Source: Nocardioides mesophilus
Lineage (GTDB): Bacteria; Actinomycetota; Actinomycetes; Propionibacteriales; Nocardioidaceae
Length of the DNA stretch: 64,000 nucleotides
Direction of reading: 5' to 3'
Assembly (NCBI RefSeq): GCF_014395785.1
Contig: NZ_CP060713.1
Location: 62,001 to 126,000 of the forward strand
The translations under genes and the position numbers were made by a program. Of this stretch, positions 1-64,000 are shown in pieces (within the stretch, counting starts at the first letter, position 1; each line of letters starts with the position of its first letter). A model generated the notes under the pieces. That model had not been told where the DNA came from, did not search any database, and saw only the letters and a program-made list of their open reading frames with translations.

Positions 1-1
1 C

Positions 2-85
2 CCGCCCTGGACGCCCTGGTTCCTGCGGCACAACGAGGTTGTCGTCCCGGTCACGGCTCCTGGACAGTCCCCTACCGATCAGTGA
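2..85 (+). CDS. possible C-terminal end of an upstream gene (partial)
   Basis: An open frame enters from the left edge and stops at TGA 83-85, encoding 27 residues ending in APGQSPTDQ. The short piece begins with PPWTPWFLRHNEVV, which reads like ordinary protein, but it is too short to assign a family. The 69 bases after it lead to the SDR gene at 155. The alternative is that 1-154 is only intergenic. Confidence 0.3.
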   Translation, partial: PPWTPWFLRHNEVVVPVTAPGQSPTDQ

Positions 86-154
86 CACTGTCCGGCACGG
101 GGCGACCGCCCCGATGCCGGCGCCCCCACCGGCCGGCACCCGTTCCCGACCCGG

Positions 155-2173
155 ATGGCCGTCATGTCCTACTTCGTCACCGGCGCCACCGGCTTCATCG
201 GTCGGCACCTGGTCCAGGAGCTGCTCGCCAACCGAGACGGCGAGATCTTCGTCCTGGTCCGCGCCGGCTCCCGGCACCGCCTCGACGCCCTGCTGCGCTC
301 CTGGGGCCACCCGAACCGGATCACCCCCGTCGAGGGTGACCTGCGCGAGCCGCTGCTGGGGGTCAGCCCGTCGTGGGTCGCCAAGCACCGGGGCACGATC
401 GACCACTTCTTCCACCTCGCCGCCCTCTACGACATGACCGCCTCCGACGAGCTCAACGAGGCCCTCAACGTCGGCGGCACCCAGGCGGCGCTCGACCTCG
501 CCGGCGCCCTGGAGGCCGGCACCTTCCACCACGTCTCCTCCGTCGCCGCGGCCGGTGACCACCAGGGCACCTTCGACGAGACGATGTTCGACGTCGGCCA
601 GGGCCTGCCCTCGGCGTACCACCGCACCAAGTTCGAGTCCGAGCGGATCGTCCGCGAGGAGTCGCCGGTGCCGTGGCGGATCTACCGGCCCGCGATCGTC
701 GTCGGGCACTCCGAGACCGGCGAGATGGACAAGGTCGACGGTCCCTACTACCTCTTCCCGCTGCTCAAGCGGCTGCGCGACCTGATGCCGTCCTGGGTGC
801 CGATCCTGGGCCTCGACCTGGGCGACACCAACGTGGTGCCGGTGGACTACGTCGCCGCGGCGATGGACCACCTCGCCCACCTGCCCGGTCACGACGGGGA
901 GGCCTTCCACCTCGTCAACCCCGAGCCGCAGCCGACGGTCGAGGTGATCAACACGCTCGCCGCCGCGGCCAAGGCGCCCCAGTTCGTGGTGCCGCTGGAC
1001 CGCAGCGTCACCGGGCTGCTCCCCGCCGTCCTGCCGCCGGCGCTGCGACCCGGCCGGCTGGCGGGCTCCGCCCTGGGCCTTCCTGCGGTGCAGGCGGCGC
1101 TGCGCCAGACGATCGGCCGCGCCGGCATCCCGCCGGAGGTGCTGGGCCACGTGTCGTTCCCGACCCGCTTCGCCTCCCGACGCACCGAGCGGGCGCTCTC
1201 CGGCTCCGGGATCTCCTGCCCCGACCTCGAGGGGTACGCCGGCCTGCTCTGGGCCTACTGGGAGGAGCACCTGGACACCAGCACCGCGGAGGACCCCCGG
1301 CTCCGCGCCGCCCTGGAGGGGCGCACCGTGGTGATCACCGGCGCCTCCTCCGGCATCGGCAAGGCCACGGCGCTCAAGGTCGCGCAGGCCGGCGGCGTAC
1401 CGATCCTGGTGGCCCGCGGCAAGGACAAGCTCGAGCAGACCCGGGCGGAGATCGAGGCGGGCGGCGGCACCGCCCACGTCTACGCCTGCGACCTCTCCGA
1501 CCTGGCCGCGATCGACGCGCTCTGCCGGCAGATCTGCGAGGAGCACGAGGAGGTCGCGTTCGTCGTCAACAACGCCGGCCGGTCGATCCGCCGCTCGTTG
1601 GCGCTGAGCCACGACCGGTTCCACGACTTCGAGCGGACGATGGCGCTCAACTACTTCGGCGCCATCCGGCTGGTGATGGGCCTGCTGCCCCGGATGCGGG
1701 AGCAGGGCCACGGCCACGTGGTGAACATCAGCTCGATCGGCGTCCAGACCAGCCCGCCCCGGTTCAGCGCCTACGTCGCCTCCAAGGCCGCTCTCGACGC
1801 GTGGAGCAACGTGGTCAGCTCCGAGCTCTTCGGCGACGGGATCAGCTTCACCACCATCCACATGCCGCTGGTGAAGACGCCGATGATCGCGCCGACCAAG
1901 CTCTACGACAAGTTCCCCACGATCACCCCGGCGCAGGCCGCCGACATGGTGCTCGACGCGCTCGTCGACCAGCCGCACGAGGTCAACACGCTGCTCGGCT
2001 CGTTCGGCGCGGTGGCTCACACCGTGGCTCCCAAGACCGCGTTCCGGGTGCTGCACCTGGCCTACCAGGTGTTCCCCGACTCGGCCGCGGCCCGCGCGCA
2101 CGCCGACGAGCCCGACCAGCCGACCCCGCAGCAGCTGTTGCTGGCCCGGCTGCTCAAGGGCGTTCACTGGTGA
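155..2173 (+). CDS. two-domain SDR oxidoreductase, fatty acyl-CoA reductase-like
   Basis: This 672-residue protein joins two Rossmann domains. Residues about 5-375 form an extended SDR / male-sterility-type domain with the nucleotide loop VTGATGFIG and a YHRTK active-site segment. Residues about 390-672 form a classical SDR with ITGASSGIG, NNAG, NISSIG and the catalytic YVASK near residue 540. The same two-domain order is known from mycobacterial AcrA1 (Rv3391)-like and marine bacterial fatty acyl-CoA reductases, which reduce acyl-CoA to aldehyde or alcohol with NAD(P)H. The substrate here is inferred, not shown. Met1 (155) and Met4 (164) are both possible starts; neither has a clear ribosome binding site. 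No signal peptide or membrane segment is evident, so it is probably cytosolic or membrane-peripheral. A hairpin terminator follows directly. Confidence 0.85.
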   Translation: MAVMSYFVTGATGFIGRHLVQELLANRDGEIFVLVRAGSRHRLDALLRSWGHPNRITPVEGDLREPLLGVSPSWVAKHRGTIDHFFHLAALYDMTASDELNEALNVGGTQAALDLAGALEAGTFHHVSSVAAAGDHQGTFDETMFDVGQGLPSAYHRTKFESERIVREESPVPWRIYRPAIVVGHSETGEMDKVDGPYYLFPLLKRLRDLMPSWVPILGLDLGDTNVVPVDYVAAAMDHLAHLPGHDGEAFHLVNPEPQPTVEVINTLAAAAKAPQFVVPLDRSVTGLLPAVLPPALRPGRLAGSALGLPAVQAALRQTIGRAGIPPEVLGHVSFPTRFASRRTERALSGSGISCPDLEGYAGLLWAYWEEHLDTSTAEDPRLRAALEGRTVVITGASSGIGKATALKVAQAGGVPILVARGKDKLEQTRAEIEAGGGTAHVYACDLSDLAAIDALCRQICEEHEEVAFVVNNAGRSIRRSLALSHDRFHDFERTMALNYFGAIRLVMGLLPRMREQGHGHVVNISSIGVQTSPPRFSAYVASKAALDAWSNVVSSELFGDGISFTTIHMPLVKTPMIAPTKLYDKFPTITPAQAADMVLDALVDQPHEVNTLLGSFGAVAHTVAPKTAFRVLHLAYQVFPDSAAARAHADEPDQPTPQQLLLARLLKGVHW

Positions 2174-2177
2174 GAGC

Positions 2178-2212
2178 GGCCGGGCACCCCACCCCTGCAG
2201 GGGTCCCCGGCC
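2178..2212 (+). terminator. hairpin terminator after the SDR gene
   Basis: Arms 2178-2190 and 2200-2212 pair at 12 of 13 positions around a 9-base loop, five bases after the SDR stop codon. There is no T-run. The stem lies between two convergent genes, so it could also stop transcripts of the sulfurtransferase gene. Confidence 0.5.
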
Positions 2213-2249
2213 ACCAGGTCAACGAGCCGGCGGCCCCGGGGTCACGCGG

Positions 2250-3089
2250 TCACTCCCCGGTGGCCACCGGTCGGGTCGGGTCGGAGACCCAGGCGCTCCA
2301 AGACCCGGCGAACAGCGCGCCCTCGATCCCGATCAGGTGCAGCGCGAACAGGTCATGGGTCGCGGTCACGCCGGAGCCGCAGTAGCTCCCGACCGCCGTC
2401 CCCGGCTGCACGCCCACCGCGGCGTACGCCGTCCGCAGCTCCTGCGGCGAGCGGAACCGGGCGGCCGCGGGGTCGTCGTCGGGTCGCAGGTTCGCCTTGG
2501 TCGGCACGTTGACCGCTCCCGGGATGTGACCGGCCACCGGGTCGAGCGGCTCGGTCTCGCCGCGGAAGCGCTCCCCGGCGCGGGCGTCGATGAGCACCCC
2601 GTCGGCGGCGAGCCGGGCCGCCTGCTCCGGGCCCAGGACCGGGAGATGTCCGGGGTCGGCGCCGAAGTCGCCGGGGGCGACGTCGGCGGGCCCGGTCTCG
2701 ACCGGACGGCCGTCGCGGTCCCACCACTGCCAGCCGCCGTCCAGCAGGCGGACGTCGGGGTGGCCGTGGTCGCGCAGCAGCCACCAGGCGCGCGCGGCCG
2801 AGGTGCCGCCGACGGCGTCGTGGACCACGACCGTCCGGTCGCGGCGGACCCCGGCGCGACGCATCGCGGCCGCGAACCGCTCCGGGTCGGGCAGCGGGTG
2901 GCGTCCGCGGCTGCCGTCGCCGACGGGGTCGGAGAGGTCGGCGTCGAGGTCGACGTACGCCGCGCCGGGGACGTGACCGGCCAGGAACTGGTCGTGGCCG
3001 TCGCTGCGGCCCAGCGTGTAGCGGACGTCGAGGACGCTCACCTCGCCCAACCGCTCGGCCAGCTCCTCGGCGGAGATCAGTGCGCTCAT
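2250..3089 (-). CDS. sulfurtransferase (two rhodanese domains)
   Basis: This is a thiosulfate/3-mercaptopyruvate sulfurtransferase-type enzyme that moves sulfane sulfur through a persulfide on the active-site cysteine. It has two rhodanese domains. The C-terminal one carries the active loop CGSGVTA after SY; the N-terminal one lacks a catalytic cysteine, as usual in the family. The ATG at 3089 gives a 279-residue protein starting MSALISAEEL, the typical family start. A GTG at 3110 would add seven residues and would overlap the thymidine kinase stop by four bases (GTGA), so translational coupling from that start is possible. It is cytosolic and co-directional with tdk. Confidence 0.88.
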   Translation of the reverse strand: MSALISAEELAERLGEVSVLDVRYTLGRSDGHDQFLAGHVPGAAYVDLDADLSDPVGDGSRGRHPLPDPERFAAAMRRAGVRRDRTVVVHDAVGGTSAARAWWLLRDHGHPDVRLLDGGWQWWDRDGRPVETGPADVAPGDFGADPGHLPVLGPEQAARLAADGVLIDARAGERFRGETEPLDPVAGHIPGAVNVPTKANLRPDDDPAAARFRSPQELRTAYAAVGVQPGTAVGSYCGSGVTATHDLFALHLIGIEGALFAGSWSAWVSDPTRPVATGE

Positions 3090-3106
3090 GGGGGCGAGTA
3101 TGCCGC

Positions 3107-3772
3107 TCACGCGAACGGCAGCGGCTCCCCGATCATCGACACCGCCCGGGCGCGGCTGGTGGTGAGCCCGCGCCGGTGGTGCTGGCGGCAGAGCACCTCG
3201 TAGCCCACCTCGGCGGTCGCGTCGTCCGGGGCAGCCTCGGCGCCGTCGACGTCACCGACCACGATCACCTCGCCCTCGGTGACCATCACGCCGTTCTCGG
3301 TGCGCGCGTTGTGGGTGGCGCGCTTGCCGCACCAGCACAGTGCCTCGACCTGCAGCACGTTCATCCGGTCGGCCAGCTCGACGAGGCGGGCCGAGCCCGG
3401 GAAGAGCACGCTGCGGAAGTCGGTGAGGATGCCGAAGGCGAACACGTCGACCTGGAGCTCGTCGACGATGCGGGCGAGCTGCTCGATCTGGGCGGGGGTG
3501 TAGAACTGGGCCTCGTCACAGATCAGGTAGTCGATCCGGGCGCCGTGGGTCAGCGCCCCGACCACGTAGTCCCAGAAGTCGAAGTCGGCCGGCACCTCGA
3601 TCGCGTCGTGCTGCAGCCCCAGCCGGCTGGACAGGGTGGCCGCTCCGGCCCGGTCGTGGCTGGTGAAGATCCGGCCCTGCCGGCCGCGGGCCGCGTGGTT
3701 GTGGTTGGTCTGGAGCGCGAGCGTCGACTTGCCGGAGTCCATCGTCCCGGTGAAGAACTGCAGTTCGGCCAC
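3107..3772 (-). CDS. tdk: thymidine kinase (type II)
   Basis: Phosphorylates thymidine with ATP in pyrimidine salvage. The protein has 221 residues. The P-loop GTMDSGKST sits at residues 9-17, the DEAQFY segment (Walker B and lasso start) near residue 85, and the C-terminal part has cysteines (CWCGKRA and CRQHH) in the positions of the structural zinc site of type II kinases. Its stop overlaps the upstream alternative start of the sulfurtransferase gene, so the two are probably co-transcribed. The start is an ATG followed by AELQFFTG, typical of actinobacterial homologs. Confidence 0.95.
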   Translation of the reverse strand: MAELQFFTGTMDSGKSTLALQTNHNHAARGRQGRIFTSHDRAGAATLSSRLGLQHDAIEVPADFDFWDYVVGALTHGARIDYLICDEAQFYTPAQIEQLARIVDELQVDVFAFGILTDFRSVLFPGSARLVELADRMNVLQVEALCWCGKRATHNARTENGVMVTEGEVIVVGDVDGAEAAPDDATAEVGYEVLCRQHHRRGLTTSRARAVSMIGEPLPFA

Positions 3773-3804
3773 GGGGCGTCATCCTGCCATGCGGCCCGGG
3801 CCGC

Positions 3805-4986
3805 TCAGAGGACCAGGACGGGGATCAGCATCTCCGCCGGGGTCAGGGAGCCGTGCAGGCCGACCAGCCGGGCCTCGTAGGGGAACAGCTCGGTGCTGAC
3901 CACCGCGAAGTCGCCGCGGCAGGCGACCACGACGTCGCCCAGTCGCGGGCGTACGGCGGGCGCGACCGGCCCGAACCATCCCCGGCCGATCGCCTCGTCA
4001 CGGGTCAGCACCACGGCGAGGTCGCCGATCCGCTCGGACCAGGTGGCGACCACGTCGTCGACCGCGCCGGAGCGGCAGTAGACGTGCCGGAACCGCGCCT
4101 CTCCCCCGAGCAGCACCACGCCCTCGGCCAGCTCGGGCTCCTCGGCGACGTCGAGCCGGTTGTCCATCGGGGAGTCCACCATCCCGTGGTCGGCGACCAC
4201 CAGGATCCGGGTCTGGTCCGGCAGCGTCTCGCGCAGGTGCTCGGCGGCCGCGTCGATCATGACCAGCTGCTGCTCCCACTCGGGCGAGTCCACGCCGTAG
4301 CGGTGGCCGGTCCAGTCGAGGTCGCCGTCGTACATGTAGGTCACCGACGGGCTCGTCGCCGAGACCGCCTGGACCGCGGCGATCCGCTCCCCCACACGGT
4401 CCACGCCGACGAAGTCGGCGCCGCGGTGCCCGGCCACGGTCAGCCCGGAGCCCTCGAAGCTGCGCTTGTTCACCACCGTGGTCCGGACCCCGGCGGCGGC
4501 CAGCCGGGAGAACGCCGTCGTGTGCGGCTGCCACTCGCGCGGGTCGACGTCCTTGCTCCACATCAGCGCGTTGAGCAGCTGGTCGGTGCCGGGGATCCGG
4601 CTGCTGAACCCGACGACGCCGTGCGCCCCGGGCGGCAGCGCGGTGCCGAAGGAGGTCAGGCTGGTCGCCGTGGTCGACGGCACGCCGACCGTGGCCGGCT
4701 CCCCGAGGTGGGCGTGCAGGAACGGCGCCTCCTCGGGATGGTCGCGCAGCAGCTCGTAGCCCAGACCGTCGACGAGGAAGACCACGTAGGACGACGCCCC
4801 GGGGAGCACCAGTCCGTCGTCGCTGATCCGCGGCAGCCCGGCGTCCACGCCGAGCGCGCGCGCCACCGCCGGCAGGACGTCGCCGAGCGAGCGGTCCGCG
4901 TAGGCGGGCTCCCGGAACTCCGCGCAGCCGGCCACCGGCTCGGCGAGCGGTCCGCCGGGGGCGGGGGCGGCGTCGGGCAGGCTCAT
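3805..4986 (-). CDS. alkaline phosphatase-superfamily phosphodiesterase
   Basis: This 393-residue member of the alkaline phosphatase / nucleotide pyrophosphatase-phosphodiesterase superfamily would hydrolyse phosphoesters through two metal ions. VVFLVDGLGYELL (about residues 68-80) supplies the first metal Asp. VPSTTATSLTSFGTA (about 100-114) supplies the catalytic Thr. VADHGMVDS (about 265) supplies further metal ligands. No signal peptide is seen, so it looks cytoplasmic, unlike secreted alkaline phosphatases. The start overlaps the stop of the DUF5998-like gene by four bases (ATGA), indicating coupling. The natural substrate is not evident. Confidence 0.85.
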   Translation of the reverse strand: MSLPDAAPAPGGPLAEPVAGCAEFREPAYADRSLGDVLPAVARALGVDAGLPRISDDGLVLPGASSYVVFLVDGLGYELLRDHPEEAPFLHAHLGEPATVGVPSTTATSLTSFGTALPPGAHGVVGFSSRIPGTDQLLNALMWSKDVDPREWQPHTTAFSRLAAAGVRTTVVNKRSFEGSGLTVAGHRGADFVGVDRVGERIAAVQAVSATSPSVTYMYDGDLDWTGHRYGVDSPEWEQQLVMIDAAAEHLRETLPDQTRILVVADHGMVDSPMDNRLDVAEEPELAEGVVLLGGEARFRHVYCRSGAVDDVVATWSERIGDLAVVLTRDEAIGRGWFGPVAPAVRPRLGDVVVACRGDFAVVSTELFPYEARLVGLHGSLTPAEMLIPVLVL

Positions 4987-5582
4987 CGGACGGCGGCGCC
5001 GCTCCCGGTGCGCGCGGAGAGCTCGTCGGCGAACCCGAGCAGGCCGGCGACGGCGTCCGGGCCCTCGGCGGCCGCGCTCACGCGCAGGGAGAAGTCGTCG
5101 GAGCTCACCACGCCGGTGTAGCCGTGGTCGGCGTCGCAGTTCGGGTCGCTGCAGCCGGCCGGCTCCAGGTCGATCCGGCCGATGGCCCCCCAGCCGATCG
5201 TGAGCACCGCCTCGTTGGCGCCCGGCGACGGGATCGGGCCGCCGGCGTACGACGCGGGGTTCGCGACCATCCGGTTCACCACGACCGAGCGGATCGCCGC
5301 GAGGGCCACCGCCTCGGTGGAGGTGGAGGTGTAGGGCTCGGGGAGCAGGTCGTCGGGGGCGTGCTCGTCGGTGTGCGCGAGGATCAGCCGCGACGGCGTC
5401 AGCACCAGCACGGTCATGTGTCGGCGGACCTCGTCGCGCTCGTCGATGGTCGGCTCGTGGTGCACGAGGTACGACGCGACCGGCTCGGACGCCACCGCGG
5501 CGTTCACGGCGTCGGCGACCACGTCGGGGTAGTAGCCCGACGACTCGATGGCGGCCCTGAGCTCGGACGTGCGGTCGGTCAT
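4983..5582 (-). CDS. conserved actinobacterial protein (DUF5998-like)
   Basis: A 199-residue protein of unknown function. I associate it with the actinobacterial DUF5998 family from its opening (TSELRAAIESSGYYP), the segment VLVLTPSRLILAHTDEH, and its position beside the phosphodiesterase gene. The SDPNCDADHGYTG segment holds two cysteines and a histidine that could bind metal. No membrane segment or signal peptide is present. It overlaps the following phosphodiesterase gene by four bases, so the two are probably translated together. The family assignment is from memory. Confidence 0.75.
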   Translation of the reverse strand: MTDRTSELRAAIESSGYYPDVVADAVNAAVASEPVASYLVHHEPTIDERDEVRRHMTVLVLTPSRLILAHTDEHAPDDLLPEPYTSTSTEAVALAAIRSVVVNRMVANPASYAGGPIPSPGANEAVLTIGWGAIGRIDLEPAGCSDPNCDADHGYTGVVSSDDFSLRVSAAAEGPDAVAGLLGFADELSARTGSGAAVR

Positions 5583-5595
5583 GGGGCTCAGTGTG

Positions 5596-6933
5596 TCACG
5601 CCGCGACGTCCGCCCCGTCGGCGGCGAGGCCGTCCTGGGCCGGGGTCAGGTGCCGTCCCAGCCGCACCAGCAGCACGGCGGCCACCGCGGTGCCGCCCAC
5701 GGTGCAGGCCACCCAGACGTGGGCCAGGTCGTTGCCGATCAGCAGCCCCGCCAGGGCCGGGCCGACGATCATCGCCACCGTCCAGGTCATCCCCTGCAGG
5801 GCGTTGTAGCGGCCGCGCAGCTCCTCGACCGCGAGGTCGTTGACGATCGCCGGCGCCAGCGGCGCCCACAGCGTCTCGCCCAGGCCGAAGATGCCGAGCC
5901 CGGCCACCACCAGCGCGACGGCGGTCCAGCCGTCGACGGCGTCGGAGGCCGCGATCACCGCCCAGGACAGCGACCAGATGCCGGCGCAGACGGCGAGCAT
6001 CCGGGTCCGCCGGCGGCCCTTGATCAACCGGAGCGTGACCAGCTGGCCGAGCACGATCGCCGCGGTGTTGGCACCGAAGGCCCAGCCCAGGTAGTGCGCC
6101 GGGATGCCCGCGACGTGCACCGCGTACGCCGCGAAGCCGGCCTCGAACTGGGCGTAGCCGAAGGTGACGGCCAGGATCGAGATCGACACCACCCGCAGCA
6201 GCGTCCGGTCCTTGAGCACCGTGGACCAGCCCGGCGGCGGGGTCCCCGGGACACCGTCTTCCGCCGGCGCGGCGCCGCGGGAACCGAGGCCGCCGGTGCC
6301 GCGCGGCAGCGACAGCACCACCAGGAAGTAGGCCACGTAGGAGGCCGCGTCGATCAGGTACAGCCGCTCGAACGAGGCGGGGTCGGAGGTGCGCACCAGC
6401 ACCGCGCTGACCACGCCGCCGACGCCGAGGCCCGCGTTGAGCAGCATGAACTGGTAGCCGTAGACCTTCTGGCGCCGGCTCTCGGGCACCAGCCGGGTCA
6501 GCATCGCCGTGGCGGCCGGGTAGAGGCCCACCGTGCCCAGGGTGATGAACGCCGCCACCGCCAGCGCGTGCGCGGTCGTCTGCACCAGGGCCAGCGAGGC
6601 GACGCCGACGGCCTCGGTGGTGAGACCGACGAGCATCACCGGGCGCGGGCCGACCCGGTCGATGAGCGTGCCGCCGAGGGGCGAGCCGATGAAGCCGAGC
6701 AGGCCCATGAAGGCGAACACCAGGCCCACGGTCGCGGTTGGGATGCCGCGGACCTCGGCGAGGTAGACGTAGAGGAACGGCATCGTCAGGCCGCTGCCCA
6801 GCGCCGAGAGCGCGATCCCGACGAAGAGCCGCTTCACCAGCGGGTCGACGCCCTCCGGGGGCGCCAGGGTCCGCTGCGGCTCGGCCGGCGGGACCGGCGC
6901 GTCGCCGGTCAGGACGACGGTCTCGTTCTGCAC
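5596..6933 (-). CDS. MFS transporter
   Basis: A 445-residue major facilitator with about 12 hydrophobic segments. The cytoplasmic loop between helices 2 and 3 has GGTLIDRVGPRP, a match to the MFS motif A. A central hydrophilic loop rich in Gly/Pro (about residues 215-235) divides the halves. The N-terminal 35 residues are polar and cytoplasmic. The GTG start at 6933 is preceded by AAGGGAGA. The resemblance is to drug-efflux-type exporters, but the substrate is unknown. It ends 13 bases before the DUF5998-like gene in the same direction and is divergent from the GAF-PP2C gene across 160 bases. Confidence 0.88.
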   Translation of the reverse strand: MQNETVVLTGDAPVPPAEPQRTLAPPEGVDPLVKRLFVGIALSALGSGLTMPFLYVYLAEVRGIPTATVGLVFAFMGLLGFIGSPLGGTLIDRVGPRPVMLVGLTTEAVGVASLALVQTTAHALAVAAFITLGTVGLYPAATAMLTRLVPESRRQKVYGYQFMLLNAGLGVGGVVSAVLVRTSDPASFERLYLIDAASYVAYFLVVLSLPRGTGGLGSRGAAPAEDGVPGTPPPGWSTVLKDRTLLRVVSISILAVTFGYAQFEAGFAAYAVHVAGIPAHYLGWAFGANTAAIVLGQLVTLRLIKGRRRTRMLAVCAGIWSLSWAVIAASDAVDGWTAVALVVAGLGIFGLGETLWAPLAPAIVNDLAVEELRGRYNALQGMTWTVAMIVGPALAGLLIGNDLAHVWVACTVGGTAVAAVLLVRLGRHLTPAQDGLAADGADVAA

Positions 6934-7094
6934 CGGACGATTCTCCCTTTCCGGACGAGCCTGACGAAACCGATCAGGTCCCTTGCTCCGTGTGCTTGGT
7001 CACCCGGACGGTCGCAAGGCCCGGCGGTGCGGCACGTCGCCGGCCCGCCCGGGACCGGCGCGGATCGGCACGAACCGTCCTATACCGTGGCGTG

Positions 7095-8282
7095 GTGAGC
7101 ACCCAGGCCGTCGCGTCGCCCGCCGTCACCGAGGAAGCCCGGCTGCAGGCGCTGGCCGCCCTGCGGGTGCTCGACACCCCTCCCGAGGAGCGCTTCGACC
7201 GCCTGGTGCGGCTGGCGCAGCGGATGTTCGACGTGCCCACCGTGCTGGTCACCCTGGTCGACGAGGACCGGCAGTTCCACAAGGCCGAGATCGGCTTCGG
7301 ACGCGCGGAGATCCCCCGCTCGCAGTCGTTCTGCACCTTCACCATCGACGCCGCCGAGCCGATGGTGGTCAACGACGCGGAGAACGACCCCCGGTTCCGC
7401 GAGAACCCGCTGGTGACCGGCGCCGACCACGTCCGGTTCTACGCCGGGCAGCCGCTCACGACCCCTGCCGGGGTCCCGGTCGGCGCGCTCTGCCTGCTGG
7501 ACAGCAAGCCGCGCGAGATCACCGAGGACCAGCTGTGGATGCTGCGCGAGCTGGCCGACCTGGTCGAGGTCGAGCTCGCGCACACCGACGAGCTGCGCCG
7601 CGCCGGCGAGGTGCAGCAGGGGCTGCTCCCCGCCGAGGTCCCGGCGCTGCCCGGCTACACCGTCGCCGGGGTCTGCGTGCCGGCCGCCGCCGTGGGCGGC
7701 GACTTCTACGACTGGCACCCCGCGCTCGGTGGCTACCAGTTCGTGGTCGCCGACGTGATGGGCAAGGGGGTGGCCGCGGCGTTGATCGGCGCCGGCGCCC
7801 GCGCGGTGCTGCGGGGCACCTCGCAGTTCAACGACCTGTGCACCTCCGTGGACCGGACCGCGGTCGCGCTCGGCCCCGACCTGGACCGGACGTCTTCCTT
7901 CGTCACCCTGTTCGCCGCCCGGCTCGACCAGGCGACGCACGAGCTCACCTACGTCGACGCCGGGCACGGCATCGCCGGCGTGGTCCGCGCGGACGGCTCG
8001 GCGGAGCGCTTCGAGTCCGAGGGCCTGCCGCTGGGCGTGCCGACCGACTCGCGCCGTCCCGCGGGAACGGTGATGCTGCACCCCGGCGACACCTTCATCT
8101 GCCTCAGCGACGGCCTGCTCGATCTCTTCGACTCGATCGAGGAGGCCATCGAGGCCGCGCGGATCACCGTCGTCGACTACCGCACCCCGCGGGCCATCGT
8201 GGACACGGTGGAGGGCTACGGCCGCGAGCACCTCGCCAGCGACGACATCACCTGCGTCGTCGTGCAGCGGGACCCGACATGA
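7095..8282 (+). CDS. GAF-domain PP2C phosphatase (SpoIIE/RsbU type)
   Basis: This 395-residue protein has an N-terminal GAF sensor (about residues 15-160, LQALAALRVLDTPPEERFDR onwards) and a C-terminal PP2C SIGMA phosphatase (about 170-393). The phosphatase begins with the usual linker QQGLLPAEVP and has the metal-binding motifs VGGDFYDW and DVMGKG. In this family the phosphatase dephosphorylates a STAS-domain antagonist, freeing it to bind an anti-sigma kinase. Both partners are encoded immediately downstream, so this is probably the signal-input arm of one module. I chose the GTG at 7095 because homology starts right after it; a second GTG lies three bases upstream. A TATACC element at 7081 could be a -10 box giving a very short leader. 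Confidence 0.88.
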   Translation: MSTQAVASPAVTEEARLQALAALRVLDTPPEERFDRLVRLAQRMFDVPTVLVTLVDEDRQFHKAEIGFGRAEIPRSQSFCTFTIDAAEPMVVNDAENDPRFRENPLVTGADHVRFYAGQPLTTPAGVPVGALCLLDSKPREITEDQLWMLRELADLVEVELAHTDELRRAGEVQQGLLPAEVPALPGYTVAGVCVPAAAVGGDFYDWHPALGGYQFVVADVMGKGVAAALIGAGARAVLRGTSQFNDLCTSVDRTAVALGPDLDRTSSFVTLFAARLDQATHELTYVDAGHGIAGVVRADGSAERFESEGLPLGVPTDSRRPAGTVMLHPGDTFICLSDGLLDLFDSIEEAIEAARITVVDYRTPRAIVDTVEGYGREHLASDDITCVVVQRDPT

Positions 8283-8392
8283 CCTCGGACCACCCCCGCG
8301 GACGTCGCGACATGGTAGACAGCAGCACCCGCGCGGCGCCGTACGCCGTGGTGGCCACCCCCGACCGACCGCACGAGGAGCTGGTGCGCTGA
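8279..8392 (+). CDS. possible 37-residue coupled mini-ORF
   Basis: An ATG at 8279 overlaps the phosphatase stop (ATGA) and the reading frame ends in a TGA at 8390-8392 that overlaps the STAS start by one base. The 37-residue product, which starts MTSDHPRGRRDMVD, is hydrophilic and matches no family known to me. The ribosome binding site upstream is weak. The arrangement would let ribosomes pass from the phosphatase to the STAS gene. It may instead be plain untranslated spacer, because GAGGAG at 8375-8380 already serves the STAS gene. Confidence 0.3.
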   Translation: MTSDHPRGRRDMVDSSTRAAPYAVVATPDRPHEELVR

Positions 8393-8727
8393 TGGAGATC
8401 GACACGAAGCCGCTGGGAGACCGGTCGGTCGTGCTGCGCCTGGACGGCCGGCTCAACATGGTGGCCGCGCCCCGGCTGAAGACCGCCGTGGAGAGCGCCG
8501 TCGACGGGGGCGCGCCCCGGGTCGTCGTCGACCTGAGCGACGTGGCCTTCATGGACTCCTCCGGCCTCGGCGCCCTGATCGCCGCGCTGAAGAGGACCCG
8601 GCAGGCCCAGGGCGACCTGCGGATCGCCGGGGTCAACGCCCAGGTGGCCACGGTGCTGAAGCTCACCAACCTGGACCGGGTGCTGCGTCCGTTCCCGACG
8701 GTGGAGGCAGCCACCGATGGCTGGTGA
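8392..8727 (+). CDS. STAS-domain anti-sigma factor antagonist
   Basis: A 111-residue single STAS domain of the RsbV/SpoIIAA type. VVDLSDVAFMDSSGLGALI holds the usual phosphorylatable serine in DSSGLG (about residue 57-58). In the family, unphosphorylated protein binds the HATPase kinase and frees its client sigma factor, and phosphorylation by that kinase inactivates it. The GAF-PP2C phosphatase upstream and the HATPase protein downstream are the expected partners. The start has GAGGAG eleven bases upstream. The last 11 bases overlap the HATPase gene. Confidence 0.9.
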   Translation: MEIDTKPLGDRSVVLRLDGRLNMVAAPRLKTAVESAVDGGAPRVVVDLSDVAFMDSSGLGALIAALKRTRQAQGDLRIAGVNAQVATVLKLTNLDRVLRPFPTVEAATDGW

Positions 8728-9133
8728 GTACTCCGTCAACGGGCTGGCCGTCCCCGAGACCCTCGAGCTGCTGCACCAGCTGCTGGCCGAGGCCCGGGTG
8801 GACTACCCCGACCTGAGCGACGTCGACGCCATGCTCATCGAGACCGCCGTCATCGAGATCGCCGGCAACGTGGTGCGGCACGGCCGACCCACCTCGCAGG
8901 TCGTCTACGCCTTCACCCTGCGGGTCCTGGAGGACCGGGTGGTCGGGGTGCTGCGGCACTCCGGCGAGCGGGTGCACTGGCTGCCCGACGCGCCGATGCC
9001 CGACGACCCGCTGGCCGAGCGCGGCCGCGGGCTGGCGCTGGCCGAGGCCGCGCTCAGCGACCTGCGCTTCGACTTCGAGGGCGGCGAGAACGTCTGGACG
9101 ATGGTCCGGCTGCGCGAGTCCGCCCCCGCCTGA
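8717..9133 (+). CDS. RsbW-like anti-sigma regulatory ATPase
   Basis: A 138-residue GHKL (HATPase_c) protein of the anti-sigma serine kinase type. The N-box is ETAVIEIAGNVVRHG (about residues 43-57), with the expected Glu and Asn. The glycine-rich G2 region is AERGRGLALAEAA (about residues 99-111). The G1 region between them is poor: in place of the usual DxGxG there is HSGERVHW, so ATP binding or kinase activity may be weakened. Partners are the STAS protein and phosphatase upstream. The client sigma factor is not encoded beside it; the SigB-like gene at 36274 belongs to a different class and should not be assumed to be the target. Confidence 0.82.
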   Translation: MAGEYSVNGLAVPETLELLHQLLAEARVDYPDLSDVDAMLIETAVIEIAGNVVRHGRPTSQVVYAFTLRVLEDRVVGVLRHSGERVHWLPDAPMPDDPLAERGRGLALAEAALSDLRFDFEGGENVWTMVRLRESAPA

Positions 9134-9167
9134 TCCCGTCCGACCCCCTGACCCCGCGTGAACGGGC

Positions 9168-11894
9168 TCAGCCGGGCAGGGTGTCGCCCGGCAACGTGCT
9201 CAGTCGCCGGGTGAACCAGTCCGACCGCGCGTCGGCCACCGGCGCCACCCGGCCGACGGCGTTGAGCACGGTCGCGCCGTCCACGCCGACCAGGACCAGG
9301 TTGAGCTCGAGCGAGCTGACCTGGGGCAGGTCGTTCTTGAGCTGCGCGAGCCGCAGCAGCAGGTCCTCGACCGAGGCGACGTCGACCTCCTCGCTGCCGC
9401 GGTAGCCGAACAGCAGCGGCGCGGCCTTGATCTCGCGGACCATCTCCGCGGCCTCGCCGCCGTGCATCGGCGGGATCCGGTAGGACCGGTCGCCGAGCAG
9501 CTCGGTGGCCGCCCCGGAGACGCCGAAGGAGACGACCGGACCGAACAGCGGGTCCTCGACGCCCCCCACGGTGACCGGCACCCCGGGCGCAGCCACCCGC
9601 TGGACGATGAAGCCAGCGGCGGCAGGGTGGTCGATGATCTCGTGCATCGTGCGCCAGGCGTCGCGCATCTCCGCCTCGGTGTCGATGTTGCGCCACACGT
9701 GCGCCAGGTCGGGGCGCTGCCGCAGGTGCTCGGCGGTCGCCTTCAGCACGACGTCCCAGCCGAGCTTCTCCCCGGCGGCGACGGCGGCCTCCTCGGACTC
9801 CACCTCGAGCCGCTCCCACAGCTCGATGCCGTAGGCGCCGAGCAGCTCGCGCAGCTCCACGAAGGCCAGCTCCCGGCCCTCGGGCGAGTCCATCAGGGCG
9901 CCGTTCACAACGGTGCGGGCCCGGGCGAGGTCGACCTCCTCGGCCGGCACCAGGTCGCCCTCCGGCTTGCGGCGCCACTCGGCGTAGTCGACCACCCGGG
10001 CCAACGCACGCACGGCAGCCTCCACCGCCGGGTAGGACGGCACCGAGCCCCGGCCGGCGGTGCTGCCGGCCACGTCCGGGACCCGGAGCAGCTCCGGGAT
10101 GCCCTCGGAGCCGAGGAAGGACGAGACCAGCGGCTTGTCCGACTGCTCGCCCACGGCAGCGAGCACGTGCGCGACCTCGGTGCCGGTGGTGTTCAGCGGC
10201 GGGATGAAGACCGCGACCACCGAGTCCACCTCGGGGTCGTCGATCGCGGCGTCGAGGGCCTCCTCGAAGTCCTCCGCAGTGGCCTCCGAGCCCAGCGACA
10301 CCGGCTCGCGCACCTGCAGCCCGACCGCGGCCGCGGCGTCCGCGGCCAGCAGCCCGAGGGCGTCGGAGTTGCCGACCACCGCGACCCGGCGCCCGCGCGG
10401 CAGCGGCTGGTGGGCGACGAGCTGCGCGACGTCGAAGAGCTCGTCGAGGGTGTCCACCTGGATCACGCCTGCCTGCCGGAACATCGCGTCCACCGCGGCC
10501 TGCGGCGCCACGCTGGAGCGCACCGCGTGCCCCATCGGCACGCCCTGGGTGGTCCGGCCGGACTTCACCGCGATCACCGGCTTGCGCCGGGAGACCCGCC
10601 GCGCGATCCGGCTGAACTTGCGCGGGTTGCCGATCGACTCGAGGTAGAGCAGCACGACCTCGGTGTCGTCGTCCTCCTCCCAGTACTGCAGCAGGTCGTT
10701 GCCGGAGACGTCGGCGCGGTTGCCGGCGCTGACGAAGGTGGACAGGCCGAGGCCACGGCGGCCGACCTTCTCGAGGATCGCCACGCCGAGGGCGCCGGAC
10801 TGGCAGAAGAACCCGGCCCGGCCGCGCGGCGGCATCACCGTCGCGAGCGAGGCGTTGAGCGAGTGCTCGACGGCGGTGTTGATGATGCCGAGCGCGTTGG
10901 GGCCGACCAGGCGCAGCCCGTAGCTGCGGGCCAGCCCGACCAGGCGCCGCTGCCGGGCCCGGCCCTCGTCGCCGGTCTCGGCGAAGCCCGAGGAGACCAC
11001 CACCAGTCCGTGCACGCCCTTGGCGGCGCAGTCGAGGACCACGTCGGCCACCGAGTCCGACGGCACCGCGACCACGGCGATGTCCACCGAGTCCGGGATG
11101 TCGCCCACCGAGGCGTAGGCCGGCATCCCGGCGACCGACTCCGCGGCCGGGTTCACGACGTACACCCGGCCCTGGTAGTCGCCGAGCACCAGGTTGCGCA
11201 CCAGGGTCTGGCCGATGGTGTCCTGACGCCGGGAGGCGCCGATCACCGCGACCGACCGGGCCGCGAAGAACCGCTCGATCGAAGCCGCCTCGGCCCGGTG
11301 CTCGCGGGCCTGCATGACGCTGACGGAGGTCTCGGTGGCGTCGATCGGGAACCGGAACCGCATCACGCCGTCCTCGAAGCCGCCCACCACGTGGTAGCCG
11401 GCCTCGCGGAAGATCTGGCTCATCCGGTGGTTCTCCGGCAGCACCTCGGCCTCGAACCGGTCCACGCCGCGCTCCCGGCCGGCCTGCGCCAGGTGCTCGA
11501 GCAGCAGCTGGGCGATCCCGCGGCCCTGGTGGGCGTCCTGCACGAGGAAGGCCACCTCGGCCACCACCGGCTCGCCCTCCTCGTGGGGCAGGGTGTCGAA
11601 CCGGCCGACCGCGATGATCTTCTGCGCCACGGTCAGCACGAACGCGACCCGCTCGTGGTGGTCCACGTGGGTGAACCGCTCGACGTCACGCTCGGAGAGC
11701 CTGGGCATCGGCGCGAAGAACCTCAGGTACTTCGACTCGGCGGACACCTGCTCGTAGAACTCCACCAGCAGCTCCCGGTCCTCGCCGCTGATCGGGCGGA
11801 GGTGCGCCGCCTGGCCGTCGCGCAGCAGCACGTCGGCCTCCCAGTGACGCGGGTACGCCGCTGCCGGTGCGGACTCTGCCGGGAGGGTGCTCAC
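9168..11894 (-). CDS. GNAT acetyltransferase / acyl-CoA ligase (ADP-forming type) fusion
   Basis: A 908-residue multidomain protein of the Pat class of protein lysine acetyltransferases. In order: a GNAT domain (about 25-185, acetyl-CoA loop QDAHQGRGIAQLLLEHL), a CoA-binding Rossmann domain (about 205-300, RSVAVIGASRRQDTIG), a succinyl-CoA-ligase-like region (about 310-620, FCQSGALGVAILE) and a C-terminal ATP-grasp domain (about 680-900). Homologs with GNAT at the N terminus, such as the Streptomyces Pat enzymes, acetylate acetyl-CoA synthetase and so control acetate use. Whether the ligase part is active is unknown. It starts at GTG 11894, divergent from the topoisomerase gene. It converges with the HATPase gene, with 34 bases between the stops. 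Confidence 0.9.
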   Translation of the reverse strand: MSTLPAESAPAAAYPRHWEADVLLRDGQAAHLRPISGEDRELLVEFYEQVSAESKYLRFFAPMPRLSERDVERFTHVDHHERVAFVLTVAQKIIAVGRFDTLPHEEGEPVVAEVAFLVQDAHQGRGIAQLLLEHLAQAGRERGVDRFEAEVLPENHRMSQIFREAGYHVVGGFEDGVMRFRFPIDATETSVSVMQAREHRAEAASIERFFAARSVAVIGASRRQDTIGQTLVRNLVLGDYQGRVYVVNPAAESVAGMPAYASVGDIPDSVDIAVVAVPSDSVADVVLDCAAKGVHGLVVVSSGFAETGDEGRARQRRLVGLARSYGLRLVGPNALGIINTAVEHSLNASLATVMPPRGRAGFFCQSGALGVAILEKVGRRGLGLSTFVSAGNRADVSGNDLLQYWEEDDDTEVVLLYLESIGNPRKFSRIARRVSRRKPVIAVKSGRTTQGVPMGHAVRSSVAPQAAVDAMFRQAGVIQVDTLDELFDVAQLVAHQPLPRGRRVAVVGNSDALGLLAADAAAAVGLQVREPVSLGSEATAEDFEEALDAAIDDPEVDSVVAVFIPPLNTTGTEVAHVLAAVGEQSDKPLVSSFLGSEGIPELLRVPDVAGSTAGRGSVPSYPAVEAAVRALARVVDYAEWRRKPEGDLVPAEEVDLARARTVVNGALMDSPEGRELAFVELRELLGAYGIELWERLEVESEEAAVAAGEKLGWDVVLKATAEHLRQRPDLAHVWRNIDTEAEMRDAWRTMHEIIDHPAAAGFIVQRVAAPGVPVTVGGVEDPLFGPVVSFGVSGAATELLGDRSYRIPPMHGGEAAEMVREIKAAPLLFGYRGSEEVDVASVEDLLLRLAQLKNDLPQVSSLELNLVLVGVDGATVLNAVGRVAPVADARSDWFTRRLSTLPGDTLPG

Positions 11895-11984
11895 ACCGGA
11901 GAATCTAGCGGCTGGAGGTGAACCTCACCGACCCGCGGCGTGCCCCCGCCGGACCTGTCCGCGCCACAGGTGACAATGAGCCCC

Positions 11985-14456
11985 ATGGCACCCCGACCGC
12001 CCAGGAGCAACAGCACCCTGCCTCCCGACGACTTCGAGGAGCACATCACCGACATCGACGTCGGCGAGGAGATGCGCACCAGCTTCCTGGAGTACGCCTA
12101 CTCCGTCATCTACAGCCGCGCGCTGCCGGACGCCCGGGACGGCCTTAAGCCGGTGCAGCGCCGGATCCTCTACACGATGGCCGACATGGGCCTGCGTCCC
12201 GACCGCGGCCACGTGAAGTCCGCGCGCGTCGTCGGCGAGGTGATGGGCCGGCTGCACCCGCACGGCGACGGCGCGATCTACGACGCGCTGGTGCGGATGG
12301 TGCAGCCGTGGTCGCTGCGGGTGCCGCTCATCGACGGCCACGGCAACTTCGGCTCCCCCGACGACCCGCCCGCCGCGATGCGCTACACCGAGTGCCGGAT
12401 GGCCCCCGGGGCGGTGGCGATGACCACCTCGATCGACGAGGACACCGTCGACTTCAAGCCCAACTACGACAGCCGCGAGCTCGAGCCGAGCGTCCTCCCG
12501 GCGGCGCTGCCGAACCTGATCGTGAACGGCGCCTCCGGCATCGCGGTCGGGATGGCGACCAACATCGCCCCGCACAACCTGGTCGAGGTGGTCCAGGCGC
12601 TGCGGCACCTGGTCACGCACCCGAAGGCGTCCCTCGAGGACCTGATGCGCTTCATCCCGGGGCCCGACCTGCCCACCGGCGGCAAGATCGTCGGCCTCGA
12701 CGGGGTCCGCGACGCCTACGAGACCGGCCGCGGCACGTTCCGGATGCGGGCCACCGCCCGCGTGGAGAGCGTGACGTCCCGGCGCAAGGGCATCGTGGTC
12801 ACCGAGCTGCCCTACGGCGTCGGCCCGGAGCGGGTCATCGAGCGGATCAAGAGCCTCGTGCAGGGCAAGAAGCTCCAGGGCATCTCCGACGTGAAGGACC
12901 TCACCGACCGGCACAAGGGCCTGCGGCTGGTGATCGAGGTCAAGAACGGCTTCCACCCCGAGGCGCTCCTCGAGCAGCTCTACAAGCTGACCCCGATGGA
13001 GGACACCTTCGGCATCAACGCGGTGGCGCTCGTCGACGGTCAGCCCCGCACCCTCGGGCTCAAGGAGCTGCTGGAGGTCTACCTCGGCCACCGCTTCGAC
13101 GTCGTACGCCGGCGCTCGGTGTTCCGCCGCGGCAAGGCCGCCGACGAGCTGCACCTCGTCCAGGGCCTGCTCATCGCGATCCTCGACATCGACGAGGTCA
13201 TCCAGCTGATCCGCACCAGCGACAACGCCTCGATCGCCAAGGAGCGGCTGATCCAGGTCTTCGACCTCAGCGACCTGCAGGCGACGTACATCCTCGACAT
13301 GGCGCTGCGCCGGCTCACGAAGTTCTCCCAGATCGAGCTGGACAAGCGCCGGGAGGAGCTCGTGGCGACGATCGCGGCGCTCGACGAGATCCTCGGCGAC
13401 GACGCCCGGCTGCGGAAGGTGGTGTCCGACGAGCTGGCCGAGGTCGCCAAGACCTACGGCACCCCCCGCCGCACCGTGCTGCTCGCCTCTGCCGGACAGA
13501 CCGTCTCGGCCGCCGTCCCGCTCGAGGTGGCCGACGACCCCTGCCTCGTCTACCTCTCCTCCTCCGGGCTGCTGGCCCGCACCTCCGACGTGGAGGCGCC
13601 CGGGGAGGGCGGCGACCGCACCAAGCACGACGTGCTGGTGGCCGCGGTGCGGACCACCGCCCGCGGCCAGGTGGGCGTGCTCACCAGCCAGGGCCGGCTC
13701 GTCAAGCTCGACGTGCTCGACCTGCCGACGCTGCCGGCCACCGCCAACGCCCCACACCTGCAGGGCGGAGCCCCGCTCAGCGAGTTCCTCCCCCTGGACC
13801 CGGACGAACGGGCGCTCGGCCTGTGCGCTTTGACCGAGGACGGACCCGGCCTCGCGCTGGGCACCCGCGACGGCGTGGTCAAGCGGGTGAACCCGGAGCT
13901 GCTAGCCAACAAGGACTCCTGGGAGGTGATCCGGCTGGCCGACGGCGACGAGGTCGTCGGCGCGGTGCCGCTGCGCACCGGTGACGAGGAGCTGTGCTTC
14001 GTCAGCAGCGACGCCCAGCTGCTGCACTTCCCCGCCGGCGGGGTGCGGCCGCAGGGCCGTTCCGGTGGCGGCATCGCCGGCATCCGGCTCGCCGCCGGGC
14101 AGCGGGTGGTCTGGTTCGGCGCGCTGGCGCCCGAGGAGGACGCGGTGCTGGTCACCGCCTCCGGCGCGAGCAGCGCGCTGCCGGGCACCGAGCCGGGCTC
14201 GGTCAAGGTCACGCCCTTCAGCGAGTACCCACCCAAGGGCCGCGGCACCGGCGGAGTGCGCTGCCACCGCTTCCTCAAGGGCGAGGACACCCTGGTGCTG
14301 GCCTGGGCCGGCCGCGGCCCGGCCCGCGCGGCCGCAGCCAGCGGCGCCGCCGTCGACCTGCCGGAGGCGACCGGACGTCGGGACGGCTCCGGCGTGCCCG
14401 CCGCGCAGCCGATCCTGGCCGTCGCCGGCCCGGTCGGCACCCTGCTGGCTCCCTGA
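11985..14456 (+). CDS. parC: DNA topoisomerase IV subunit A (GyrA/ParC family)
   Basis: This type IIA topoisomerase subunit breaks and rejoins DNA to decatenate chromosomes. With the start at 11985 it has 823 residues. The catalytic tyrosine lies in AMRYTECRM (Tyr134). The N-terminal winged-helix/tower part is followed by a coiled-coil C-gate and a beta-pinwheel C-terminal domain. In the quinolone-determining stretch, [10 protein letters not shown] has Gly (residue 96) where E. coli GyrA has Ser83. ATG 11976 and GTG 11940 are alternative starts; AGGTGA at 11968-11973 is better spaced for 11985. The partner subunit is encoded at 20941-23031, 6.5 kb away. Separation of the two genes near hrdB/sigA resembles Streptomyces. 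Confidence 0.93.
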
Positions 14457-14507
14457 CCCTCCGCTGTCCGACCCGCCGGGTCAGGCTCGGCATGAAAGGC
14501 TTCGCCC

Positions 14508-15245
14508 ATGACGCTCCTCCCGCGCACCGGGACGGCTGCCGCCCTCCGCGCGCGCCCGCACTCCCGCTCCCGCGTCGCCCTCGCCCTGCTCGGCGTGCTG
14601 CTGGCGGCCCCGCTCGCCGCCTGCTCGGGCAGCCAGGCGCAGGCACAGAGTCCCGAGGAGACCTTGGCCTCCGCCAAGGCCGCGCTCGACGAGACCTCGG
14701 GGGTGCGGCTCTCGCTGCAGGTCGACAACCTGCCCCGCGGCGTCAACGGCCTGGTCAGCGCCGAGGGCGTCGCCACCCACGACCCGGCTTTCGACGGCAC
14801 GATCAAGGTGGCCGCCGCGGTGACCGCCGACGCGGCCGTGATCGCCGTCGACGGCAAGGTCTACGCGATGCTGCCGTTCACCCAGAAGTACGTCGAGATC
14901 GACCCTTCGGACTACTCCGCCCCGGACCCGGCCGACCTGATGTCCACCGAGGACGGCCTCTCCTCGCTGCTCACCTCGGCCGAGGACGTCGAGCAGGGCA
15001 ACGAGGTCCGCGACGGCGAGGACGTGCTGACCACCTACACCGGCACGCTCGCCGGTGACCTGGTCGCGGCGATCATCCCGACGGCCTCCCCGGACGGCCA
15101 GTTCGACGTGACCTTCACCCTCGACGACTCCGACCGGGTCACCGAGATCCTCATGACCGGGCCGTTCTATCCCGCGGCCGCCGACGTCAGCTACACCGTG
15201 GACCTCGAGGACTACGGCGTGAAGAAGGAGATCACCGCTCCGTGA
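14508..15245 (+). CDS. LprG/LppX-type lipoprotein
   Basis: A 245-residue lipoprotein with a lipobox LAAC (lipidated Cys39) after a basic, then hydrophobic signal peptide. The mature part matches the LppX/LprAFG beta-sandwich fold: SPEETLASAKAALDETSGV near the start and the IAVDGKVYAMLPFTQKYVEI strand region (about residues 117-136). In mycobacteria LprG binds triacylated glycolipids and works with the MFS protein P55 (Rv1410c) to move lipids to the cell surface. Here an MFS gene follows with a 4-base GTGA overlap, which supports the same pairing. The start ATG has AAAGG about 12 bases upstream. Confidence 0.88.
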   Translation: MTLLPRTGTAAALRARPHSRSRVALALLGVLLAAPLAACSGSQAQAQSPEETLASAKAALDETSGVRLSLQVDNLPRGVNGLVSAEGVATHDPAFDGTIKVAAAVTADAAVIAVDGKVYAMLPFTQKYVEIDPSDYSAPDPADLMSTEDGLSSLLTSAEDVEQGNEVRDGEDVLTTYTGTLAGDLVAAIIPTASPDGQFDVTFTLDDSDRVTEILMTGPFYPAAADVSYTVDLEDYGVKKEITAP

Positions 15246-17142
15246 GCGACCACGGCGCCCCCGCGGCACCACCGCCGGCGGGGCAGCCGGCCCCGCGGGC
15301 GGTCCCGGCCGACGCCCGGGCGCTGCTGGCGCTGGCCGCCGTCTCGGTCGGGTTCGCCGCCGCCGACACCTACGTCGTGGTGCTCGCGCTGCCCGACATG
15401 ATGGCCGGCTCCGGCCTCGGGATCGACGAGCTGCAGCGGGCCGCCCCGATCATCTCCGGCTTCCTGCTCGGCTACGTCGCGGTGCTCCCCCTGATCGGGC
15501 GGATCGCGGACCTGCGCGGCCGGCTGCCGGTGCTCGTCGGCTCGCTGGTCGTCTTCGCCCTCGGCTCGCTGGTCACCGCAGCCGCCTACGACCTGCCCAG
15601 CATGGTCTCCGGCCGGTTCCTGCAAGGGGTCGGCGGCGGTGGCCTGGTGCCGGCGACGCTGGCGCTGGTGGCCGACCTCTACCCGCCGCACCGGCGCGGC
15701 GTGCCGCTCGGGGTGGTCGGCGCGGTGCAGGAGGTGGGCAGCGTGCTCGGGCCGCTGTACGGCGCGGTGGTGCTCGCGGTCGCTCCGTGGCAGGGCATCT
15801 TCGCGCTGAACGCCCTGGTCGCCGGGGCCCTGGTCGTGGCGCTGCTGGTGCTCCGCCGCCGCGCGGGCGGCCGGCCGGGGCGCGCCGGCCGGTTGGGAAC
15901 CCTCCCCGAATCCAAATCCGAATCCGAAACCGGCACCGGCACGGGCGGTGCCGCCCGCGCGGCGGCCGGACCGGAGGCGCCGGGGCCGACCGACTGGCCC
16001 GGGCTCGTGCTGGCCGGAGCGACGCTGCTGGCGCTGCTGCTGGTGCTGCTCGAGCCGGCGCCACTGGCCACGGACGTCACGCTCGGGCTGGCCTTCGTCC
16101 CGGCCGTCGGCGACTCCCGGTGGACCACGCCGCTGGCGCTGACCCTGCTCGTGCTCGCCGGGGCGTTGCTGGCCCGCTGCCTGCTCGCGGCGCACCCGGT
16201 GCTCGACGTACGCCGCTGGCGCAGGCTGGCCGCCGCCACCGACGTACCCGGGGCGTTGCTGCTGGCGCTGGCGCTGGCCGGGGTGATCCTGGCCTTCGCG
16301 ACCGCCGATCCGCAGGTCGCGGTGTTCTCCCCGCCGGGCCCTGGCTGCTGGCCCTCGCCGCCCTCGCCGCGGTCGCGTTCGGGTGGCGCAACCACACCAG
16401 CCGGCATCCGCTCGTTCCCCACGGGGCCCTGCGCCGGCCCGCGGCCTGGGGCGCGCTGGTGGTCAGCTTCCTGGTCGGCGCCGCGCTGATCGCGGCGCTG
16501 GTCGACGTCCCGCTGTTCGCCCGCGTCACCGTCTACCCCGACTCCCAGCTCGACGCCGCGCTGGTGCTGGTGCGGCTGCTCGTCGCGCTGCCGGTGGGGG
16601 CGCTGCTCGGAGGGACGCTGGTGCGCCGGCTCTCGCCCGGGCCGGTGACCGCCGCGGGGATGGTGCTCGCCGCGTGCGGCTTCGTGTGGATGTCTCAGTG
16701 GGGCCTGACCAGCCTCGAGCACCCGCTCAGCACGGTGCCGCTGGTGATGACCGGCCTCGGCTTCGGACTGGCCCTGGCCCCGGTGAACGCCGCGCTGCTC
16801 GCGTCGACCGCCGACCAGGTGCACGGCGTGGCCAGCGCGCTGCTGGTGGTGGCCCGGATGGTGGGGATGCTGGTCGGCATCAGTGCGCTGACCACGATCG
16901 GCCTGCGGCGCTACTACGCGGTGCAGATCGGCCTGCCGTCCCCGACAGAGGTGTGCAGCACCAGCACCCAGTGCGCGGACTACACCCGGTTGCTCAAGGA
17001 GGCCGGGCTGGCCCAGCTGCAGACCGTCTTCGTCGGCGCGGCCGTCTGCGCGGTCCTCGCGGCCGTGGTCGCGCTGTGGGTCTTCCGCGACTCGCTGGTC
17101 GCCGACCGGTCCGTCACCGACGACGTGGCGGTGCCGCGGTGA
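15242..17142 (+). pseudogene. P55-like MFS transporter, frameshifted
   Basis: The gene begins with GTG at 15242, overlapping the lipoprotein stop, and would encode about 633 residues with some 14 membrane helices. The frame breaks near 16337-16341 (GGGCCC). Upstream the product reads ...TADPQVAVFSPPG; downstream, one frame over, it continues PWLLALAALAAVAFGW to the stop at 17142. A single missing base restores one open frame. The N-terminal part has the helix 1-2 and IADLRGRLPV motif-A segments. The second half has PVNAALLASTADQVHG. A low-complexity linker (ESKSESETGTGTGG, 15907-15950) follows helix 6. By family this exports lipids with LprG. It is either a real recent mutation or a sequencing error; I cannot tell which. 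Confidence 0.85.
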
Positions 17143-18098
17143 GCGGCGCGCCGCGGTGCAGCGACGGCTCTGCCGCCGCCGGCGAGCAGCTGGCCGGCTC
17201 CGCCCCGCTGGCGCGTGCCTGGGTCGGGCTCGAGCAGGACGGCCCGTGGGGGGCCAAGGCGTTCACCGCGAGCCACCTCGACCCCAATCTCGGAGCGCTC
17301 ATCGAGGCGCGGGCAGCGGCCCACGACGTACGTCCGGTGCTGCTGCGCCGGCCAGGGCGGCACGCGGACCCTGCGGACACTCCTCGTCCGGCGGCCACGG
17401 CTCTCCCCGGACGGCCGCGGCACGTGCTGGTCGCGCACACGGCGCCCGGCCGTACCTGGCTGCTCGAGGGCACGGTCGCCGACCCGGCCGAGGTGGGCGC
17501 ACTCGACTGGGCGGCCGCCGCTGCCGGAGACGCCGACGCCGTACGCCGGTCGCTGCCCGGCCTCTCGGCGGTGCACCGGCCACTTCTGCTGGTCTGCACC
17601 AACGGCACCCGCGACCTCTGCTGCGCGGTGACCGGACGCCCGCTGGCGCTCGGTCTGGCCGGCGCGCGGCCCGGCCAGGTCTGGGAGGTCACGCACACCT
17701 CCGGCCACCGGTTCGCACCGACGGCGGTGCTGCTGCCGGCGGGGACCCTGCATGGCCGGCTCGACGTCCAAGCGGCCGGCGCCCTACTGGATGCGGCGGC
17801 GAGCGGCCGCACCGTGCTGGACGACGGGCACCGCGGCCGGTCGAGCTGGCCCCCGCCCGGGCAGGTCGCCGAGCTCGCCGTACGCCGCCGGCTGGGCGAG
17901 ACCGGCCTCGACGCGCTCGACGTCCTCGAGGTCGCCGAGCAGGGCGAGCACGCATGGCGGTGCACCGTCAGCGGCCCCGACGGCGGCCGGTTCCGGGTCG
18001 AGGTGCGCTCCGAGGCCGACGGTGCGGTGCGGGCCGAGTCCTGCGGCAAGGCGGCGGTGCCGCTGCGGCGCTGGCACGCCGAGGTGCACACCTCGTGA
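17139..18098 (+). CDS. sucrase/ferredoxin-like family protein
   Basis: A 319-residue protein of the sucrase/ferredoxin-like family (thioredoxin-fold, 2Fe-2S-type). The C-terminal half contains CTNGTRDLCC (about residue 155) and VTHTSGHRFAPTAVLLP (about residues 184-200), the conserved Cys and His segments of this family. The N-terminal part has PWGAKAF, also conserved. The cellular role is not established; an electron-transfer role is inferred from the cluster motif. The GTG start at 17139 overlaps the MFS stop (GTGA), so the gene probably belongs to the lipoprotein-MFS transcript. No signal peptide is present. Confidence 0.82.
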   Translation: MSGAPRCSDGSAAAGEQLAGSAPLARAWVGLEQDGPWGAKAFTASHLDPNLGALIEARAAAHDVRPVLLRRPGRHADPADTPRPAATALPGRPRHVLVAHTAPGRTWLLEGTVADPAEVGALDWAAAAAGDADAVRRSLPGLSAVHRPLLLVCTNGTRDLCCAVTGRPLALGLAGARPGQVWEVTHTSGHRFAPTAVLLPAGTLHGRLDVQAAGALLDAAASGRTVLDDGHRGRSSWPPPGQVAELAVRRRLGETGLDALDVLEVAEQGEHAWRCTVSGPDGGRFRVEVRSEADGAVRAESCGKAAVPLRRWHAEVHTS

Positions 18099-18152
18099 CA
18101 CGAGGTGAGACCTCGATCGTCGCGCCTCCCCGGACTTGGTAAGTTGCGAGTC

Positions 18153-18650
18153 GTGACTGATGCGTTCGACGACCTCCTCAGCGCCAACCGCCACTTCGCG
18201 GAGAACTTCTCGCTCAGCGGCTTCGACGGAGTGGCCCGCGCCGGTGTCGCGGTGGTCACCTGCATGGACTCGCGGATCGACCCGATGGGGATGATCGGCC
18301 TGTCCCCCGGCGATGCCAAGATCTTCCGCAACCCGGGCGGGCGCGTGACCGACGCCGCGCTCGAGGCGCTGATCCTCGGCGTGCACCTGCTCAACGTCGG
18401 CCGGATCCTGGTGGTCCCGCACACGCGGTGCGCGATGGCCTCGTCGACGCTCGAGGAGCTGCGCGAGCGGGTCGGCGACTCGGCCGGCCAGGACGCGTCC
18501 TGGCAGCACTTCGGGGTGGTGGAGGACCAGCGGGCTGCTCTCGACGAAGACGTCCAGCGGGTCAAGAGCCACCCGCTGATCCCCGGGCACATCGCGGTCG
18601 GCGGGTTCCTCTACGACGTCGACACCGGTCTGCTCGAGCCGGTCGTCTGA
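18153..18650 (+). CDS. beta-class carbonic anhydrase
   Basis: This 165-residue protein would interconvert CO2 and bicarbonate. Zinc ligands are visible as Cys in VVTCMDSRID (about residue 36) and His-Cys in PHTRCAM (about residues 91-94); the Asp-Arg dyad is in CMDSR. Its length matches the small clade that includes mycobacterial Rv1284. The GTG at 18153 is preferred because homology starts there (TDAFDDLLSANRHF); an upstream in-frame start at 18105 would add a non-conserved stretch. It lies 54 bases after the sucrase-like gene in the same direction. Confidence 0.92.
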   Translation: MTDAFDDLLSANRHFAENFSLSGFDGVARAGVAVVTCMDSRIDPMGMIGLSPGDAKIFRNPGGRVTDAALEALILGVHLLNVGRILVVPHTRCAMASSTLEELRERVGDSAGQDASWQHFGVVEDQRAALDEDVQRVKSHPLIPGHIAVGGFLYDVDTGLLEPVV

Positions 18651-19062
18651 CCGCCGGCTGCTTCTGACGGCCGACGACCCCGGGTGAGGTCCGCGCCGGC
18701 ACGAACCCGACGTCCGGAGGTCGACCTCGCCGGCAGCGTGCCCGGCAGGCAATGTCCGATCGGCCAGCACGTTCTCTACCTTCCCGGGCCTCGATGTCCG
18801 CGACGGCGGTGATCCGCGACACCGATCCGCCGGGCCTTAGCCGCGATCTGTGCCGTCCACGGTGAGGAGACCGGGGCGGCCGAGGGTAGTGACGACGCAG
18901 TTCGCCGGGCAGCGCGTCCACGGGAGGCAGACGATCTGCCGACCGCGGTGGCTCGGACAGGCGACTGGAATCGGGGCCGGCCCGAGACAGCAAATACACC
19001 GTTCCCACATGGTCCTGAACGGGCGCTGAAAACTGTCGGTGGGTGCCTCTAGCGTGTGGGGT
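18651..19062 (+). other. intergenic region without a recognisable gene
   Basis: About 410 bases between the carbonic anhydrase and HNH genes. A minus-strand open frame crosses it but its translation is Arg/Pro-rich and resembles no family, so I read it as a shadow of the HNH gene. TAGCGT at 19051-19056 could be a -10 element of a nearly leaderless HNH transcript; this is weak. Confidence 0.5.
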
Positions 19063-20553
19063 ATGGCAGCTGATCTCGAGGATGTGCGGGCGTGGGTGGG
19101 GACCCTTGCCGACCTCGGGGGTGGGCTCGGTGATGCCGAGCGGGTCGATCTGATCCGGGCGTTGGAGGAGCTGAAGGGTGCGGCGGCGGCTGCGCAGGCG
19201 CGGGTCTCGTGCGAGTTCGACGCCTCGCAGCGGGAGGCGCAGCGGGCGGCCGGGGTGCCGGAGCGGCGGGTGGGTCAGGGGGTGGCCGCGCAGGTCGCGT
19301 TGGCCCGGCGGGACTCGCCGCACCGCGGTGACCAGCACCTGGGGACCGCGAAGGCGCTGGTGCGCGAGATGCCGCACACGCTGGGGTTGTTGACCCGCGG
19401 GGTGCTCAGCGAGCGGCGGGCCACGTTGCTGGTGCGGGAGACCGCCTACCTCGCGCGTGAGCACCGGGCGGTGATCGACGCCGAGCTGGCCGGGCCGGGC
19501 GCGGTCGAGGCGGTGGCGGAGCTGAGCGATCGGGCGTTGGTGGCCGCGGCGCAGCGGATCGCCTACCGGCTGGACCCGCACGCGGTCACCGACCGGGCCC
19601 GGCGTGCGGCGTCGCAGCGGTCGGTGACGCTGCGTCCGGCGCCGGACACGATGAGCTACCTGACCGGGCTGCTGCCGGTGGCCCAGGGGGTGGCCTGCTA
19701 CGCGGTGCTGACCCGGGCCGCCGACACCGCCCGGGCCGCCGGGGACCCGCGGACCCGGGGCCAGGTGATGGCCGACACGCTGGTCGCCGCGCTCGGCGCC
19801 CGAGCGACCCACCCCACACCCGCGGCCGGGCCCGCACCCTCACCCGGATCCGCGGCCGCACCCGGATCCGGATCCGGATCCAGCGCCCGGGCGACCCAGC
19901 CCGCCCCCGCGGCCGACGCCGGAACTGCCGCGGAGTCCCAGCCCGACCCCCGGCCCGCGACCGTCTCCCCGACGCCGGACCCGGCCGGACCGGCCGGGTC
20001 GATCTCCCTGCAGCTGGTGATGACCGACCGCACCCTGCTCCGCGGGGACGACGAGCCCGCGCACCTGGTCGGCTACGGCACGGTCCCGGCCGGCTGGGCA
20101 CGCGACCTGCTCCGGAGCACCGGGGCCGAGGTGTTCCTGCGCCGCCTCTACACCAGCCCCAGCAGCGGCCGGCTGCTGGCCGCCGACGCGAAGGCCCGCC
20201 GGTTCACCGGCGCCCTGCGCGAGGTCCTCATCGCCCGCGACCAGCGCTGCCGCACCCCCTGGTGCGACGCCCCGGTCCGCCACCTCGACCACGCCCGGCC
20301 CTGGGAGAGCGGCGGCACGACCTCCACGGTCAACGGCCAGGGCCAGTGCGAGAAGTGCAACTACGCCAAACAGGCCCCCGGCTGGACCGCCGACGGCACC
20401 GCCCCACCCGGCGACCGCCACAGCGTGCACACCACCACCCCGACCGGCCACCGCTACCGCTCCCGCGCACCCGCACCCCCCGGCACACCAGCCCTCGCGC
20501 CCAGACGGAGCCGCGCGGAGCTCCACTTCAGCGACATCGTCCTGGCCAGCTGA
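19063..20553 (+). CDS. DUF222 / HNH endonuclease-motif protein (13E12 family)
   Basis: A 496-residue protein with an N-terminal DUF222 helical domain (about residues 1-270) and a C-terminal HNH motif. The nuclease part reads CRTPWCDAPVRHLDHARPW ... GQCEKCNYAKQAPGW and has the paired CxxC-like zinc cysteines and the HLDH core. These proteins occur in many copies in Nocardioides and mycobacteria (REP13E12-like) and their role is not settled. Between the domains lies a Pro/Ala/Gly-rich linker (about residues 245-315), partly encoded by GGATCC hexamer repeats around 19855-19891. A GTG at 19039 could add eight residues. A hairpin follows the stop. Confidence 0.85.
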   Translation: MAADLEDVRAWVGTLADLGGGLGDAERVDLIRALEELKGAAAAAQARVSCEFDASQREAQRAAGVPERRVGQGVAAQVALARRDSPHRGDQHLGTAKALVREMPHTLGLLTRGVLSERRATLLVRETAYLAREHRAVIDAELAGPGAVEAVAELSDRALVAAAQRIAYRLDPHAVTDRARRAASQRSVTLRPAPDTMSYLTGLLPVAQGVACYAVLTRAADTARAAGDPRTRGQVMADTLVAALGARATHPTPAAGPAPSPGSAAAPGSGSGSSARATQPAPAADAGTAAESQPDPRPATVSPTPDPAGPAGSISLQLVMTDRTLLRGDDEPAHLVGYGTVPAGWARDLLRSTGAEVFLRRLYTSPSSGRLLAADAKARRFTGALREVLIARDQRCRTPWCDAPVRHLDHARPWESGGTTSTVNGQGQCEKCNYAKQAPGWTADGTAPPGDRHSVHTTTPTGHRYRSRAPAPPGTPALAPRRSRAELHFSDIVLAS

Positions 20554-20559
20554 CCGTCC

Positions 20560-20590
20560 GCGTCAACTGACTGGTCTCGCCAGTTGACGC
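20560..20590. terminator. hairpin terminator after the HNH gene
   Basis: GCGTCAACTG (20560-20569) and CAGTTGACGC (20581-20590) form a perfect 10-bp stem with an 11-base loop, seven bases after the HNH stop. The loop side holds a second small palindrome, ACTGG/CCAGT. It can serve the HNH gene on the plus strand and the degraded TetR gene on the minus strand. Confidence 0.55.
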
Positions 20591-20596
20591 GCAGCG

Positions 20597-20740
20597 TCAG
20601 CCCGCGAGACCCAGCGCCCCAAGCGCCATCTCCTCGAGCATCGCCCGCATCTGCGGCTCCGGAAGCATGGCGCTGTCCGGGGTGGAGTTGAGCAACCCGA
20701 AGCACGCATGCGCCCGGGCCCGAGCCACACCGGCGGGGTG
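20597..20740 (-). pseudogene. C-terminal remnant of a TetR-family regulator
   Basis: The minus-strand frame ending at 20597 reads ...RARAHACFGLLNSTPDSA, followed by LPEPQMRAMLEEMALGALG and the stop. This pattern (HAxFGLLNSTPxS, then MRxxLExMALxAL) is the usual C terminus of actinobacterial TetR/AcrR regulators. Upstream the similarity ends near 20740 and no helix-turn-helix domain follows, so only about 48 codons survive. No start or ribosome binding site is evident. The family assignment rests on my recognition of this tail, not on a search. Confidence 0.55.
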
Positions 20741-20837
20741 GTGCCCGCCAGACCCAAGACAGGAAATCCGGCCCTTGCTGACCATTGGTCGGGTTGAAAG
20801 TCGAAGACTGGCTTCAGGAGCCGCTGCGGCCTTGTGG

Positions 20838-20867
20838 CCGGCACTGTCTGCCGGGAGACAGTGCCGG
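20838..20867 (-). terminator. hairpin terminator downstream of parE
   Basis: CCGGCACTGTCT (20838-20849) and AGACAGTGCCGG (20856-20867) form a perfect 12-bp stem with a 6-base loop. It lies about 75 bases beyond the stop of the topoisomerase IV subunit B gene, in the direction of its transcription. No T-run follows, which is common in actinobacteria. Confidence 0.6.
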
Positions 20868-20940
20868 AAGCGTCGCCGGCCGTCCCAGGCGCCGGACGGT
20901 CGTCCCAGACCGTCGGGCAGGTGATCCCGGCCCGGTCACC

Positions 20941-23031
<2,091 letters not shown>

Positions 23032-23393
23032 GGGACTCCTGACGCAGGCGAATGGGGCTCGGGACCCAATCTAGTCGGCGACACGCCGGGCCCCGAGGCG
23101 CCACGCCTACCCGGTTTGCGGCCCGCGGAAGGTCACGATGTGGGCACGGTCCTGGCCGACTGGGTTTCACATTCTGTGGATTGGCAACCTAGGGGGTCCA
23201 AGCCACGTCAGACTGGAGAACGAACAACGGTGGGAACGGTGTGGGAGAGGTCACCCGGCCAGAGCCGGGGGAAACCCTCCACAGCGGGAAGTGTCAGGCG
23301 TGATCGGATGTTGTTCTCGGTGAGACGGGATGCGGTGGGATTGGCCCTCCGCGCTACGTTGAGCAGAACACCAGCAAGGAAACGAGGGCTCAA
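23032..23393. promoter_or_regulatory. divergent intergenic region between parE and the DUF7455-like gene
   Basis: About 360 bases separate two divergent starts, so promoters for both genes should lie here. I see no convincing -35/-10 pair. GAGGG at 23384-23388 is a clear ribosome binding site for the GTG at 23394. The stretch 23170-23330 is less GC-rich than its surroundings. Confidence 0.4.
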
Positions 23394-23618
23394 GTGACCA
23401 CTGCAGTTGCCACGAGTACGCCGCTCACGGCTGTCGACCGCTGTGACCGTTGCGGTGCGCAGGCCTACCTGCGCGTGGAGCTCGCCGGAGGCGGAGAGCT
23501 CCTCTTCTGCGCGCACCACGCCCGCGAGCACGCCGACAAGCTGCGCGAGATCGCCGTCAGCGTGCACGACGAGACCGGCAAGCTCGTCGACCAGCCGACC
23601 ACGCCCGGGACGCCCTGA
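23394..23618 (+). CDS. small zinc-ribbon protein (DUF7455-like)
   Basis: A 74-residue protein with CDRCGAQA (Cys17 and Cys20) and FCAHHAREH (Cys39), consistent with a small zinc ribbon. I associate it with the actinobacterial DUF7455 family, which often lies near the principal sigma factor and parE genes, as here. No function is established. The GTG start at 23394 is supported by GAGGG five to nine bases upstream. A strong hairpin follows the stop. Confidence 0.82.
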   Translation: MTTAVATSTPLTAVDRCDRCGAQAYLRVELAGGGELLFCAHHAREHADKLREIAVSVHDETGKLVDQPTTPGTP

Positions 23619-23640
23619 GCTACCCCGGACCCCACGACCC

Positions 23641-23672
23641 ACGAGAGCCCCGGCTGATGCCGGGGCTCTCGT
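23641..23672 (+). terminator. strong intrinsic terminator
   Basis: Arms 23641-23654 and 23659-23672 form a perfect 14-bp stem with the tetraloop TGAT, followed by CGTTCTCC. It sits 22 bases after the DUF7455-like stop and separates that gene from the DUF456 gene. Confidence 0.85.
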
Positions 23673-23708
23673 CGTTCTCCCTGCCCGCGACATGAAAGGC
23701 TGAGCATC

Positions 23709-24185
23709 GTGACCCCGACCGACTTCTTCGTGGGCCTGGCCATCGCGGTGGGCATCGTCGGCATCGTCGTGCCGGTGCTGCCGGGATCGCTCCTCGTGCT
23801 CGCGGCCATCCTGGTGTGGGCGCTGGAGACCGGGTCCGCGTCCGGCTGGACGGTCTTCGCCGTCGCCACCACGCTGCTCGCCGCCGGGGCCGTGGTCAAG
23901 TACGCCGTTCCCGGGCGCCGGCTCAAGACCGCGGGCGTGCCGAACCGGACCCTCTGGTTCGGCGCCGCGCTCGGGGTGGTCGGGTTCTTCGTGATCCCCG
24001 TCGTGGGCTTGTTCGTGGGCTTCCTGGCCGGGGTCTACCTCGCCGAGCACCAGCGGCTCGGCGCCAGCCTGGCCTGGCCGTCCACCAAGCACGCCCTGCG
24101 GGCGGTCGGCCTGTCGCTGCTGATCGAGATGGCGGCGGCACTGCTGGCGGCGCTGGTCTGGTTCGTCGGCGCCCTCGCGGTCTGA
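23709..24185 (+). CDS. DUF456 membrane protein
   Basis: A 158-residue integral membrane protein matching DUF456: repeated hydrophobic segments with glycine-rich turns (VGIVGIVVPVLPGSLLVLA at the start, GVVGFFVIPVVGLFVGFLAG in the middle). About four to five helices are expected. The function is unknown. It starts at GTG 23709 with AAAGG about 11 bases upstream. The EamA-family gene follows six bases later, so the two are likely co-transcribed. Confidence 0.85.
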   Translation: MTPTDFFVGLAIAVGIVGIVVPVLPGSLLVLAAILVWALETGSASGWTVFAVATTLLAAGAVVKYAVPGRRLKTAGVPNRTLWFGAALGVVGFFVIPVVGLFVGFLAGVYLAEHQRLGASLAWPSTKHALRAVGLSLLIEMAAALLAALVWFVGALAV

Positions 24186-24191
24186 GCCCCG

Positions 24192-25052
24192 ATGGCCGTC
24201 CTGCTCGCACTGGGCTCTGCGCTCGCCTACGGGTTGTCCGACTTCGTCGGCGGTCTGGTCTCCCGGCGCGCCTCGGCCTGGGCGGTCGCCGTGCTCGGTC
24301 AGCTCTCCGCCACTGCCTGCACGGCGCTCGTCGCGCTGCGGGTGGGCGGCTCGCCTGGGACGGACGACCTGGCCTGCGCGCTGCTGGCCGGGGTGGGCAG
24401 CGGCGTCGGCACCGGCTTCCTCTACCGCGGCTTCGCGGCAGGCCGCATGAGCGTCGTGGCGCCGGTCTCCGCGGTCGGCGCGGCCGTCGTACCGGTGCTC
24501 GTCGGCACCCTGGGCGGCGAGCGCCCGAGCGCCTGGGTCTGGCTCGGAATCCTGCTGGCGCTGCCCGGCATCTGGCTGGTGGCCCGCGAGCCCGACCCGC
24601 CCCGGCCGGACCCCGCAGCCACCGCCGTCGGACTGGCCTCCCTGGCTGACGGCCTCACCGACGGCATTCTTGCCGGACTGGGCTTCGGCGTGCTGTTCAG
24701 TGCCCTCGGCCAGATCCCCGACTCTGCTGGCTGGTGGCCGTTGACGACCGCGCAGGCGGTCTCGGTGCCAACCGTCGTGCTGCTGGCCGTGGTGCTCCGG
24801 GCACCCTGGGTGCCCCGGGGTCGACCGGTGCGGTGGGCGCTGGCCGCCGGCCCCCTCGGAGCGACCGCGACCGGCTGTTTCCTGCTCGCGACGCAGCAGG
24901 GCTACCTCACCATCGCCGGGGTGCTGGCCTCGCTCTACCCGGCGACCACGGTGCTGCTCGCCGCGGCGCTCCTGCACGAACGCATCCACAGAGCCCAAGG
25001 CGTGGGCCTCGGGCTCTGTGGTGCGGCGATCACGCTGGTGGTCGTCGGCTAG
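24192..25052 (+). CDS. EamA-family (DMT superfamily) transporter
   Basis: A 286-residue protein with about ten hydrophobic segments arranged as two EamA repeats. The first begins at ALGSALAYGLSDFVGGLVSR and the second after a hydrophilic turn near residue 140. GFLYRGFAAGRMSVVAPVSA and LTIAGVLASLYPATTVLLAA are the matching repeat ends. These carriers export small metabolites; the substrate is unknown. The 3' end overlaps the convergent secreted-protein gene by four bases and carries that gene's hairpin. Confidence 0.88.
   Translation: MAVLLALGSALAYGLSDFVGGLVSRRASAWAVAVLGQLSATACTALVALRVGGSPGTDDLACALLAGVGSGVGTGFLYRGFAAGRMSVVAPVSAVGAAVVPVLVGTLGGERPSAWVWLGILLALPGIWLVAREPDPPRPDPAATAVGLASLADGLTDGILAGLGFGVLFSALGQIPDSAGWWPLTTAQAVSVPTVVLLAVVLRAPWVPRGRPVRWALAAGPLGATATGCFLLATQQGYLTIAGVLASLYPATTVLLAAALLHERIHRAQGVGLGLCGAAITLVVVG
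24986..25021 (-). terminator. hairpin inside the EamA gene, serving the convergent gene
   Basis: CCACAGAGCCC (24986-24996) and GGGCTCTGTGG (25011-25021) are a perfect 11-bp inverted repeat with a 14-base loop. It lies inside the last codons of the EamA gene and 28 bases past the stop of the minus-strand gene at 25049, where an intrinsic terminator for that gene would be expected. Confidence 0.5.
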
Positions 25053-25591
25053 CCGCGAGCCACCCAGGCGGTCCACTCGTGCCGGCTGCCGAGCCAGTCG
25101 CGGACCTGGTCGCCATCCGGCTGCTGGCCGCCGGCCCGCACGGCGATCCGGACCTTGCCGGGCCGGTCGAGGCAGGCACGCGCCATCCGGATGTGGGTGG
25201 TGTCCGCGGCGTAGTCCAGGCTCATCTGGTAGTCACACTCGACCGGTGTCCCACCGCGGCGCAGGTTCCAGCCCTCCGTGCGGACGAGCATGTAGTCGGT
25301 GCCGTCGAAGAGACCGGCGGAGAACGCGTACTCCGGCCCCGGGTCGGTGCGGTCGGTGTCGACGAACACGGTCATCCCGGCGCCGCTGCTGGGCGCTCGC
25401 ACCAGGTTCTCGTGCTGGACGACGACGCGGACGGCTTTGGCGTTGACCAGCCGCACGCTCTGCAGGTCGACGCCGTGGGCGACGTCGCCCTTCGCGTCGT
25501 CGAAGGTGCGCTCGGCGGCGAGCGCAGGGCCGGCGGCGGCCAGGGTGGCGAGGGCGAGAGTGGCGGTCGTGGTGCCGAGCTGCTTGATCAC
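25049..25591 (-). CDS. secreted protein of unknown function
   Basis: A 180-residue protein with a signal peptide: MIKQLGTTTATLALATLAAA then GPALAAE, with cleavage expected after ALAA. The mature part has regular beta-rich stretches (VRLVNAKAVRVVVQHENLV, GMTVFVDTDRTDPGPEY) and two cysteines (VECDYQ, RACLDR) that could form a disulfide. Similar small secreted proteins are common in actinobacteria, but I do not recognise a named family. The GTG at 25591 is the start because AGGAG lies seven bases upstream; the longer frame from 25717 has no signal sequence. It overlaps the convergent EamA gene by four bases. Confidence 0.78.
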   Translation of the reverse strand: MIKQLGTTTATLALATLAAAGPALAAERTFDDAKGDVAHGVDLQSVRLVNAKAVRVVVQHENLVRAPSSGAGMTVFVDTDRTDPGPEYAFSAGLFDGTDYMLVRTEGWNLRRGGTPVECDYQMSLDYAADTTHIRMARACLDRPGKVRIAVRAGGQQPDGDQVRDWLGSRHEWTAWVARG

Positions 25592-25776
25592 TGGTGTCTC
25601 CTGGGCTGGCGGACCTCCCCGTGAGGTCCTCGTGTGCCACCAAGACGCATCCGTGATCCTCGAGGTTGCATCGTCCGTCCGTGCGCCTGTCGCCGGTTGC
25701 CGGGCCGGCTCGCACACGAAGGAGTAGATTCATCTTCACCGACGCATCGGACCGTCGCTGAGCCAGGCAGGCAAAG

Positions 25777-26031
25777 ATGACAGCGAACGAACGGCCCCGC
25801 ACCCCCGGCCGCACTCCCGGCCCCGCCGCCGGACCTCCCGACGCATCCGCGATCGACTTCGTCGACGAGGTCGGCGTCCTGACCGGCACCGGCAAGCACG
25901 GCCGTCAGTGGCGGATCACGTCGGTCTACACCGGGTGGCGGCTGGAGTTCCTGGACCCCGGCGACGAGCGCCGGACGTACGCCGGCACGCACCCCACCCT
26001 GCTGGCCGCCAAGGCAGAGGCGGACCGCTGA
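25777..26031 (+). CDS. small conserved-looking protein
   Basis: An 84-residue protein with a Pro-rich, probably disordered N-terminal third. A compact C-terminal part follows (IDFVDEVGVLTGTGKHGRQW, then GWRLEFLDPGDE and HPTLLAAKAEADR). I do not recognise the family. The ATG at 25777 follows AGGCAGGCAAAG. It converges with sigA, with only 13 bases between the stop codons. Confidence 0.6.
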   Translation: MTANERPRTPGRTPGPAAGPPDASAIDFVDEVGVLTGTGKHGRQWRITSVYTGWRLEFLDPGDERRTYAGTHPTLLAAKAEADR

Positions 26032-26044
26032 GGGACCGCCGGCC

Positions 26045-27562
<1,518 letters not shown>

Positions 27563-27706
27563 GAACTACCTCTCGTACAGCGATTGTCGGGCGCGGCAAA
27601 GCCCGGTGTCGTCAAGAGCCGCTCTCTTCATTGTGACACGTTTACCCACCTGTCCAAAGGCGCACCCCGTCGCACAGGGGCGAGTGGGGACGGTTCGCGC
27701 GCCCCG

Positions 27707-28270
27707 TCAGGAGCGAGCGGCGGCCTTCTGCTCCTTCTTGAAGGAGCGCACCTTCTCGAGCGAGACGACGTCGACCACGTCGGCCACCGACCGGTAGCAG
27801 CCGTCCTCCGAGTAGCTCCCCGCGGCCGTCTCCCAGCCGTCGGGACGCACTCCGAGCTGCTTGGCGAGCAGCGCCACGAAGATCTGCGCCTTCTGCTTGC
27901 CGAAGCCGGGAAGGGCCTGCACCCGGCGCAGCAGCTCGCGGCCGGTGGTCGCCTCCTCCCACAGCCGCTCCGTGCGGCCGCCGTACTCCTCGGTGACGAG
28001 GGCGGCCAGCTCCTGCAGGCGGGCCGCCATAGATCCCGGGAACCGGTGCACCGCCGGTGGCGTCGCGCACAGCGCCGCGAACTCCTCGGGGTCGGCGGCA
28101 GCGATGTCGGCCGGATCGATTGACCCGAACCGCTCCAGCACCTTCGCCGGGCCGGCGAAGGCACGCTCCATCGGGAACTGCTGGTCGAGCATCATCGCCG
28201 CGAGCAGCGCGAAGGAAGACTCGTCCAGAACCTTGTCGGCGGCGGGATCGCCGGTGATGTGGAAGCCCAT
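27707..28270 (-). CDS. HhH-GPD-type base excision repair protein
   Basis: A 187-residue protein of the HhH-GPD DNA glycosylase superfamily, predicted to remove damaged bases. It starts GFHITGDPAADKVLDESSF, has QQFPMERAFAGP, and carries the helix-hairpin-helix region LLRRVQALPGFGKQKAQIFVALLAK. It lacks the four-cysteine iron-sulfur cluster loop of the MutY/Nth type. The ATG at 28270 has AGGA eight bases upstream; the in-frame ATG at 28279 does not. The lesion it recognises is unknown. The remnant of a GNAT gene lies immediately upstream. Confidence 0.85.
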   Translation of the reverse strand: MGFHITGDPAADKVLDESSFALLAAMMLDQQFPMERAFAGPAKVLERFGSIDPADIAAADPEEFAALCATPPAVHRFPGSMAARLQELAALVTEEYGGRTERLWEEATTGRELLRRVQALPGFGKQKAQIFVALLAKQLGVRPDGWETAAGSYSEDGCYRSVADVVDVVSLEKVRSFKKEQKAAARS

Positions 28271-28334
28271 GGGTCTCATCCTGCCGTGCGCGGATCGCGG
28301 CGGTCGAGCTGGTACTCCAGGAGGGTCGGATGAG

Positions 28335-28426
28335 ATGTTCGACAGGGCGACGACGGCCGCGCGCTCCTGGACGGCGACGAGCTCCGGCAGGTCGGCGGCT
28401 TTCATCGGCCGGAACGACCACTCCAT
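28335..28426 (-). pseudogene. N-terminal remnant of a GNAT acetyltransferase
   Basis: From the ATG at 28426 the frame reads MEWSFRPMKAADLPELVAVQ and then ERAAVVALSNI, the usual first strand and helix of a GNAT acetyltransferase. After about 30 codons the similarity stops (SSDPPGVPARP) and the frame runs into the repair gene. No continuation was found in the other two frames, so the rest of the domain appears to be deleted rather than frameshifted. The assignment rests on the pattern RPxxAADLPxLVAVQE. Confidence 0.5.
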
Positions 28427-28446
28427 CTCAGCGCGGCCACGGCTGG

Positions 28447-28854
28447 TCAGTCCTCGGTCGCCTTGACGGCGAGGACCGGGCACGGAGCGTCGAGCAGCAC
28501 CCGCTGGGCATTGCTGCCGAGGATCAGCTTGCCGACCGGCGAACGGCGACGCAGGCCGATCACGATGATGTCGGCGTTCACCTCGTTGGCCACGTTGACC
28601 AGGTCGTCGGCCGGGTCCAGCCCGCGGACCAGCTGGCGCACCTCGTGCTCGACGCCCGCGGCGTTCAGCATCGAGCGGACCTCCTCGAGCTGGCTCTCGG
28701 ACTCGATGGCGTCGTCGCGGTCGAACTCGCGGCCACCCCGGTGGGAGTTGACCACCACCAGCCGCATCTTGCGCAGCTGGGCCTCCTCGGCGGCACGGCG
28801 CAGCGCAGCGCGTCCCTCGGACTTCGGCACGTAGCCGACCACGATGGTCCCCAT
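28447..28854 (-). CDS. universal stress protein (UspA family)
   Basis: A 135-residue single-domain UspA protein. It starts GTIVVGYVPKSEGRAALRRA and ends with the nucleotide-loop pattern IGLRRRSPVGKLILGSNAQR (G2xG9xGS/N type, suggesting ATP binding) followed by CPVLAVKA. It is probably a cytosolic stress protein; its partner is unknown. The ATG at 28854 has GAGGAGG about ten bases upstream, which rules out the longer frame starting at 28932. Confidence 0.9.
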   Translation of the reverse strand: MGTIVVGYVPKSEGRAALRRAAEEAQLRKMRLVVVNSHRGGREFDRDDAIESESQLEEVRSMLNAAGVEHEVRQLVRGLDPADDLVNVANEVNADIIVIGLRRRSPVGKLILGSNAQRVLLDAPCPVLAVKATED

Positions 28855-28904
28855 TGACCGGTCCTCCTCGATTTCCCCTGCCAGGGCGCAGGTGCTGCCC
28901 GACG

Positions 28905-28913
28905 TTATCCACA
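28905..28913 (+). promoter_or_regulatory. perfect DnaA-box sequence
   Basis: TTATCCACA is the consensus 9-mer for DnaA. It lies in the divergent region between the stress-protein gene and the 135-residue gene, and CCTGTGGAC follows about 20 bases later. A single box has uncertain function. Confidence 0.35.
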
Positions 28914-28982
28914 CCGGGGCGTGCGGCGCCACCTGTGGACGAGCGGCGACGGCGTGGCGTGAGACGCGGCAGGGTAGGAGCC

Positions 28983-29390
28983 ATGGCTGTTCCGGAGCTG
29001 ACGTGCGCCGTGCTGCGCCGCACCGTCGGCGAGCTGCGCCGTCGCGAGACCCGTCGCGTGTTCGACCCGAGCATCTGCCTGGGCACCCTCGGCGGACCCC
29101 ACGAGAGCTTCGTCCTACGAGCCCAGGACCTGCCCGTGCTCGACGCGGCCTTGCGCATGGAGATCGTCTCCCGGCTGGTGTCCCTCGCCACCGAGCCGCC
29201 GCGGGTCGGCTGGTTGGTGCGGCCGGGAGCGCCCGAGGACTACGAGTCCGACCGGGAGTGGTGTGCAGCCACCACGAGCGCCCTGTCGATGCACGGGATC
29301 GAGCTCGAGGCGTTCTACGCGGTTACCCGCTACGGCTGGCGGGACGTGCGCTCGGGCGAGTCCCGGACCTGGCGCCGGCTGCGGATCTGA
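28983..29390 (+). CDS. hypothetical protein
   Basis: A 135-residue protein that I do not recognise. It starts AVPELTCAVLRRTVGELRRR and ends WRDVRSGESRTWRRLRI. The middle (ALRMEIVSRLVSLATEPPRV, then GWLVRPGAPEDYESDREWCA) suggests a small alpha/beta domain. There is no signal peptide or membrane segment. The ATG at 28983 was chosen because the preceding in-frame residues from 28854 are Pro/Arg-rich and overlap the divergent promoter region. Codon bias is normal for the window, so it is likely a real gene. Confidence 0.65.
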   Translation: MAVPELTCAVLRRTVGELRRRETRRVFDPSICLGTLGGPHESFVLRAQDLPVLDAALRMEIVSRLVSLATEPPRVGWLVRPGAPEDYESDREWCAATTSALSMHGIELEAFYAVTRYGWRDVRSGESRTWRRLRI

Positions 29391-29446
29391 GCGACCCTCG
29401 GCCGCTCGCCACCTCGTCGTCCCACGCCAGGGCGTCGAGCCGGTGG

Positions 29447-30919
29447 CTACTCCCAGGTGTGCACCGGCGCGTTGTCCGCCATGTGCTCGCGATACTCGTT
29501 GAGCGTCCCGCGGAGCGCGGCCAGTCGGTCCGAGTCGCCCGAGCCGGAGCGCTGGTGGAACCGCTCGACGAACCACGAAGCGCCGTTCTGACCGGTCAGG
29601 CAGCGCTGCTCGATGATCCCGAGCAGACGATCGGACTCCTCGAGGCTGACGCCCCACGACTCGAGGCCGGCACGCGCCATCGGCAGCAGCCGGCGCAGCA
29701 CGAGCTCGGTGGCGGGGACCTGTCCGAGCCCGGGCCAGTAGACGTTGGCCTCGATCCCGTCGCGGGCGGCCACATGGAAGTTCTCCTCGGCCGCGCTGAA
29801 GGACATCTGCGACCACAGGGGTCGCTCGTGCTCGGCCAGCGTGCGCACGAGTCCGTAGTAGAAGGCGGCGTTGGCCATCGTGTCCACCACCGTGGGGCCG
29901 GCCGGCAGCACGCGGTTCTCCACGCGGAGGTGCGGGGTGTTCTCGACCACGTCGTACACGGGCCGGTTCCAGCGGTAGATGGTGCCGTTGTGCAGCCGGA
30001 GCTCGGCCAGGCTCGGGGTGCGGCCCGCCTCGAGGGCCTCGAGCGGATCCTGCTCGTCCAGGATCGGCAGCAGCGCCGGGAAGTAGCGGACGTTCTCCTC
30101 GAAGAGGTCGAAGATCGAGGTGATCCAGCGCTCGCCGAACCACACCCGGGGCCGGACCCCCTGCGCCTTGAGCTCCTCGCTGCGGGTGTCGGTCGCCTGC
30201 TCGAAGAGGGCGATCCGGGTCTCACGCCACAGCTCGCGCCCCAGCAGGAACGGCGAGTTGGCGCCGAGCGCGAGCTGGACACCGACGACCGCCTGGGAGG
30301 CGTTCCAGTAGGACGGGAAGTCCTCGGGGCTGACCTGGAGGTGGAGCTGGGTGCTCGTGCAGGCCGCCTCGGGGACGATCGAGTCGGCGGTGGTGCGGAG
30401 CCGCTCTGGGCCGCCGATGTCGATGACGATGTCCTCGCCCCGGGCCGCCAGGATCTGGTCGCTGAGCAGCTGGTAGCGCGGGTTGGAGCTCAACGAGTCG
30501 GGACTCATGTGGCCGGCCGACAGCGTCGGCAGGATGCCGATCATCACCATGTGCGCACCGAGCCGCTCGGCCTTCTCCTCGGCGTCGTTGAGGCTGGCGC
30601 GCACGCCCTCCTCGAACTCGGCGAAGCCGCGGTCCTTCAGCTGCTTGGGGGGCACGTTGATCTCGAGGTTGAACTGGCCGAGCTCGGTCTGGAAGTCCGG
30701 GTCGGCGATCGCCGCGAGCACCTCGTGGTTCTTCAACGCGGGATCGCCGGCGCCGTCGACGAGGTTGAGCTCGATCTCCAGCCCGGTCATCGGGTAGTCG
30801 GCGTCGAAGCGCGACTCCCGGAGCATCCGGGCGAAGACGTCCAGGCAGCGCCGGACCTTCTCGCGGTAGCGCGTGCGGTCCTCGCGGGAGAACTCCTGCT
30901 GGACGACCTCTTCACCCAT
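29447..30919 (-). CDS. GCS2-family glutamate-cysteine-ligase-like enzyme
   Basis: A 490-residue protein of the GCS2 carboxylate-amine ligase family. GLEIELNLVDGAGDP (about residue 46) holds the conserved Glu pair. Further family signatures are FNLEINVPP (about 84), CTSTQLHLQVS (about 185) and LRVENRVLPAGPT (about 326). These enzymes join glutamate to an amine with ATP. Actinobacteria normally make mycothiol, not glutathione, so the annotation as gamma-glutamylcysteine synthetase is not secure and another amine acceptor is possible. No glutathione synthetase gene is present nearby. Confidence 0.82.
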   Translation of the reverse strand: MGEEVVQQEFSREDRTRYREKVRRCLDVFARMLRESRFDADYPMTGLEIELNLVDGAGDPALKNHEVLAAIADPDFQTELGQFNLEINVPPKQLKDRGFAEFEEGVRASLNDAEEKAERLGAHMVMIGILPTLSAGHMSPDSLSSNPRYQLLSDQILAARGEDIVIDIGGPERLRTTADSIVPEAACTSTQLHLQVSPEDFPSYWNASQAVVGVQLALGANSPFLLGRELWRETRIALFEQATDTRSEELKAQGVRPRVWFGERWITSIFDLFEENVRYFPALLPILDEQDPLEALEAGRTPSLAELRLHNGTIYRWNRPVYDVVENTPHLRVENRVLPAGPTVVDTMANAAFYYGLVRTLAEHERPLWSQMSFSAAEENFHVAARDGIEANVYWPGLGQVPATELVLRRLLPMARAGLESWGVSLEESDRLLGIIEQRCLTGQNGASWFVERFHQRSGSGDSDRLAALRGTLNEYREHMADNAPVHTWE

Positions 30920-30962
30920 GGGCGCAGCCTAGGCCCAGGGGGGTCCGAATCCCAGGAACGCC

Positions 30963-31994
30963 TCAGTCCGCGAACAGGCTCAGCCCACCCGGGTCCAACG
31001 GACGCCACGAGCGCGGGGGCACCGCGGCGGCGAGTGTCTGCGTGACAAGCCCGGCCATGCTGTAGCCCGGGTCGGCCTCGTGGCACCGGTCGACCGCGCA
31101 CCAGGCGAGGGCGCCGTCACCGGAGATCCAGGCAGCGAAGGCGAGCAGCGCGGCCGGGGCGGCCAGCAGCTCGCGCGGGCTGTGCCGGACGACGTCTCGC
31201 CACAGGTCGACGTGCCTGTCGACCGACTCATGCGTGATCTCGGCCCAGGCGACATCGCGGATCTCGATGGTGCGCAACGCCGTCAGCAGCCGACCGGTGT
31301 CGGCGGCGGAGAGGCTCTCCCGGTCGTCGACGAAGCGGCGGACGCGTCGCTGCACCCAGCGCCCCTCCGCCACCAGGTGCTCGCGCAGGCGCGCAGGGGC
31401 CGGCGACCCGGGTGGTCGCCGGGCCGCGGCGGAGAGCCGGTCCTCGTGCGCCGCGGCCTCCCGGCGGACCTGCTCCAGCGTTTCCGGGTGGGTCGGGGCG
31501 AGCGAGTCGCGCAGCGCGGCGCGGCTCGGGTGCACCACCCGGCCCCGGACCAGGGCCTGCACCGTGAACGGGTGCGTGGCGAGGTCGTAGGCGGTGCCGT
31601 GTCCGGGGAGGAGGGAGCCGTCCTCGTCGTGCTGGAACCACCGGGCCCCGTCGGCGCGGACCACCGTGAGCAGCTCGACCCGCGCGACGCCGAGATGACG
31701 GGCCAGCCGGGTGCCGACCGCGTGCGCGAGCAGCTCGTCGTCGGTGTAGAGCAGCACAGCCACGGTCAGGACCCCGTTGGCGTAGGCGACGCCGGCGAGC
31801 TCCTCGGCGAGGTCCTCGATCTCCTCGTCGGCTGCGGCGTCGGCGGGCAGGTCGACCCTGGCGTGGATCGGCACCCGGGCCGGTCCGGTGCTGAGCATCA
31901 CCACCGAGCGCTCGGGATGGAACCCGAGCAGCATGGGGACGCAGGCGAGCAGGTCGGTGGGGCTCTTGGCCCGCAGGATGGTGGTCTCGGTCAT
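30963..31994 (-). CDS. DUF4192 family protein
   Basis: A 343-residue protein matching DUF4192, an actinobacterial family of unknown function. Characteristic stretches are LRAKSPTDLLACVPMLLGFH (about residues 8-27), VVMLSTG just after, and LAFAAWISGDGALAWCAVDR near the C terminus. Nothing suggests membrane association. It is often found near sigma factor or DNA polymerase IV genes in actinobacteria, as here, but the link to function is unknown. It is 43 bases upstream of the GCS2-family gene in the same direction. Confidence 0.85.
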   Translation of the reverse strand: MTETTILRAKSPTDLLACVPMLLGFHPERSVVMLSTGPARVPIHARVDLPADAAADEEIEDLAEELAGVAYANGVLTVAVLLYTDDELLAHAVGTRLARHLGVARVELLTVVRADGARWFQHDEDGSLLPGHGTAYDLATHPFTVQALVRGRVVHPSRAALRDSLAPTHPETLEQVRREAAAHEDRLSAAARRPPGSPAPARLREHLVAEGRWVQRRVRRFVDDRESLSAADTGRLLTALRTIEIRDVAWAEITHESVDRHVDLWRDVVRHSPRELLAAPAALLAFAAWISGDGALAWCAVDRCHEADPGYSMAGLVTQTLAAAVPPRSWRPLDPGGLSLFAD

Positions 31995-32167
31995 GCACGG
32001 AAGCCTCCGCCGGGCCGCCCCCGGGCGCGGTGTCGCCGCATCCGGCTGGGGACGGTGTCCGGGTCCGCGCCGCTGTGGACACTTCCCGGCGCGGCCACGA
32101 CCGCAGAGTCCGCTCAGGCGGTCGTGGGCTGCGCGTCCGTGGAGGTGCCGCCCGGCATGATGGGGGC

Positions 32168-33562
32168 GTGCGTGCCGAAGCGACGATCCTCCACGTCGAC
32201 CTCGACGCGTTCTTCGCCGCGGTCGAGCAGCGGGACAAGCCGTCGTTGCGGGGCAAGCCGGTGATCGTCGGTGGTGTCGGCGGACGTGGCGTGGTGGCCA
32301 CCGCGTCGTACGAGGCGCGGGTGTACGGCGTCCGGTCGGCGATGTCGAGCGCGGAGGCGCGGTCCCGGTGCCCGCACGCCGCCTTCCTCACCGGCCGCTT
32401 CGACGCCTACCGCGCCAGCAGCGCCCAGGTGATGGCGCTGCTGCGCCGGCTCTCGCCGCTCGTGGAGCCGCTCTCGCTGGACGAGGCGTTCGTCGACCTC
32501 GCCGCCGCCGACCTGGACGACCGGTCGGTGGCCGGCGTCACCCGGGTCGCCGAGCAGCTGAAGGCCGACGTCGCCGAGGTCACCGGCGGCCTGTGCGGCT
32601 CGATCGGCGTGGCCTCCTCGAAGCTGGTCGCCAAGATCGCCAGCGACCTGGAGAAGCCGGACGGCCTGGTGGTGGTCCCGCCCGGCACCGAGCGGGACCT
32701 GCTCCGGCCGATGAAGGTCGGCGTGATCCCGGGCGTCGGCCCCGCCACCGCCGAGCGGCTGCGGCGGGTCGGCGTGCGGACCGTGGCCGAGCTCGAACAG
32801 CTCTCCGTCGAGGAGCTCGTCCGGCAGCTCGGCCAGGCGCACGGGACCTCGCTGTTCCACCTGGCCCGGGCCCAGGACGACCGCGCCGTCGTCGCCGAGC
32901 GCGAGGCGAAGTCGGTGAGCGCCGAGGACACCTACGACACCGACCTGGTGGACCGTCGGCTGCTGGAGGGCCTGCTGGAGCGCCAGGCGACCAAGGTGAC
33001 CGAGCGGCTGCGCAAGGCGCGGCTCTCCGGCCGGACCGTGACGGTCAAGATCCGGTTGCACGACTTCAGCACCCATACCCGCTCCGCCACCTTGCCGGCC
33101 CCCACGGACTCCACCCGGGTGGTCGCCCGGCTGGCCCGCACGCTCCTCACCGAGGTGGACACCTCCGGAGGGGTCCGGCTGCTCGGCGTCGGGGTCTCCG
33201 GCCTGGCCGACTGGATCCAGGAGGACCTGTTCGAGACCGAGGACCCGGAGCCGGACACCGCGCCGCTGCCGGCGGTGGACCTCGACCGGGTGACCCGCTC
33301 ACGGCAGTGGTCCCCGGGGATGGACGTCGAGCACGCCGAGCACGGCGCCGGCTGGGTCTGGGGCTCGGGCATCGGTCGGGTGACGGTCCGGTTCGAGACC
33401 GCCGAGACCGGGCCCGGGCCGGTGCGGACGTTCCGCGCCGACGACCCGGCGCTGCGCCCGCGCCGGGTCGCGCCACCCGACGACGCCGTCGCCGACGCCG
33501 ACGCCGAAGGTGCCGGTGCCGCTGCCGGTGCCGATCAGCGGGGCGGTGCAGAACCCGAGTGA
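32168..33562 (+). CDS. dinB: DNA polymerase IV (DinB) with long C-terminal extension
   Basis: This Y-family translesion polymerase has 464 residues. The catalytic acidic residues are visible in ILHVDLDAFFAAVEQ (Asp in LDAFF) and LSLDEAFVD. The lesion-tolerant finger motif SYEARVYGVRSAM and the thumb helix-hairpin-helix VIPGVGPATAERL follow, and the little-finger domain ends near residue 345. A further 110 residues include SPGMDVEHAEHGAGWVWGSG, which looks like a Tudor-like module, and a low-complexity Ala/Asp/Gly tail. No clear beta-clamp motif was identified at the end. The GTG at 32168 is chosen because homology begins five residues later. Confidence 0.92.
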   Translation: MRAEATILHVDLDAFFAAVEQRDKPSLRGKPVIVGGVGGRGVVATASYEARVYGVRSAMSSAEARSRCPHAAFLTGRFDAYRASSAQVMALLRRLSPLVEPLSLDEAFVDLAAADLDDRSVAGVTRVAEQLKADVAEVTGGLCGSIGVASSKLVAKIASDLEKPDGLVVVPPGTERDLLRPMKVGVIPGVGPATAERLRRVGVRTVAELEQLSVEELVRQLGQAHGTSLFHLARAQDDRAVVAEREAKSVSAEDTYDTDLVDRRLLEGLLERQATKVTERLRKARLSGRTVTVKIRLHDFSTHTRSATLPAPTDSTRVVARLARTLLTEVDTSGGVRLLGVGVSGLADWIQEDLFETEDPEPDTAPLPAVDLDRVTRSRQWSPGMDVEHAEHGAGWVWGSGIGRVTVRFETAETGPGPVRTFRADDPALRPRRVAPPDDAVADADAEGAGAAAGADQRGGAEPE

Positions 33563-33583
33563 GAGCCGCGCTGGTGCGACCGG

Positions 33584-33645
33584 CGCGTCGTCCCCGGGAG
33601 AGCGGGCCAGGTCCCGCGTCGTCCCCAGGAGAGCGGGCCAGGTCC
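33584..33645. repeat. tandem 31-bp direct repeat
   Basis: Two adjacent 31-base copies (33584-33614 and 33615-33645) differ at one position, G against A at base 13. The unit begins CGCGTCGTCCCC and ends GGGCCAGGTCC. It lies in the 248-base gap between dinB and the peptidase gene, immediately before the DnaA-box-like pair. Confidence 0.8.
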
Positions 33646-33660
33646 ACAGCGCGACGGTTG

Positions 33661-33693
33661 TTGTCCACAGGAATGTGCACCGCCTGTGGATAA
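33661..33693. promoter_or_regulatory. pair of facing DnaA-box-like sites
   Basis: TTGTCCACA (33661-33669) and TGTGGATAA (33685-33693, the reverse complement of the perfect box TTATCCACA) face each other across 15 bases. They share the inner inverted repeat CCACAGG/CCTGTGG. This could be a DnaA-binding regulatory site for dinB or the peptidase gene, or only a chance palindrome. Confidence 0.4.
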
Positions 33694-33810
33694 CCCGACG
33701 TCCGCGGTGCACGCCCGCCGGCGAGGCGGCCCCGCCGTGCGGACGGTCCGTGCCCGCTCCGGGAGGCGTCCTGCACCCAGTGCTGCGGGGGCCTCGGATA
33801 GTTTCAGCCC

Positions 33811-36018
33811 ATGCCCGTGACGCCTGCGCTTCCCGACCAGCCCGACAGCACCGACCGCACCGAGCGCACCGAGCGCTCCGCCTCCCCCGGCGCCGGCCCC
33901 GACGACGTACGCCGTCCGGAGCCGCCGGTGGCCCGGACCGTGCCGGCGACGCGCACCTTCCACGGCGACACGGTCATCGACGAGTACGAGTGGCTGCGGA
34001 GCAAGGACGACCCCGAGGTCCTCGCCTACCTGGAGGCCGAGAACGCCTACACCGAGGCACGCACGGGGCACCTGGCCGGCCTGCGGGAGCGGATCTTCGA
34101 GGAGATCCGCAGCCGCACCCAGGAGACCGATCTCTCGGTGCCGGCCCGGATCGGCCGCTACTGGTACTACAGCCGCACGGTCGAGGGCCAGCAGTACGGC
34201 CTGAGCTGTCGCTGCCCCGCGCAGGGCCCTGACGACTGGACCCCGCCGCGACTCAGCGCCGGGGTCGACGTGCCGGGCGAGGAGGTGCTGCTCGACGTCA
34301 ACGAGCTCGCCGCGGGCCACGACTTCTTCTCGCTCGGCACCGCCTCGGTCAGCCCGGACGGCTCCCTGCTCGCCTACTCCACCGACACCGTCGGCAACGA
34401 GCGGTTCACGCTGAAGGTCAAGGACCTGGGCACGGGCACCCTGCTGGCCGACGAGATCCCCAACATCCTCGGCCCGGCGGTGTGGGACCACGCCGGCACG
34501 ACGCTGTTCTACACCACCGTCGACGACTCCTGGCGCCCCGACAAGGTGTGGCGGCACCGGCTCGGCACGCCGGTCGCCGACGACGTACTGGTCCACCACG
34601 AGGCCGACGAGCGGTTCTGGACCTCGATCGGACGCAGCCGCAGCGACCGGCTGCTGGTGATCGGCTCGGGCTCGAAGACCACCACCGAGTACCGCGTCCT
34701 GGACGCCGACGACCCGACCGGCGAGTTCCGGGTGGTCGCCCCGCGCCGGCAGGGCGTGGAGTACGGCGTCGTGCACGCCGTGATCGGCGGCGAGGACTGC
34801 CTGCTGGTGCTGCACAACGAGGACGCGCTCAACTACCAGGTCTCCCGGGCGCCGTGGGACGCGACCTCCGCGGACCAGTGGGAGCCGCTGATCCCCCACG
34901 ACCCGGCCGTGCGGCTCGAGGACGTCGACGCCTTCGCCGGCCACCTGGTGATCAGCCAGCGCAGCGACGGCCTCACCCAGCTGCGGATCATCGAGCTGAC
35001 CGAGGAGGGGCTCGGCGAGGACTACCTGATCCCGTTCGACGAGCCGGTCTACACCGTCGGCGCGGGCAGCAACCCGGAGTTCCACCAGCCCACCGTGCGG
35101 CTGGGCTACACCACGATGGCGACCCCGCCGGCGGTCTACGACTACGACGTCGCCAGCCGCGAGCTGCGGCTGCTCAAGCAGACCCCGGTCCTCGGCGACT
35201 TCGACCCCGACCGCTACGAGCAGCACCGGCTGTGGGCCACCGCCGACGACGGCGTCCGCGTCCCGATCTCGATGGTCTGCCCCACGGACGCCCCTAGGGA
35301 CGGCACAATGCCGGTGCTGCTCTACGGCTACGGCTCCTACGAGGACTCGATGGACCCGTACTTCACGATCTCCCGGCTGAGCCTGCTCGACCGCGGCGTC
35401 GGCTTCGCGATCGCGCACGTGCGCGGCGGCGGCGAGATGGGCCGGCAGTGGTACGACGAGGGGAAGATGCTGCACAAGCGCAACACCTTCACCGACTTCG
35501 TGGCCTGTGCCCGGCACCTCGCCGACGAGGGCTGGACCGCGGCGGACCGGCTGGTCGCCGAGGGGGGCAGCGCCGGCGGCCTGCTGATGGGCGCGGTGGC
35601 GAACCTTGCTCCCGAGGCCTTCGCCGGCATCGTCGCCGACGTCGCGTTCGTCGACCCGCTGACCAGCATCCTCGACCCGACGCTGCCGCTGACCGTGATC
35701 GAGTGGGAGGAGTGGGGCAACCCGCTCGAGGACCCCGAGGTCTACGCCTACATGAAGTCCTACAGCCCCTACGAGAACGTGGAGGCCAAGCGCTACCCGC
35801 CGATCCTGGCCGAGACCTCGCTCAACGACACCCGGGTGCTCTACGTCGAGCCGGCCAAGTGGGTGGCCCGGCTCCGGGCGACCGCGCTGAACCCCGAGGA
35901 CGTGCTGCTCAAGATCGAGATGTCGGCCGGCCACGGCGGCGTCAGCGGCCGCTACAACGCGTGGCGGGACCGGGCGTTCAGCCTCGCGTGGATCCTCGAC
36001 CGGCTGGGCCGCGCCTGA
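33811..36018 (+). CDS. ptrB: S9A peptidase, oligopeptidase B
   Basis: This serine peptidase of 735 residues hydrolyses short peptides, usually after basic residues. A seven-bladed propeller (about 75-430) precedes the alpha/beta hydrolase domain. The catalytic Ser is in AEGGSAGGL (about residue 588), the Asp probably in SLNDTRVLY (about 672), and the His in SAGHGG (about 709). The glycine-rich RGGGEMGRQWYDEGK segment is typical of oligopeptidase B. There is no signal peptide, so it is cytosolic. The first 35 residues are Pro/Thr/Arg-rich and unlike the family. Confidence 0.92.
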   Translation: MPVTPALPDQPDSTDRTERTERSASPGAGPDDVRRPEPPVARTVPATRTFHGDTVIDEYEWLRSKDDPEVLAYLEAENAYTEARTGHLAGLRERIFEEIRSRTQETDLSVPARIGRYWYYSRTVEGQQYGLSCRCPAQGPDDWTPPRLSAGVDVPGEEVLLDVNELAAGHDFFSLGTASVSPDGSLLAYSTDTVGNERFTLKVKDLGTGTLLADEIPNILGPAVWDHAGTTLFYTTVDDSWRPDKVWRHRLGTPVADDVLVHHEADERFWTSIGRSRSDRLLVIGSGSKTTTEYRVLDADDPTGEFRVVAPRRQGVEYGVVHAVIGGEDCLLVLHNEDALNYQVSRAPWDATSADQWEPLIPHDPAVRLEDVDAFAGHLVISQRSDGLTQLRIIELTEEGLGEDYLIPFDEPVYTVGAGSNPEFHQPTVRLGYTTMATPPAVYDYDVASRELRLLKQTPVLGDFDPDRYEQHRLWATADDGVRVPISMVCPTDAPRDGTMPVLLYGYGSYEDSMDPYFTISRLSLLDRGVGFAIAHVRGGGEMGRQWYDEGKMLHKRNTFTDFVACARHLADEGWTAADRLVAEGGSAGGLLMGAVANLAPEAFAGIVADVAFVDPLTSILDPTLPLTVIEWEEWGNPLEDPEVYAYMKSYSPYENVEAKRYPPILAETSLNDTRVLYVEPAKWVARLRATALNPEDVLLKIEMSAGHGGVSGRYNAWRDRAFSLAWILDRLGRA

Positions 36019-36273
36019 GCGCCGCGTCCCTCCGGGTTCTCGTCGCCCTCGCGGGCAATCCGGAGGCCTCGGTCGCGCGAATCCCTGTCGGAGGCTGAGA
36101 AGTCCCTGAGATCGTGCCCGTCCGGCAACTTGTGGCAGACGTCAGACGTCCTACAGGCGAAGGGTTCGGGAAGTCAGGGGCTCTTCGGGAATCCCGGTCC
36201 GCTCCCATCCGTTGGAACGAGTACCGGGGACTACCGGTGGGTACATCCCCCGGCAACGAGGAAGGGAGCGCAC

Positions 36274-37224
36274 GTGGCAACGAGTCGCACGCACACACGC
36301 GAGATCGAGGGACGCGACAGCGTCGGCATGTACCTCGACGAGATCGCGCGTACTCCGCTGCTTGACGCCGTCACCGAGGTCGAGCTGAGCAAGGCCATCG
36401 AGGCCGGGCTGCTCGCCCAGCACCTGCTCGACGAGGGTCGGGTCGGTCGCCGCAAGGGTGGTGCGCCGAAGTACGCCACCCAGGAAGAGCTGGAGTGGCT
36501 GGTCGAGGAGGGCGAGCGCGCCGTCCAGCAGTTCATCGAGGCCAACCTGCGGCTCGTGGTCTCCATCGCCCGCAAGTACGGCCGGAGCCAGATGCCGATG
36601 CTGGACCTGGTCCAGGAGGGCAACACCGGCCTGATCCGTGCGGTCGAGAAGTTCGACTACCGCAAGGGTTTCAAGTTCTCCACCTACGCCACCTGGTGGG
36701 TCCGCCAGGCGATCACCCGCGGCATCGCGCAGCAGGCCCGCGTGGTGCGGCTGCCGGTGCACGTCGTCGAGGAGCTGAACCAGGTCGGTGCGGCACGCCG
36801 TACCCTCGAGCGCCAGCTCGGCCGGGACCCGGAGCCGGAGGAGATCGCCCAGGAGCTGGGCATGGACTTCGACCGGGTGCTGGACCTGATGAGCTGGGGC
36901 CGTGAGCACGTCAGCCTCGACACCCCGGTGGACGAGAACGGCGATACCTCGCTGGGCGACCTCATCGCCCAGGAGACCGCTCCGGGACCGGACAGCACCT
37001 TCCTCGACGTCGAGTCGCGGGACCGGCTGAGCACCCTGGTCGAGCTCCTCGACGACCGGGCGGCCGACATCATCCGGTCGCGCTACGGCCTGGCCGACGG
37101 TCGTCAGCACAAGCTCGCCGACATCGGCGCCAAGCACGGCATCTCCGCCGAGCGGGTGCGCCAGCTCGAGCGGGAGGCGCTGCAGAAGCTCCGCACGCTG
37201 GCCGATCCCGACCTGGCCGCCTGA
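36274..37224 (+). CDS. sigB: group 2 sigma factor (SigB-like)
   Basis: A 316-residue sigma-70 factor lacking the long N-terminal region of SigA. Region 1.2 is DSVGMYLDEIARTPLLD, region 2 is [20 protein letters not shown] and continues to [20 protein letters not shown], and region 4 ends HGISAERVRQLEREALQKL. It corresponds to mycobacterial SigB/principal-like factors, which assist at stress and stationary-phase promoters. The GTG at 36274 is supported by AAGGGAG (36262-36268); the longer frame from 36130 is less likely. The direct repeat CAGACGT (36136-36149) lies in the upstream region. The gene converges with coaE, five bases apart. Confidence 0.92.
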   Translation: MATSRTHTREIEGRDSVGMYLDEIARTPLLDAVTEVELSKAIEAGLLAQHLLDEGRVGRRKGGAPKYATQEELEWLVEEGERAVQQFIEANLRLVVSIARKYGRSQMPMLDLVQEGNTGLIRAVEKFDYRKGFKFSTYATWWVRQAITRGIAQQARVVRLPVHVVEELNQVGAARRTLERQLGRDPEPEEIAQELGMDFDRVLDLMSWGREHVSLDTPVDENGDTSLGDLIAQETAPGPDSTFLDVESRDRLSTLVELLDDRAADIIRSRYGLADGRQHKLADIGAKHGISAERVRQLEREALQKLRTLADPDLAA

Positions 37225-37228
37225 CCGG

Positions 37229-37822
37229 TCAGCCGGCCCGTCGTACCAGCTCGCCGAAGACCTCCGTGACCCTGTCGCGGAGGTCTTCGCGCGTCCCGGT
37301 GTTGTCCAGGACGTACGTCGCCACCTCCCGACGCTGCGCCCGCGTGGCCTGTGCCGCGATCCGGGCCCCGGCGTCCTCGGGCGACATGCCGCGGTCCGCG
37401 ACCATCCGTCGCACCTGGGTCTCCTCGGGCACGTCGACCACCAGGACGGCGTCGAAGCCGCCGGCCTGACCGGTCTCGGTGAGCAGCGGGATGTCGTGGA
37501 CCACCACGGCACCCGCCGGGGCCTGCGCCTCGATCTCGGCGGCCCGGGCCCGCACCAGCGGGTGGATGATGGCCTCCAGCCGCCTCCGGGCGTCGGGGTC
37601 GGCGAAGACCAGCGCCCCCACCGCCGGCCGGTCCAGCTCGCCGTCGGCGGTCAGCACCCCGGACCCGAACTCGGCGACGACGCGGCGCAGCCCGTCGGTG
37701 CCCGGCGCCACCACCTCACGCGCCAGGACGTCCGCGTCGACCACCACCGCCCCCAGCTCGCGCAGGATCGCCGCCGCGGTGCTCTTCCCCGAGGCCACTC
37801 CCCCGGTCAGTCCGACTCTCAC
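37229..37822 (-). CDS. coaE: dephospho-CoA kinase
   Basis: Catalyses the last step of CoA synthesis, phosphorylating the 3'-hydroxyl of dephospho-CoA. It has 197 residues. The P-loop VGLTGGVASGKST lies at residues 3-15, with DADVLAREVV and the HDIPLLTETG segment also typical. The GTG at 37822 begins three residues before the P-loop strand and is the usual CoaE start; the longer frame to 37876 is Pro/Gly-rich and unlike the family. In many actinobacteria coaE lies close to rpsA, whereas here a 14-kb block intervenes. Confidence 0.94.
   Translation of the reverse strand: MRVGLTGGVASGKSTAAAILRELGAVVVDADVLAREVVAPGTDGLRRVVAEFGSGVLTADGELDRPAVGALVFADPDARRRLEAIIHPLVRARAAEIEAQAPAGAVVVHDIPLLTETGQAGGFDAVLVVDVPEETQVRRMVADRGMSPEDAGARIAAQATRAQRREVATYVLDNTGTREDLRDRVTEVFGELVRRAG
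37255..37289 (+). terminator. terminator for sigB inside the 3' end of coaE
   Basis: CGAAGACCTCCG (37255-37266) and CGGAGGTCTTCG (37278-37289) form a perfect 12-bp stem with an 11-base loop. It begins 31 bases after the sigB stop, within codons near the C terminus of coaE on the opposite strand. The short palindrome CTGACCGGTCAG (37221-37232) contains both stop codons. Confidence 0.55.
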
Positions 37823-37901
37823 CGCGCCAGTCTCCCAACCCCTACCCGGCCCCGTCGGCGCGGGTGCCCCGGGCACGCCGGGCGCGAGCGGGCGCGAGCC
37901 T

Positions 37902-38999
37902 TCACCAGGTGCGGGTCACCTTGGTGAGCTCGCCGGGGTGGTCCAGGTCGACGCCGCGCAGCTCCGCGACCCGACGCGCCAGCAGCTGGCCGGCGACGAC
38001 GGCGGTGATCGGGGTCAGCCAGCCGGGCAGCGCAGCCTCCGGAGGAAGCTCGACGAGCAGCACCGGCGCCGGCGGGCCACCGGGTCCGGCTTCCTGCCCC
38101 ACCGGTCCGGAGGCTTCGACCACGGGCCGGGCCGAGGCGTCGCCCACCACGATGACCGGGGCGCCGCGGCGCCGCAGCTCAGGGAGCAGACCGAGAACGC
38201 TGGCGCTCGCCGGCTCGTCGGGGGCGATGAGGACGGCGGGCGCGTCGGGGCCGACCGCGGCGATCGGCCCGTGCAGGAGGTCGGCCGGCGAGAACGGCAT
38301 CACCAGGGTGCCGGTCAGCTCGGTGAGCTTCAGCGCTGTCTCGTGGGCGGTGGCCAGGTTCACCCCCCGACCGACACAGACGGCGCGGTCGTACGTCGAC
38401 AGCAGACGTGCCGCCGCGTCCACGCCCCTCGTCCCGTCGACGGCTGCGTGCAGCGCCTCGGGCACCCGCCTGACCTCCGCGGCCTCGGAGGGGTCCCGAC
38501 CGGCCAGCGCGTGCGAGAGCAGCGCCACCGCGAGCAGCGAGGTGGTGTAGGTCTTGGTCGCCGCCACCGACCTCTCCGGCTCGGCAGCCAGGGCCAGCAC
38601 GTGCCCGGCCGCGGCGGCGAGCTCGGACCCGGCCTCGTTGGTCACCGCCAGGGTGGGCCTGCCGTCGGCTCTGGCGGTCTCGACGAAGCGGACGATGTCG
38701 GGCGAGGAGCCGGACTGGGAGATCGCCACCACCGAGTGGTGGCGCAGCTCGAGGCGCCGGCCGTAGACGCTGACCAGGCTGGGCGTGGCGAGCGCGACCG
38801 GCAGCCCGTGCCGCAGCCCCCAGAGGTACTGCGCGTAGCGGGCGGCGTTGTCGGAGGTGCCGCGAGCGACGATCACGACCCCCGCCGTGCCCGGCCCGCG
38901 GACCACGGCGGCCAGCTCGTCGAGGAGCGGCCACGCCTGGGTGAGCAGCCGGGCCGCCGCCTCGGGTTGCTCGTGCATCTCGTCCTCGAGCCGGGTCAT
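37902..38999 (-). CDS. SIS-domain sugar isomerase/deaminase (GlmS/AgaS-like)
   Basis: A 365-residue protein with two SIS domains, as in the isomerase half of GlmS. The sugar-phosphate loops are VARGTSDNAARYAQYL (about residues 44-59) and ISQSGSSPDIV (about 93-103). The second domain contains GRGVNLATAHETALKLTEL. No glutaminase domain is present. In the cluster it follows NagA with a 4-base overlap, so it most likely deaminates or isomerises glucosamine-6-phosphate to fructose-6-phosphate in place of NagB. That role is inferred from context. It is the last gene of the recycling cluster; 79 bases separate it from coaE. Confidence 0.87.
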   Translation of the reverse strand: MTRLEDEMHEQPEAAARLLTQAWPLLDELAAVVRGPGTAGVVIVARGTSDNAARYAQYLWGLRHGLPVALATPSLVSVYGRRLELRHHSVVAISQSGSSPDIVRFVETARADGRPTLAVTNEAGSELAAAAGHVLALAAEPERSVAATKTYTTSLLAVALLSHALAGRDPSEAAEVRRVPEALHAAVDGTRGVDAAARLLSTYDRAVCVGRGVNLATAHETALKLTELTGTLVMPFSPADLLHGPIAAVGPDAPAVLIAPDEPASASVLGLLPELRRRGAPVIVVGDASARPVVEASGPVGQEAGPGGPPAPVLLVELPPEAALPGWLTPITAVVAGQLLARRVAELRGVDLDHPGELTKVTRTW

Positions 39000-40135
39000 C
39001 CGGCTGCTCCCACGAGGTCGGCTTCCACGGGGATGCCTCCGAGGAGGGTCTGCACGACCGTCAGGTCCTCGGCGTCGAGCACGACCACGTCCGCACGCGC
39101 CGAAGGACGGAGCCGCCCGATGTCGTCCCGACCGAGCAGCCGGGCCGGGGCCTCGGTCACCGCGACCAGTGCCTCGACGGGATCGGCGCCCAGCGCGCAG
39201 GCGTTGCGGACGGCGGCGTCCAGGGTGAGCGCGGACCCGGCGAGGGCCCCCTGCCCGTTGCGCACGGCGCCGCCACGCACCTCGACCGGGAGGCCGGCCA
39301 GCGCGTAGGTGCCGTCGTCGAGAGCAGCCGCCGCGGTGGCGTCGGTCACCATCACCACCCGGCCGCGACCGGCGGCCCAGGCGACCCGGACGGCGTCGTC
39401 GGCGAGGTGGTGCCCGTCGATGACCAGCTGGAGGACCACGTCGGGCCGGGCCAGCGCCGCCCCGGGCAGGCCGGGCTCGCGGTGGTGCAGCGGGCTCATC
39501 GCGTTGAAGAGGTGGGTGACGGTGCGCGCCCCGGCGGCGAAGCCGGCGTGCGCCTGGGCCGCGGTCGCATCGGAGTGGCCGAGCGAGACCAGGACCCCGG
39601 CGGCGCTCAGGTCACGGACCAGGTCCAGGGCGCCGGGCAGCTCGGGGGCCAGCGTGACCGCGACGACCGGGGCCCGGTCCCGCCACCGCCGCAGCAGCTC
39701 GGGGTCGGGATCGCGCCGGTGCTCCGCGGCGTGGGTGCCGAGCCGGCGCGCGGAGAGGAACGGCCCCTCCAGGTGCACCCCGAGGGGCCGGGAGCCGGCC
39801 GGGTCGCCGGGACCGGCGAGGACCCCGGCCAGCACGTCGAGCGCCCGGTCGGTCTCGGCCGGGGAGGCGGTGATCAAGGTGGGCAGCCAGGACGTGACCC
39901 CGTGGGCGGCCAGGCGCCGTGAGACGTGGGCGATCCCGTCCTCGTCGGCGCCCATCACGTCGACCCCGGCGAAGCCGTTGACCTGCAGGTCCACGAAGCC
40001 GGGCGCCGCGAGACGCCCCCCGGCCGCCGGAGCGAGCCCGACCCTGGTGATCTCGTCGTCCTCGATCTCCACGTCACCGGGCGTCAGGACCCCCTCGACG
40101 AGGGCGGCCGACACCCCGAGTCTTCTGGTCGTCAT
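38996..40135 (-). CDS. nagA: N-acetylglucosamine-6-phosphate deacetylase
   Basis: Removes acetate from GlcNAc-6-phosphate, giving glucosamine-6-phosphate. It has 379 residues in an amidohydrolase fold. APGFVDLQVNGFAGVDVM (about residues 44-61) has Gln where many homologs have His, a common variant. Metal and substrate ligands are in HLEGPFLS, LGHSDAT, THLFNAMSPLHHREPG and VTDAT. The ATG at 40135 shares one base with the anmK stop (TGATG). The last four bases overlap the SIS gene. In this sequence the reading frame upstream stays open through anmK to the MurQ fusion because the latter has lost its stop. Confidence 0.93.
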   Translation of the reverse strand: MTTRRLGVSAALVEGVLTPGDVEIEDDEITRVGLAPAAGGRLAAPGFVDLQVNGFAGVDVMGADEDGIAHVSRRLAAHGVTSWLPTLITASPAETDRALDVLAGVLAGPGDPAGSRPLGVHLEGPFLSARRLGTHAAEHRRDPDPELLRRWRDRAPVVAVTLAPELPGALDLVRDLSAAGVLVSLGHSDATAAQAHAGFAAGARTVTHLFNAMSPLHHREPGLPGAALARPDVVLQLVIDGHHLADDAVRVAWAAGRGRVVMVTDATAAAALDDGTYALAGLPVEVRGGAVRNGQGALAGSALTLDAAVRNACALGADPVEALVAVTEAPARLLGRDDIGRLRPSARADVVVLDAEDLTVVQTLLGGIPVEADLVGAAG

Positions 40136-41331
40136 CAGTGCACCTTCCTCGTCGAGACCCGGAGCGCACCGGGTCCTTGTGCCGCCGGCTCCGGGAGACG
40201 CAGGGGGTGGTCCCCCGGACTGATCCGGCCGAGCACGCGGGACACCGGGGCGCCGGTGGCCGGGGACGCCCCGGCGACGCCGTGCCACGTCAGGAACCCC
40301 AGGACGGCCCACATCACGCCTTCCTTGGCGTGGGCGGGCAGGCCGAGGTCGTCGCTGGGACGCACTCGCGCGGGCCCGAGATGCCGCACGAGCGCGTCCC
40401 AGAGGGCGGGGTTGCGGACCCCGCCGCCGGAGGCCACCACCTCGGTGACCGCGAACGGCTCCAGAGCCGCCGCGACGGTGCGGGCGGTGAGCTCGGTCAG
40501 CGTGGCCAGCAGGTCGTCGGAGGACACCGGCCCGGACGCGGTGAGGACGGAGTCGAGCCAGGTCGCGGAGAAGGTCTCGCGCCCGGTGGACACCGGCGGC
40601 GTCGCGCCGAAGTGCGGGTGGGCGAGGAGCCGCTCGAGCAGCGGCGCCGAGACCTTCCCGCGCCGGGCCATCGCACCGTCGAGGTCGCAGCGCAGCGCGC
40701 CGCCGGAGGCCCGGGCGGCGGCCACGTCGAGCAGGCAGTTGGCCGGGCCGGTGTCCCAGGCGAGCAGCGGTCGACCGGGGGCGAGCACGCTGACGTTGGC
40801 GATGCCGCCGAGGTTGAGCGCGGCCACCGGCCCGTGCCGGTCGGCGAGGTCGCGCAGCCACAGCTCGTCGAAGCGGCCGACGAGCGGGGCGCCGTGACCG
40901 CCGGCGGTGACGTCGCGGGCACGCAGGTCGGAGACCACGGGCAGCCCGGTGGCTTCGACCACCCACGCCGGCTGGCCGACCTGCAGGGTGCCGAGGCAGA
41001 CGCCGTCGCGCACCTCGTGGTGCACGGTCTGTCCGGGCGAGACGACCAGGTCGGGTCGGCGGCCGGTCAGGGCTTCGACCCGGTCGGCGGCCGTCGCCGC
41101 TGCCGCACCGATCGCCCGGCCGACCTCGTTGTCGAGCGCGCAGAGCTCGGCGGCGGTGGTGGTGGCCGGCGGGAGCACGGCGAGCAGCCGGTCGGCGAGG
41201 CCCTCCGGCCACCCGACGCTCGCCGAGTCGAGGACCTCGACGCTCAGGTCGTCGGCGGCCGGCTCGACCTCCACGGCCGTGACGTCGAGGCCGTCGGCGG
41301 AGGTGCCGGAGGCGACGGACAGCACGATCAC
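40135..41331 (-). CDS. anmK: anhydro-N-acetylmuramic acid kinase
   Basis: Opens and phosphorylates 1,6-anhydro-MurNAc, the product of lytic transglycosylases, to MurNAc-6-phosphate. It has 398 residues of the ASKHA fold. The start has the typical phosphate loop VASGTSADGLDVTAVE (about residues 6-21). VVSPGQTVHHEV, LNLGGIANVSVL and AWDTGPANCLLD follow in the usual order, and VASGGGVRNPALWDAL closes the second domain. The GTG at 41331 has GGGGGAG six bases upstream and overlaps the expected MurQ stop (GTGA). Its presence implies that the organism recovers anhydro-muropeptides. Confidence 0.93.
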   Translation of the reverse strand: MIVLSVASGTSADGLDVTAVEVEPAADDLSVEVLDSASVGWPEGLADRLLAVLPPATTTAAELCALDNEVGRAIGAAAATAADRVEALTGRRPDLVVSPGQTVHHEVRDGVCLGTLQVGQPAWVVEATGLPVVSDLRARDVTAGGHGAPLVGRFDELWLRDLADRHGPVAALNLGGIANVSVLAPGRPLLAWDTGPANCLLDVAAARASGGALRCDLDGAMARRGKVSAPLLERLLAHPHFGATPPVSTGRETFSATWLDSVLTASGPVSSDDLLATLTELTARTVAAALEPFAVTEVVASGGGVRNPALWDALVRHLGPARVRPSDDLGLPAHAKEGVMWAVLGFLTWHGVAGASPATGAPVSRVLGRISPGDHPLRLPEPAAQGPGALRVSTRKVH

Positions 41332-43321
41332 GGGCGCTCCCCCGAGCGGCCGCGAGCGAAGCCCGGGCCCGGCCACCGGCCGCGTCGAGCAGCACCCGGG
41401 CCCGGTCGACGTCCACCTCGCCCAGCAGCGCCACCAGGGCGGTCTTGGTGCGCCAGCCGGACTGCTCGAGCACCTCGGCGGCACGCTCGTCGTCGACCCC
41501 GGTGGCCTCGCGCAGCATCCGGCGGGCGCGGCGGCGCAGCTTCTCGTTGGAGGCGGTCACGTCGACCATCCAGGCGCCGTAGGTCTTGCCGTGCCCGACC
41601 ATCGCCCCCGTCGAGAGCACGTTGAGGGCCACCTTCTGGGCGGTGCCGGCCTTCAGCCGCGTCGAGCCGGAGAGCACCTCCGGGCCGGTGAGCAGCTCGA
41701 CGGGCACGTCGGCGGCCGCGGCAGCCGGGCTGCCCGGGTTGTTCACGATCGCCACCGTGCGGCAGCCCGCGGCACGGGCATGGGCCAGCGCTGCCAGGAC
41801 GTACGGCGTCCGGCCGGACGCGCTGATCCCGACCACGAGGTCCTGCGGGGCGAGCCCGAGGGCGGCGACGTCGCGGGACCCGGCGGCGGCGTCGTCCTCG
41901 GCACCCTCGACCGCGCGGGCCGAAGCCTCTCCCCCGCCGGCGAGCACCGCGACCACCTGGTCCGGCGAGGTGCCGAAGGTCGGCGGGCACTCGGCGGCGT
42001 CGAGGGCGGCGAGGCGGCCGGGGGTGCCCGCGCCGACGTAGACGATCCGGCCGCCGGCGTCGAGCGTCGCGGTCGCCAGGGTGATCGCCTCGGCCAGCGC
42101 GTCGGCAGCGGCGGCGACCGCGGCCGGCACCGTCGCCTCGGCGGCCAGCAGCTCGGCGACCACCGCCGCCGGGGGGCGCTGGTCGAGGTCGTCGAGGTCG
42201 CGGCGGACCTGCTCGGTCGCGAGCAGGTCCACGTCGACGTCGGCGGCCGAGGTGCTGCCGGGGGTACCGGGGATGCCGGTCGCCGTGTGGGTGGCGGCGC
42301 CGGTCGCGGTCTGGGTGGCGGTGTGGGTGGCGGCGCCGGTCGCGGTATGGGTGGCGGTGCCGGTCGCGGTGCCGGTGTTGGCGGTGCTGCCGGTGCCGGC
42401 CCGGGCCGGCCGCCGCAGCAGCCGGGACTCGTGCGGCAGGTCGTCACGGCCGGCGAGCAGCAGCGCACCGTCGAGCGAGGTGCCCTGCGCGGGCACCACC
42501 TCGCAGTGCGCGGGCAGCAGCGCACCCCACCGCTGCACGAGCAGCGGCGCGGCCGCCAGCCCGCCGACGACGCAGACCGGAACGGGGGTCCCGGAAGGCT
42601 GTGCGGCCGCGACGACGAGGTCCGCCCAGGCGGATGCCGCGTCCTCGACGATGCCGACCGCCAACGCGTCGCCGGCGTCCGCGGCCGCGAGCACGTCGGG
42701 GGCGAAGGAGGCCAGCGTCCGGGCCGGCGCCCCGCCCGCCGCCACCGTGCGGGGCAGCAGCCGCAGGTCGCCGAAGCGCTCCGCTGCGGCGTGCGCGAGG
42801 GTGGTGTCGGTGCCGCGGCCGTCGAGCCGGCGCAGCGCGGCTCGTAGCCCCTGCCGGCCGATCCACGCGCCGCTGCCCTCGTCGCCGAGCCACGGTCCCC
42901 ACCCGTCGACCTGGCGCAGGCCACCGTCCGCGGAGAGCCCGAGCGCGACCGACCCGGTGCCCACCGCGAGCACCGTGCCGGGCCGTCCGGTCAGGGCGCC
43001 GGCGTGCGCGGTCACCGAGTCCGAGGTGACCGCGATCGTGGCCCCGGGCAGCCACTCGCCCAGGCGCTCGGCCAGCGCAGCGGTGGCGTCCGGCGCGGCC
43101 TCCGCACCGGCCGCGCCGACCACCAGAGCGGCGAGCACCGCCGGGTCGGGCAGCGCCCGGGCGAGGACGGCCGAGACCGCCTCGAACGCGGCGTCGACCC
43201 CGCCGGCCTCGGCCAGACCCGGCGCGCCCGGGCCCTCGACGGGCGGGCGGGGTGCGTCGGCCTCCTGGACCAGGACCCGGCAGCCGGTCTTGCCCAGGTC
43301 CACGCCGGCCAGGGGGTTCAT
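41328..43321 (-). CDS. murQ: amino-sugar kinase (BadF/BadG, MurK/NagK-like) fused to MurQ etherase; 3' frameshift
   Basis: Residues 1-300 are an ASKHA kinase (GVDLGKTGCRVLV, AVGTGSVALG, WLGDEGSGAWIGR) resembling GlcNAc kinases and clostridial MurK, which phosphorylates MurNAc and GlcNAc. Residues about 345-660 are MurQ (VGAGTPGRLAALDAAECPP, VEGAEDDAAAG, ISASGRTPYVLAAL), which converts MurNAc-6-phosphate to GlcNAc-6-phosphate and lactate. A Thr/Ala-rich linker joins them. In the given sequence no stop follows MurQ: the frame stays open to 38996. Adding one G to the G5 run at 41339-41343 gives ...SLAAARGERP and a TGA overlapping the anmK GTG, so I place the end at 41328. The ATG at 43321 overlaps the nagZ stop (ATGA). 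Confidence 0.87.
42275..42370 (-). repeat. 24-bp tandem repeat encoding the kinase-MurQ linker
   Basis: Units GCCGGTCGCGGTNTGGGTGGCGG occur at 42275-42298, 42299-42322 and 42335-42358, with a half unit at 42323-42334 and a partial copy from 42359. On the coding strand they specify Thr/Ala-rich, His/Gly-spaced repeats (TATHTATGAATHTAT pattern). Unit length is a multiple of three, so copy-number changes keep the frame. Confidence 0.75.
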
Positions 43322-44775
43322 CGGGTCTCCTCGAGGATCAGGTCGGCGGCGGCTCGCGCGGTGGCGCGGCCACCCCCGTGGGTGTGCACGGTGTGGTCGC
43401 CGGGATCCGACGCGCCGGCCGGGCCGCCGTACACCACGACGCTGTCGGGGCGCTCGTCGAGCACCGCGCGCACGGTGTCGACCGCCTCCGCGTCGAGCCG
43501 ACCGTCGACGACCACCACGACCCGGCGCCCGTCCGCGGCGACCCCGCGGGCCCGCGTCGCGTCGGCGTCGGCGACCACCGGCCACGACGGCCGCCTGGCC
43601 GTGAGCTCGGCGACCAGCGCGGACTCCCGCCGGCCGGCGGCGAAGCCGACCGCGGTGCGCGGCACCAGGACGACGGCGTCGTCGCGTACGCCGACCTCGC
43701 CGCGCACCTGCAGCGCGCAACGGGCAGCGGAGACCCCGAGGTCCGCGGGCTGGGGGGTGCGGGGTCGGCCGGCCTGCTGCGCGGCCCAGGCGCCGAGCGC
43801 CGCGACGCGGCCGGACGCCTCCTCGAGCCGCTCGCGGGTCAGCCTGCCTCCCGCCACGGCCGCGACCACGGCGGCGACCACCTCCTCGACGGCGGCCTCG
43901 TCGTCGTAGGGGTCGGGGAAGTCGGGGTTGCCGATGCAGAGCAGGTCGACGCCCGCCTCGAGCGCCCGCACCGCCCCCTCGGCCCGGCCGACGCCGTGCG
44001 AGATCGCCCTCATGTCCAGCGCGTCGCTGACGATCACGCCGTCGTAGTCGAGCTCCTCACGCAGCAGCCGCAGCACAGGTGCACTCATCGTGGCAGGGAC
44101 CGCGTCGAGCGCCGTGAGGACGACGTGCGCGGTCATCACGCAGCGGGTGCCGGCCCCGACCGCGGCCGTGAACGGCGGCAGGTCGCGGCGCCGCCAGGTG
44201 GCCTCGTCGACCTCGATCACCGGCAGCGCGACGTGGGAGTCGGTGCGTGTCGCGCCGTGCCCGGGGAAGTGCTTCGCGCAGGCGGCCACTCCCGCCGCCT
44301 GCAGGCCCTCGACGAACTGCGCGCCGTGCCGCGCCACCAGGGCGGGGTCGGCGCCGAACGAGCGCACCCCGATCACGGGGTTGTCCGGCTCGGAGGCCAC
44401 GTCGACGACGGGGGCCGCGACCACGTCGATCCCGGCGGCCCGGGCGGCCGCGCCGAGACCCCGCGCCACGTCGTACGTCGTCCGCGGGTCGTCGAGCGCG
44501 CCGAGCGTGCCGTGGCCCGGCCACGACGAGCCGGTGGCCGACTCCATCCGGGTGACGGTGCCGCCCTCCTCGTCGGAGGCGACCAGCACCCCGGCCCGTC
44601 GCGCGTGCAGCTCGTCGGTGAGTCTGCGCAGCTGCGCGGGGTCGACCACGTTCTGCCCGAACAGGCAGACGCCGGCCAGCCCACGGTCCAGCCAGTCCAG
44701 CAGCCAGTCGGGGGCGGACGCCGATGAGAAGCCGGGCAGCAGCACCGAGGCGGCCAGGCGTTCCAGCGCGGTCAT
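43318..44775 (-). CDS. nagZ: beta-N-acetylhexosaminidase, GH3 (NagZ)
   Basis: This GH3 enzyme cleaves GlcNAc from GlcNAc-(anhydro)MurNAc disaccharides or peptides. It has 485 residues. KHFPGHGATRTDSH (168-181) carries the Asp179-His181 acid/base dyad and VIVSDALDM has the nucleophile Asp251. After the TIM barrel (about residues 1-330) comes a C-terminal domain of about 150 residues that is shorter than in two-domain plant-type GH3 enzymes. No signal peptide is seen, so action is expected in the cytosol after import. It overlaps both neighbours by four bases. Confidence 0.93.
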   Translation of the reverse strand: MTALERLAASVLLPGFSSASAPDWLLDWLDRGLAGVCLFGQNVVDPAQLRRLTDELHARRAGVLVASDEEGGTVTRMESATGSSWPGHGTLGALDDPRTTYDVARGLGAAARAAGIDVVAAPVVDVASEPDNPVIGVRSFGADPALVARHGAQFVEGLQAAGVAACAKHFPGHGATRTDSHVALPVIEVDEATWRRRDLPPFTAAVGAGTRCVMTAHVVLTALDAVPATMSAPVLRLLREELDYDGVIVSDALDMRAISHGVGRAEGAVRALEAGVDLLCIGNPDFPDPYDDEAAVEEVVAAVVAAVAGGRLTRERLEEASGRVAALGAWAAQQAGRPRTPQPADLGVSAARCALQVRGEVGVRDDAVVLVPRTAVGFAAGRRESALVAELTARRPSWPVVADADATRARGVAADGRRVVVVVDGRLDAEAVDTVRAVLDERPDSVVVYGGPAGASDPGDHTVHTHGGGRATARAAADLILEETR

Positions 44776-45668
44776 CCCTTCACCGCGCCCGCGACCAGCC
44801 CGGAGCTCAGCCGGCGCTGCACCAGGATGAAGAAGATCATCACCGGCAGCGTGATCAGGGTGGAGCCGGCCATCACCGCACCCCAGTCGGTGCCGTACTG
44901 GGTGAAGAACTGCCGCAGGCCGGCGGCCACGGTGTAGGAGTCCTGGTCGTTCATGAAGGTGATCGCGAAGACGAACTCGTTCCAGGCGGTGATGAAGGAG
45001 AACACGCTGGTGGCGACCAGGCCGGGGGCGCACAGCGGCAGCAGCACCGACCAGAACATCCGTGGCCAGGACGCGCCGTCGACGTACGCCGCCTCCTCGA
45101 CCTCCTTGGGGATCGCCGCCGCGAAGCCGCGCATCATCCAGATCGCGAACGGCAGCGAGAACGCCACGTAGACGATCACCAGGCCGAGCAGGTGGTTGAG
45201 CATGCCGAGGTTCTTGGCCTGGATGAACAGCGGGATCACCAGCGCCTCCATCGGCACCATCTGGATGACCAGCACCATCACCAGCAGCGCCGTGCGGAAC
45301 CGGAAGACGAAGCGGGCCACCGCGACAGCCGCGAGCAGCGCCAGCAGGCTGCTGACCACCACCGTGGACAGCGCGACGAACAGCGAGTTGACGAGATAGG
45401 TCGTGAACCCGCCCTCGTCGAGCACGAAGCGGAAGTTGTCCCAGGTCAGGTCGGTCGGCAGCAGCGAGGTGGAGCCGTCGTTGGCGCGCGCATCGACCGC
45501 GGTGGTCAGCATCACCAGCACCGGGAACAGGCTGAACGCCAGCACGGCCGCGCAGCCCAGGGCGACCAGGACCCGCGACCCGCCGCGGCGTCGACCCCGC
45601 CTCGGGGCAGCACGGCGCCCAGACGGTGGCTGGGGAGTGAGCGTCTGGGGCGCGGTCAGCTGGCTCAC
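44772..45668 (-). CDS. carbohydrate ABC transporter permease (MalG type)
   Basis: A 298-residue permease with six expected membrane helices after a basic N-terminal tail (about residues 15-30). The EAA loop is EVEEAAYVDGASWPRMFWSV, followed by LLPLCAPGL, the contact site for the ATPase. It ends QRRLSSGLVAGAVKG, the usual CUT1 permease tail. The GTG at 45668 overlaps the stop of the MalF-type gene (GTGA). It works with the upstream permease and binding protein. No ATPase gene occurs in the cluster. Confidence 0.92.
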   Translation of the reverse strand: MSQLTAPQTLTPQPPSGRRAAPRRGRRRGGSRVLVALGCAAVLAFSLFPVLVMLTTAVDARANDGSTSLLPTDLTWDNFRFVLDEGGFTTYLVNSLFVALSTVVVSSLLALLAAVAVARFVFRFRTALLVMVLVIQMVPMEALVIPLFIQAKNLGMLNHLLGLVIVYVAFSLPFAIWMMRGFAAAIPKEVEEAAYVDGASWPRMFWSVLLPLCAPGLVATSVFSFITAWNEFVFAITFMNDQDSYTVAAGLRQFFTQYGTDWGAVMAGSTLITLPVMIFFILVQRRLSSGLVAGAVKG

Positions 45669-46651
45669 AGCTCCTCCTGACGGAACAGCGTCCGCAGGTA
45701 CACCGCGGTGATCACCAGCAGCAGGGCCGTGAGCAGGACCGCGATGGCGGCGCCGAGCCCGTACCTGTTCTGGGAGATGGCGGTGATGTAGGACCAGGTG
45801 CCGAGGTTGAGCACGTCCCGGTTGGTGCCGGAGCCTCCCGGCATCAGGTAGATCTGCGTGAACACCTTGAAGTCCCAGATCGTCGACAGGATCGTCACCA
45901 CTGCGAACACCGGCTTGAGCAGCGGCACGGTGACCGACCAGAACCGCCGCCACGCACCGGCGCCGTCGAGCTCGGCGGCCTCCATCAGCTCCTGCGGCAG
46001 CGTCATGAGTGCCGCGAGCACGGTCACCGCCACGAACGGGAACCCGTGGTGCACGACGTTGAGGGTGGCGATCGCGTAGAAGGGCAGCCGTTCGGTGAAC
46101 CAGTTGGTGGTGTCGGGGTCGACCAGACCGAGCGTGCTCAGTCCGCGCATCACCATGCCGCTGCGCGGGTCGAACAGGAGCACCCACACGTAGGTGCCGG
46201 TGACCGCCGGCATCGCCCAGGCCACCATGATCGCGCTGGTCAGCACGCCACGGGTCCAGACGCCGACCCGGGCCAGGAGGAGCGCGACGAGCGTGCCCAG
46301 CCCCACCGTGAGGACCACGTTGACCACGGCGAACACGACCGTGTTCGGCAACGCCACCTTCCACAGCAGCGGGTCGGTGAGCAGCTCGGCGAAGTTGTCC
46401 AACCCGACCCACTGGCTCTCCCCGGTGACCAGCTGCCGGAGGCCGAAGTCCTGCAGCGACAGCACCAGGACCCGGTAGAGCGGGTAGAGCAGCAGCCCGC
46501 CGAGCACGGCGAGGGCCGGGGCCAGCAGCAGCCACGGCAGCCAGCGGGGGGTGAGGCCCGTCCCGCGCCGGGGACCGGGCCCCGCCGGCCGACGGGCGCC
46601 GGTGCGGCGCTCCTCGTCGGCCGGCGGGACGGACGCGATCGTCGACGTCAT
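45665..46651 (-). CDS. carbohydrate ABC transporter permease (MalF type)
   Basis: A 328-residue CUT1-family permease with six membrane helices after a disordered Pro/Arg-rich tail of about 35 residues. The EAA loop is ELMEAAELDGAGAWRRFWSV, followed by PLLKPVF. It ends AVYLRTLFRQEEL. It forms the translocation channel with the MalG-type partner. Its start lies nine bases after the binding-protein stop and its end overlaps the next gene by four bases. Confidence 0.92.
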   Translation of the reverse strand: MTSTIASVPPADEERRTGARRPAGPGPRRGTGLTPRWLPWLLLAPALAVLGGLLLYPLYRVLVLSLQDFGLRQLVTGESQWVGLDNFAELLTDPLLWKVALPNTVVFAVVNVVLTVGLGTLVALLLARVGVWTRGVLTSAIMVAWAMPAVTGTYVWVLLFDPRSGMVMRGLSTLGLVDPDTTNWFTERLPFYAIATLNVVHHGFPFVAVTVLAALMTLPQELMEAAELDGAGAWRRFWSVTVPLLKPVFAVVTILSTIWDFKVFTQIYLMPGGSGTNRDVLNLGTWSYITAISQNRYGLGAAIAVLLTALLLVITAVYLRTLFRQEEL

Positions 46652-46660
46652 CGGGCCGGC

Positions 46661-47986
46661 TCAGCTCCCGGCCGCGAAGATGGCGTCCATCTCCTTCGCC
46701 GCCTGCTCGGTCGCCTCCTGCACCGAGGCGTCCCCGGACAGGATCGACTGCAGCATCGCGGCGACGGTCTTCTTGCCCTGGACCTGGCCGTAGAGCGGGG
46801 TGACCGGGAGGCTGGCACCGCCCTCGACCATCTGCTGGGCGAAGGGCGCGACGACCGGGTCTTCCTCGGCCTGCACCTGCTCGAGCAGCTTCTTGGTGCC
46901 CGGGAAGAAGCCGGACTGCTCGCCCCACTCGGCGGCGAGGTCGCCGGTCGCCATGGTCTCGACCAGGGCGAACGCGAGGTCGGGGTTCTCGGTGCCCTGG
47001 AAGACGCCGAGGTGCGAACCGCCCAGGAACGACGGGGAGATCCCGCCGTCCTGCCCGGGGATCGGGAAGGCGCCGATCTTGCCCTTCAGGTCGGGGTTCG
47101 CCTCGACGAGGGCCCGCGGGGTCCAGCTGCCGGAGATCATCATCGCCACGTCACCGCGGGCGAAGGCGTCGGAGAGATCGGCTTCGTCCCAGGTGGTCGC
47201 GGCCGGGGTGGAGAAGCCGTGCTCGAGGGCGAGGTCGGTGTAGAACTCGATGCCCTCCTGCGCCTCGGGGGAGTCGATCGTGCTGGTCCAGCTGTCGCCG
47301 TCCTGCTCGGCGATCCGGCCGCCGGCACCCCAGATGAACGGGTAGACGCCGTACTCGCTGTCGCCGGGCACCGGGAGGGTGACCATGTCGGGGTTCGCCT
47401 TCTTCAGCTTCTCCCCCGCGGCGACCAGCTCGTCCCAGCTGGTCGGCGGCGTCACGCCTGCCTGGTCGAACACGTCGGTGCGGTAGACGAAGGACCGGAC
47501 GCCGGCGTACCACGGCATCCCGTAGAGCCCATCGTCGACGGTGCCCGCCTGCACCAGGCCCGGGACCAGCTGCTCCTCGAGGCCGGCCTTCTCGACCGGT
47601 CCGCTGAGGTCCATCAGCGCGCCCGCGGCGGCGAACTCCGGGGTCCACGTGGTGCCGATCTCGGCGACGTCAGGGGTGGTGTCGCCCGCGATCGCGTTCA
47701 CGAACTTGTCGTGCGCCTCGGCCCAGGGCACGAACTGCACGTCCAGCGTGGCGCCGGTCTTGTCCTCGAAGGCTGCCTTCAGGTCCTCGACGTAGGGCTC
47801 TGCATTCGGGTTGGTGCCCTCCATGATCCAGAGGCTCAGCTCCTCGCCCTCGCCGGAGACCTCGCCGCTCCCGGCCTGGTCGAACTCCGACCCTGCGGAC
47901 GACCCCGAGGCGTCGCTCCCGCAGGCGGAGAGCGGCGCCAGGACGGCGAGTGCGGCCAGCCCGACCGCCACGCGATTCCACTTCAT
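46661..47986 (-). CDS. extracellular sugar-binding lipoprotein of ABC importer
   Basis: A 441-residue family 1 solute-binding protein. The signal peptide ends in the lipobox LSACG (lipidated Cys22), so the mature protein is membrane-anchored. LSLWIMEGTNPNAEPYVEDL starts the first lobe, and PDVAEIGTTWTPEFAAAGAL (about residues 88-107) is typical of CUT1 binding proteins. Based on the linked enzymes the ligand is probably an amino sugar, a GlcNAc-MurNAc disaccharide or chitobiose; the sequence itself does not fix this. The ATG at 47986 is preceded by AAGGA; the longer frame to 48100 crosses the operator. Upstream lies the candidate GntR operator. Confidence 0.92.
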   Translation of the reverse strand: MKWNRVAVGLAALAVLAPLSACGSDASGSSAGSEFDQAGSGEVSGEGEELSLWIMEGTNPNAEPYVEDLKAAFEDKTGATLDVQFVPWAEAHDKFVNAIAGDTTPDVAEIGTTWTPEFAAAGALMDLSGPVEKAGLEEQLVPGLVQAGTVDDGLYGMPWYAGVRSFVYRTDVFDQAGVTPPTSWDELVAAGEKLKKANPDMVTLPVPGDSEYGVYPFIWGAGGRIAEQDGDSWTSTIDSPEAQEGIEFYTDLALEHGFSTPAATTWDEADLSDAFARGDVAMMISGSWTPRALVEANPDLKGKIGAFPIPGQDGGISPSFLGGSHLGVFQGTENPDLAFALVETMATGDLAAEWGEQSGFFPGTKKLLEQVQAEEDPVVAPFAQQMVEGGASLPVTPLYGQVQGKKTVAAMLQSILSGDASVQEATEQAAKEMDAIFAAGS

Positions 47987-48040
47987 TGCTGTCCTTCCCT
48001 GATGCTGGTCGAAACGGGACCGCCGAGTCAGCCGCCACCG

Positions 48041-48066
48041 AGACCATCGGCCTAGACCTTTGGTCT
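48041..48066. promoter_or_regulatory. candidate GntR-family operator before the importer operon
   Basis: Three half-site-like elements cluster here: AGACCA (48041-48046), GGCCTAGACC (48049-48058) and TTTGGTCT (48059-48066). CTAGACC also occurs in the site at 50618-50633, and both resemble the DasR-type dre consensus TGGTCTAGACCA with mismatches. The position, 55-80 bases before the binding-protein start, suits a repressor site. The regulator at 48162-48902 is the likely ligand. Confidence 0.5.
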
Positions 48067-48161
48067 GCCATTCATTCCACAGGGAGAGGGTCGCCGTCAA
48101 GACTCACACGCCGGCGCGTCGCCTCGGGCGCCGACCTGGTCGAGGAGCCGGCCCGCTGGGC

Positions 48162-48902
48162 TCACCCGGCGGCGGGCTCGGGCGGGAAGATGTCGGCGAC
48201 GATCCGGTAGCGGTCACCGCGGTAGAGCGAGCGGACGAACTCGGCCACCTCGCCCGTCGCGACCCGTGAGGTCCGCTCGAACAGGAACACCGGCGCGCCG
48301 GCCTCGACCCCGAGCAGCTCGGCGTCCTCCGCCCCGACCAGGGCCGGCTCCGCGGTCTGGGTGCCCGAGACGACCGGGTTGTGGTACCTGCCCGCGAGCA
48401 GGTCGTAGAACGATGTGCCGTCCAGGTCGGCGCCGGTCAGCCCGGGGGCTACCGTGCTCGGCACATGCAGGTCCTCCACCGCCATCGGCAGCCCGTCGGC
48501 CAGCCGGAGCCGGCGGATGTGCACCACCTCGGTGCGGGGCGGCACGTCGAGCAGCGAGGACAGCATCATCCCGGCGGCGAACCGGCGCGTCAGCAACGTC
48601 CTGCTGCCCGGCTCCATCCCCCGGGCGCGCATGTCGGCCGAGAACGAGGTGGCCGCGAGGCGCTGGGTCAGCTTGCCGGCGGAGACGAACGTCCCCGACC
48701 CCTGCCGCCGGATCAGCCGCGACTCCTCCACCAGCGAGTCCACCGCGCGGCGCAGGGTCATCCGGGCCACGCCGAGGTCGCGGGCCAGGTCGCGCTCGAC
48801 CGGAAGCGGCTCGCCCGGCGCCAGGCCCGCGATCAGCTGCTCCAGGCGCGCCCGCACCTGCTGCTGCTTCGGCGTCCCGGGCCGGGTGGCGGCGTTGCTC
48901 AC
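48162..48902 (-). CDS. GntR-family regulator (HutC/UTRA type, DasR/NagR-like)
   Basis: A 246-residue repressor. The N-terminal winged helix-turn-helix (about residues 10-75) includes LPVERDLARDLGVARMTLRR and IRRQGSGTFVS. The UTRA effector domain (about residues 90-243) contains the strands EVVHIRRLRLADGLPMAVED and FLFERTSRVATGEVAEFVRS. UTRA regulators such as DasR and NagR sense phosphorylated amino sugars, which fits the cluster. The GTG start at 48902 is chosen by homology. The gene lies between the glycosidase and the importer in the same direction. The effector is inferred. Confidence 0.9.
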   Translation of the reverse strand: MSNAATRPGTPKQQQVRARLEQLIAGLAPGEPLPVERDLARDLGVARMTLRRAVDSLVEESRLIRRQGSGTFVSAGKLTQRLAATSFSADMRARGMEPGSRTLLTRRFAAGMMLSSLLDVPPRTEVVHIRRLRLADGLPMAVEDLHVPSTVAPGLTGADLDGTSFYDLLAGRYHNPVVSGTQTAEPALVGAEDAELLGVEAGAPVFLFERTSRVATGEVAEFVRSLYRGDRYRIVADIFPPEPAAG

Positions 48903-48963
48903 GGGCCATTGGTACAGCACGCAGCCACGCGGCCACAAACGAACCGCCCGACAGGTGCGCCGC

Positions 48964-50559
48964 TCATCGCACCTCGATGCGGCGCGGGACGCTCTCCCGG
49001 TAGGCCCGGTCCAGCGCGGTGACGTAGTAGGTCACCCCGTCGGACGGAGCCGCCTCGTCGAGGTACGCCTGGTCCCCCTCCGAATCGGCCCGGAACCAAC
49101 CCAGCAGGTGCTCGGCGTCGGCGGTGTCGCACAGGTCCGCACTGCGCCCCGACACCCGGTAGATCGCGTAGGCGGCGTCGTCGCCGTCCCAGGTCAGCCG
49201 GATGCCGTCGGGGGTCCGCTCCGCGGCGACGGCTCCGACCGGTCGCGGCGCTCGGCCCGGCACGCCCTGGGTCACCGGGATCAGGGCCGGGTGGGCGTAG
49301 TGGTCGGCCTGGACGAGGTCCATGTGGCCGAGACGGTTGGCGCGCACGTCCTTGGCGGAGAAGTAGATGTCGCCCTGCACCTGCGGGAAGTCCCGGTTGA
49401 AGGTCAAGTGCCGGGTCATCTCCTCCGGGTCGGCCCAGGCCGGCGACTGCGTCGAGGTGCCGACCTTGTAGGTGGCCTGGCCGATGTAGAGCTGCGCGTC
49501 GGTGCCCTCGACCTGCTCGGCCCACCAGGGCACCAGCTTCGCGTAGTCGGCCGGCGCGAAGCCGATGTTCCAGTAGACCTGCGGGGCGATGTAGTCCAGC
49601 CAACCCTTGCGGACCCAACCGCGCGTGTCGGCGTAGAGGTCGTCGTAGGTCTCCGCTCCCGCGGTCGTCGCGGACCCCTCGGGATCGGTGCCGGCGTTGC
49701 GCCAGACGGCGAAGGGGCTGACCCCGAACTTCACCCACGGCTTCACCGCGTGGATCTGCTGGTCCAGCTCGGAGACCAGCAGGTCGGTGTTGTGGCGGCG
49801 CCAGTCGCCGACGGTGTCGAAGCCGTCGCCGTACGTCGCGTAGGTGTCGGCGTCGGGGAAGTCCACCCCACCGGCCGGGTAGGGGTAGAAGTAGTCGTCG
49901 AAGTGCACCGCGTCGATGTCGTAGCGCGTGGTGGCCTCGAGGATCACGTCCTCGACGTGGCGGCGGACCGCCGGGATCCCCGGGTTGTAGTAGAGCTTCC
50001 CGCCGTAGGAGACCAGCCAGTCCGGGTGCCGCCGCGCCGGGTGGTCGGGTGCCAGCGCCTCCCGGTCGGTGTTCATCGACACCCGGTAGGGGTTGAACCA
50101 GGCGTGGAACTCCAGGTTGCGCGCGTGCGCCTGCTCGACGGCGAAGGCCAGGGGGTCGTAGCCGGGGTCACCGCCGGGGGTGCCGGTGAGGTAGCGCGAC
50201 CAGGGCTCGAGGTCGGAGGGCCAGAACGTGTCGGCGGTCGGGCGGACCTGGACGACGACGGCGTTCAACCCGCGGGCGGCGGCCTCGTCGTACCACTGCT
50301 CGAGCTCCGCCTTCTGGTCCGCGACGCTCAGGCCGGGGCGCGAGGGCCAGTCGATGTTGACCACGCTCGCGATCCAGTCACCGCGCAGCTGCCGCTTGGG
50401 TGCGTCCGGCGCGACCGCACAGTCGCGTCCCTGGGCGCCGGGGGGCCGGGCCGCTCCCGTGCCGGTCGAGCCCGCCGAGGCGGCGGGCGCCGCCACCAGG
50501 CAACCGAGTCCGAGGGCGGAGCAGGCCAGCACAGCGGCCGCTCGTGACGTTCCACGCAT
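48964..50559 (-). CDS. secreted GHL10-family glycosidase (DigH-like)
   Basis: A 531-residue secreted protein. The signal peptide ends near APAASA (about residue 28), and the GHL10 (family-10-like, DUF187) TIM barrel spans about residues 55-420. Catalytic-site stretches include GLNAVVVQVRPTADTFWPS, FHAWFNPYRVS and DAVHFDDYFYPYPAGGVDFP. A fibronectin-III-like C-terminal module (about 440-531) follows. E. coli DigH (YddW) of this family cleaves peptide-free peptidoglycan glycan strands. That activity would feed sugars to the importer downstream, which is inference from context. The start ATG has GGGAG nine bases upstream. A candidate operator lies 59 bases before the start. Confidence 0.88.
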   Translation of the reverse strand: MRGTSRAAAVLACSALGLGCLVAAPAASAGSTGTGAARPPGAQGRDCAVAPDAPKRQLRGDWIASVVNIDWPSRPGLSVADQKAELEQWYDEAAARGLNAVVVQVRPTADTFWPSDLEPWSRYLTGTPGGDPGYDPLAFAVEQAHARNLEFHAWFNPYRVSMNTDREALAPDHPARRHPDWLVSYGGKLYYNPGIPAVRRHVEDVILEATTRYDIDAVHFDDYFYPYPAGGVDFPDADTYATYGDGFDTVGDWRRHNTDLLVSELDQQIHAVKPWVKFGVSPFAVWRNAGTDPEGSATTAGAETYDDLYADTRGWVRKGWLDYIAPQVYWNIGFAPADYAKLVPWWAEQVEGTDAQLYIGQATYKVGTSTQSPAWADPEEMTRHLTFNRDFPQVQGDIYFSAKDVRANRLGHMDLVQADHYAHPALIPVTQGVPGRAPRPVGAVAAERTPDGIRLTWDGDDAAYAIYRVSGRSADLCDTADAEHLLGWFRADSEGDQAYLDEAAPSDGVTYYVTALDRAYRESVPRRIEVR

Positions 50560-50617
50560 GGATGATCTCCCGAGATGAGGTCTGCGGCGGCACCCGCGGA
50601 CCAGGCCGCGATGTACC

Positions 50618-50633
50618 AATGGACTAGACCAAT
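50618..50633. promoter_or_regulatory. candidate GntR operator before the glycosidase gene
   Basis: AATGGACTAGACCAAT is symmetric at 12 of 16 positions and differs from the dre core TGGTCTAGACCA at one position. It shares CTAGACC with the site at 48041-48066. It lies 59-74 bases upstream of the glycosidase start, suggesting co-regulation with the importer operon. Confidence 0.55.
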
Positions 50634-50719
50634 CAACCCGAAGTCCACCGTCTCGTCAACCCCCTAGATCAGAGCACGGGCACCGGAAGCGGCCGTTCTG
50701 CCAGGAGGGCACCGCTGGG

Positions 50720-51673
50720 TCAGCCGGCCTCGCTGAAGGTGCGCCGGTAGCGCTGCGGGCTCACCGACCGGGCCCGGGTGAAGTGGTGCCGCAGGGTGGC
50801 GGCGTTGCCGAAGCCGACCTCGTGGGCGATCCGGTCCACCGAGCGCCCGGTGGTCTCCAGCAGCTCCTCGGCGCGGAGCACCCGGCGGCTGGTGATCCAG
50901 GCGTGCGGGGTGGTGCCGGTCTCGGCGCGGAACCGGCGCGCGAAGGTGCGCGCCGACATCGACGCCCGGCGGGCCAGCTCCGCCACGGAGTGCTGCTCGT
51001 CGAGATGCTCGTCGAGCCAGGTCAGCAGCGGGGCGAGCGTGTCGGCGTCGTCGCAGGCGGCCACCGGGGTCCGGATGAACTGCGCCTGGCCGCCCTCGCG
51101 CTGCGGAGGGACCACCATCCTCCGGGCGATCTTGCCGGCTGCCGCGGCGCCGTACTCCTTGCGCCACAGGTGCAGGCAGGCGTCGATCCCGGCAGCGGTG
51201 CCCGCGCTGGTGATCACCGGGTCGGCGTCGACGTAGAGCACCTCCGGCACCACCCGGGCGCGCGGGTAGCGGGCGGCGAGCTCGGCGGTGTGTCGCCAGT
51301 GCGTGGTGCACTCCCGGTCGTCGAGCAGACCGGCCTCGCCGAGCACGAAGGCCCCGGAGCACACCGAGATCACCCGGGCACCTCGCGCGTGCGCGGCCCG
51401 GAGCGCCTCGACGAGCGCCGCGGGAACCGGCGCGTCGGTGTCGAAGGCCGGGACGCCCACCAGGTCCGCCTCGTTCACCCGCGCGAGGTCGTGCTCGACG
51501 GAGATCCCGAAGCCGCCGGAGGTGCGGTAGGTGCCGGGGCGGGGCGCGCAGACGGCGAAGTCGAGCACCGGCAGGCCGTCGTCGGAGCGGTCGGTCCCGA
51601 GCGCCTCACAGAGCACGCCGAGCTCGAAGGGGGCGATCCCGTCCGCGACCAGCACGGCGACGTTGGTGAGCAT
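50720..51673 (-). CDS. GlxA-type AraC regulator (DJ-1/PfpI domain plus HTH)
   Basis: A 317-residue GlxA-family regulator. The N-terminal DJ-1/PfpI-like domain (about residues 4-185) has the nucleophile-elbow segment VISVCSGAFVLGEAGLL with its cysteine. The C-terminal AraC DNA-binding domain (about residues 215-315) has two helix-turn-helices, VAELARRASMSARTFARRF and IAHEVGFGNAATLRHHF. The target is unknown. It is divergent from the 55-residue membrane protein gene, which may be one of its targets. Confidence 0.9.
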   Translation of the reverse strand: MLTNVAVLVADGIAPFELGVLCEALGTDRSDDGLPVLDFAVCAPRPGTYRTSGGFGISVEHDLARVNEADLVGVPAFDTDAPVPAALVEALRAAHARGARVISVCSGAFVLGEAGLLDDRECTTHWRHTAELAARYPRARVVPEVLYVDADPVITSAGTAAGIDACLHLWRKEYGAAAAGKIARRMVVPPQREGGQAQFIRTPVAACDDADTLAPLLTWLDEHLDEQHSVAELARRASMSARTFARRFRAETGTTPHAWITSRRVLRAEELLETTGRSVDRIAHEVGFGNAATLRHHFTRARSVSPQRYRRTFSEAG

Positions 51674-51767
51674 GGGACAGAGTCTGGCACAAGGTTGGCA
51701 GGAAATCGACGCACCCTGACCTGACTGCCACTCGTGGCAGTATCACGAGGAGCGCAGACTTGCTGCC

Positions 51768-51935
51768 ATGACTACCGCACTCCTCCTCCTGGTCCTGGTC
51801 GCCGTCGTCCTGCTCGGGATGCTCGCCGCGGCGGCGTTCGTCAAGAACGACGGCTACGGCCGTCCCGGTCGCAGCACGCCCCGCAGCCACGTCCCGGACG
51901 TGTTCGACCCTCGCTCCCCCACCCGCTTCGCGTGA
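51768..51935 (+). CDS. small membrane protein, 55 residues
   Basis: The ATG at 51768 starts a 55-residue protein with one Leu/Val/Ala-rich helix (residues 4-24), then a charged cytoplasmic or extracellular tail ending SPTRFA. No family is recognised. Codon use is normal. A strong 18-bp terminator lies 23 bases after the stop, supporting a real transcription unit. It is divergent from the GlxA-type gene. Confidence 0.6.
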   Translation: MTTALLLLVLVAVVLLGMLAAAAFVKNDGYGRPGRSTPRSHVPDVFDPRSPTRFA

Positions 51936-51957
51936 GCCGCGTGCGCCGCGCACGACG

Positions 51958-51997
51958 ACGAGGGCCCGGTCACCTGTTCAGGTGACCGGGCCCTCGT
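51958..51997. terminator. strong bidirectional terminator
   Basis: Arms 51958-51975 and 51980-51997 form a perfect 18-bp stem (ACGAGGGCCCGGTCACCT and its complement) with the tetraloop GTTC. It separates the small membrane protein gene from the convergent rpsA gene. Confidence 0.85.
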
Positions 51998-52060
51998 GCG
52001 TGGATCGTCAGCTCCCGTCGCGGCGCCTCAGCGCCTCACGGGGTCAGCGTGCCTGACAGG

Positions 52061-53530
52061 TCAGGACGCGCCGCCGGTGAGCTTCTCGCGCAGCGCCTGC
52101 AGCGCCTCGTCCGAGGCGAGCGAGCCGCCGGTCTCGGCCGCCGCCTCCTCGACGCCGGCACCGCTGGAGTACGAGGTGGCCTCGCCGGCCTCGACCTCGG
52201 CCTGCTTGGCCTCGACCTGCTGCTTGACGTGCGCCTCCCAGCGAGCGTGCGCCTTGGCGTACTGCTCCTCCCAGGTGGCGCGCTGCTCGTCGTACCCCTC
52301 GAGCCACTCGCCGGTCTCCGGGTCGAAGCCCTCGGGGTAGATGTAGTTGCCCTGCTCGTCGTAGGACGCCGTCATGCCGTAGAGCGTCGGGTCGAACTCC
52401 TCCGACTCCGAGGCGGTCGCGGTGTCGTTGGCCTGCTTGAGCGACAGCGAGATCCGGCGACGCTCGAGGTCGATGTCGATGATCTTGACCATGACGTCGT
52501 CGTTGACCTGGACGACCTGCTCGGGGATCTCGACGTGACGCTCGGCGAGCTCGGAGATGTGCACCAGGCCCTCGATGCCCTCCTCGACCCGGACGAACGA
52601 ACCGAACGGCACCAGCTTGGTGACCTTGCCCGGCACGATCTGGCCGATCTGGTGGGTCCGGGCGAAGTGCTGCCACGGGTCCTCCTGCGTCGCCTTCAGC
52701 GACAGGGAGACCCGCTCGCGGTCCATGTCCACGTCGAGGACCTCGACGGTGACCTCGTCGCCCACGGCGACGACCTCGGAGGGGTGGTCGATGTGCTTCC
52801 ACGACAGCTCGGAGACGTGCACCAGGCCGTCGACGCCGCCGAGGTCCACGAACGCACCGAAGTTGACGATCGAGGAGACGACACCCTTGCGGATCTGACC
52901 CTTCTGGAGCTGGGTCAGGAAGCCCTGACGCACCTCGGACTGGGTCTGCTCGAGCCACGCACGACGTGAGAGCACGACGTTGTTGCGGTTCTTGTCCAGC
53001 TCGATGATCTTCGCCTCGAGCTCCTTGCCGACGTACGGCTGGAGGTCGCGGACGCGACGCATCTCCACCAGGGAGGCGGGCAGGAAGCCGCGCAGCCCGA
53101 TGTCCAGGATGAGGCCACCCTTGACGACCTCGATGACGGTGCCGGTGACGACGCCGTCCTCTTCCTTGACCTGCTCGATGGTGCCCCAGGCGCGCTCGTA
53201 CTGGGCGCGCTTCTTGGACAGGATCAGGCGGCCTTCCTTGTCCTCCTTCTGGAGGACGAGGGCCTCGACCTTGTCACCGACGGAGACCACCTCGGAGGGG
53301 TCGACGTCGTGCTTGATCGAGAGCTCGCGCGAGGGGATGACACCCTCGGTCTTGTAGCCGATGTCGAGCAGGACCTCGTCGCGGTCGACCTTCACGATCG
53401 TGCCTTCGACGATGTCGCCGTCGTTGAAGTACTTGATGGTCGCGTCGATGGCGGCGAGGAAGTCCTCTTCGGACCCGATGTCGTTGACCGCGATCTGCGG
53501 GGCGTCCTGAAGAGCGGGGGTGATCGTCAT
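52061..53530 (-). CDS. rpsA: 30S ribosomal protein S1
   Basis: This ribosomal protein assists mRNA binding to the 30S subunit. It has 489 residues with four S1/OB domains: about 34-105 (GDIVEGTIVKVDRDEVLLDI), 122-185, 205-275 (IRKGVVSSIVNFGAFVDLGG) and 290-362 (IVPGKVTKLVPFGSFVRVEE). An acidic Glu/Ala-rich tail of about 100 residues follows. Four-domain S1 is the actinobacterial form; E. coli has six. The ATG at 53530 is used; AAGGAA lies 12 bases upstream. In many actinobacteria coaE lies close downstream, but here it is 14 kb away. Confidence 0.95.
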   Translation of the reverse strand: MTITPALQDAPQIAVNDIGSEEDFLAAIDATIKYFNDGDIVEGTIVKVDRDEVLLDIGYKTEGVIPSRELSIKHDVDPSEVVSVGDKVEALVLQKEDKEGRLILSKKRAQYERAWGTIEQVKEEDGVVTGTVIEVVKGGLILDIGLRGFLPASLVEMRRVRDLQPYVGKELEAKIIELDKNRNNVVLSRRAWLEQTQSEVRQGFLTQLQKGQIRKGVVSSIVNFGAFVDLGGVDGLVHVSELSWKHIDHPSEVVAVGDEVTVEVLDVDMDRERVSLSLKATQEDPWQHFARTHQIGQIVPGKVTKLVPFGSFVRVEEGIEGLVHISELAERHVEIPEQVVQVNDDVMVKIIDIDLERRRISLSLKQANDTATASESEEFDPTLYGMTASYDEQGNYIYPEGFDPETGEWLEGYDEQRATWEEQYAKAHARWEAHVKQQVEAKQAEVEAGEATSYSSGAGVEEAAAETGGSLASDEALQALREKLTGGAS

Positions 53531-53735
53531 AAGGGAGTGGGTTCCTTGGAATGGATAGTTGTCGTACGGACGCGCCAGAGCCCTGTTTCACTACCTGGTG
53601 TCCGGCTTGCGGCGATAGCGAGCGAGAACCTGCTCCGTCTGAGACTCCGGCAGACTCCTGCGCACCGGTCAGGATACGCGCCCCGGGACGCGTGCGTCCA
53701 ACCGGGACGACGACCGCCCTCGGCGTCCGCTCGGC

Positions 53736-54650
53736 TCACGGTACGGCGTGCAGGTCGGCGTCGCGCGCGACGGCCCGCAGCTGCGCGTCGGCCCGCTCGG
53801 TCACCGGGTTCTCGCCGCGCCGCGCGGCCAGGTCCATCAGCGCGGCGAGGTCCGCGGCGCGGGCCTGGTCGAGCAGCCGCGCCCGGTCCAGGCCGTCCAG
53901 CCCGGCGGTCACGTCCAGGTAGGAGTCGAGCACCCCCTCGACCAGCAGCGGGTCCCGGTCGAAGCGCAGCAGGTTGCCGAGATCCGCACCCGGCGCTCCG
54001 GCGTGCGCGAACTCCCAGTCCACCACCCCGGTCACGGCACCGGTGGCCGCGTCCACCAGCAGGTTCTTGGCGTTGAAGTCGCTGTGCACCAGGCAGCTGC
54101 GCTCCACCCGGTCGAGCAGGTCCTGCGCCCGGTCGGCCGCGGCCAGCAGGCCGCCGTACTCCCGCTCGGACCAGTCCGCCAGCGCGGAGCCCACGCGGCG
54201 CTCCTCCACGAAGCCCACCAGATCCGCCGCCCCGGGCCACCGCTCGATCCGCAGGTCGGCGTCGGCGAACCTGCCGGGGCGCAGCATCGGCACTCCGGCC
54301 AGCCGGCCGAGCGCCGCGCCCAGCGCGGCCGCCACCGTGTGGCGCACGTCGTCGCGCAGCCGCGGCCAGGCGACCTCGAGCCGCTCCCCCGGCAGGAACG
54401 AGGTGACCAGCAGCGCCGGGGTGCCGGCCGCCGGGTCCGGGCGCCGGAGCTCGAGCACCCGCGGGACCGGCAGCAGGCCGCGCACGAGCCGCAGCACCGC
54501 CGCGTCCACCTCCACCGCCCCGGCCCCCCGCTGTGCCCCGCGCCCGGCGTACACCCGGACCACGCTCCGCTCTCCCGCCGAGGTGGCCAGGAACGTCTCG
54601 CCGCTGTAGCCGCCCTCGAGCGGGGTCATGCCGTAGTCCACGCACGGCAT
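53736..54650 (-). CDS. aminoglycoside phosphotransferase-like kinase
   Basis: A 304-residue kinase-like protein of the APH superfamily. The catalytic loop is SCLVHSDFNAKNLLVD (about residues 190-205) and the metal-binding segment is GVVDWEFAHAGAPGADLGNL. The start has MTPLEGGYSGETFLA, a pattern shared with actinobacterial phosphotransferase relatives, but without known resistance function. Starts are possible at GTG 54671, ATG 54650 and ATG 54629. I chose 54650, but homology begins at 54629. The natural substrate is unknown. Confidence 0.83.
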   Translation of the reverse strand: MPCVDYGMTPLEGGYSGETFLATSAGERSVVRVYAGRGAQRGAGAVEVDAAVLRLVRGLLPVPRVLELRRPDPAAGTPALLVTSFLPGERLEVAWPRLRDDVRHTVAAALGAALGRLAGVPMLRPGRFADADLRIERWPGAADLVGFVEERRVGSALADWSEREYGGLLAAADRAQDLLDRVERSCLVHSDFNAKNLLVDAATGAVTGVVDWEFAHAGAPGADLGNLLRFDRDPLLVEGVLDSYLDVTAGLDGLDRARLLDQARAADLAALMDLAARRGENPVTERADAQLRAVARDADLHAVP

Positions 54651-54807
54651 GCTGCCAGGCAGCGGCGACACCCGGACCTCCGCCCGGCGGGGCGCGTTAG
54701 GCTCGGGGTATGCCGCTCCCCGGCCCGGTGCCCCTCCCGGCCCGCTTCACCGCCGTCGACGGCACCCCCGCGGTGCACTGCGCGGCCCCCAGCGGGGGCG
54801 ATCCCCG

Positions 54808-55620
54808 ATGAGCATGCCCGCCGGGATCCACCCGACCCGCCGGCCGGTGTCCGAGGACGACAGCCGGCGCGCGAACCGGCGCGACTGGGACGCCTACGCC
54901 GACGAGTACCAGTCCACCCACGGTGCCTTCCTCCGCGACATCGGCTTCGTCTGGGGGCCGGAGGGCACCGACGAGGCCGAGGTCGGCGTGCTCGGCGACG
55001 TGGCCGGTCGCGACGTCCTCGAGCTCGGCTGCGGCGCCGCCCAGTGCGCCCGGTGGCTGACCCGTCGGGGGGCGCGCGCGGTCGGGCTGGACCTCTCCTA
55101 CCGGCAGCTGCAGCACTCGCGCCGCATCGACGCCGAGCACGGCACCCACGTGCCGCTGGTCTGCGCGACCGCGACGCACCTGCCCTTCGCCGACCGCTGC
55201 TTCGACGTGGTGTTCTCCTCCTTCGGCGCGCTGCAGTTCGTCGAGGACGGGCCGCGGCTGCTCACGGAGGTGGCCCGGGTGACCCGCCCCGGCGGCCGGT
55301 TCGCCTTCTCCGTCACCCACCCGATCCGGTGGGCGATGCCCGACGACCCCGGCGAGGACGGGCTCCGGGTCACCCAGTCGTACTGGGACCGGACGCCGTA
55401 CGTCGAGCAGGACGACGACGGGCTGCCGACGTACGTCGAGCACCACCGCACGCTCGGCGACTGGGTGCGGCTGCTCGCCGCCGCCGGCTTCGCCCTCACC
55501 GACCTCGTGGAGCCGGAGTGGCCCGAGGGCCACGACCGGATCTGGGGCGGCTGGGGCCCGGTGCGCGGCGCCCTGATCCCCGGTACGGCGATCTTCAGCG
55601 CGGTGCTCGCCGGGCGGTGA
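54808..55620 (+). CDS. class I SAM-dependent methyltransferase
   Basis: A 270-residue methyltransferase. The SAM-binding motif I is VLELGCGAAQCARWL (about residues 72-86), motif II is ARAVGLDLS, and ATHLPFADRCFDVVFSSF (motif III/post-I) follows. The N-terminal 50 residues (NRRDWDAYADEYQSTHGAFL) are typical of an actinobacterial family found near rpsA. The acceptor substrate is unknown. A short leader leads to the ATG at 54808. A strong terminator follows 10 bases after the stop. Confidence 0.87.
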   Translation: MSMPAGIHPTRRPVSEDDSRRANRRDWDAYADEYQSTHGAFLRDIGFVWGPEGTDEAEVGVLGDVAGRDVLELGCGAAQCARWLTRRGARAVGLDLSYRQLQHSRRIDAEHGTHVPLVCATATHLPFADRCFDVVFSSFGALQFVEDGPRLLTEVARVTRPGGRFAFSVTHPIRWAMPDDPGEDGLRVTQSYWDRTPYVEQDDDGLPTYVEHHRTLGDWVRLLAAAGFALTDLVEPEWPEGHDRIWGGWGPVRGALIPGTAIFSAVLAGR

Positions 55621-55630
55621 CGCGCCCGCA

Positions 55631-55675
55631 CACGACAGGAGGAGGGTGGCAGCCCGCCACCCTCCTCCTGTCGTG
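55631..55675. terminator. strong bidirectional terminator
   Basis: Arms 55631-55650 and 55656-55675 form a perfect 20-bp stem with loop AGCCC. It lies between the convergent methyltransferase and surface-protein genes, 10 bases from each stop. Confidence 0.85.
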
Positions 55676-55685
55676 CTGGGTCTGA

Positions 55686-58307
55686 TCAGATGAAGCGGCG
55701 CCGCAGCGCGAACGCGCCGGCACCGGCACCGAGCACCGCGAGGCCGCCGACACCGCGGGCGAGGTTGCGCGAGGACTCGCCGTCGTCACCTTCGATGATG
55801 AAGCTGTAGGCGGTCAGGCCCATCGCGCCCTCCGGGGCGCCGAAGGCCATGTCCTCGGTGTCGGCGCGCTCGGCACCGGCCTGCATCGTCGCGAACAGCG
55901 CCCCGTAGTTCTGGGCGGTGTCCTCCCCGGCCGCGATGAGCTTGGTGGTGCCTTCGGACGACAGCCGCGAGGCGCCGTCGACGAGCTGGGGAGCACCGTC
56001 GGCCGCCTGGGTCAGCCCCTCCCGCAGCCGGCTGGAGCCGTTCGCGGCGTCCTGCAGACCGTCGGCGAGCTGGTCGGCACCGCCGGCGAGCTGGGACGAG
56101 CCGTCCTTGGCCGTGCCCGTGCCGGCGGCGAGCTTGCTCGCTCCGTCATCGATCTGACCGAGCCCGTCGGAGAGGTCCCCGGCACCGACCGCAAGCAGCG
56201 CACCGCCGTCGTTCAGCTGGTCGACGCCGCTGACCAGCTTCGCCACTCCGTCGGTCAGCTCGGTGCCACCGTCGGCCAGCGCGGCCGCGGCGCAGCGAAG
56301 GGTGACCGTCGGGTCACAGCCCTTGGTCGGCTGGCCGATGCCTGCGAGCAGCTCCGCCTCGATGCTGGTGGTGATGCCGTCGACCAGATCCGGGATCTTC
56401 GCCGTGATCAGCGACAGCGCCTGGGAGATCCCGCAGAAGTCAGCGGCCGTCTTGTCAGTCTGGGACGGGTCGCAGGGCGAGTTGTAGAGCGCCTTCTTGA
56501 GCGCCTTGATGCCGGGGACAGCCTCCCCGTAGAGGCCGGCTGCGATGATGTTCAGCTTGTCCGAGGCGAGCTGCGCCTGGGCGGCGAGGCCACCGTCTTC
56601 GAAGCCGGTACCGGCCGGCAGCACGCCGGCCTTGAGTCCGTAGCCGAACGCGGCGACTGCCGCGGCCTTGCAGGGGTTCGTGTCAGCCAGTGCGAGGTTG
56701 CTCAACGGCGGCAGTGAGTCCGTCCGGGTTTGGCAACCTGCCAGCACGTGCAACGCGTCATATGCGCCCACCGCGGACGGGAGCAGCTTCGCGTTGATCG
56801 TCGCGACACCGGTCGCAAGCTTCTCCGAGATGATCTTGGCGCCGTCGGCCGCTCCGCAGTCATCGGCTCGCACGCTGTCGTCCAGCGGGTCCTGATCGCA
56901 GTTGGCCCTCCCGTAGGGGCTTTCGATGCCGTACTGCAGCAGGTTCAGACCGCCGAGGACCGTCCCCTTGGTGAGGTCTCCGGGCTGACCGATGCCCCCG
57001 ACGATCGCGTTCAGGGTGCCCAGCAGCCGAAGGTAGTCGGGGTTGGCGTTCAGCTGCTTCTTGACGCTCTCGGGCAACGCGTCGACACCGTCGTATAGGT
57101 CCTTGAGGCCCGCCGCGAGCGCCTGCTGGCCGGCAGCCAGACGCTCGGCGCCGCTGCTCAGGTCGCCCACGCCCCCGTCGAGCTGGTTCAGACCGGCATC
57201 CAGTCGACCGGCACCGTCGGACAGCTGGGTGCTGCCGGCGTACGCCTCACCTGTGCCGGCGGCGAGCCGCCGTGCGCCGGAGTTGAGAAGTCCGAGGCCG
57301 GAGTCGAGCTGGCCGGCGCCGTCGGCCAGCTTGCGCGAGCCGGGCACCGCCGAGCCCGCGAGACCCTGCTCGAGCTCGCCCGAGCCGTCCCGCAGCTTGA
57401 TCAGCCCGGCGAGCAGGTCGGCCGCGCCGTCGCGGAGCTTGAGGAGGTTGCCGTCGATCTGCGTGGCGCCGTCGGTGAGCTCCGCGCCGGTGGCGGCGCC
57501 GCCCTGGTAGCTGTCCGCGGCCGTCGAGAACGACGGGCTCTTGAGCGGGTTCACCGGCAGCGCCGAGATCTCCGCGCGCGGGATCACCCCGTCGACGATG
57601 TCGGCGGTGTAGCCGAAGACCGACGTGGTGGAGGCGATCGGCGGGAACAGCGTCATCGTGAACGACAGCTTGGTGCCGCCCTTGCCGTCGCCGGCCATGT
57701 TGGCCTGGTCGGACTGCACGTCCTGGAAGCTCGACGGCAGGACGGTCGTCAGGGACCCGACGATCGGGATCGGGACCTCGATGGTCCGCGTGACGGTGCC
57801 CCCCTTGCCGTCGTCGAAGGTGAGCTCCTGCTTCTCCGCGGTCTGGTTCTTGACGGTGTACTGCACCTCGAGGGTGCCGTCCTCGCCCACCACGTCGCCA
57901 GGCTCCACCCGCTTGCCGTCCAGGGTGTAGACCACCTGGACCGAGAGGGGCAGGTCCTCGTCGTAGTTGCTGACCGCGCGGAGCCGCTTCTCGCCCGCGA
58001 CGTCCGCGTTGATGACCGCCTCGCCGTCCTGGACGTTCCAGCCGCCGAAGCCGTCGAGGTTCCGCAGCCCGTCGGTGCTCACCGGGTTGCGCAGCTCCAC
58101 GCTCCCCGAGCCGGTCAGGTCGACCTGCTCGTAGACCCGGCTGCTGCGCACCTCACCGGTGGGCGAGGTGTAGACCTGCACGGTCTCGGTGTTGACCACC
58201 GAGACGTCGCCGTCCGCGGCCGCCGCCGACGTCGTCATCATGCTGGCAACGATCGCGGAGACGCCGAGCACGGCGGCGCTCCTGCTGAGGATCGGGTAGG
58301 GCGCCAT
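55686..58307 (-). CDS. secreted surface protein with XXXLXXG heptad repeats
   Basis: An 873-residue protein with a signal peptide (cleavage near TTSAAAA, residue 31) and a C-terminal helix followed by LRRRFI, so it is probably anchored to the membrane. Two blocks, about 290-410 and 700-800, carry the XXXLXXG heptad pattern (LRDGAADLLAGL, LADGAGQLDSGLG) known from YhgE/Pip-type and related surface proteins. The central part (about 470-690) has eight cysteines (ANC, DDC, AGC, NPC, SPC, DFC, KGC and LRC), suggesting disulfide-linked structure. An N-terminal beta-rich domain precedes the repeats. No function is known. The ATG shares one base with the stop of the upstream membrane protein gene. 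Confidence 0.85.
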   Translation of the reverse strand: MAPYPILSRSAAVLGVSAIVASMMTTSAAAADGDVSVVNTETVQVYTSPTGEVRSSRVYEQVDLTGSGSVELRNPVSTDGLRNLDGFGGWNVQDGEAVINADVAGEKRLRAVSNYDEDLPLSVQVVYTLDGKRVEPGDVVGEDGTLEVQYTVKNQTAEKQELTFDDGKGGTVTRTIEVPIPIVGSLTTVLPSSFQDVQSDQANMAGDGKGGTKLSFTMTLFPPIASTTSVFGYTADIVDGVIPRAEISALPVNPLKSPSFSTAADSYQGGAATGAELTDGATQIDGNLLKLRDGAADLLAGLIKLRDGSGELEQGLAGSAVPGSRKLADGAGQLDSGLGLLNSGARRLAAGTGEAYAGSTQLSDGAGRLDAGLNQLDGGVGDLSSGAERLAAGQQALAAGLKDLYDGVDALPESVKKQLNANPDYLRLLGTLNAIVGGIGQPGDLTKGTVLGGLNLLQYGIESPYGRANCDQDPLDDSVRADDCGAADGAKIISEKLATGVATINAKLLPSAVGAYDALHVLAGCQTRTDSLPPLSNLALADTNPCKAAAVAAFGYGLKAGVLPAGTGFEDGGLAAQAQLASDKLNIIAAGLYGEAVPGIKALKKALYNSPCDPSQTDKTAADFCGISQALSLITAKIPDLVDGITTSIEAELLAGIGQPTKGCDPTVTLRCAAAALADGGTELTDGVAKLVSGVDQLNDGGALLAVGAGDLSDGLGQIDDGASKLAAGTGTAKDGSSQLAGGADQLADGLQDAANGSSRLREGLTQAADGAPQLVDGASRLSSEGTTKLIAAGEDTAQNYGALFATMQAGAERADTEDMAFGAPEGAMGLTAYSFIIEGDDGESSRNLARGVGGLAVLGAGAGAFALRRRFI

Positions 58308-58882
58308 CAGCGGTTCTTCTCCATCATGAGGTCGTCGAGGGGTGCGGTGTCGTCGCGGTCCGGCGTCGGACGGCGGTGGGACGAGGACGAGCGACCGGCC
58401 GAGACGGGGCCGAACGCGGCCGCGGCGAGGAAGCCCAGCGCGACGTTGAACAGCACCGTGGTGGCCGCGGTGAGCGAGGTGCTGGCCACCTCGGGCGGAG
58501 CGGCGGCGTAGGAGAACTCGAAGGCTCCGGCCATGGCGGCCGTGCCCAGCAGCAGCGTCCAGAGCGGGATCCGGTCCTGCGTCGCGACCGCGATCAGGAC
58601 GCAGACCAGGACGACGGCGCCCACGGCGACCGCGCGGCCTCCGGCGCTGTCGGGCAGCAGGCCCGCGCGGACCAGGTAGCCGACCCACGCGACCACGAAG
58701 CCGAGGGCGAACCCGCCCAGTCGCACCAGCGGGGTGCGGTCCGGCACCAGGGCCAGCACGCCTCCGAGCGCGGCACCGAGCAGAGCCGCCGACTCGAGCT
58801 CGAGATCCATGGCTGCGCTGAGCAACATCACCAGCACAGCCGCCAGGACCAACATGAGTCCGGGCAGCAACGTCTTGCGCAT
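58307..58882 (-). CDS. small multi-spanning membrane protein
   Basis: A 191-residue membrane protein with about five to six hydrophobic segments (LMLVLAAVLVMLLSAAM, RAVAVGAVVLVCVLIAVAT, VLFNVALGFLAAAAFGPVS) and a polar C-terminal tail of about 30 residues. I do not recognise the family. The ATG at 58882 was chosen because MRKTLLPGLM is a typical membrane-protein start with GCAGGA close upstream. It overlaps the surface-protein gene by one base (TGATG), so the two products are likely made together and may act as a pair. Confidence 0.72.
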   Translation of the reverse strand: MRKTLLPGLMLVLAAVLVMLLSAAMDLELESAALLGAALGGVLALVPDRTPLVRLGGFALGFVVAWVGYLVRAGLLPDSAGGRAVAVGAVVLVCVLIAVATQDRIPLWTLLLGTAAMAGAFEFSYAAAPPEVASTSLTAATTVLFNVALGFLAAAAFGPVSAGRSSSSHRRPTPDRDDTAPLDDLMMEKNR

Positions 58883-59093
58883 TCCTGCGTCCCTCCACGA
58901 CAGACACCGGGGACTGTCCGGTCCCAGGCACAGTGCCCCGCCGTGGCGCACTGACCCGCGACTGTATCTACCGGAAGGTAACTATGGGCGAGATTGGCGG
59001 ATTGGGAGCGTTACGTACGACACATTCTCCTGCGAGAACACGTGTGGACGCGCAACTATCCCGTTCGGGGCCCTCGTGGCTGCCGCGCGAGGC

Positions 59094-60083
59094 TCAGGCG
59101 ACACCGGCCGGTGCGGGCTCGTCCTGCCGTGGTCCGCCGCCGGAGTCGTCGACGTGCCGACCACGTCCGGTCAGGGCGAGCGCCGCCCCGATGACGACGA
59201 GCAGCAGTCCCGCGATGAGAGCGATGAGCGGAACGGTGTTGCGCACCAGGTTCAGCTCGTTGCCGAGGGGTTCGTACTTGTCGATCCGCGACCTGATGGT
59301 GGCGTCGGAGTACGACGTGTCGACCGCCGTGGTGGTGATGACGTCCTTGCCCTGGTAGCGCAGGGTGCTCCGCTGGGACTCGACCCGGTCGAAGACCACT
59401 CCGGTGCGGGGCTCGACCCAGAGCGCACGCTCATTGGCGTAGACCCGCTCGACCTTCACGGGCTTGCTGCCCTTGGCGCCGACCAGCGCGGGCGGCACCT
59501 TCGCCGTACCGGTCACCGTCGGCTCGATCGTCTGGACGAACTTGTACGTCGTGACGTTGTTGACGTCCTCCACGCGCTCGAACTTGATGGGAACGGCCTT
59601 CAGCAAACTGGTGTCCCACCATTGATAGGTCTGCTTCTGGGTGTTGAAGGGGAACTTGAAGACCAGACCCTCGTGCCTGACCGGTTGCTGCTCCCCCTCG
59701 ACGGTCTCGTAGAACTCGCCGCAGCAGTTGACGGCCTCCCCGGAGTTCTGGTCGAAGGCCGCGCGGTCGATGCTGCGGGAGCGGACGACCCCCTTGGAGT
59801 CCTTCGTGGAGGAGGTGTTCACCCACACGGTGACGCCGTCCGGTGCGTCCTCCGAGGCCTTGAGGTCGCCGACCGTCTTCGCGGTGGTGGTGAGGTCGGT
59901 CCGGATCTCCGAGAGCGAAGCGATGTCGAACACGGTGGCTCCGGGACCGTTCAGGACCGTCAGCGTGTTCTGGTCGTAGGGAGCGACGGCCAGCTTCGGG
60001 TAGGCGTAGAAGCGGGCCAGCGGCGCCAGCACCAGCAGGAACATCCCGAGACCGACCAGGACCAGCCCGACGATCCGGCGCAT
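59094..60083 (-). CDS. DUF3068 (PorA-family-like) membrane-anchored protein
   Basis: A 329-residue protein with a membrane helix at each end (RRIVGLVLVGLGMFLLVLAP at residues 2-21 and VPLIALIAGLLLVVIGAALA about 285-304). The large extracytoplasmic beta-rich region between them contains a Cys-Cys pair (EAVNCCGEFYE, about 118). It matches the actinobacterial DUF3068 family. The C-terminal 20 residues are Pro/Gly-rich. The role is unknown, though the family is often linked to envelope genes, as here. Confidence 0.85.
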   Translation of the reverse strand: MRRIVGLVLVGLGMFLLVLAPLARFYAYPKLAVAPYDQNTLTVLNGPGATVFDIASLSEIRTDLTTTAKTVGDLKASEDAPDGVTVWVNTSSTKDSKGVVRSRSIDRAAFDQNSGEAVNCCGEFYETVEGEQQPVRHEGLVFKFPFNTQKQTYQWWDTSLLKAVPIKFERVEDVNNVTTYKFVQTIEPTVTGTAKVPPALVGAKGSKPVKVERVYANERALWVEPRTGVVFDRVESQRSTLRYQGKDVITTTAVDTSYSDATIRSRIDKYEPLGNELNLVRNTVPLIALIAGLLLVVIGAALALTGRGRHVDDSGGGPRQDEPAPAGVA

Positions 60084-60213
60084 CCGCTTCCCCTCCCCTG
60101 TGGACGAAAGCGGGATCCGCCTCGTCGGCTCGGCACTGCCTCTCGGCAGGCTCCTTCTTGGAGCGAGTATGCGAACCCCCGTCGCGGGTCACCCAGGGTC
60201 CTACGGCCCGTGT

Positions 60214-60957
60214 TCACCCAGTGCGGCGCAACACCATCCACAGGTTCCACGTCAGCACCTCACGCAACAGCGGTAGCCGCAGCACCACGGCTGCCCAGGG
60301 CGGCAGGTAGCGCGGGCGCAGCTCCAGGACCTCGAAGTCCCGGGCCTGTGCGGACCAGCGGAGCCCGTCGCGGACGTGGGCGGCGTACATCGTGGACCCG
60401 AAGAGGTTCTTCGGCGGAACGCCGTGGGTGCGCGCATAGCGGCGCGCGGCACGATTTCCCCCGAAGTAGTGCCAAGGCGACGTCTCGTGACCACCCCAGG
60501 GCCCGAACCAGACGGTGAACGACAGCACGAGCAGCCCCCCGGGCCGAACGACCCTGGCCATCGCGTCGCAGGCGGACGCAAAGTCCGGAACATGCTCGAG
60601 CATGTTGCTGGAGAAGGCGATGTCGACGCTTCTGTCGGCCAGCGGACTCTGCTCGACGCGGCCCACGACGGCCGACCGGTCGGCCGGGCCGTCCAGCGTC
60701 AGCTCCACCGGGTCGGCGTCCACGAGCACCGTGCGTGCTCCCGCCGCCCGGAACGCCCGGGTGTAGAAGCCGGGTCCGCCGCCGAAGTCCGCCACCAGCC
60801 GGCCACGCACCAGAGCGTGCCGGGCCACCTGGCGCACCGCGTCGTCGGCGATCAACCCGTAGAAGCCGCGCGGGTCCGACTGCTCCTCGCGGAACGCGCG
60901 GAACAGCCGCACCGACCGGCGCAGACCGTCGGCGGACCTGCTGCTCGAGGATCGCAT
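60214..60957 (-). CDS. class I SAM-dependent methyltransferase
   Basis: A 247-residue methyltransferase with motif I LVADFGGGPGFYTRAF (about residues 43-58), motif II TVLVDADPVEL, NMLEHVPD and a C-terminal hydrophobic segment (PPWAAVVLRLPLLREVL). It resembles methyltransferases located next to mannosyl/glycosyltransferase genes in mycobacteria and relatives. The ATG at 60957 is followed by Ser/Arg-rich residues; the longer frame to 61026 overlaps the start of the divergent glycosyltransferase gene. It is divergent from that gene, with about 47 bases between starts. Confidence 0.85.
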   Translation of the reverse strand: MRSSSSRSADGLRRSVRLFRAFREEQSDPRGFYGLIADDAVRQVARHALVRGRLVADFGGGPGFYTRAFRAAGARTVLVDADPVELTLDGPADRSAVVGRVEQSPLADRSVDIAFSSNMLEHVPDFASACDAMARVVRPGGLLVLSFTVWFGPWGGHETSPWHYFGGNRAARRYARTHGVPPKNLFGSTMYAAHVRDGLRWSAQARDFEVLELRPRYLPPWAAVVLRLPLLREVLTWNLWMVLRRTG

Positions 60958-61004
60958 CGGCGCGCACCCACCTCCCGGGCCAGTATCGAGGGAGGCGGCC
61001 CCGG

Positions 61005-62129
61005 ATGCGGCTGAAGTCCAGAACACTCCGCCCGGACCGCCGACCCCGGCTGCTGGTGCTCAACTGGCGCGACCCGTGGCACCCCGAGGGCGGCGGCTCC
61101 GAGCTCTACGTGCAGCAGGTGTGCCGAAGGCTGGCGGCCGGCGGCGTCACCGTCACCATGTTCACCGCCCGCTATCCCGGCGCCCGCCGCGACGAGGTCC
61201 GCGAGGGGATCCGCTACCTGCGGCGTGGCGGCCACGTCACCGTCTACCTGTGGGCCGCCCTGCTGCTCGCGACCCGTCGGCTCCGCGGCTTCGACCGGGT
61301 CCTCGAGGTCCAGAACGGGATGCCGTTCCTGGCCGGCCTCTTCACCCGCCGCCCGGTGGTCGTCCTCGTGCACCACGTGCACCGCGAGCAGTGGTCGATC
61401 CTCGGTCCGGCGCTGGCGCGCGTGGGCTGGTTCATGGAGTCGCGCGTGGCGGTGCGGATCAACCGTGGCAACCGGTACGTCGCCGTCAGCGAGGCCACCC
61501 GGGAGGAGCTGGCCGGGCTCGGGGTGCGGGCCGCCGACGTGCGGGTCGCCTACAACGGCACGCCGGCCATGCCGTCGGCCGACGTACCCGGGCCGGACGA
61601 GACGCCGAGGGTCGTGGTGCTGAGCCGGCTGGTGCCCCACAAGCAGATCGAGCACGCCCTCGACGCCACAGCCCGGCTGGTCGAGGCGGTCCCCGGGCTG
61701 CAGCTCGACGTGGTCGGGGCGGGCTGGTGGCACGACCACCTGGTGGCCGACGTGCAGCGCCTCGGACTCGAGGAGCGGGTCACCTTCCACGGGCACGTGA
61801 CGGACGAGGAGAAGTTCCAGATCCTCTCCCGGGCGTGGGTGCACCTCCTGCCGTCGGTCAAGGAGGGCTGGGGGCTCGCCATCGTCGAGGCCGCGACGGT
61901 CGGGGTGCCGTCGTTGGCCTACCGGTCCGCCGGCGGCGTCCGGGAGTCGATCCAGGAGGGAGTGACCGGACTGCTCGCCGACGGATACGAGGACCTGGTG
62001 GAGCAGCTGCGGCGGCTGCTGACCGACGAGCCGCTGCGCAGCTCGCTCGGTGAGAAGGCCCGGATCCGGTCCGGCTCGTTCACGTGGCCGGCCACCACGG
62101 CGTCGGTGCGCGCCGCGCTGGAAATCTAG
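61005..62129 (+). CDS. glycosyltransferase family 4
   Basis: A 374-residue GT4 enzyme. The N-terminal donor-lobe start is RLLVLNWRDPWHPEGGGSEL, with the glycine-rich loop of GT4 proteins. The C-terminal lobe has VVVLSRLVPHKQIEHALDA (about residues 204-222) and the nucleotide-sugar site SVKEGWGLAIVEAATVGVPS (about 285-304) with its Glu. There is no membrane helix; it is probably membrane-peripheral. The sugar and acceptor are not known. The ATG has GGGAGG about nine bases upstream. It overlaps the convergent DUF2613 gene by four bases. Confidence 0.9.
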   Translation: MRLKSRTLRPDRRPRLLVLNWRDPWHPEGGGSELYVQQVCRRLAAGGVTVTMFTARYPGARRDEVREGIRYLRRGGHVTVYLWAALLLATRRLRGFDRVLEVQNGMPFLAGLFTRRPVVVLVHHVHREQWSILGPALARVGWFMESRVAVRINRGNRYVAVSEATREELAGLGVRAADVRVAYNGTPAMPSADVPGPDETPRVVVLSRLVPHKQIEHALDATARLVEAVPGLQLDVVGAGWWHDHLVADVQRLGLEERVTFHGHVTDEEKFQILSRAWVHLLPSVKEGWGLAIVEAATVGVPSLAYRSAGGVRESIQEGVTGLLADGYEDLVEQLRRLLTDEPLRSSLGEKARIRSGSFTWPATTASVRAALEI

Positions 62130-62275
62130 GCGTCGGCGTACTGCACGATCGCGGCCTGGTCAGCGACGTCGGGCGGCGCCGAGACCGTGGCCACCAACCC
62201 GAACGTCGCCACCAGCGACACCACGGCTCCGGCTACCGCCGCGACGATCACCCCAACGATGCTCGAACCCATCAT
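62126..62275 (-). CDS. DUF2613 mini-protein, 49 residues
   Basis: A 49-residue protein with one signal-anchor-like helix (GVIVAAVAGAVVSLVATFGL, residues 8-27) and a short polar tail. This matches the DUF2613 family, whose mycobacterial member (Rv0236A) lies beside the arabinofuranosyltransferase gene aftD. The stop of the large membrane protein gene overlaps its start (ATGA). A start at the second ATG (62272) is equally possible; AAAGGGAAG precedes both. Confidence 0.8.
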   Translation of the reverse strand: MMGSSIVGVIVAAVAGAVVSLVATFGLVATVSAPPDVADQAAIVQYADA

Positions 62276-64000
62276 CTTCCCTTTCTGGGCCTGTCCGGCC
62301 GTGCGCCCAGGCTCGACCCTTCCTGCTCCAGCAGCCTGCCACGGAGACGCCGGGCGAGCATGAGTCCAAAGACCCCCAGCACCCAGACCAGGACACCCGC
62401 ATCGATGATCAGCACGAACGACCGCCAGCCGGGCGGCGGGGTGGCCGCTGCCGCGGCGTCCAGGTCCACCAGGCGCAGCCCGGGCCCGTCGTGCACGACC
62501 CGGCCGATGCCGTCCGGGAGCCACGTCGGGCCGGGTGTGCCCTTCTCGACCAGCACCCAGCCGACGCCCTCGCGGGCCAGCGTCGAGGCGACGGAGCGGC
62601 GGTCCCGCAACGAGCGCCCGACCCGTGCGGCCACCGGGTCCTCCCCCGGGAGGGACCGGTCGGGACCGAGCCGGAGTACGTCGTTGGTCAGCACGTCGCC
62701 GACGAAGAACCGCGGCGCCGGGTCGAGCACGGCGCGGGAACGGTTCCAGGTGTAGCGGCGGTAGATCTCGAAGGGCAGCACCACCACGCCCTCGTCCGGT
62801 CGGACGCGCGTGGCCATCACCTCGGCGACGACATCCCACTCGGAGGGGTACTCCACCGGCTGCAGCCGACCGAGCTGTCCCCAGGCCAGACCCGGGAGGA
62901 CCGCGACCGGAAGCACGACCAGCGCGGCCAGCAGTGCCGGGACCCCGGTGCGCCGGCCGTGGAGGTCCTGCACCCGGGCGACCAGCGCCGCCAACCCGGC
63001 GGCCGCCAGCAGGGCCAGGAGCGCCACCCACTTCTGCGAGTCCCGGAGCAGGCCGCCGCCGGGCACGTGCACGATCCACCACTCGAACACCGGTCGAGCG
63101 GCGGCGGTGGCCGGCAGCCACGCCAGCGCCAGCCCGAGACCCGCGGCCAGCGCGAGCGCGGTCATCGCCGGGTCGCCGTGGCGCACCGCCCGCCCGGCCC
63201 CGAGCAGCCCGGCGAGCACCAGCAGCAGGGCGAGCACGGCCAGCAGCAACGCCCCGCGCTCCGGCGGGACGATCGCGACCTTCCAGATCCCACCGAGCGA
63301 CGCCAGGCTGCCCAGGGTGCCCAGACCGGTGTCCGGCCGGGCCGCGAAGGCCGTGACCCCGGAGGGGTCCTCGGGGCGGGTGGAGGCCAGCACCCCCGGC
63401 AGCAGCCAGGGGAGGTTCAGCGCAACGACGCAGCCGAGCGTCAGGGCGGTGACCCGGAGCCGGTCCCGGCGCGCCAAGACCACCACCGCCACCGCCACCA
63501 GGCCGGCGAGCACGCCGCCGGTCGGGCTCGTCGCCGCGGCCACCGCGACGCAGACCACCAGCGCCGGCAGCGAGCGCGGCTGCCGGTCCCGCACCCGCTC
63601 GGCGGCGGCCACCACCCAGGGAAGGGCCGCGTAGCCGCAGAGCAGCGCCCAGTGGCCGATGGCCAGCCGCTCGTACACATAGGGGTTCCACACGAACAGC
63701 GCAGCCGCCGCGCACTGCGCCGTACGCCCGTGCCGGCGCACCAGCCGGGCCATGCCCCAGCCCCCGCCGCTGAGCAGACCGAGCAGGACGAGCTTCTGGA
63801 GCAGGTCGCCGGGAACCAGCTGCGTCAGCACGGACACGACCGCGTCGCCCGGCACCGCACGCGGCACCGATCCGTCCACCCCCAACCAGCGGTCCTTCCA
63901 CGGCTGCTCCGGGACGAAGACCATGTCCCCGACGAGGGCGAACCCGCGGTGCAGCAGCAGCGGGCCGCACACCACCGCCCCGAGGAGCAGGCACCAGCCG
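62272..64000 (-). CDS. large multi-spanning membrane protein, partial (GT-C/AftD-like?)
   Basis: The 3' 576 codons of a gene that runs off the right edge. The first part has some 12 hydrophobic segments with short loops; WNPYVYERLAIGHWALLCGY and PGGGLLRDSQKWVALLALLA are typical of polytopic transferase-type proteins. The last part (about the final 150 residues) is a soluble extracytoplasmic region followed by one helix and a basic tail. Gene order with DUF2613 recalls AftD-type arabinofuranosyltransferases of mycobacteria, but I see no diagnostic motif. The first in-window GTG (63975) is probably not the real start. Confidence 0.7.
   Translation of the reverse strand, partial: GWCLLLGAVVCGPLLLHRGFALVGDMVFVPEQPWKDRWLGVDGSVPRAVPGDAVVSVLTQLVPGDLLQKLVLLGLLSGGGWGMARLVRRHGRTAQCAAAALFVWNPYVYERLAIGHWALLCGYAALPWVVAAAERVRDRQPRSLPALVVCVAVAAATSPTGGVLAGLVAVAVVVLARRDRLRVTALTLGCVVALNLPWLLPGVLASTRPEDPSGVTAFAARPDTGLGTLGSLASLGGIWKVAIVPPERGALLLAVLALLLVLAGLLGAGRAVRHGDPAMTALALAAGLGLALAWLPATAAARPVFEWWIVHVPGGGLLRDSQKWVALLALLAAAGLAALVARVQDLHGRRTGVPALLAALVVLPVAVLPGLAWGQLGRLQPVEYPSEWDVVAEVMATRVRPDEGVVVLPFEIYRRYTWNRSRAVLDPAPRFFVGDVLTNDVLRLGPDRSLPGEDPVAARVGRSLRDRRSVASTLAREGVGWVLVEKGTPGPTWLPDGIGRVVHDGPGLRLVDLDAAAAATPPPGWRSFVLIIDAGVLVWVLGVFGLMLARRLRGRLLEQEGSSLGARPDRPRKGR

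Follow-up and report, generated by a model that had tools for sequence, protein, structure and literature searches.

How do the sugars of peptidoglycan enter an actinobacterial cell whose genome gives no match to AmpG and no PTS that looks like MurP? The question is raised by a block of genes in Nocardioides mesophilus (contig NZ_CP060713.1, positions 62,001 to 126,000; this whole stretch of 64,000 nucleotides is the window, and coordinates count from its first letter). For mycobacteria, the accessible portion of a 2026 preprint ascribes MurNAc uptake to an unknown transporter (PMC13041923), and in the accessible portions of the open-licence literature that we searched, no ABC importer that takes up MurNAc sugars is described for actinobacteria.

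Gene content and boundaries of the block

The block consists of nine genes, all on the minus strand, in the order GntR, binding protein, permease 1, permease 2, NagZ, kinase-MurQ, AnmK, NagA and SIS protein. Strand, order and families (Pfam/NCBIfam) all agree with the co-directional run of the original prediction. The features are as follows, from upstream to downstream.

48964 to 50619, minus strand: secreted, Cwp19-like protein of the GHL10 family (PF02638, E 3.4e-87; PDB 5oq2, E 1.6e-115)
48162 to 48902, minus strand: GntR/UTRA transcription regulator (PF00392 and PF07702)
48043 to 48064, no strand: operator-like palindrome ahead of the binding-protein gene (consensus match, conservation)
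46661 to 47986, minus strand: solute-binding lipoprotein (SBP_bac_1, E 6.5e-50; lipobox LSAC by eye)
45665 to 46651, minus strand: ABC permease 1 (PF00528)
44772 to 45668, minus strand: ABC permease 2 (PF00528)
43318 to 44775, minus strand: GH3 beta-N-acetylglucosaminidase, NagZ-type (PF00933; PRK05337, 195.8 bits against a cut-off of 207)
41332 to 43321, minus strand: fusion of a BadF-type sugar kinase and MurQ etherase (PF01869; TIGR00274, 311.7 bits against 302)
40135 to 41331, minus strand: AnmK, anhydro-MurNAc kinase, GTG start (NF007146, 480.5 bits against 440)
38996 to 40135, minus strand: NagA, GlcNAc-6-P deacetylase (TIGR00221, 252.2 bits against 225.65)
37902 to 38999, minus strand: SIS protein, NagB-II-like (NF046059, 187.2 bits against 430; solved NagB-II, PDB 8eol, E 2.1e-34)

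MurQ, AnmK and NagA score above their curated cut-offs, and NagZ, the kinase and the SIS protein miss those of their nearest models; the last is a putative GlcN-6-P deaminase of the NagB-II-like kind. The kinase domain matches both a MurNAc/GlcNAc kinase (8zo3, E 4.8e-15) and a bacterial NagK (1zc6, E 1.1e-19), which are likewise BadF-type kinases, but in the window protein this domain is fused to MurQ. A search of positions 36000 to 52000 against Rfam matched nothing, the promoter scan returned zero promoter-like sites, and the terminator scan gave one terminator-like site, close to the shuffle mean of 0.9. Compared with plasmid records, AnmK was below 60% identity to every one of 131.

Overlaps of one to four bases had been described from the permeases onward. 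Coordinates place a gap of 9 bases between the binding-protein gene and permease 1, followed by 4-base overlaps at permease 1/permease 2, permease 2/NagZ, NagZ/kinase and NagA/SIS and a 1-base overlap at AnmK/NagA. The exception is the kinase-MurQ frame, which has no stop at anmK: starting at 43321, it stays open for 1441 codons, passes through anmK in a shifted frame and closes only with the nagA stop at 38996. Because MurQ in three of three relatives terminates in a TGA that overlaps the start of anmK, the missing stop looks like a one-base slip, whether an error or a mutation. The absence of any stop between 43321 and 38996 could instead be taken at face value, as a single product of 1441 residues in which kinase and MurQ are followed by a run-on of 400 residues and by NagA. 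We rejected this as scarcely credible: beside the MurQ stops in the relatives, the run-on has the GC by codon position (0.94/0.80/0.56) of a shifted frame, the frame of anmK itself resembles a coding one, and fully open shifted frames are also present in both permeases.

The block should also be extended upstream to take in the secreted GHL10 gene just ahead of GntR, which had been overlooked. Its listed start is a TTG; translation more likely begins at an ATG 20 codons downstream, after which comes a stretch that resembles a signal peptide (by eye). Both congeners with the cluster have the gene at this position, and it lies beside the importer in few of 80 loci (five at more than 55% identity, one at 41%). 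Cwp19 of C. difficile is described in the accessible text of PMC6016235 as a lytic transglycosylase that gives anhydro and reducing MurNAc ends. The window protein shares its GHL10 domain (E 1.6e-115) but differs in that Pfam found no cell-wall-binding repeats. By this homology, the GHL10 protein may cut wall glycan to anhydroMurNAc or reducing MurNAc ends. The presence of two kinases had been explained by these two kinds of end, and the pair fits because a Cwp19 homologue upstream would supply both.

Conservation of the importer-enzyme linkage

The entire order from GntR to SIS protein recurs in two congeneric genomes, and the same order as far as AnmK is found in a genome of another genus of the family, where the 18 kb taken had no NagA or SIS gene. 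The gene order, whose search in other actinobacteria had been proposed as a check, is therefore more than chance. Within the genus, AnmK is present in 3 of 7 genomes, counting that of the window.

Neighbours and genes were counted by tblastn. Among close relatives of the binding protein, the permeases and then NagZ follow in all 72 loci that could be assessed (10 of 82 were set aside for want of flank), although these are not independent because most are from Microbacterium. Of 60 loci with full flanks, 19 contain AnmK, and the same 19 contain MurQ. Where the importer locus lacks MurQ, the gene lies elsewhere in the genome in 26 of 26 cases, hand-picked from 59 such loci. In an evenly drawn sample of 216 genomes of the class, MurQ is present in 16/16 genomes with the binding protein versus 67/200 without it (Fisher p 8.5e-8 by genome, 3.1e-5 by genus). 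The link between the importer and wall-sugar enzymes is real, as had been predicted.

The original prediction had named unlinked homologues as evidence against it, and these exist in part: NagZ adjoins the importer in only 8 of the 16 sampled genomes, the window counted in, and all 16 nevertheless have MurQ. Two of those without NagZ had no wall-sugar gene among the importer neighbours scanned, and in one further locus two genes after AnmK had no Pfam match.

Nowhere else does the genome come as close as 3 mismatches to the consensus; the palindrome has 2 mismatches and is conserved in loci that have GntR. NagR/DasR-type GntR regulators use an operator of the GGTCTAGACC type, the DasR consensus. 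The regulator carries GntR and UTRA domains, with no NCBIfam subfamily model above its cut-off, and may act as a repressor from this site ahead of the binding-protein gene.

Candidate substrates of the importer

The earlier statement that neither AmpG nor MurP occurs is supported, for MurP less firmly. AmpG (TIGR00901) had no match in the genome, and the same search matched in 5 of 14 control genomes. Four PTS IIC proteins (PF02378) are encoded: one of GlcNAc/glucose type (below cut-offs), two mannitol and one fructose; by these models for other PTS types, none looks to be of MurP type. Judging from the first of these, the genome may have a GlcNAc PTS route of its own.

The block was said to have its own ABC importer, which needs correction. 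It encodes CUT1-type parts (Pfam), namely an SBP_bac_1 binding protein and two permeases, but Pfam found no ATPase among its genes, and a self-contained importer is ruled out. We infer that a UgpC/MsiK-type ATPase encoded elsewhere drives import; positions 2883039-2884187 of the genome encode one of UgpC type that passes its cut-off. Pfam assigns the binding protein to SBP_bac_1 and SBP_bac_8 only, and to no peptide-type family. Its predicted structure (pLDDT 86) lies nearest to solved folds that bind beta- and alpha-glucosides, at 22-29% identity among the matches listed. No MurNAc binder was seen among the solved structures and fold matches listed, which include many sugar binders; this excludes nothing. 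Import of GlcNAc/MurNAc or anhydro-disaccharides, as first proposed, gains from the wall-sugar linkage and loses from the glucoside-binding folds and the possible PTS entry of GlcNAc.

On balance, we favor the reading that the block is an operon for salvage of peptidoglycan glycan with a sugar ABC importer. After cleavage of wall glycan by the secreted GHL10 enzyme, the lipoprotein and two permeases, with the shared ATPase, would import GlcNAc-(anhydro)MurNAc disaccharides, to be split in the cytoplasm by NagZ. AnmK would phosphorylate anhydroMurNAc, and the BadF-type kinase domain MurNAc and/or GlcNAc; MurQ would take off lactate, NagA would deacetylate, and the SIS protein would convert GlcN-6-P to fructose-6-P by deamination, under GntR/UTRA repression. 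Against this stand the incomplete NagZ adjacency, the few GHL10 neighbours, the missed cut-offs of NagZ, kinase and SIS protein, the glucoside-binding folds, the irregular kinase-MurQ frame, the Microbacterium-heavy loci and a substitution in NagZ.

NagZ has no signal peptide by eye and therefore needs its disaccharide inside the cell. It carries the catalytic signature KHFPGHGxxxxDSH, which is kept in all 75 (of 77) linked relatives covering it, except for F in 3. The arginine of EGGRVQR in E. coli NagZ is T in the window protein and I in B. subtilis NagZ; in our reading, this column is R67 of PMC6572805, whose accessible text describes it as lactate-binding in single-domain NagZ. That this arginine is not conserved would suit an importer for chitobiose or other GlcNAc oligosaccharides, with NagZ and the kinase serving those and the MurNAc genes sharing the operon only because GlcNAc-6-P is common to both routes. 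GlcNAc glycosides are substrates of NagZ-type GH3 enzymes, the top-scoring solved GH3 is named only beta-N-acetylglucosaminidase, and there is a weak match to the NgcE model. We nonetheless find this explanation unlikely: it leaves MurQ in all 16 sampled and all 26 picked genomes unexplained, and the linked AnmK and MurQ and the upstream GHL10 gene speak against it.

Slightly more doubtful is uptake of the monosaccharides MurNAc and/or anhydroMurNAc, with NagZ serving another source of disaccharide. The sampled genomes that pair importer and MurQ with no adjoining NagZ point this way, but NagZ directly after the permeases in every assessable close relative, and its lack of a signal peptide, argue against it. 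Since NagZ stays next door in only half of the sampled genomes, the case for disaccharides is strong only among close relatives. Import of some unrelated sugar, for instance a glucoside, the enzymes being linked by shared regulation only, is very improbable: the nearest solved binding proteins do take beta-glucosides or malto-oligosaccharides, but their low identity, the linkage and the MurQ co-occurrence tell against it.

Relation to known salvage systems

Catabolism is probably of the E. coli type (AnmK, MurQ, NagA, NagB), fed by a sugar ABC importer. The AnmK, MurQ and NagA families are the same; in contrast to E. coli, AmpG has no match and no MurP-type PTS was seen, an ABC importer is encoded, a kinase domain is fused to MurQ, and a putative SIS-type deaminase stands in place of NagB in the block. 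The accessible text of PMC5061867 describes the B. subtilis cluster murQ-murR-murP-amiE-nagZ-ybbC, in which MurNAc is carried by the PTS MurP and NagZ works extracellularly. That Gram-positive cluster likewise unites NagZ and MurQ, whereas the window has an ABC importer, AnmK and a NagZ that by eye lacks a signal peptide. S. coelicolor SCO4305-SCO4308 also has an actinobacterial MurQ and lacks a MurP orthologue, the same accessible text naming no importer; the window cluster differs in carrying importer, NagZ, AnmK and NagA. In Agrobacterium, according to the available part of PMC9790009, the peptide-type ABC importer YejBEF-YepA takes up muropeptides. There an ABC importer replaces AmpG, as proposed for the window, but the window binding protein is of the sugar type, SBP_bac_1.

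Chances seem about even that this is an importer family for MurNAc disaccharides in actinobacteria, which with a shared ATPase replaces AmpG and MurP and is coupled in some lineages to a GHL10 enzyme releasing anhydro and reducing ends for two kinases. At those same odds it would span Nocardioidaceae, Pseudonocardia, Arthrobacter, Oerskovia and Microbacterium, as well as more distant genomes in which mycolate-type CMAS genes adjoin the importer. This sugar ABC importer, accompanied by MurQ in all sampled genomes that have it, is a concrete candidate for the missing importer and one that can be put to the test. If this is true, wall turnover and nutrient scavenging would be tied to one regulated operon across a large bacterial group.

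Gene content and order of the proposed recycling block

Pfam and NCBIfam matches were consistent with all of the gene names in the block, which are listed in 5' to 3' order.

48964-50619, minus strand: secreted GHL10 protein, the first gene (Pfam)
48162-48902, minus strand: GntR/UTRA regulator (Pfam)
46661-47986, minus strand: binding lipoprotein, SBP (Pfam)
45665-46651, minus strand: permease 1 (Pfam)
44772-45668, minus strand: permease 2 (Pfam)
43318-44775, minus strand: NagZ-type GH3 enzyme (Pfam/NCBIfam; 195.8 bits, cut-off 207)
from 43321, minus strand: BadF-type kinase fused to MurQ (Pfam/NCBIfam; MurQ passes its curated cut-off)
40135-41331, minus strand: AnmK (passes its curated cut-off)
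38996-40135, minus strand: NagA (passes its curated cut-off)
37902-38999, minus strand: SIS protein (187.2 bits, cut-off 430)

The NagZ, kinase and SIS proteins are named by type only, because their scores fall below curated cut-offs; the kinase reached 80.9 bits against the NCBIfam NagK model (cut-off 370). The next gene downstream (37229-37876, minus strand) resembles dephospho-CoA kinase (CoaE) by eye and looks unrelated to the operon.

The order from GntR through SIS was found again in two congeners, both with GHL10 upstream, and one genome of another genus keeps it as far as AnmK. An SBP scan of public species genomes gave 285 relatives. We compared the best 80 of these, mostly Microbacterium, together with L026 and L027. 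Ten of the 82 loci lacked 3.6 kb downstream and were left out; both permeases and NagZ were co-directional in all 72 that remained. Among the 60 loci flanked on both sides by 9 kb or more, AnmK and MurQ each occurred in the same 19, the kinase matched in 13, GntR in 10, NagA in three and SIS in one. GHL10 matched in six of the 60, two of them weakly (27-28% identity; L050 and L096). One-frame kinase-MurQ fusions also occur in L034, L054, L063, L076 and L027, and the two genes adjoin unfused in L092. Overall, the recycling pathway of the original prediction probably holds in this lineage.

The kinase-MurQ frame itself stays open for 1441 codons, its first stop being that of nagA (38996). MurQ homology ends near residue 658, five codons ahead of the anmK start, and the run-on (from 41332-41349 to 38996, minus strand) crosses anmK out of frame. 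In all three relatives with the same order, MurQ ends at a TGA that overlaps the start codon of anmK; the window frame is displaced from theirs by one base within the last few codons. By base composition at the codon positions, the run-on behaves like a shifted frame and that of anmK like a coding one. Fully open shifted frames also occur in both permease genes, so at 73% GC a stretch of this length free of stops is not unusual. We interpret the missing stop as either an assembly error or a mutation sparing the whole MurQ domain. A frame slip also lies within the kinase part of the fusion in the congener G003 (L026:8181-9063). A tandem repeat of 2.8 copies with a 36-base period forms the kinase/MurQ linker (42274-42376), in which Thr, Ala, Gly and His abound; this linker is short in G001, the other congener, and in genome G014.

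Association of the importer with MurQ

Fifty-nine of the best 80 of 285 loci had no MurQ match, and 26 of these were hand-picked (18 Microbacterium, six Pseudonocardia, two Arthrobacter). MurQ exceeded its cut-off elsewhere in all 26 genomes, compared to 5 of 14 control genomes. To avoid picking, we used an evenly drawn sample of 216 genomes of the class, with thresholds of E ≤1e-90 for SBP and E ≤1e-40 for MurQ. SBP was present in 16 genomes and MurQ in 83; MurQ accompanied SBP in 16/16 genomes and occurred in 67 of the 200 without it. With kinship ignored, Fisher's test gave p = 8.5e-8 by genome and p = 3.1e-5 by genus (9/9 versus 21/77).

We then examined 17 kb in each of the 15 SBP-positive sample genomes besides the window's. 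Both permeases followed SBP in all 15, but NagZ was present in only seven; AnmK was found in two and MurQ in one. Thus, the importer accompanies MurQ throughout and NagZ in the closer half. The eight genomes without adjoining NagZ show identities of 37-49% in seven cases and 56% in one, and a mycolate-type CMAS gene lies beside the importer in four of them whose neighbouring genes were scanned (G146, G230, G238 and G263). The distant importer homologues at L138, L143, L145 and L148 (45-49% identity) adjoin CMAS genes and are separate from NagZ; their genomes carry MurQ. Linkage and co-occurrence lend good support to the predicted role of the importer, with wall sugars as its putative substrate.

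No ATPase is encoded within the block. One UgpC/MsiK-type ATPase exceeds its cut-off elsewhere in this single-contig, 4.49-Mb genome (2883039-2884187). AmpG has no match in the genome. Four PTS IIC proteins are encoded (one GlcNAc/glucose type, below cut-offs, two mannitol and one fructose), as is a NagB-like protein scoring under its cut-off (genome 1544949-1545587); the second PF01182 protein is a 6-phosphogluconolactonase. Because of these PTS and NagB-like genes, GlcNAc may also enter by a further route.

Candidate regulatory sites

A palindrome near ACCAnAGGTCTAGACCTnTGGT lies ahead of the SBP gene (48043-48064) and is unique in the genome at ≤3 mismatches. Sites with ≤7 mismatches, mostly half sites, precede the SBP gene in 12 of the 15 loci with GntR, two of which (L026 and L034) are among the window's relatives from which the pattern was derived. 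L054, L063 and L076 have no such site, nor do any of the 67 loci without GntR. The reversed-pattern control matched 0/15 and 1/67, respectively, at the same threshold. An RpiR-type gene family occurs near the importer in 36 of 81 loci by crude clustering, with one member checked by Pfam. In many relatives, mostly Microbacteriaceae, an RpiR-type (HTH_6 + SIS) gene near NagZ or MurQ replaces GntR (for example, L080:14619-15491). A short box, ACCAATGG(C/T), lies immediately ahead of the gntR start (48902-48920); it recurs in G001 and G014 and is absent from G003.

Predicted substrates and proposed wall-glycan salvage

The NagZ catalytic signature is retained in 75 of 77 linked NagZ proteins, which are all that cover the region. 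Where E. coli NagZ has the arginine of EGGRVQR, the window protein has T and the linked proteins mostly have S, D, N, T, A or P. In our reading, this column would hold R67 of P. aeruginosa NagZ, which PMC6572805 describes as lactate-binding. B. subtilis NagZ, whose substrate is muropeptides according to PMC5061867, also lacks the arginine (I at this column), so its loss decides nothing about substrate. The SBP model (mean pLDDT 86) most resembles proteins that bind beta-glycosides and malto-oligosaccharides (Z 38 to 44), and its ligand is therefore likely to be an oligosaccharide.

The kinase domain matched bacterial NagK (1zc6, 1.1e-19), hexokinase (2e2n, 8.9e-16) and a MurNAc/GlcNAc kinase (8zo3, 4.8e-15) among solved structures. 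Searched against the PDB at E 0.001, the GHL10 protein matched one distinct sequence, C. difficile Cwp19 (E 1.6e-115). E. coli DigH is another GHL10-type protein. DigH degrades denuded glycans, as stated in PMC12288456. Cwp19 is described in PMC6016235 as a lytic transglycosylase whose reducing-end products have a peptide-free terminal MurNAc, where its authors infer hydrolysis. By analogy, a neighbouring GHL10 enzyme yielding both types of end would account for an operon that has AnmK as well as a GlcNAc/MurNAc-type kinase. In the open-licence literature searched, we found no paper describing such a pathway with this importer type, the kinase-MurQ fusion and the attached GHL10 gene. The kind of pathway is already known, and these three features set the present version apart.
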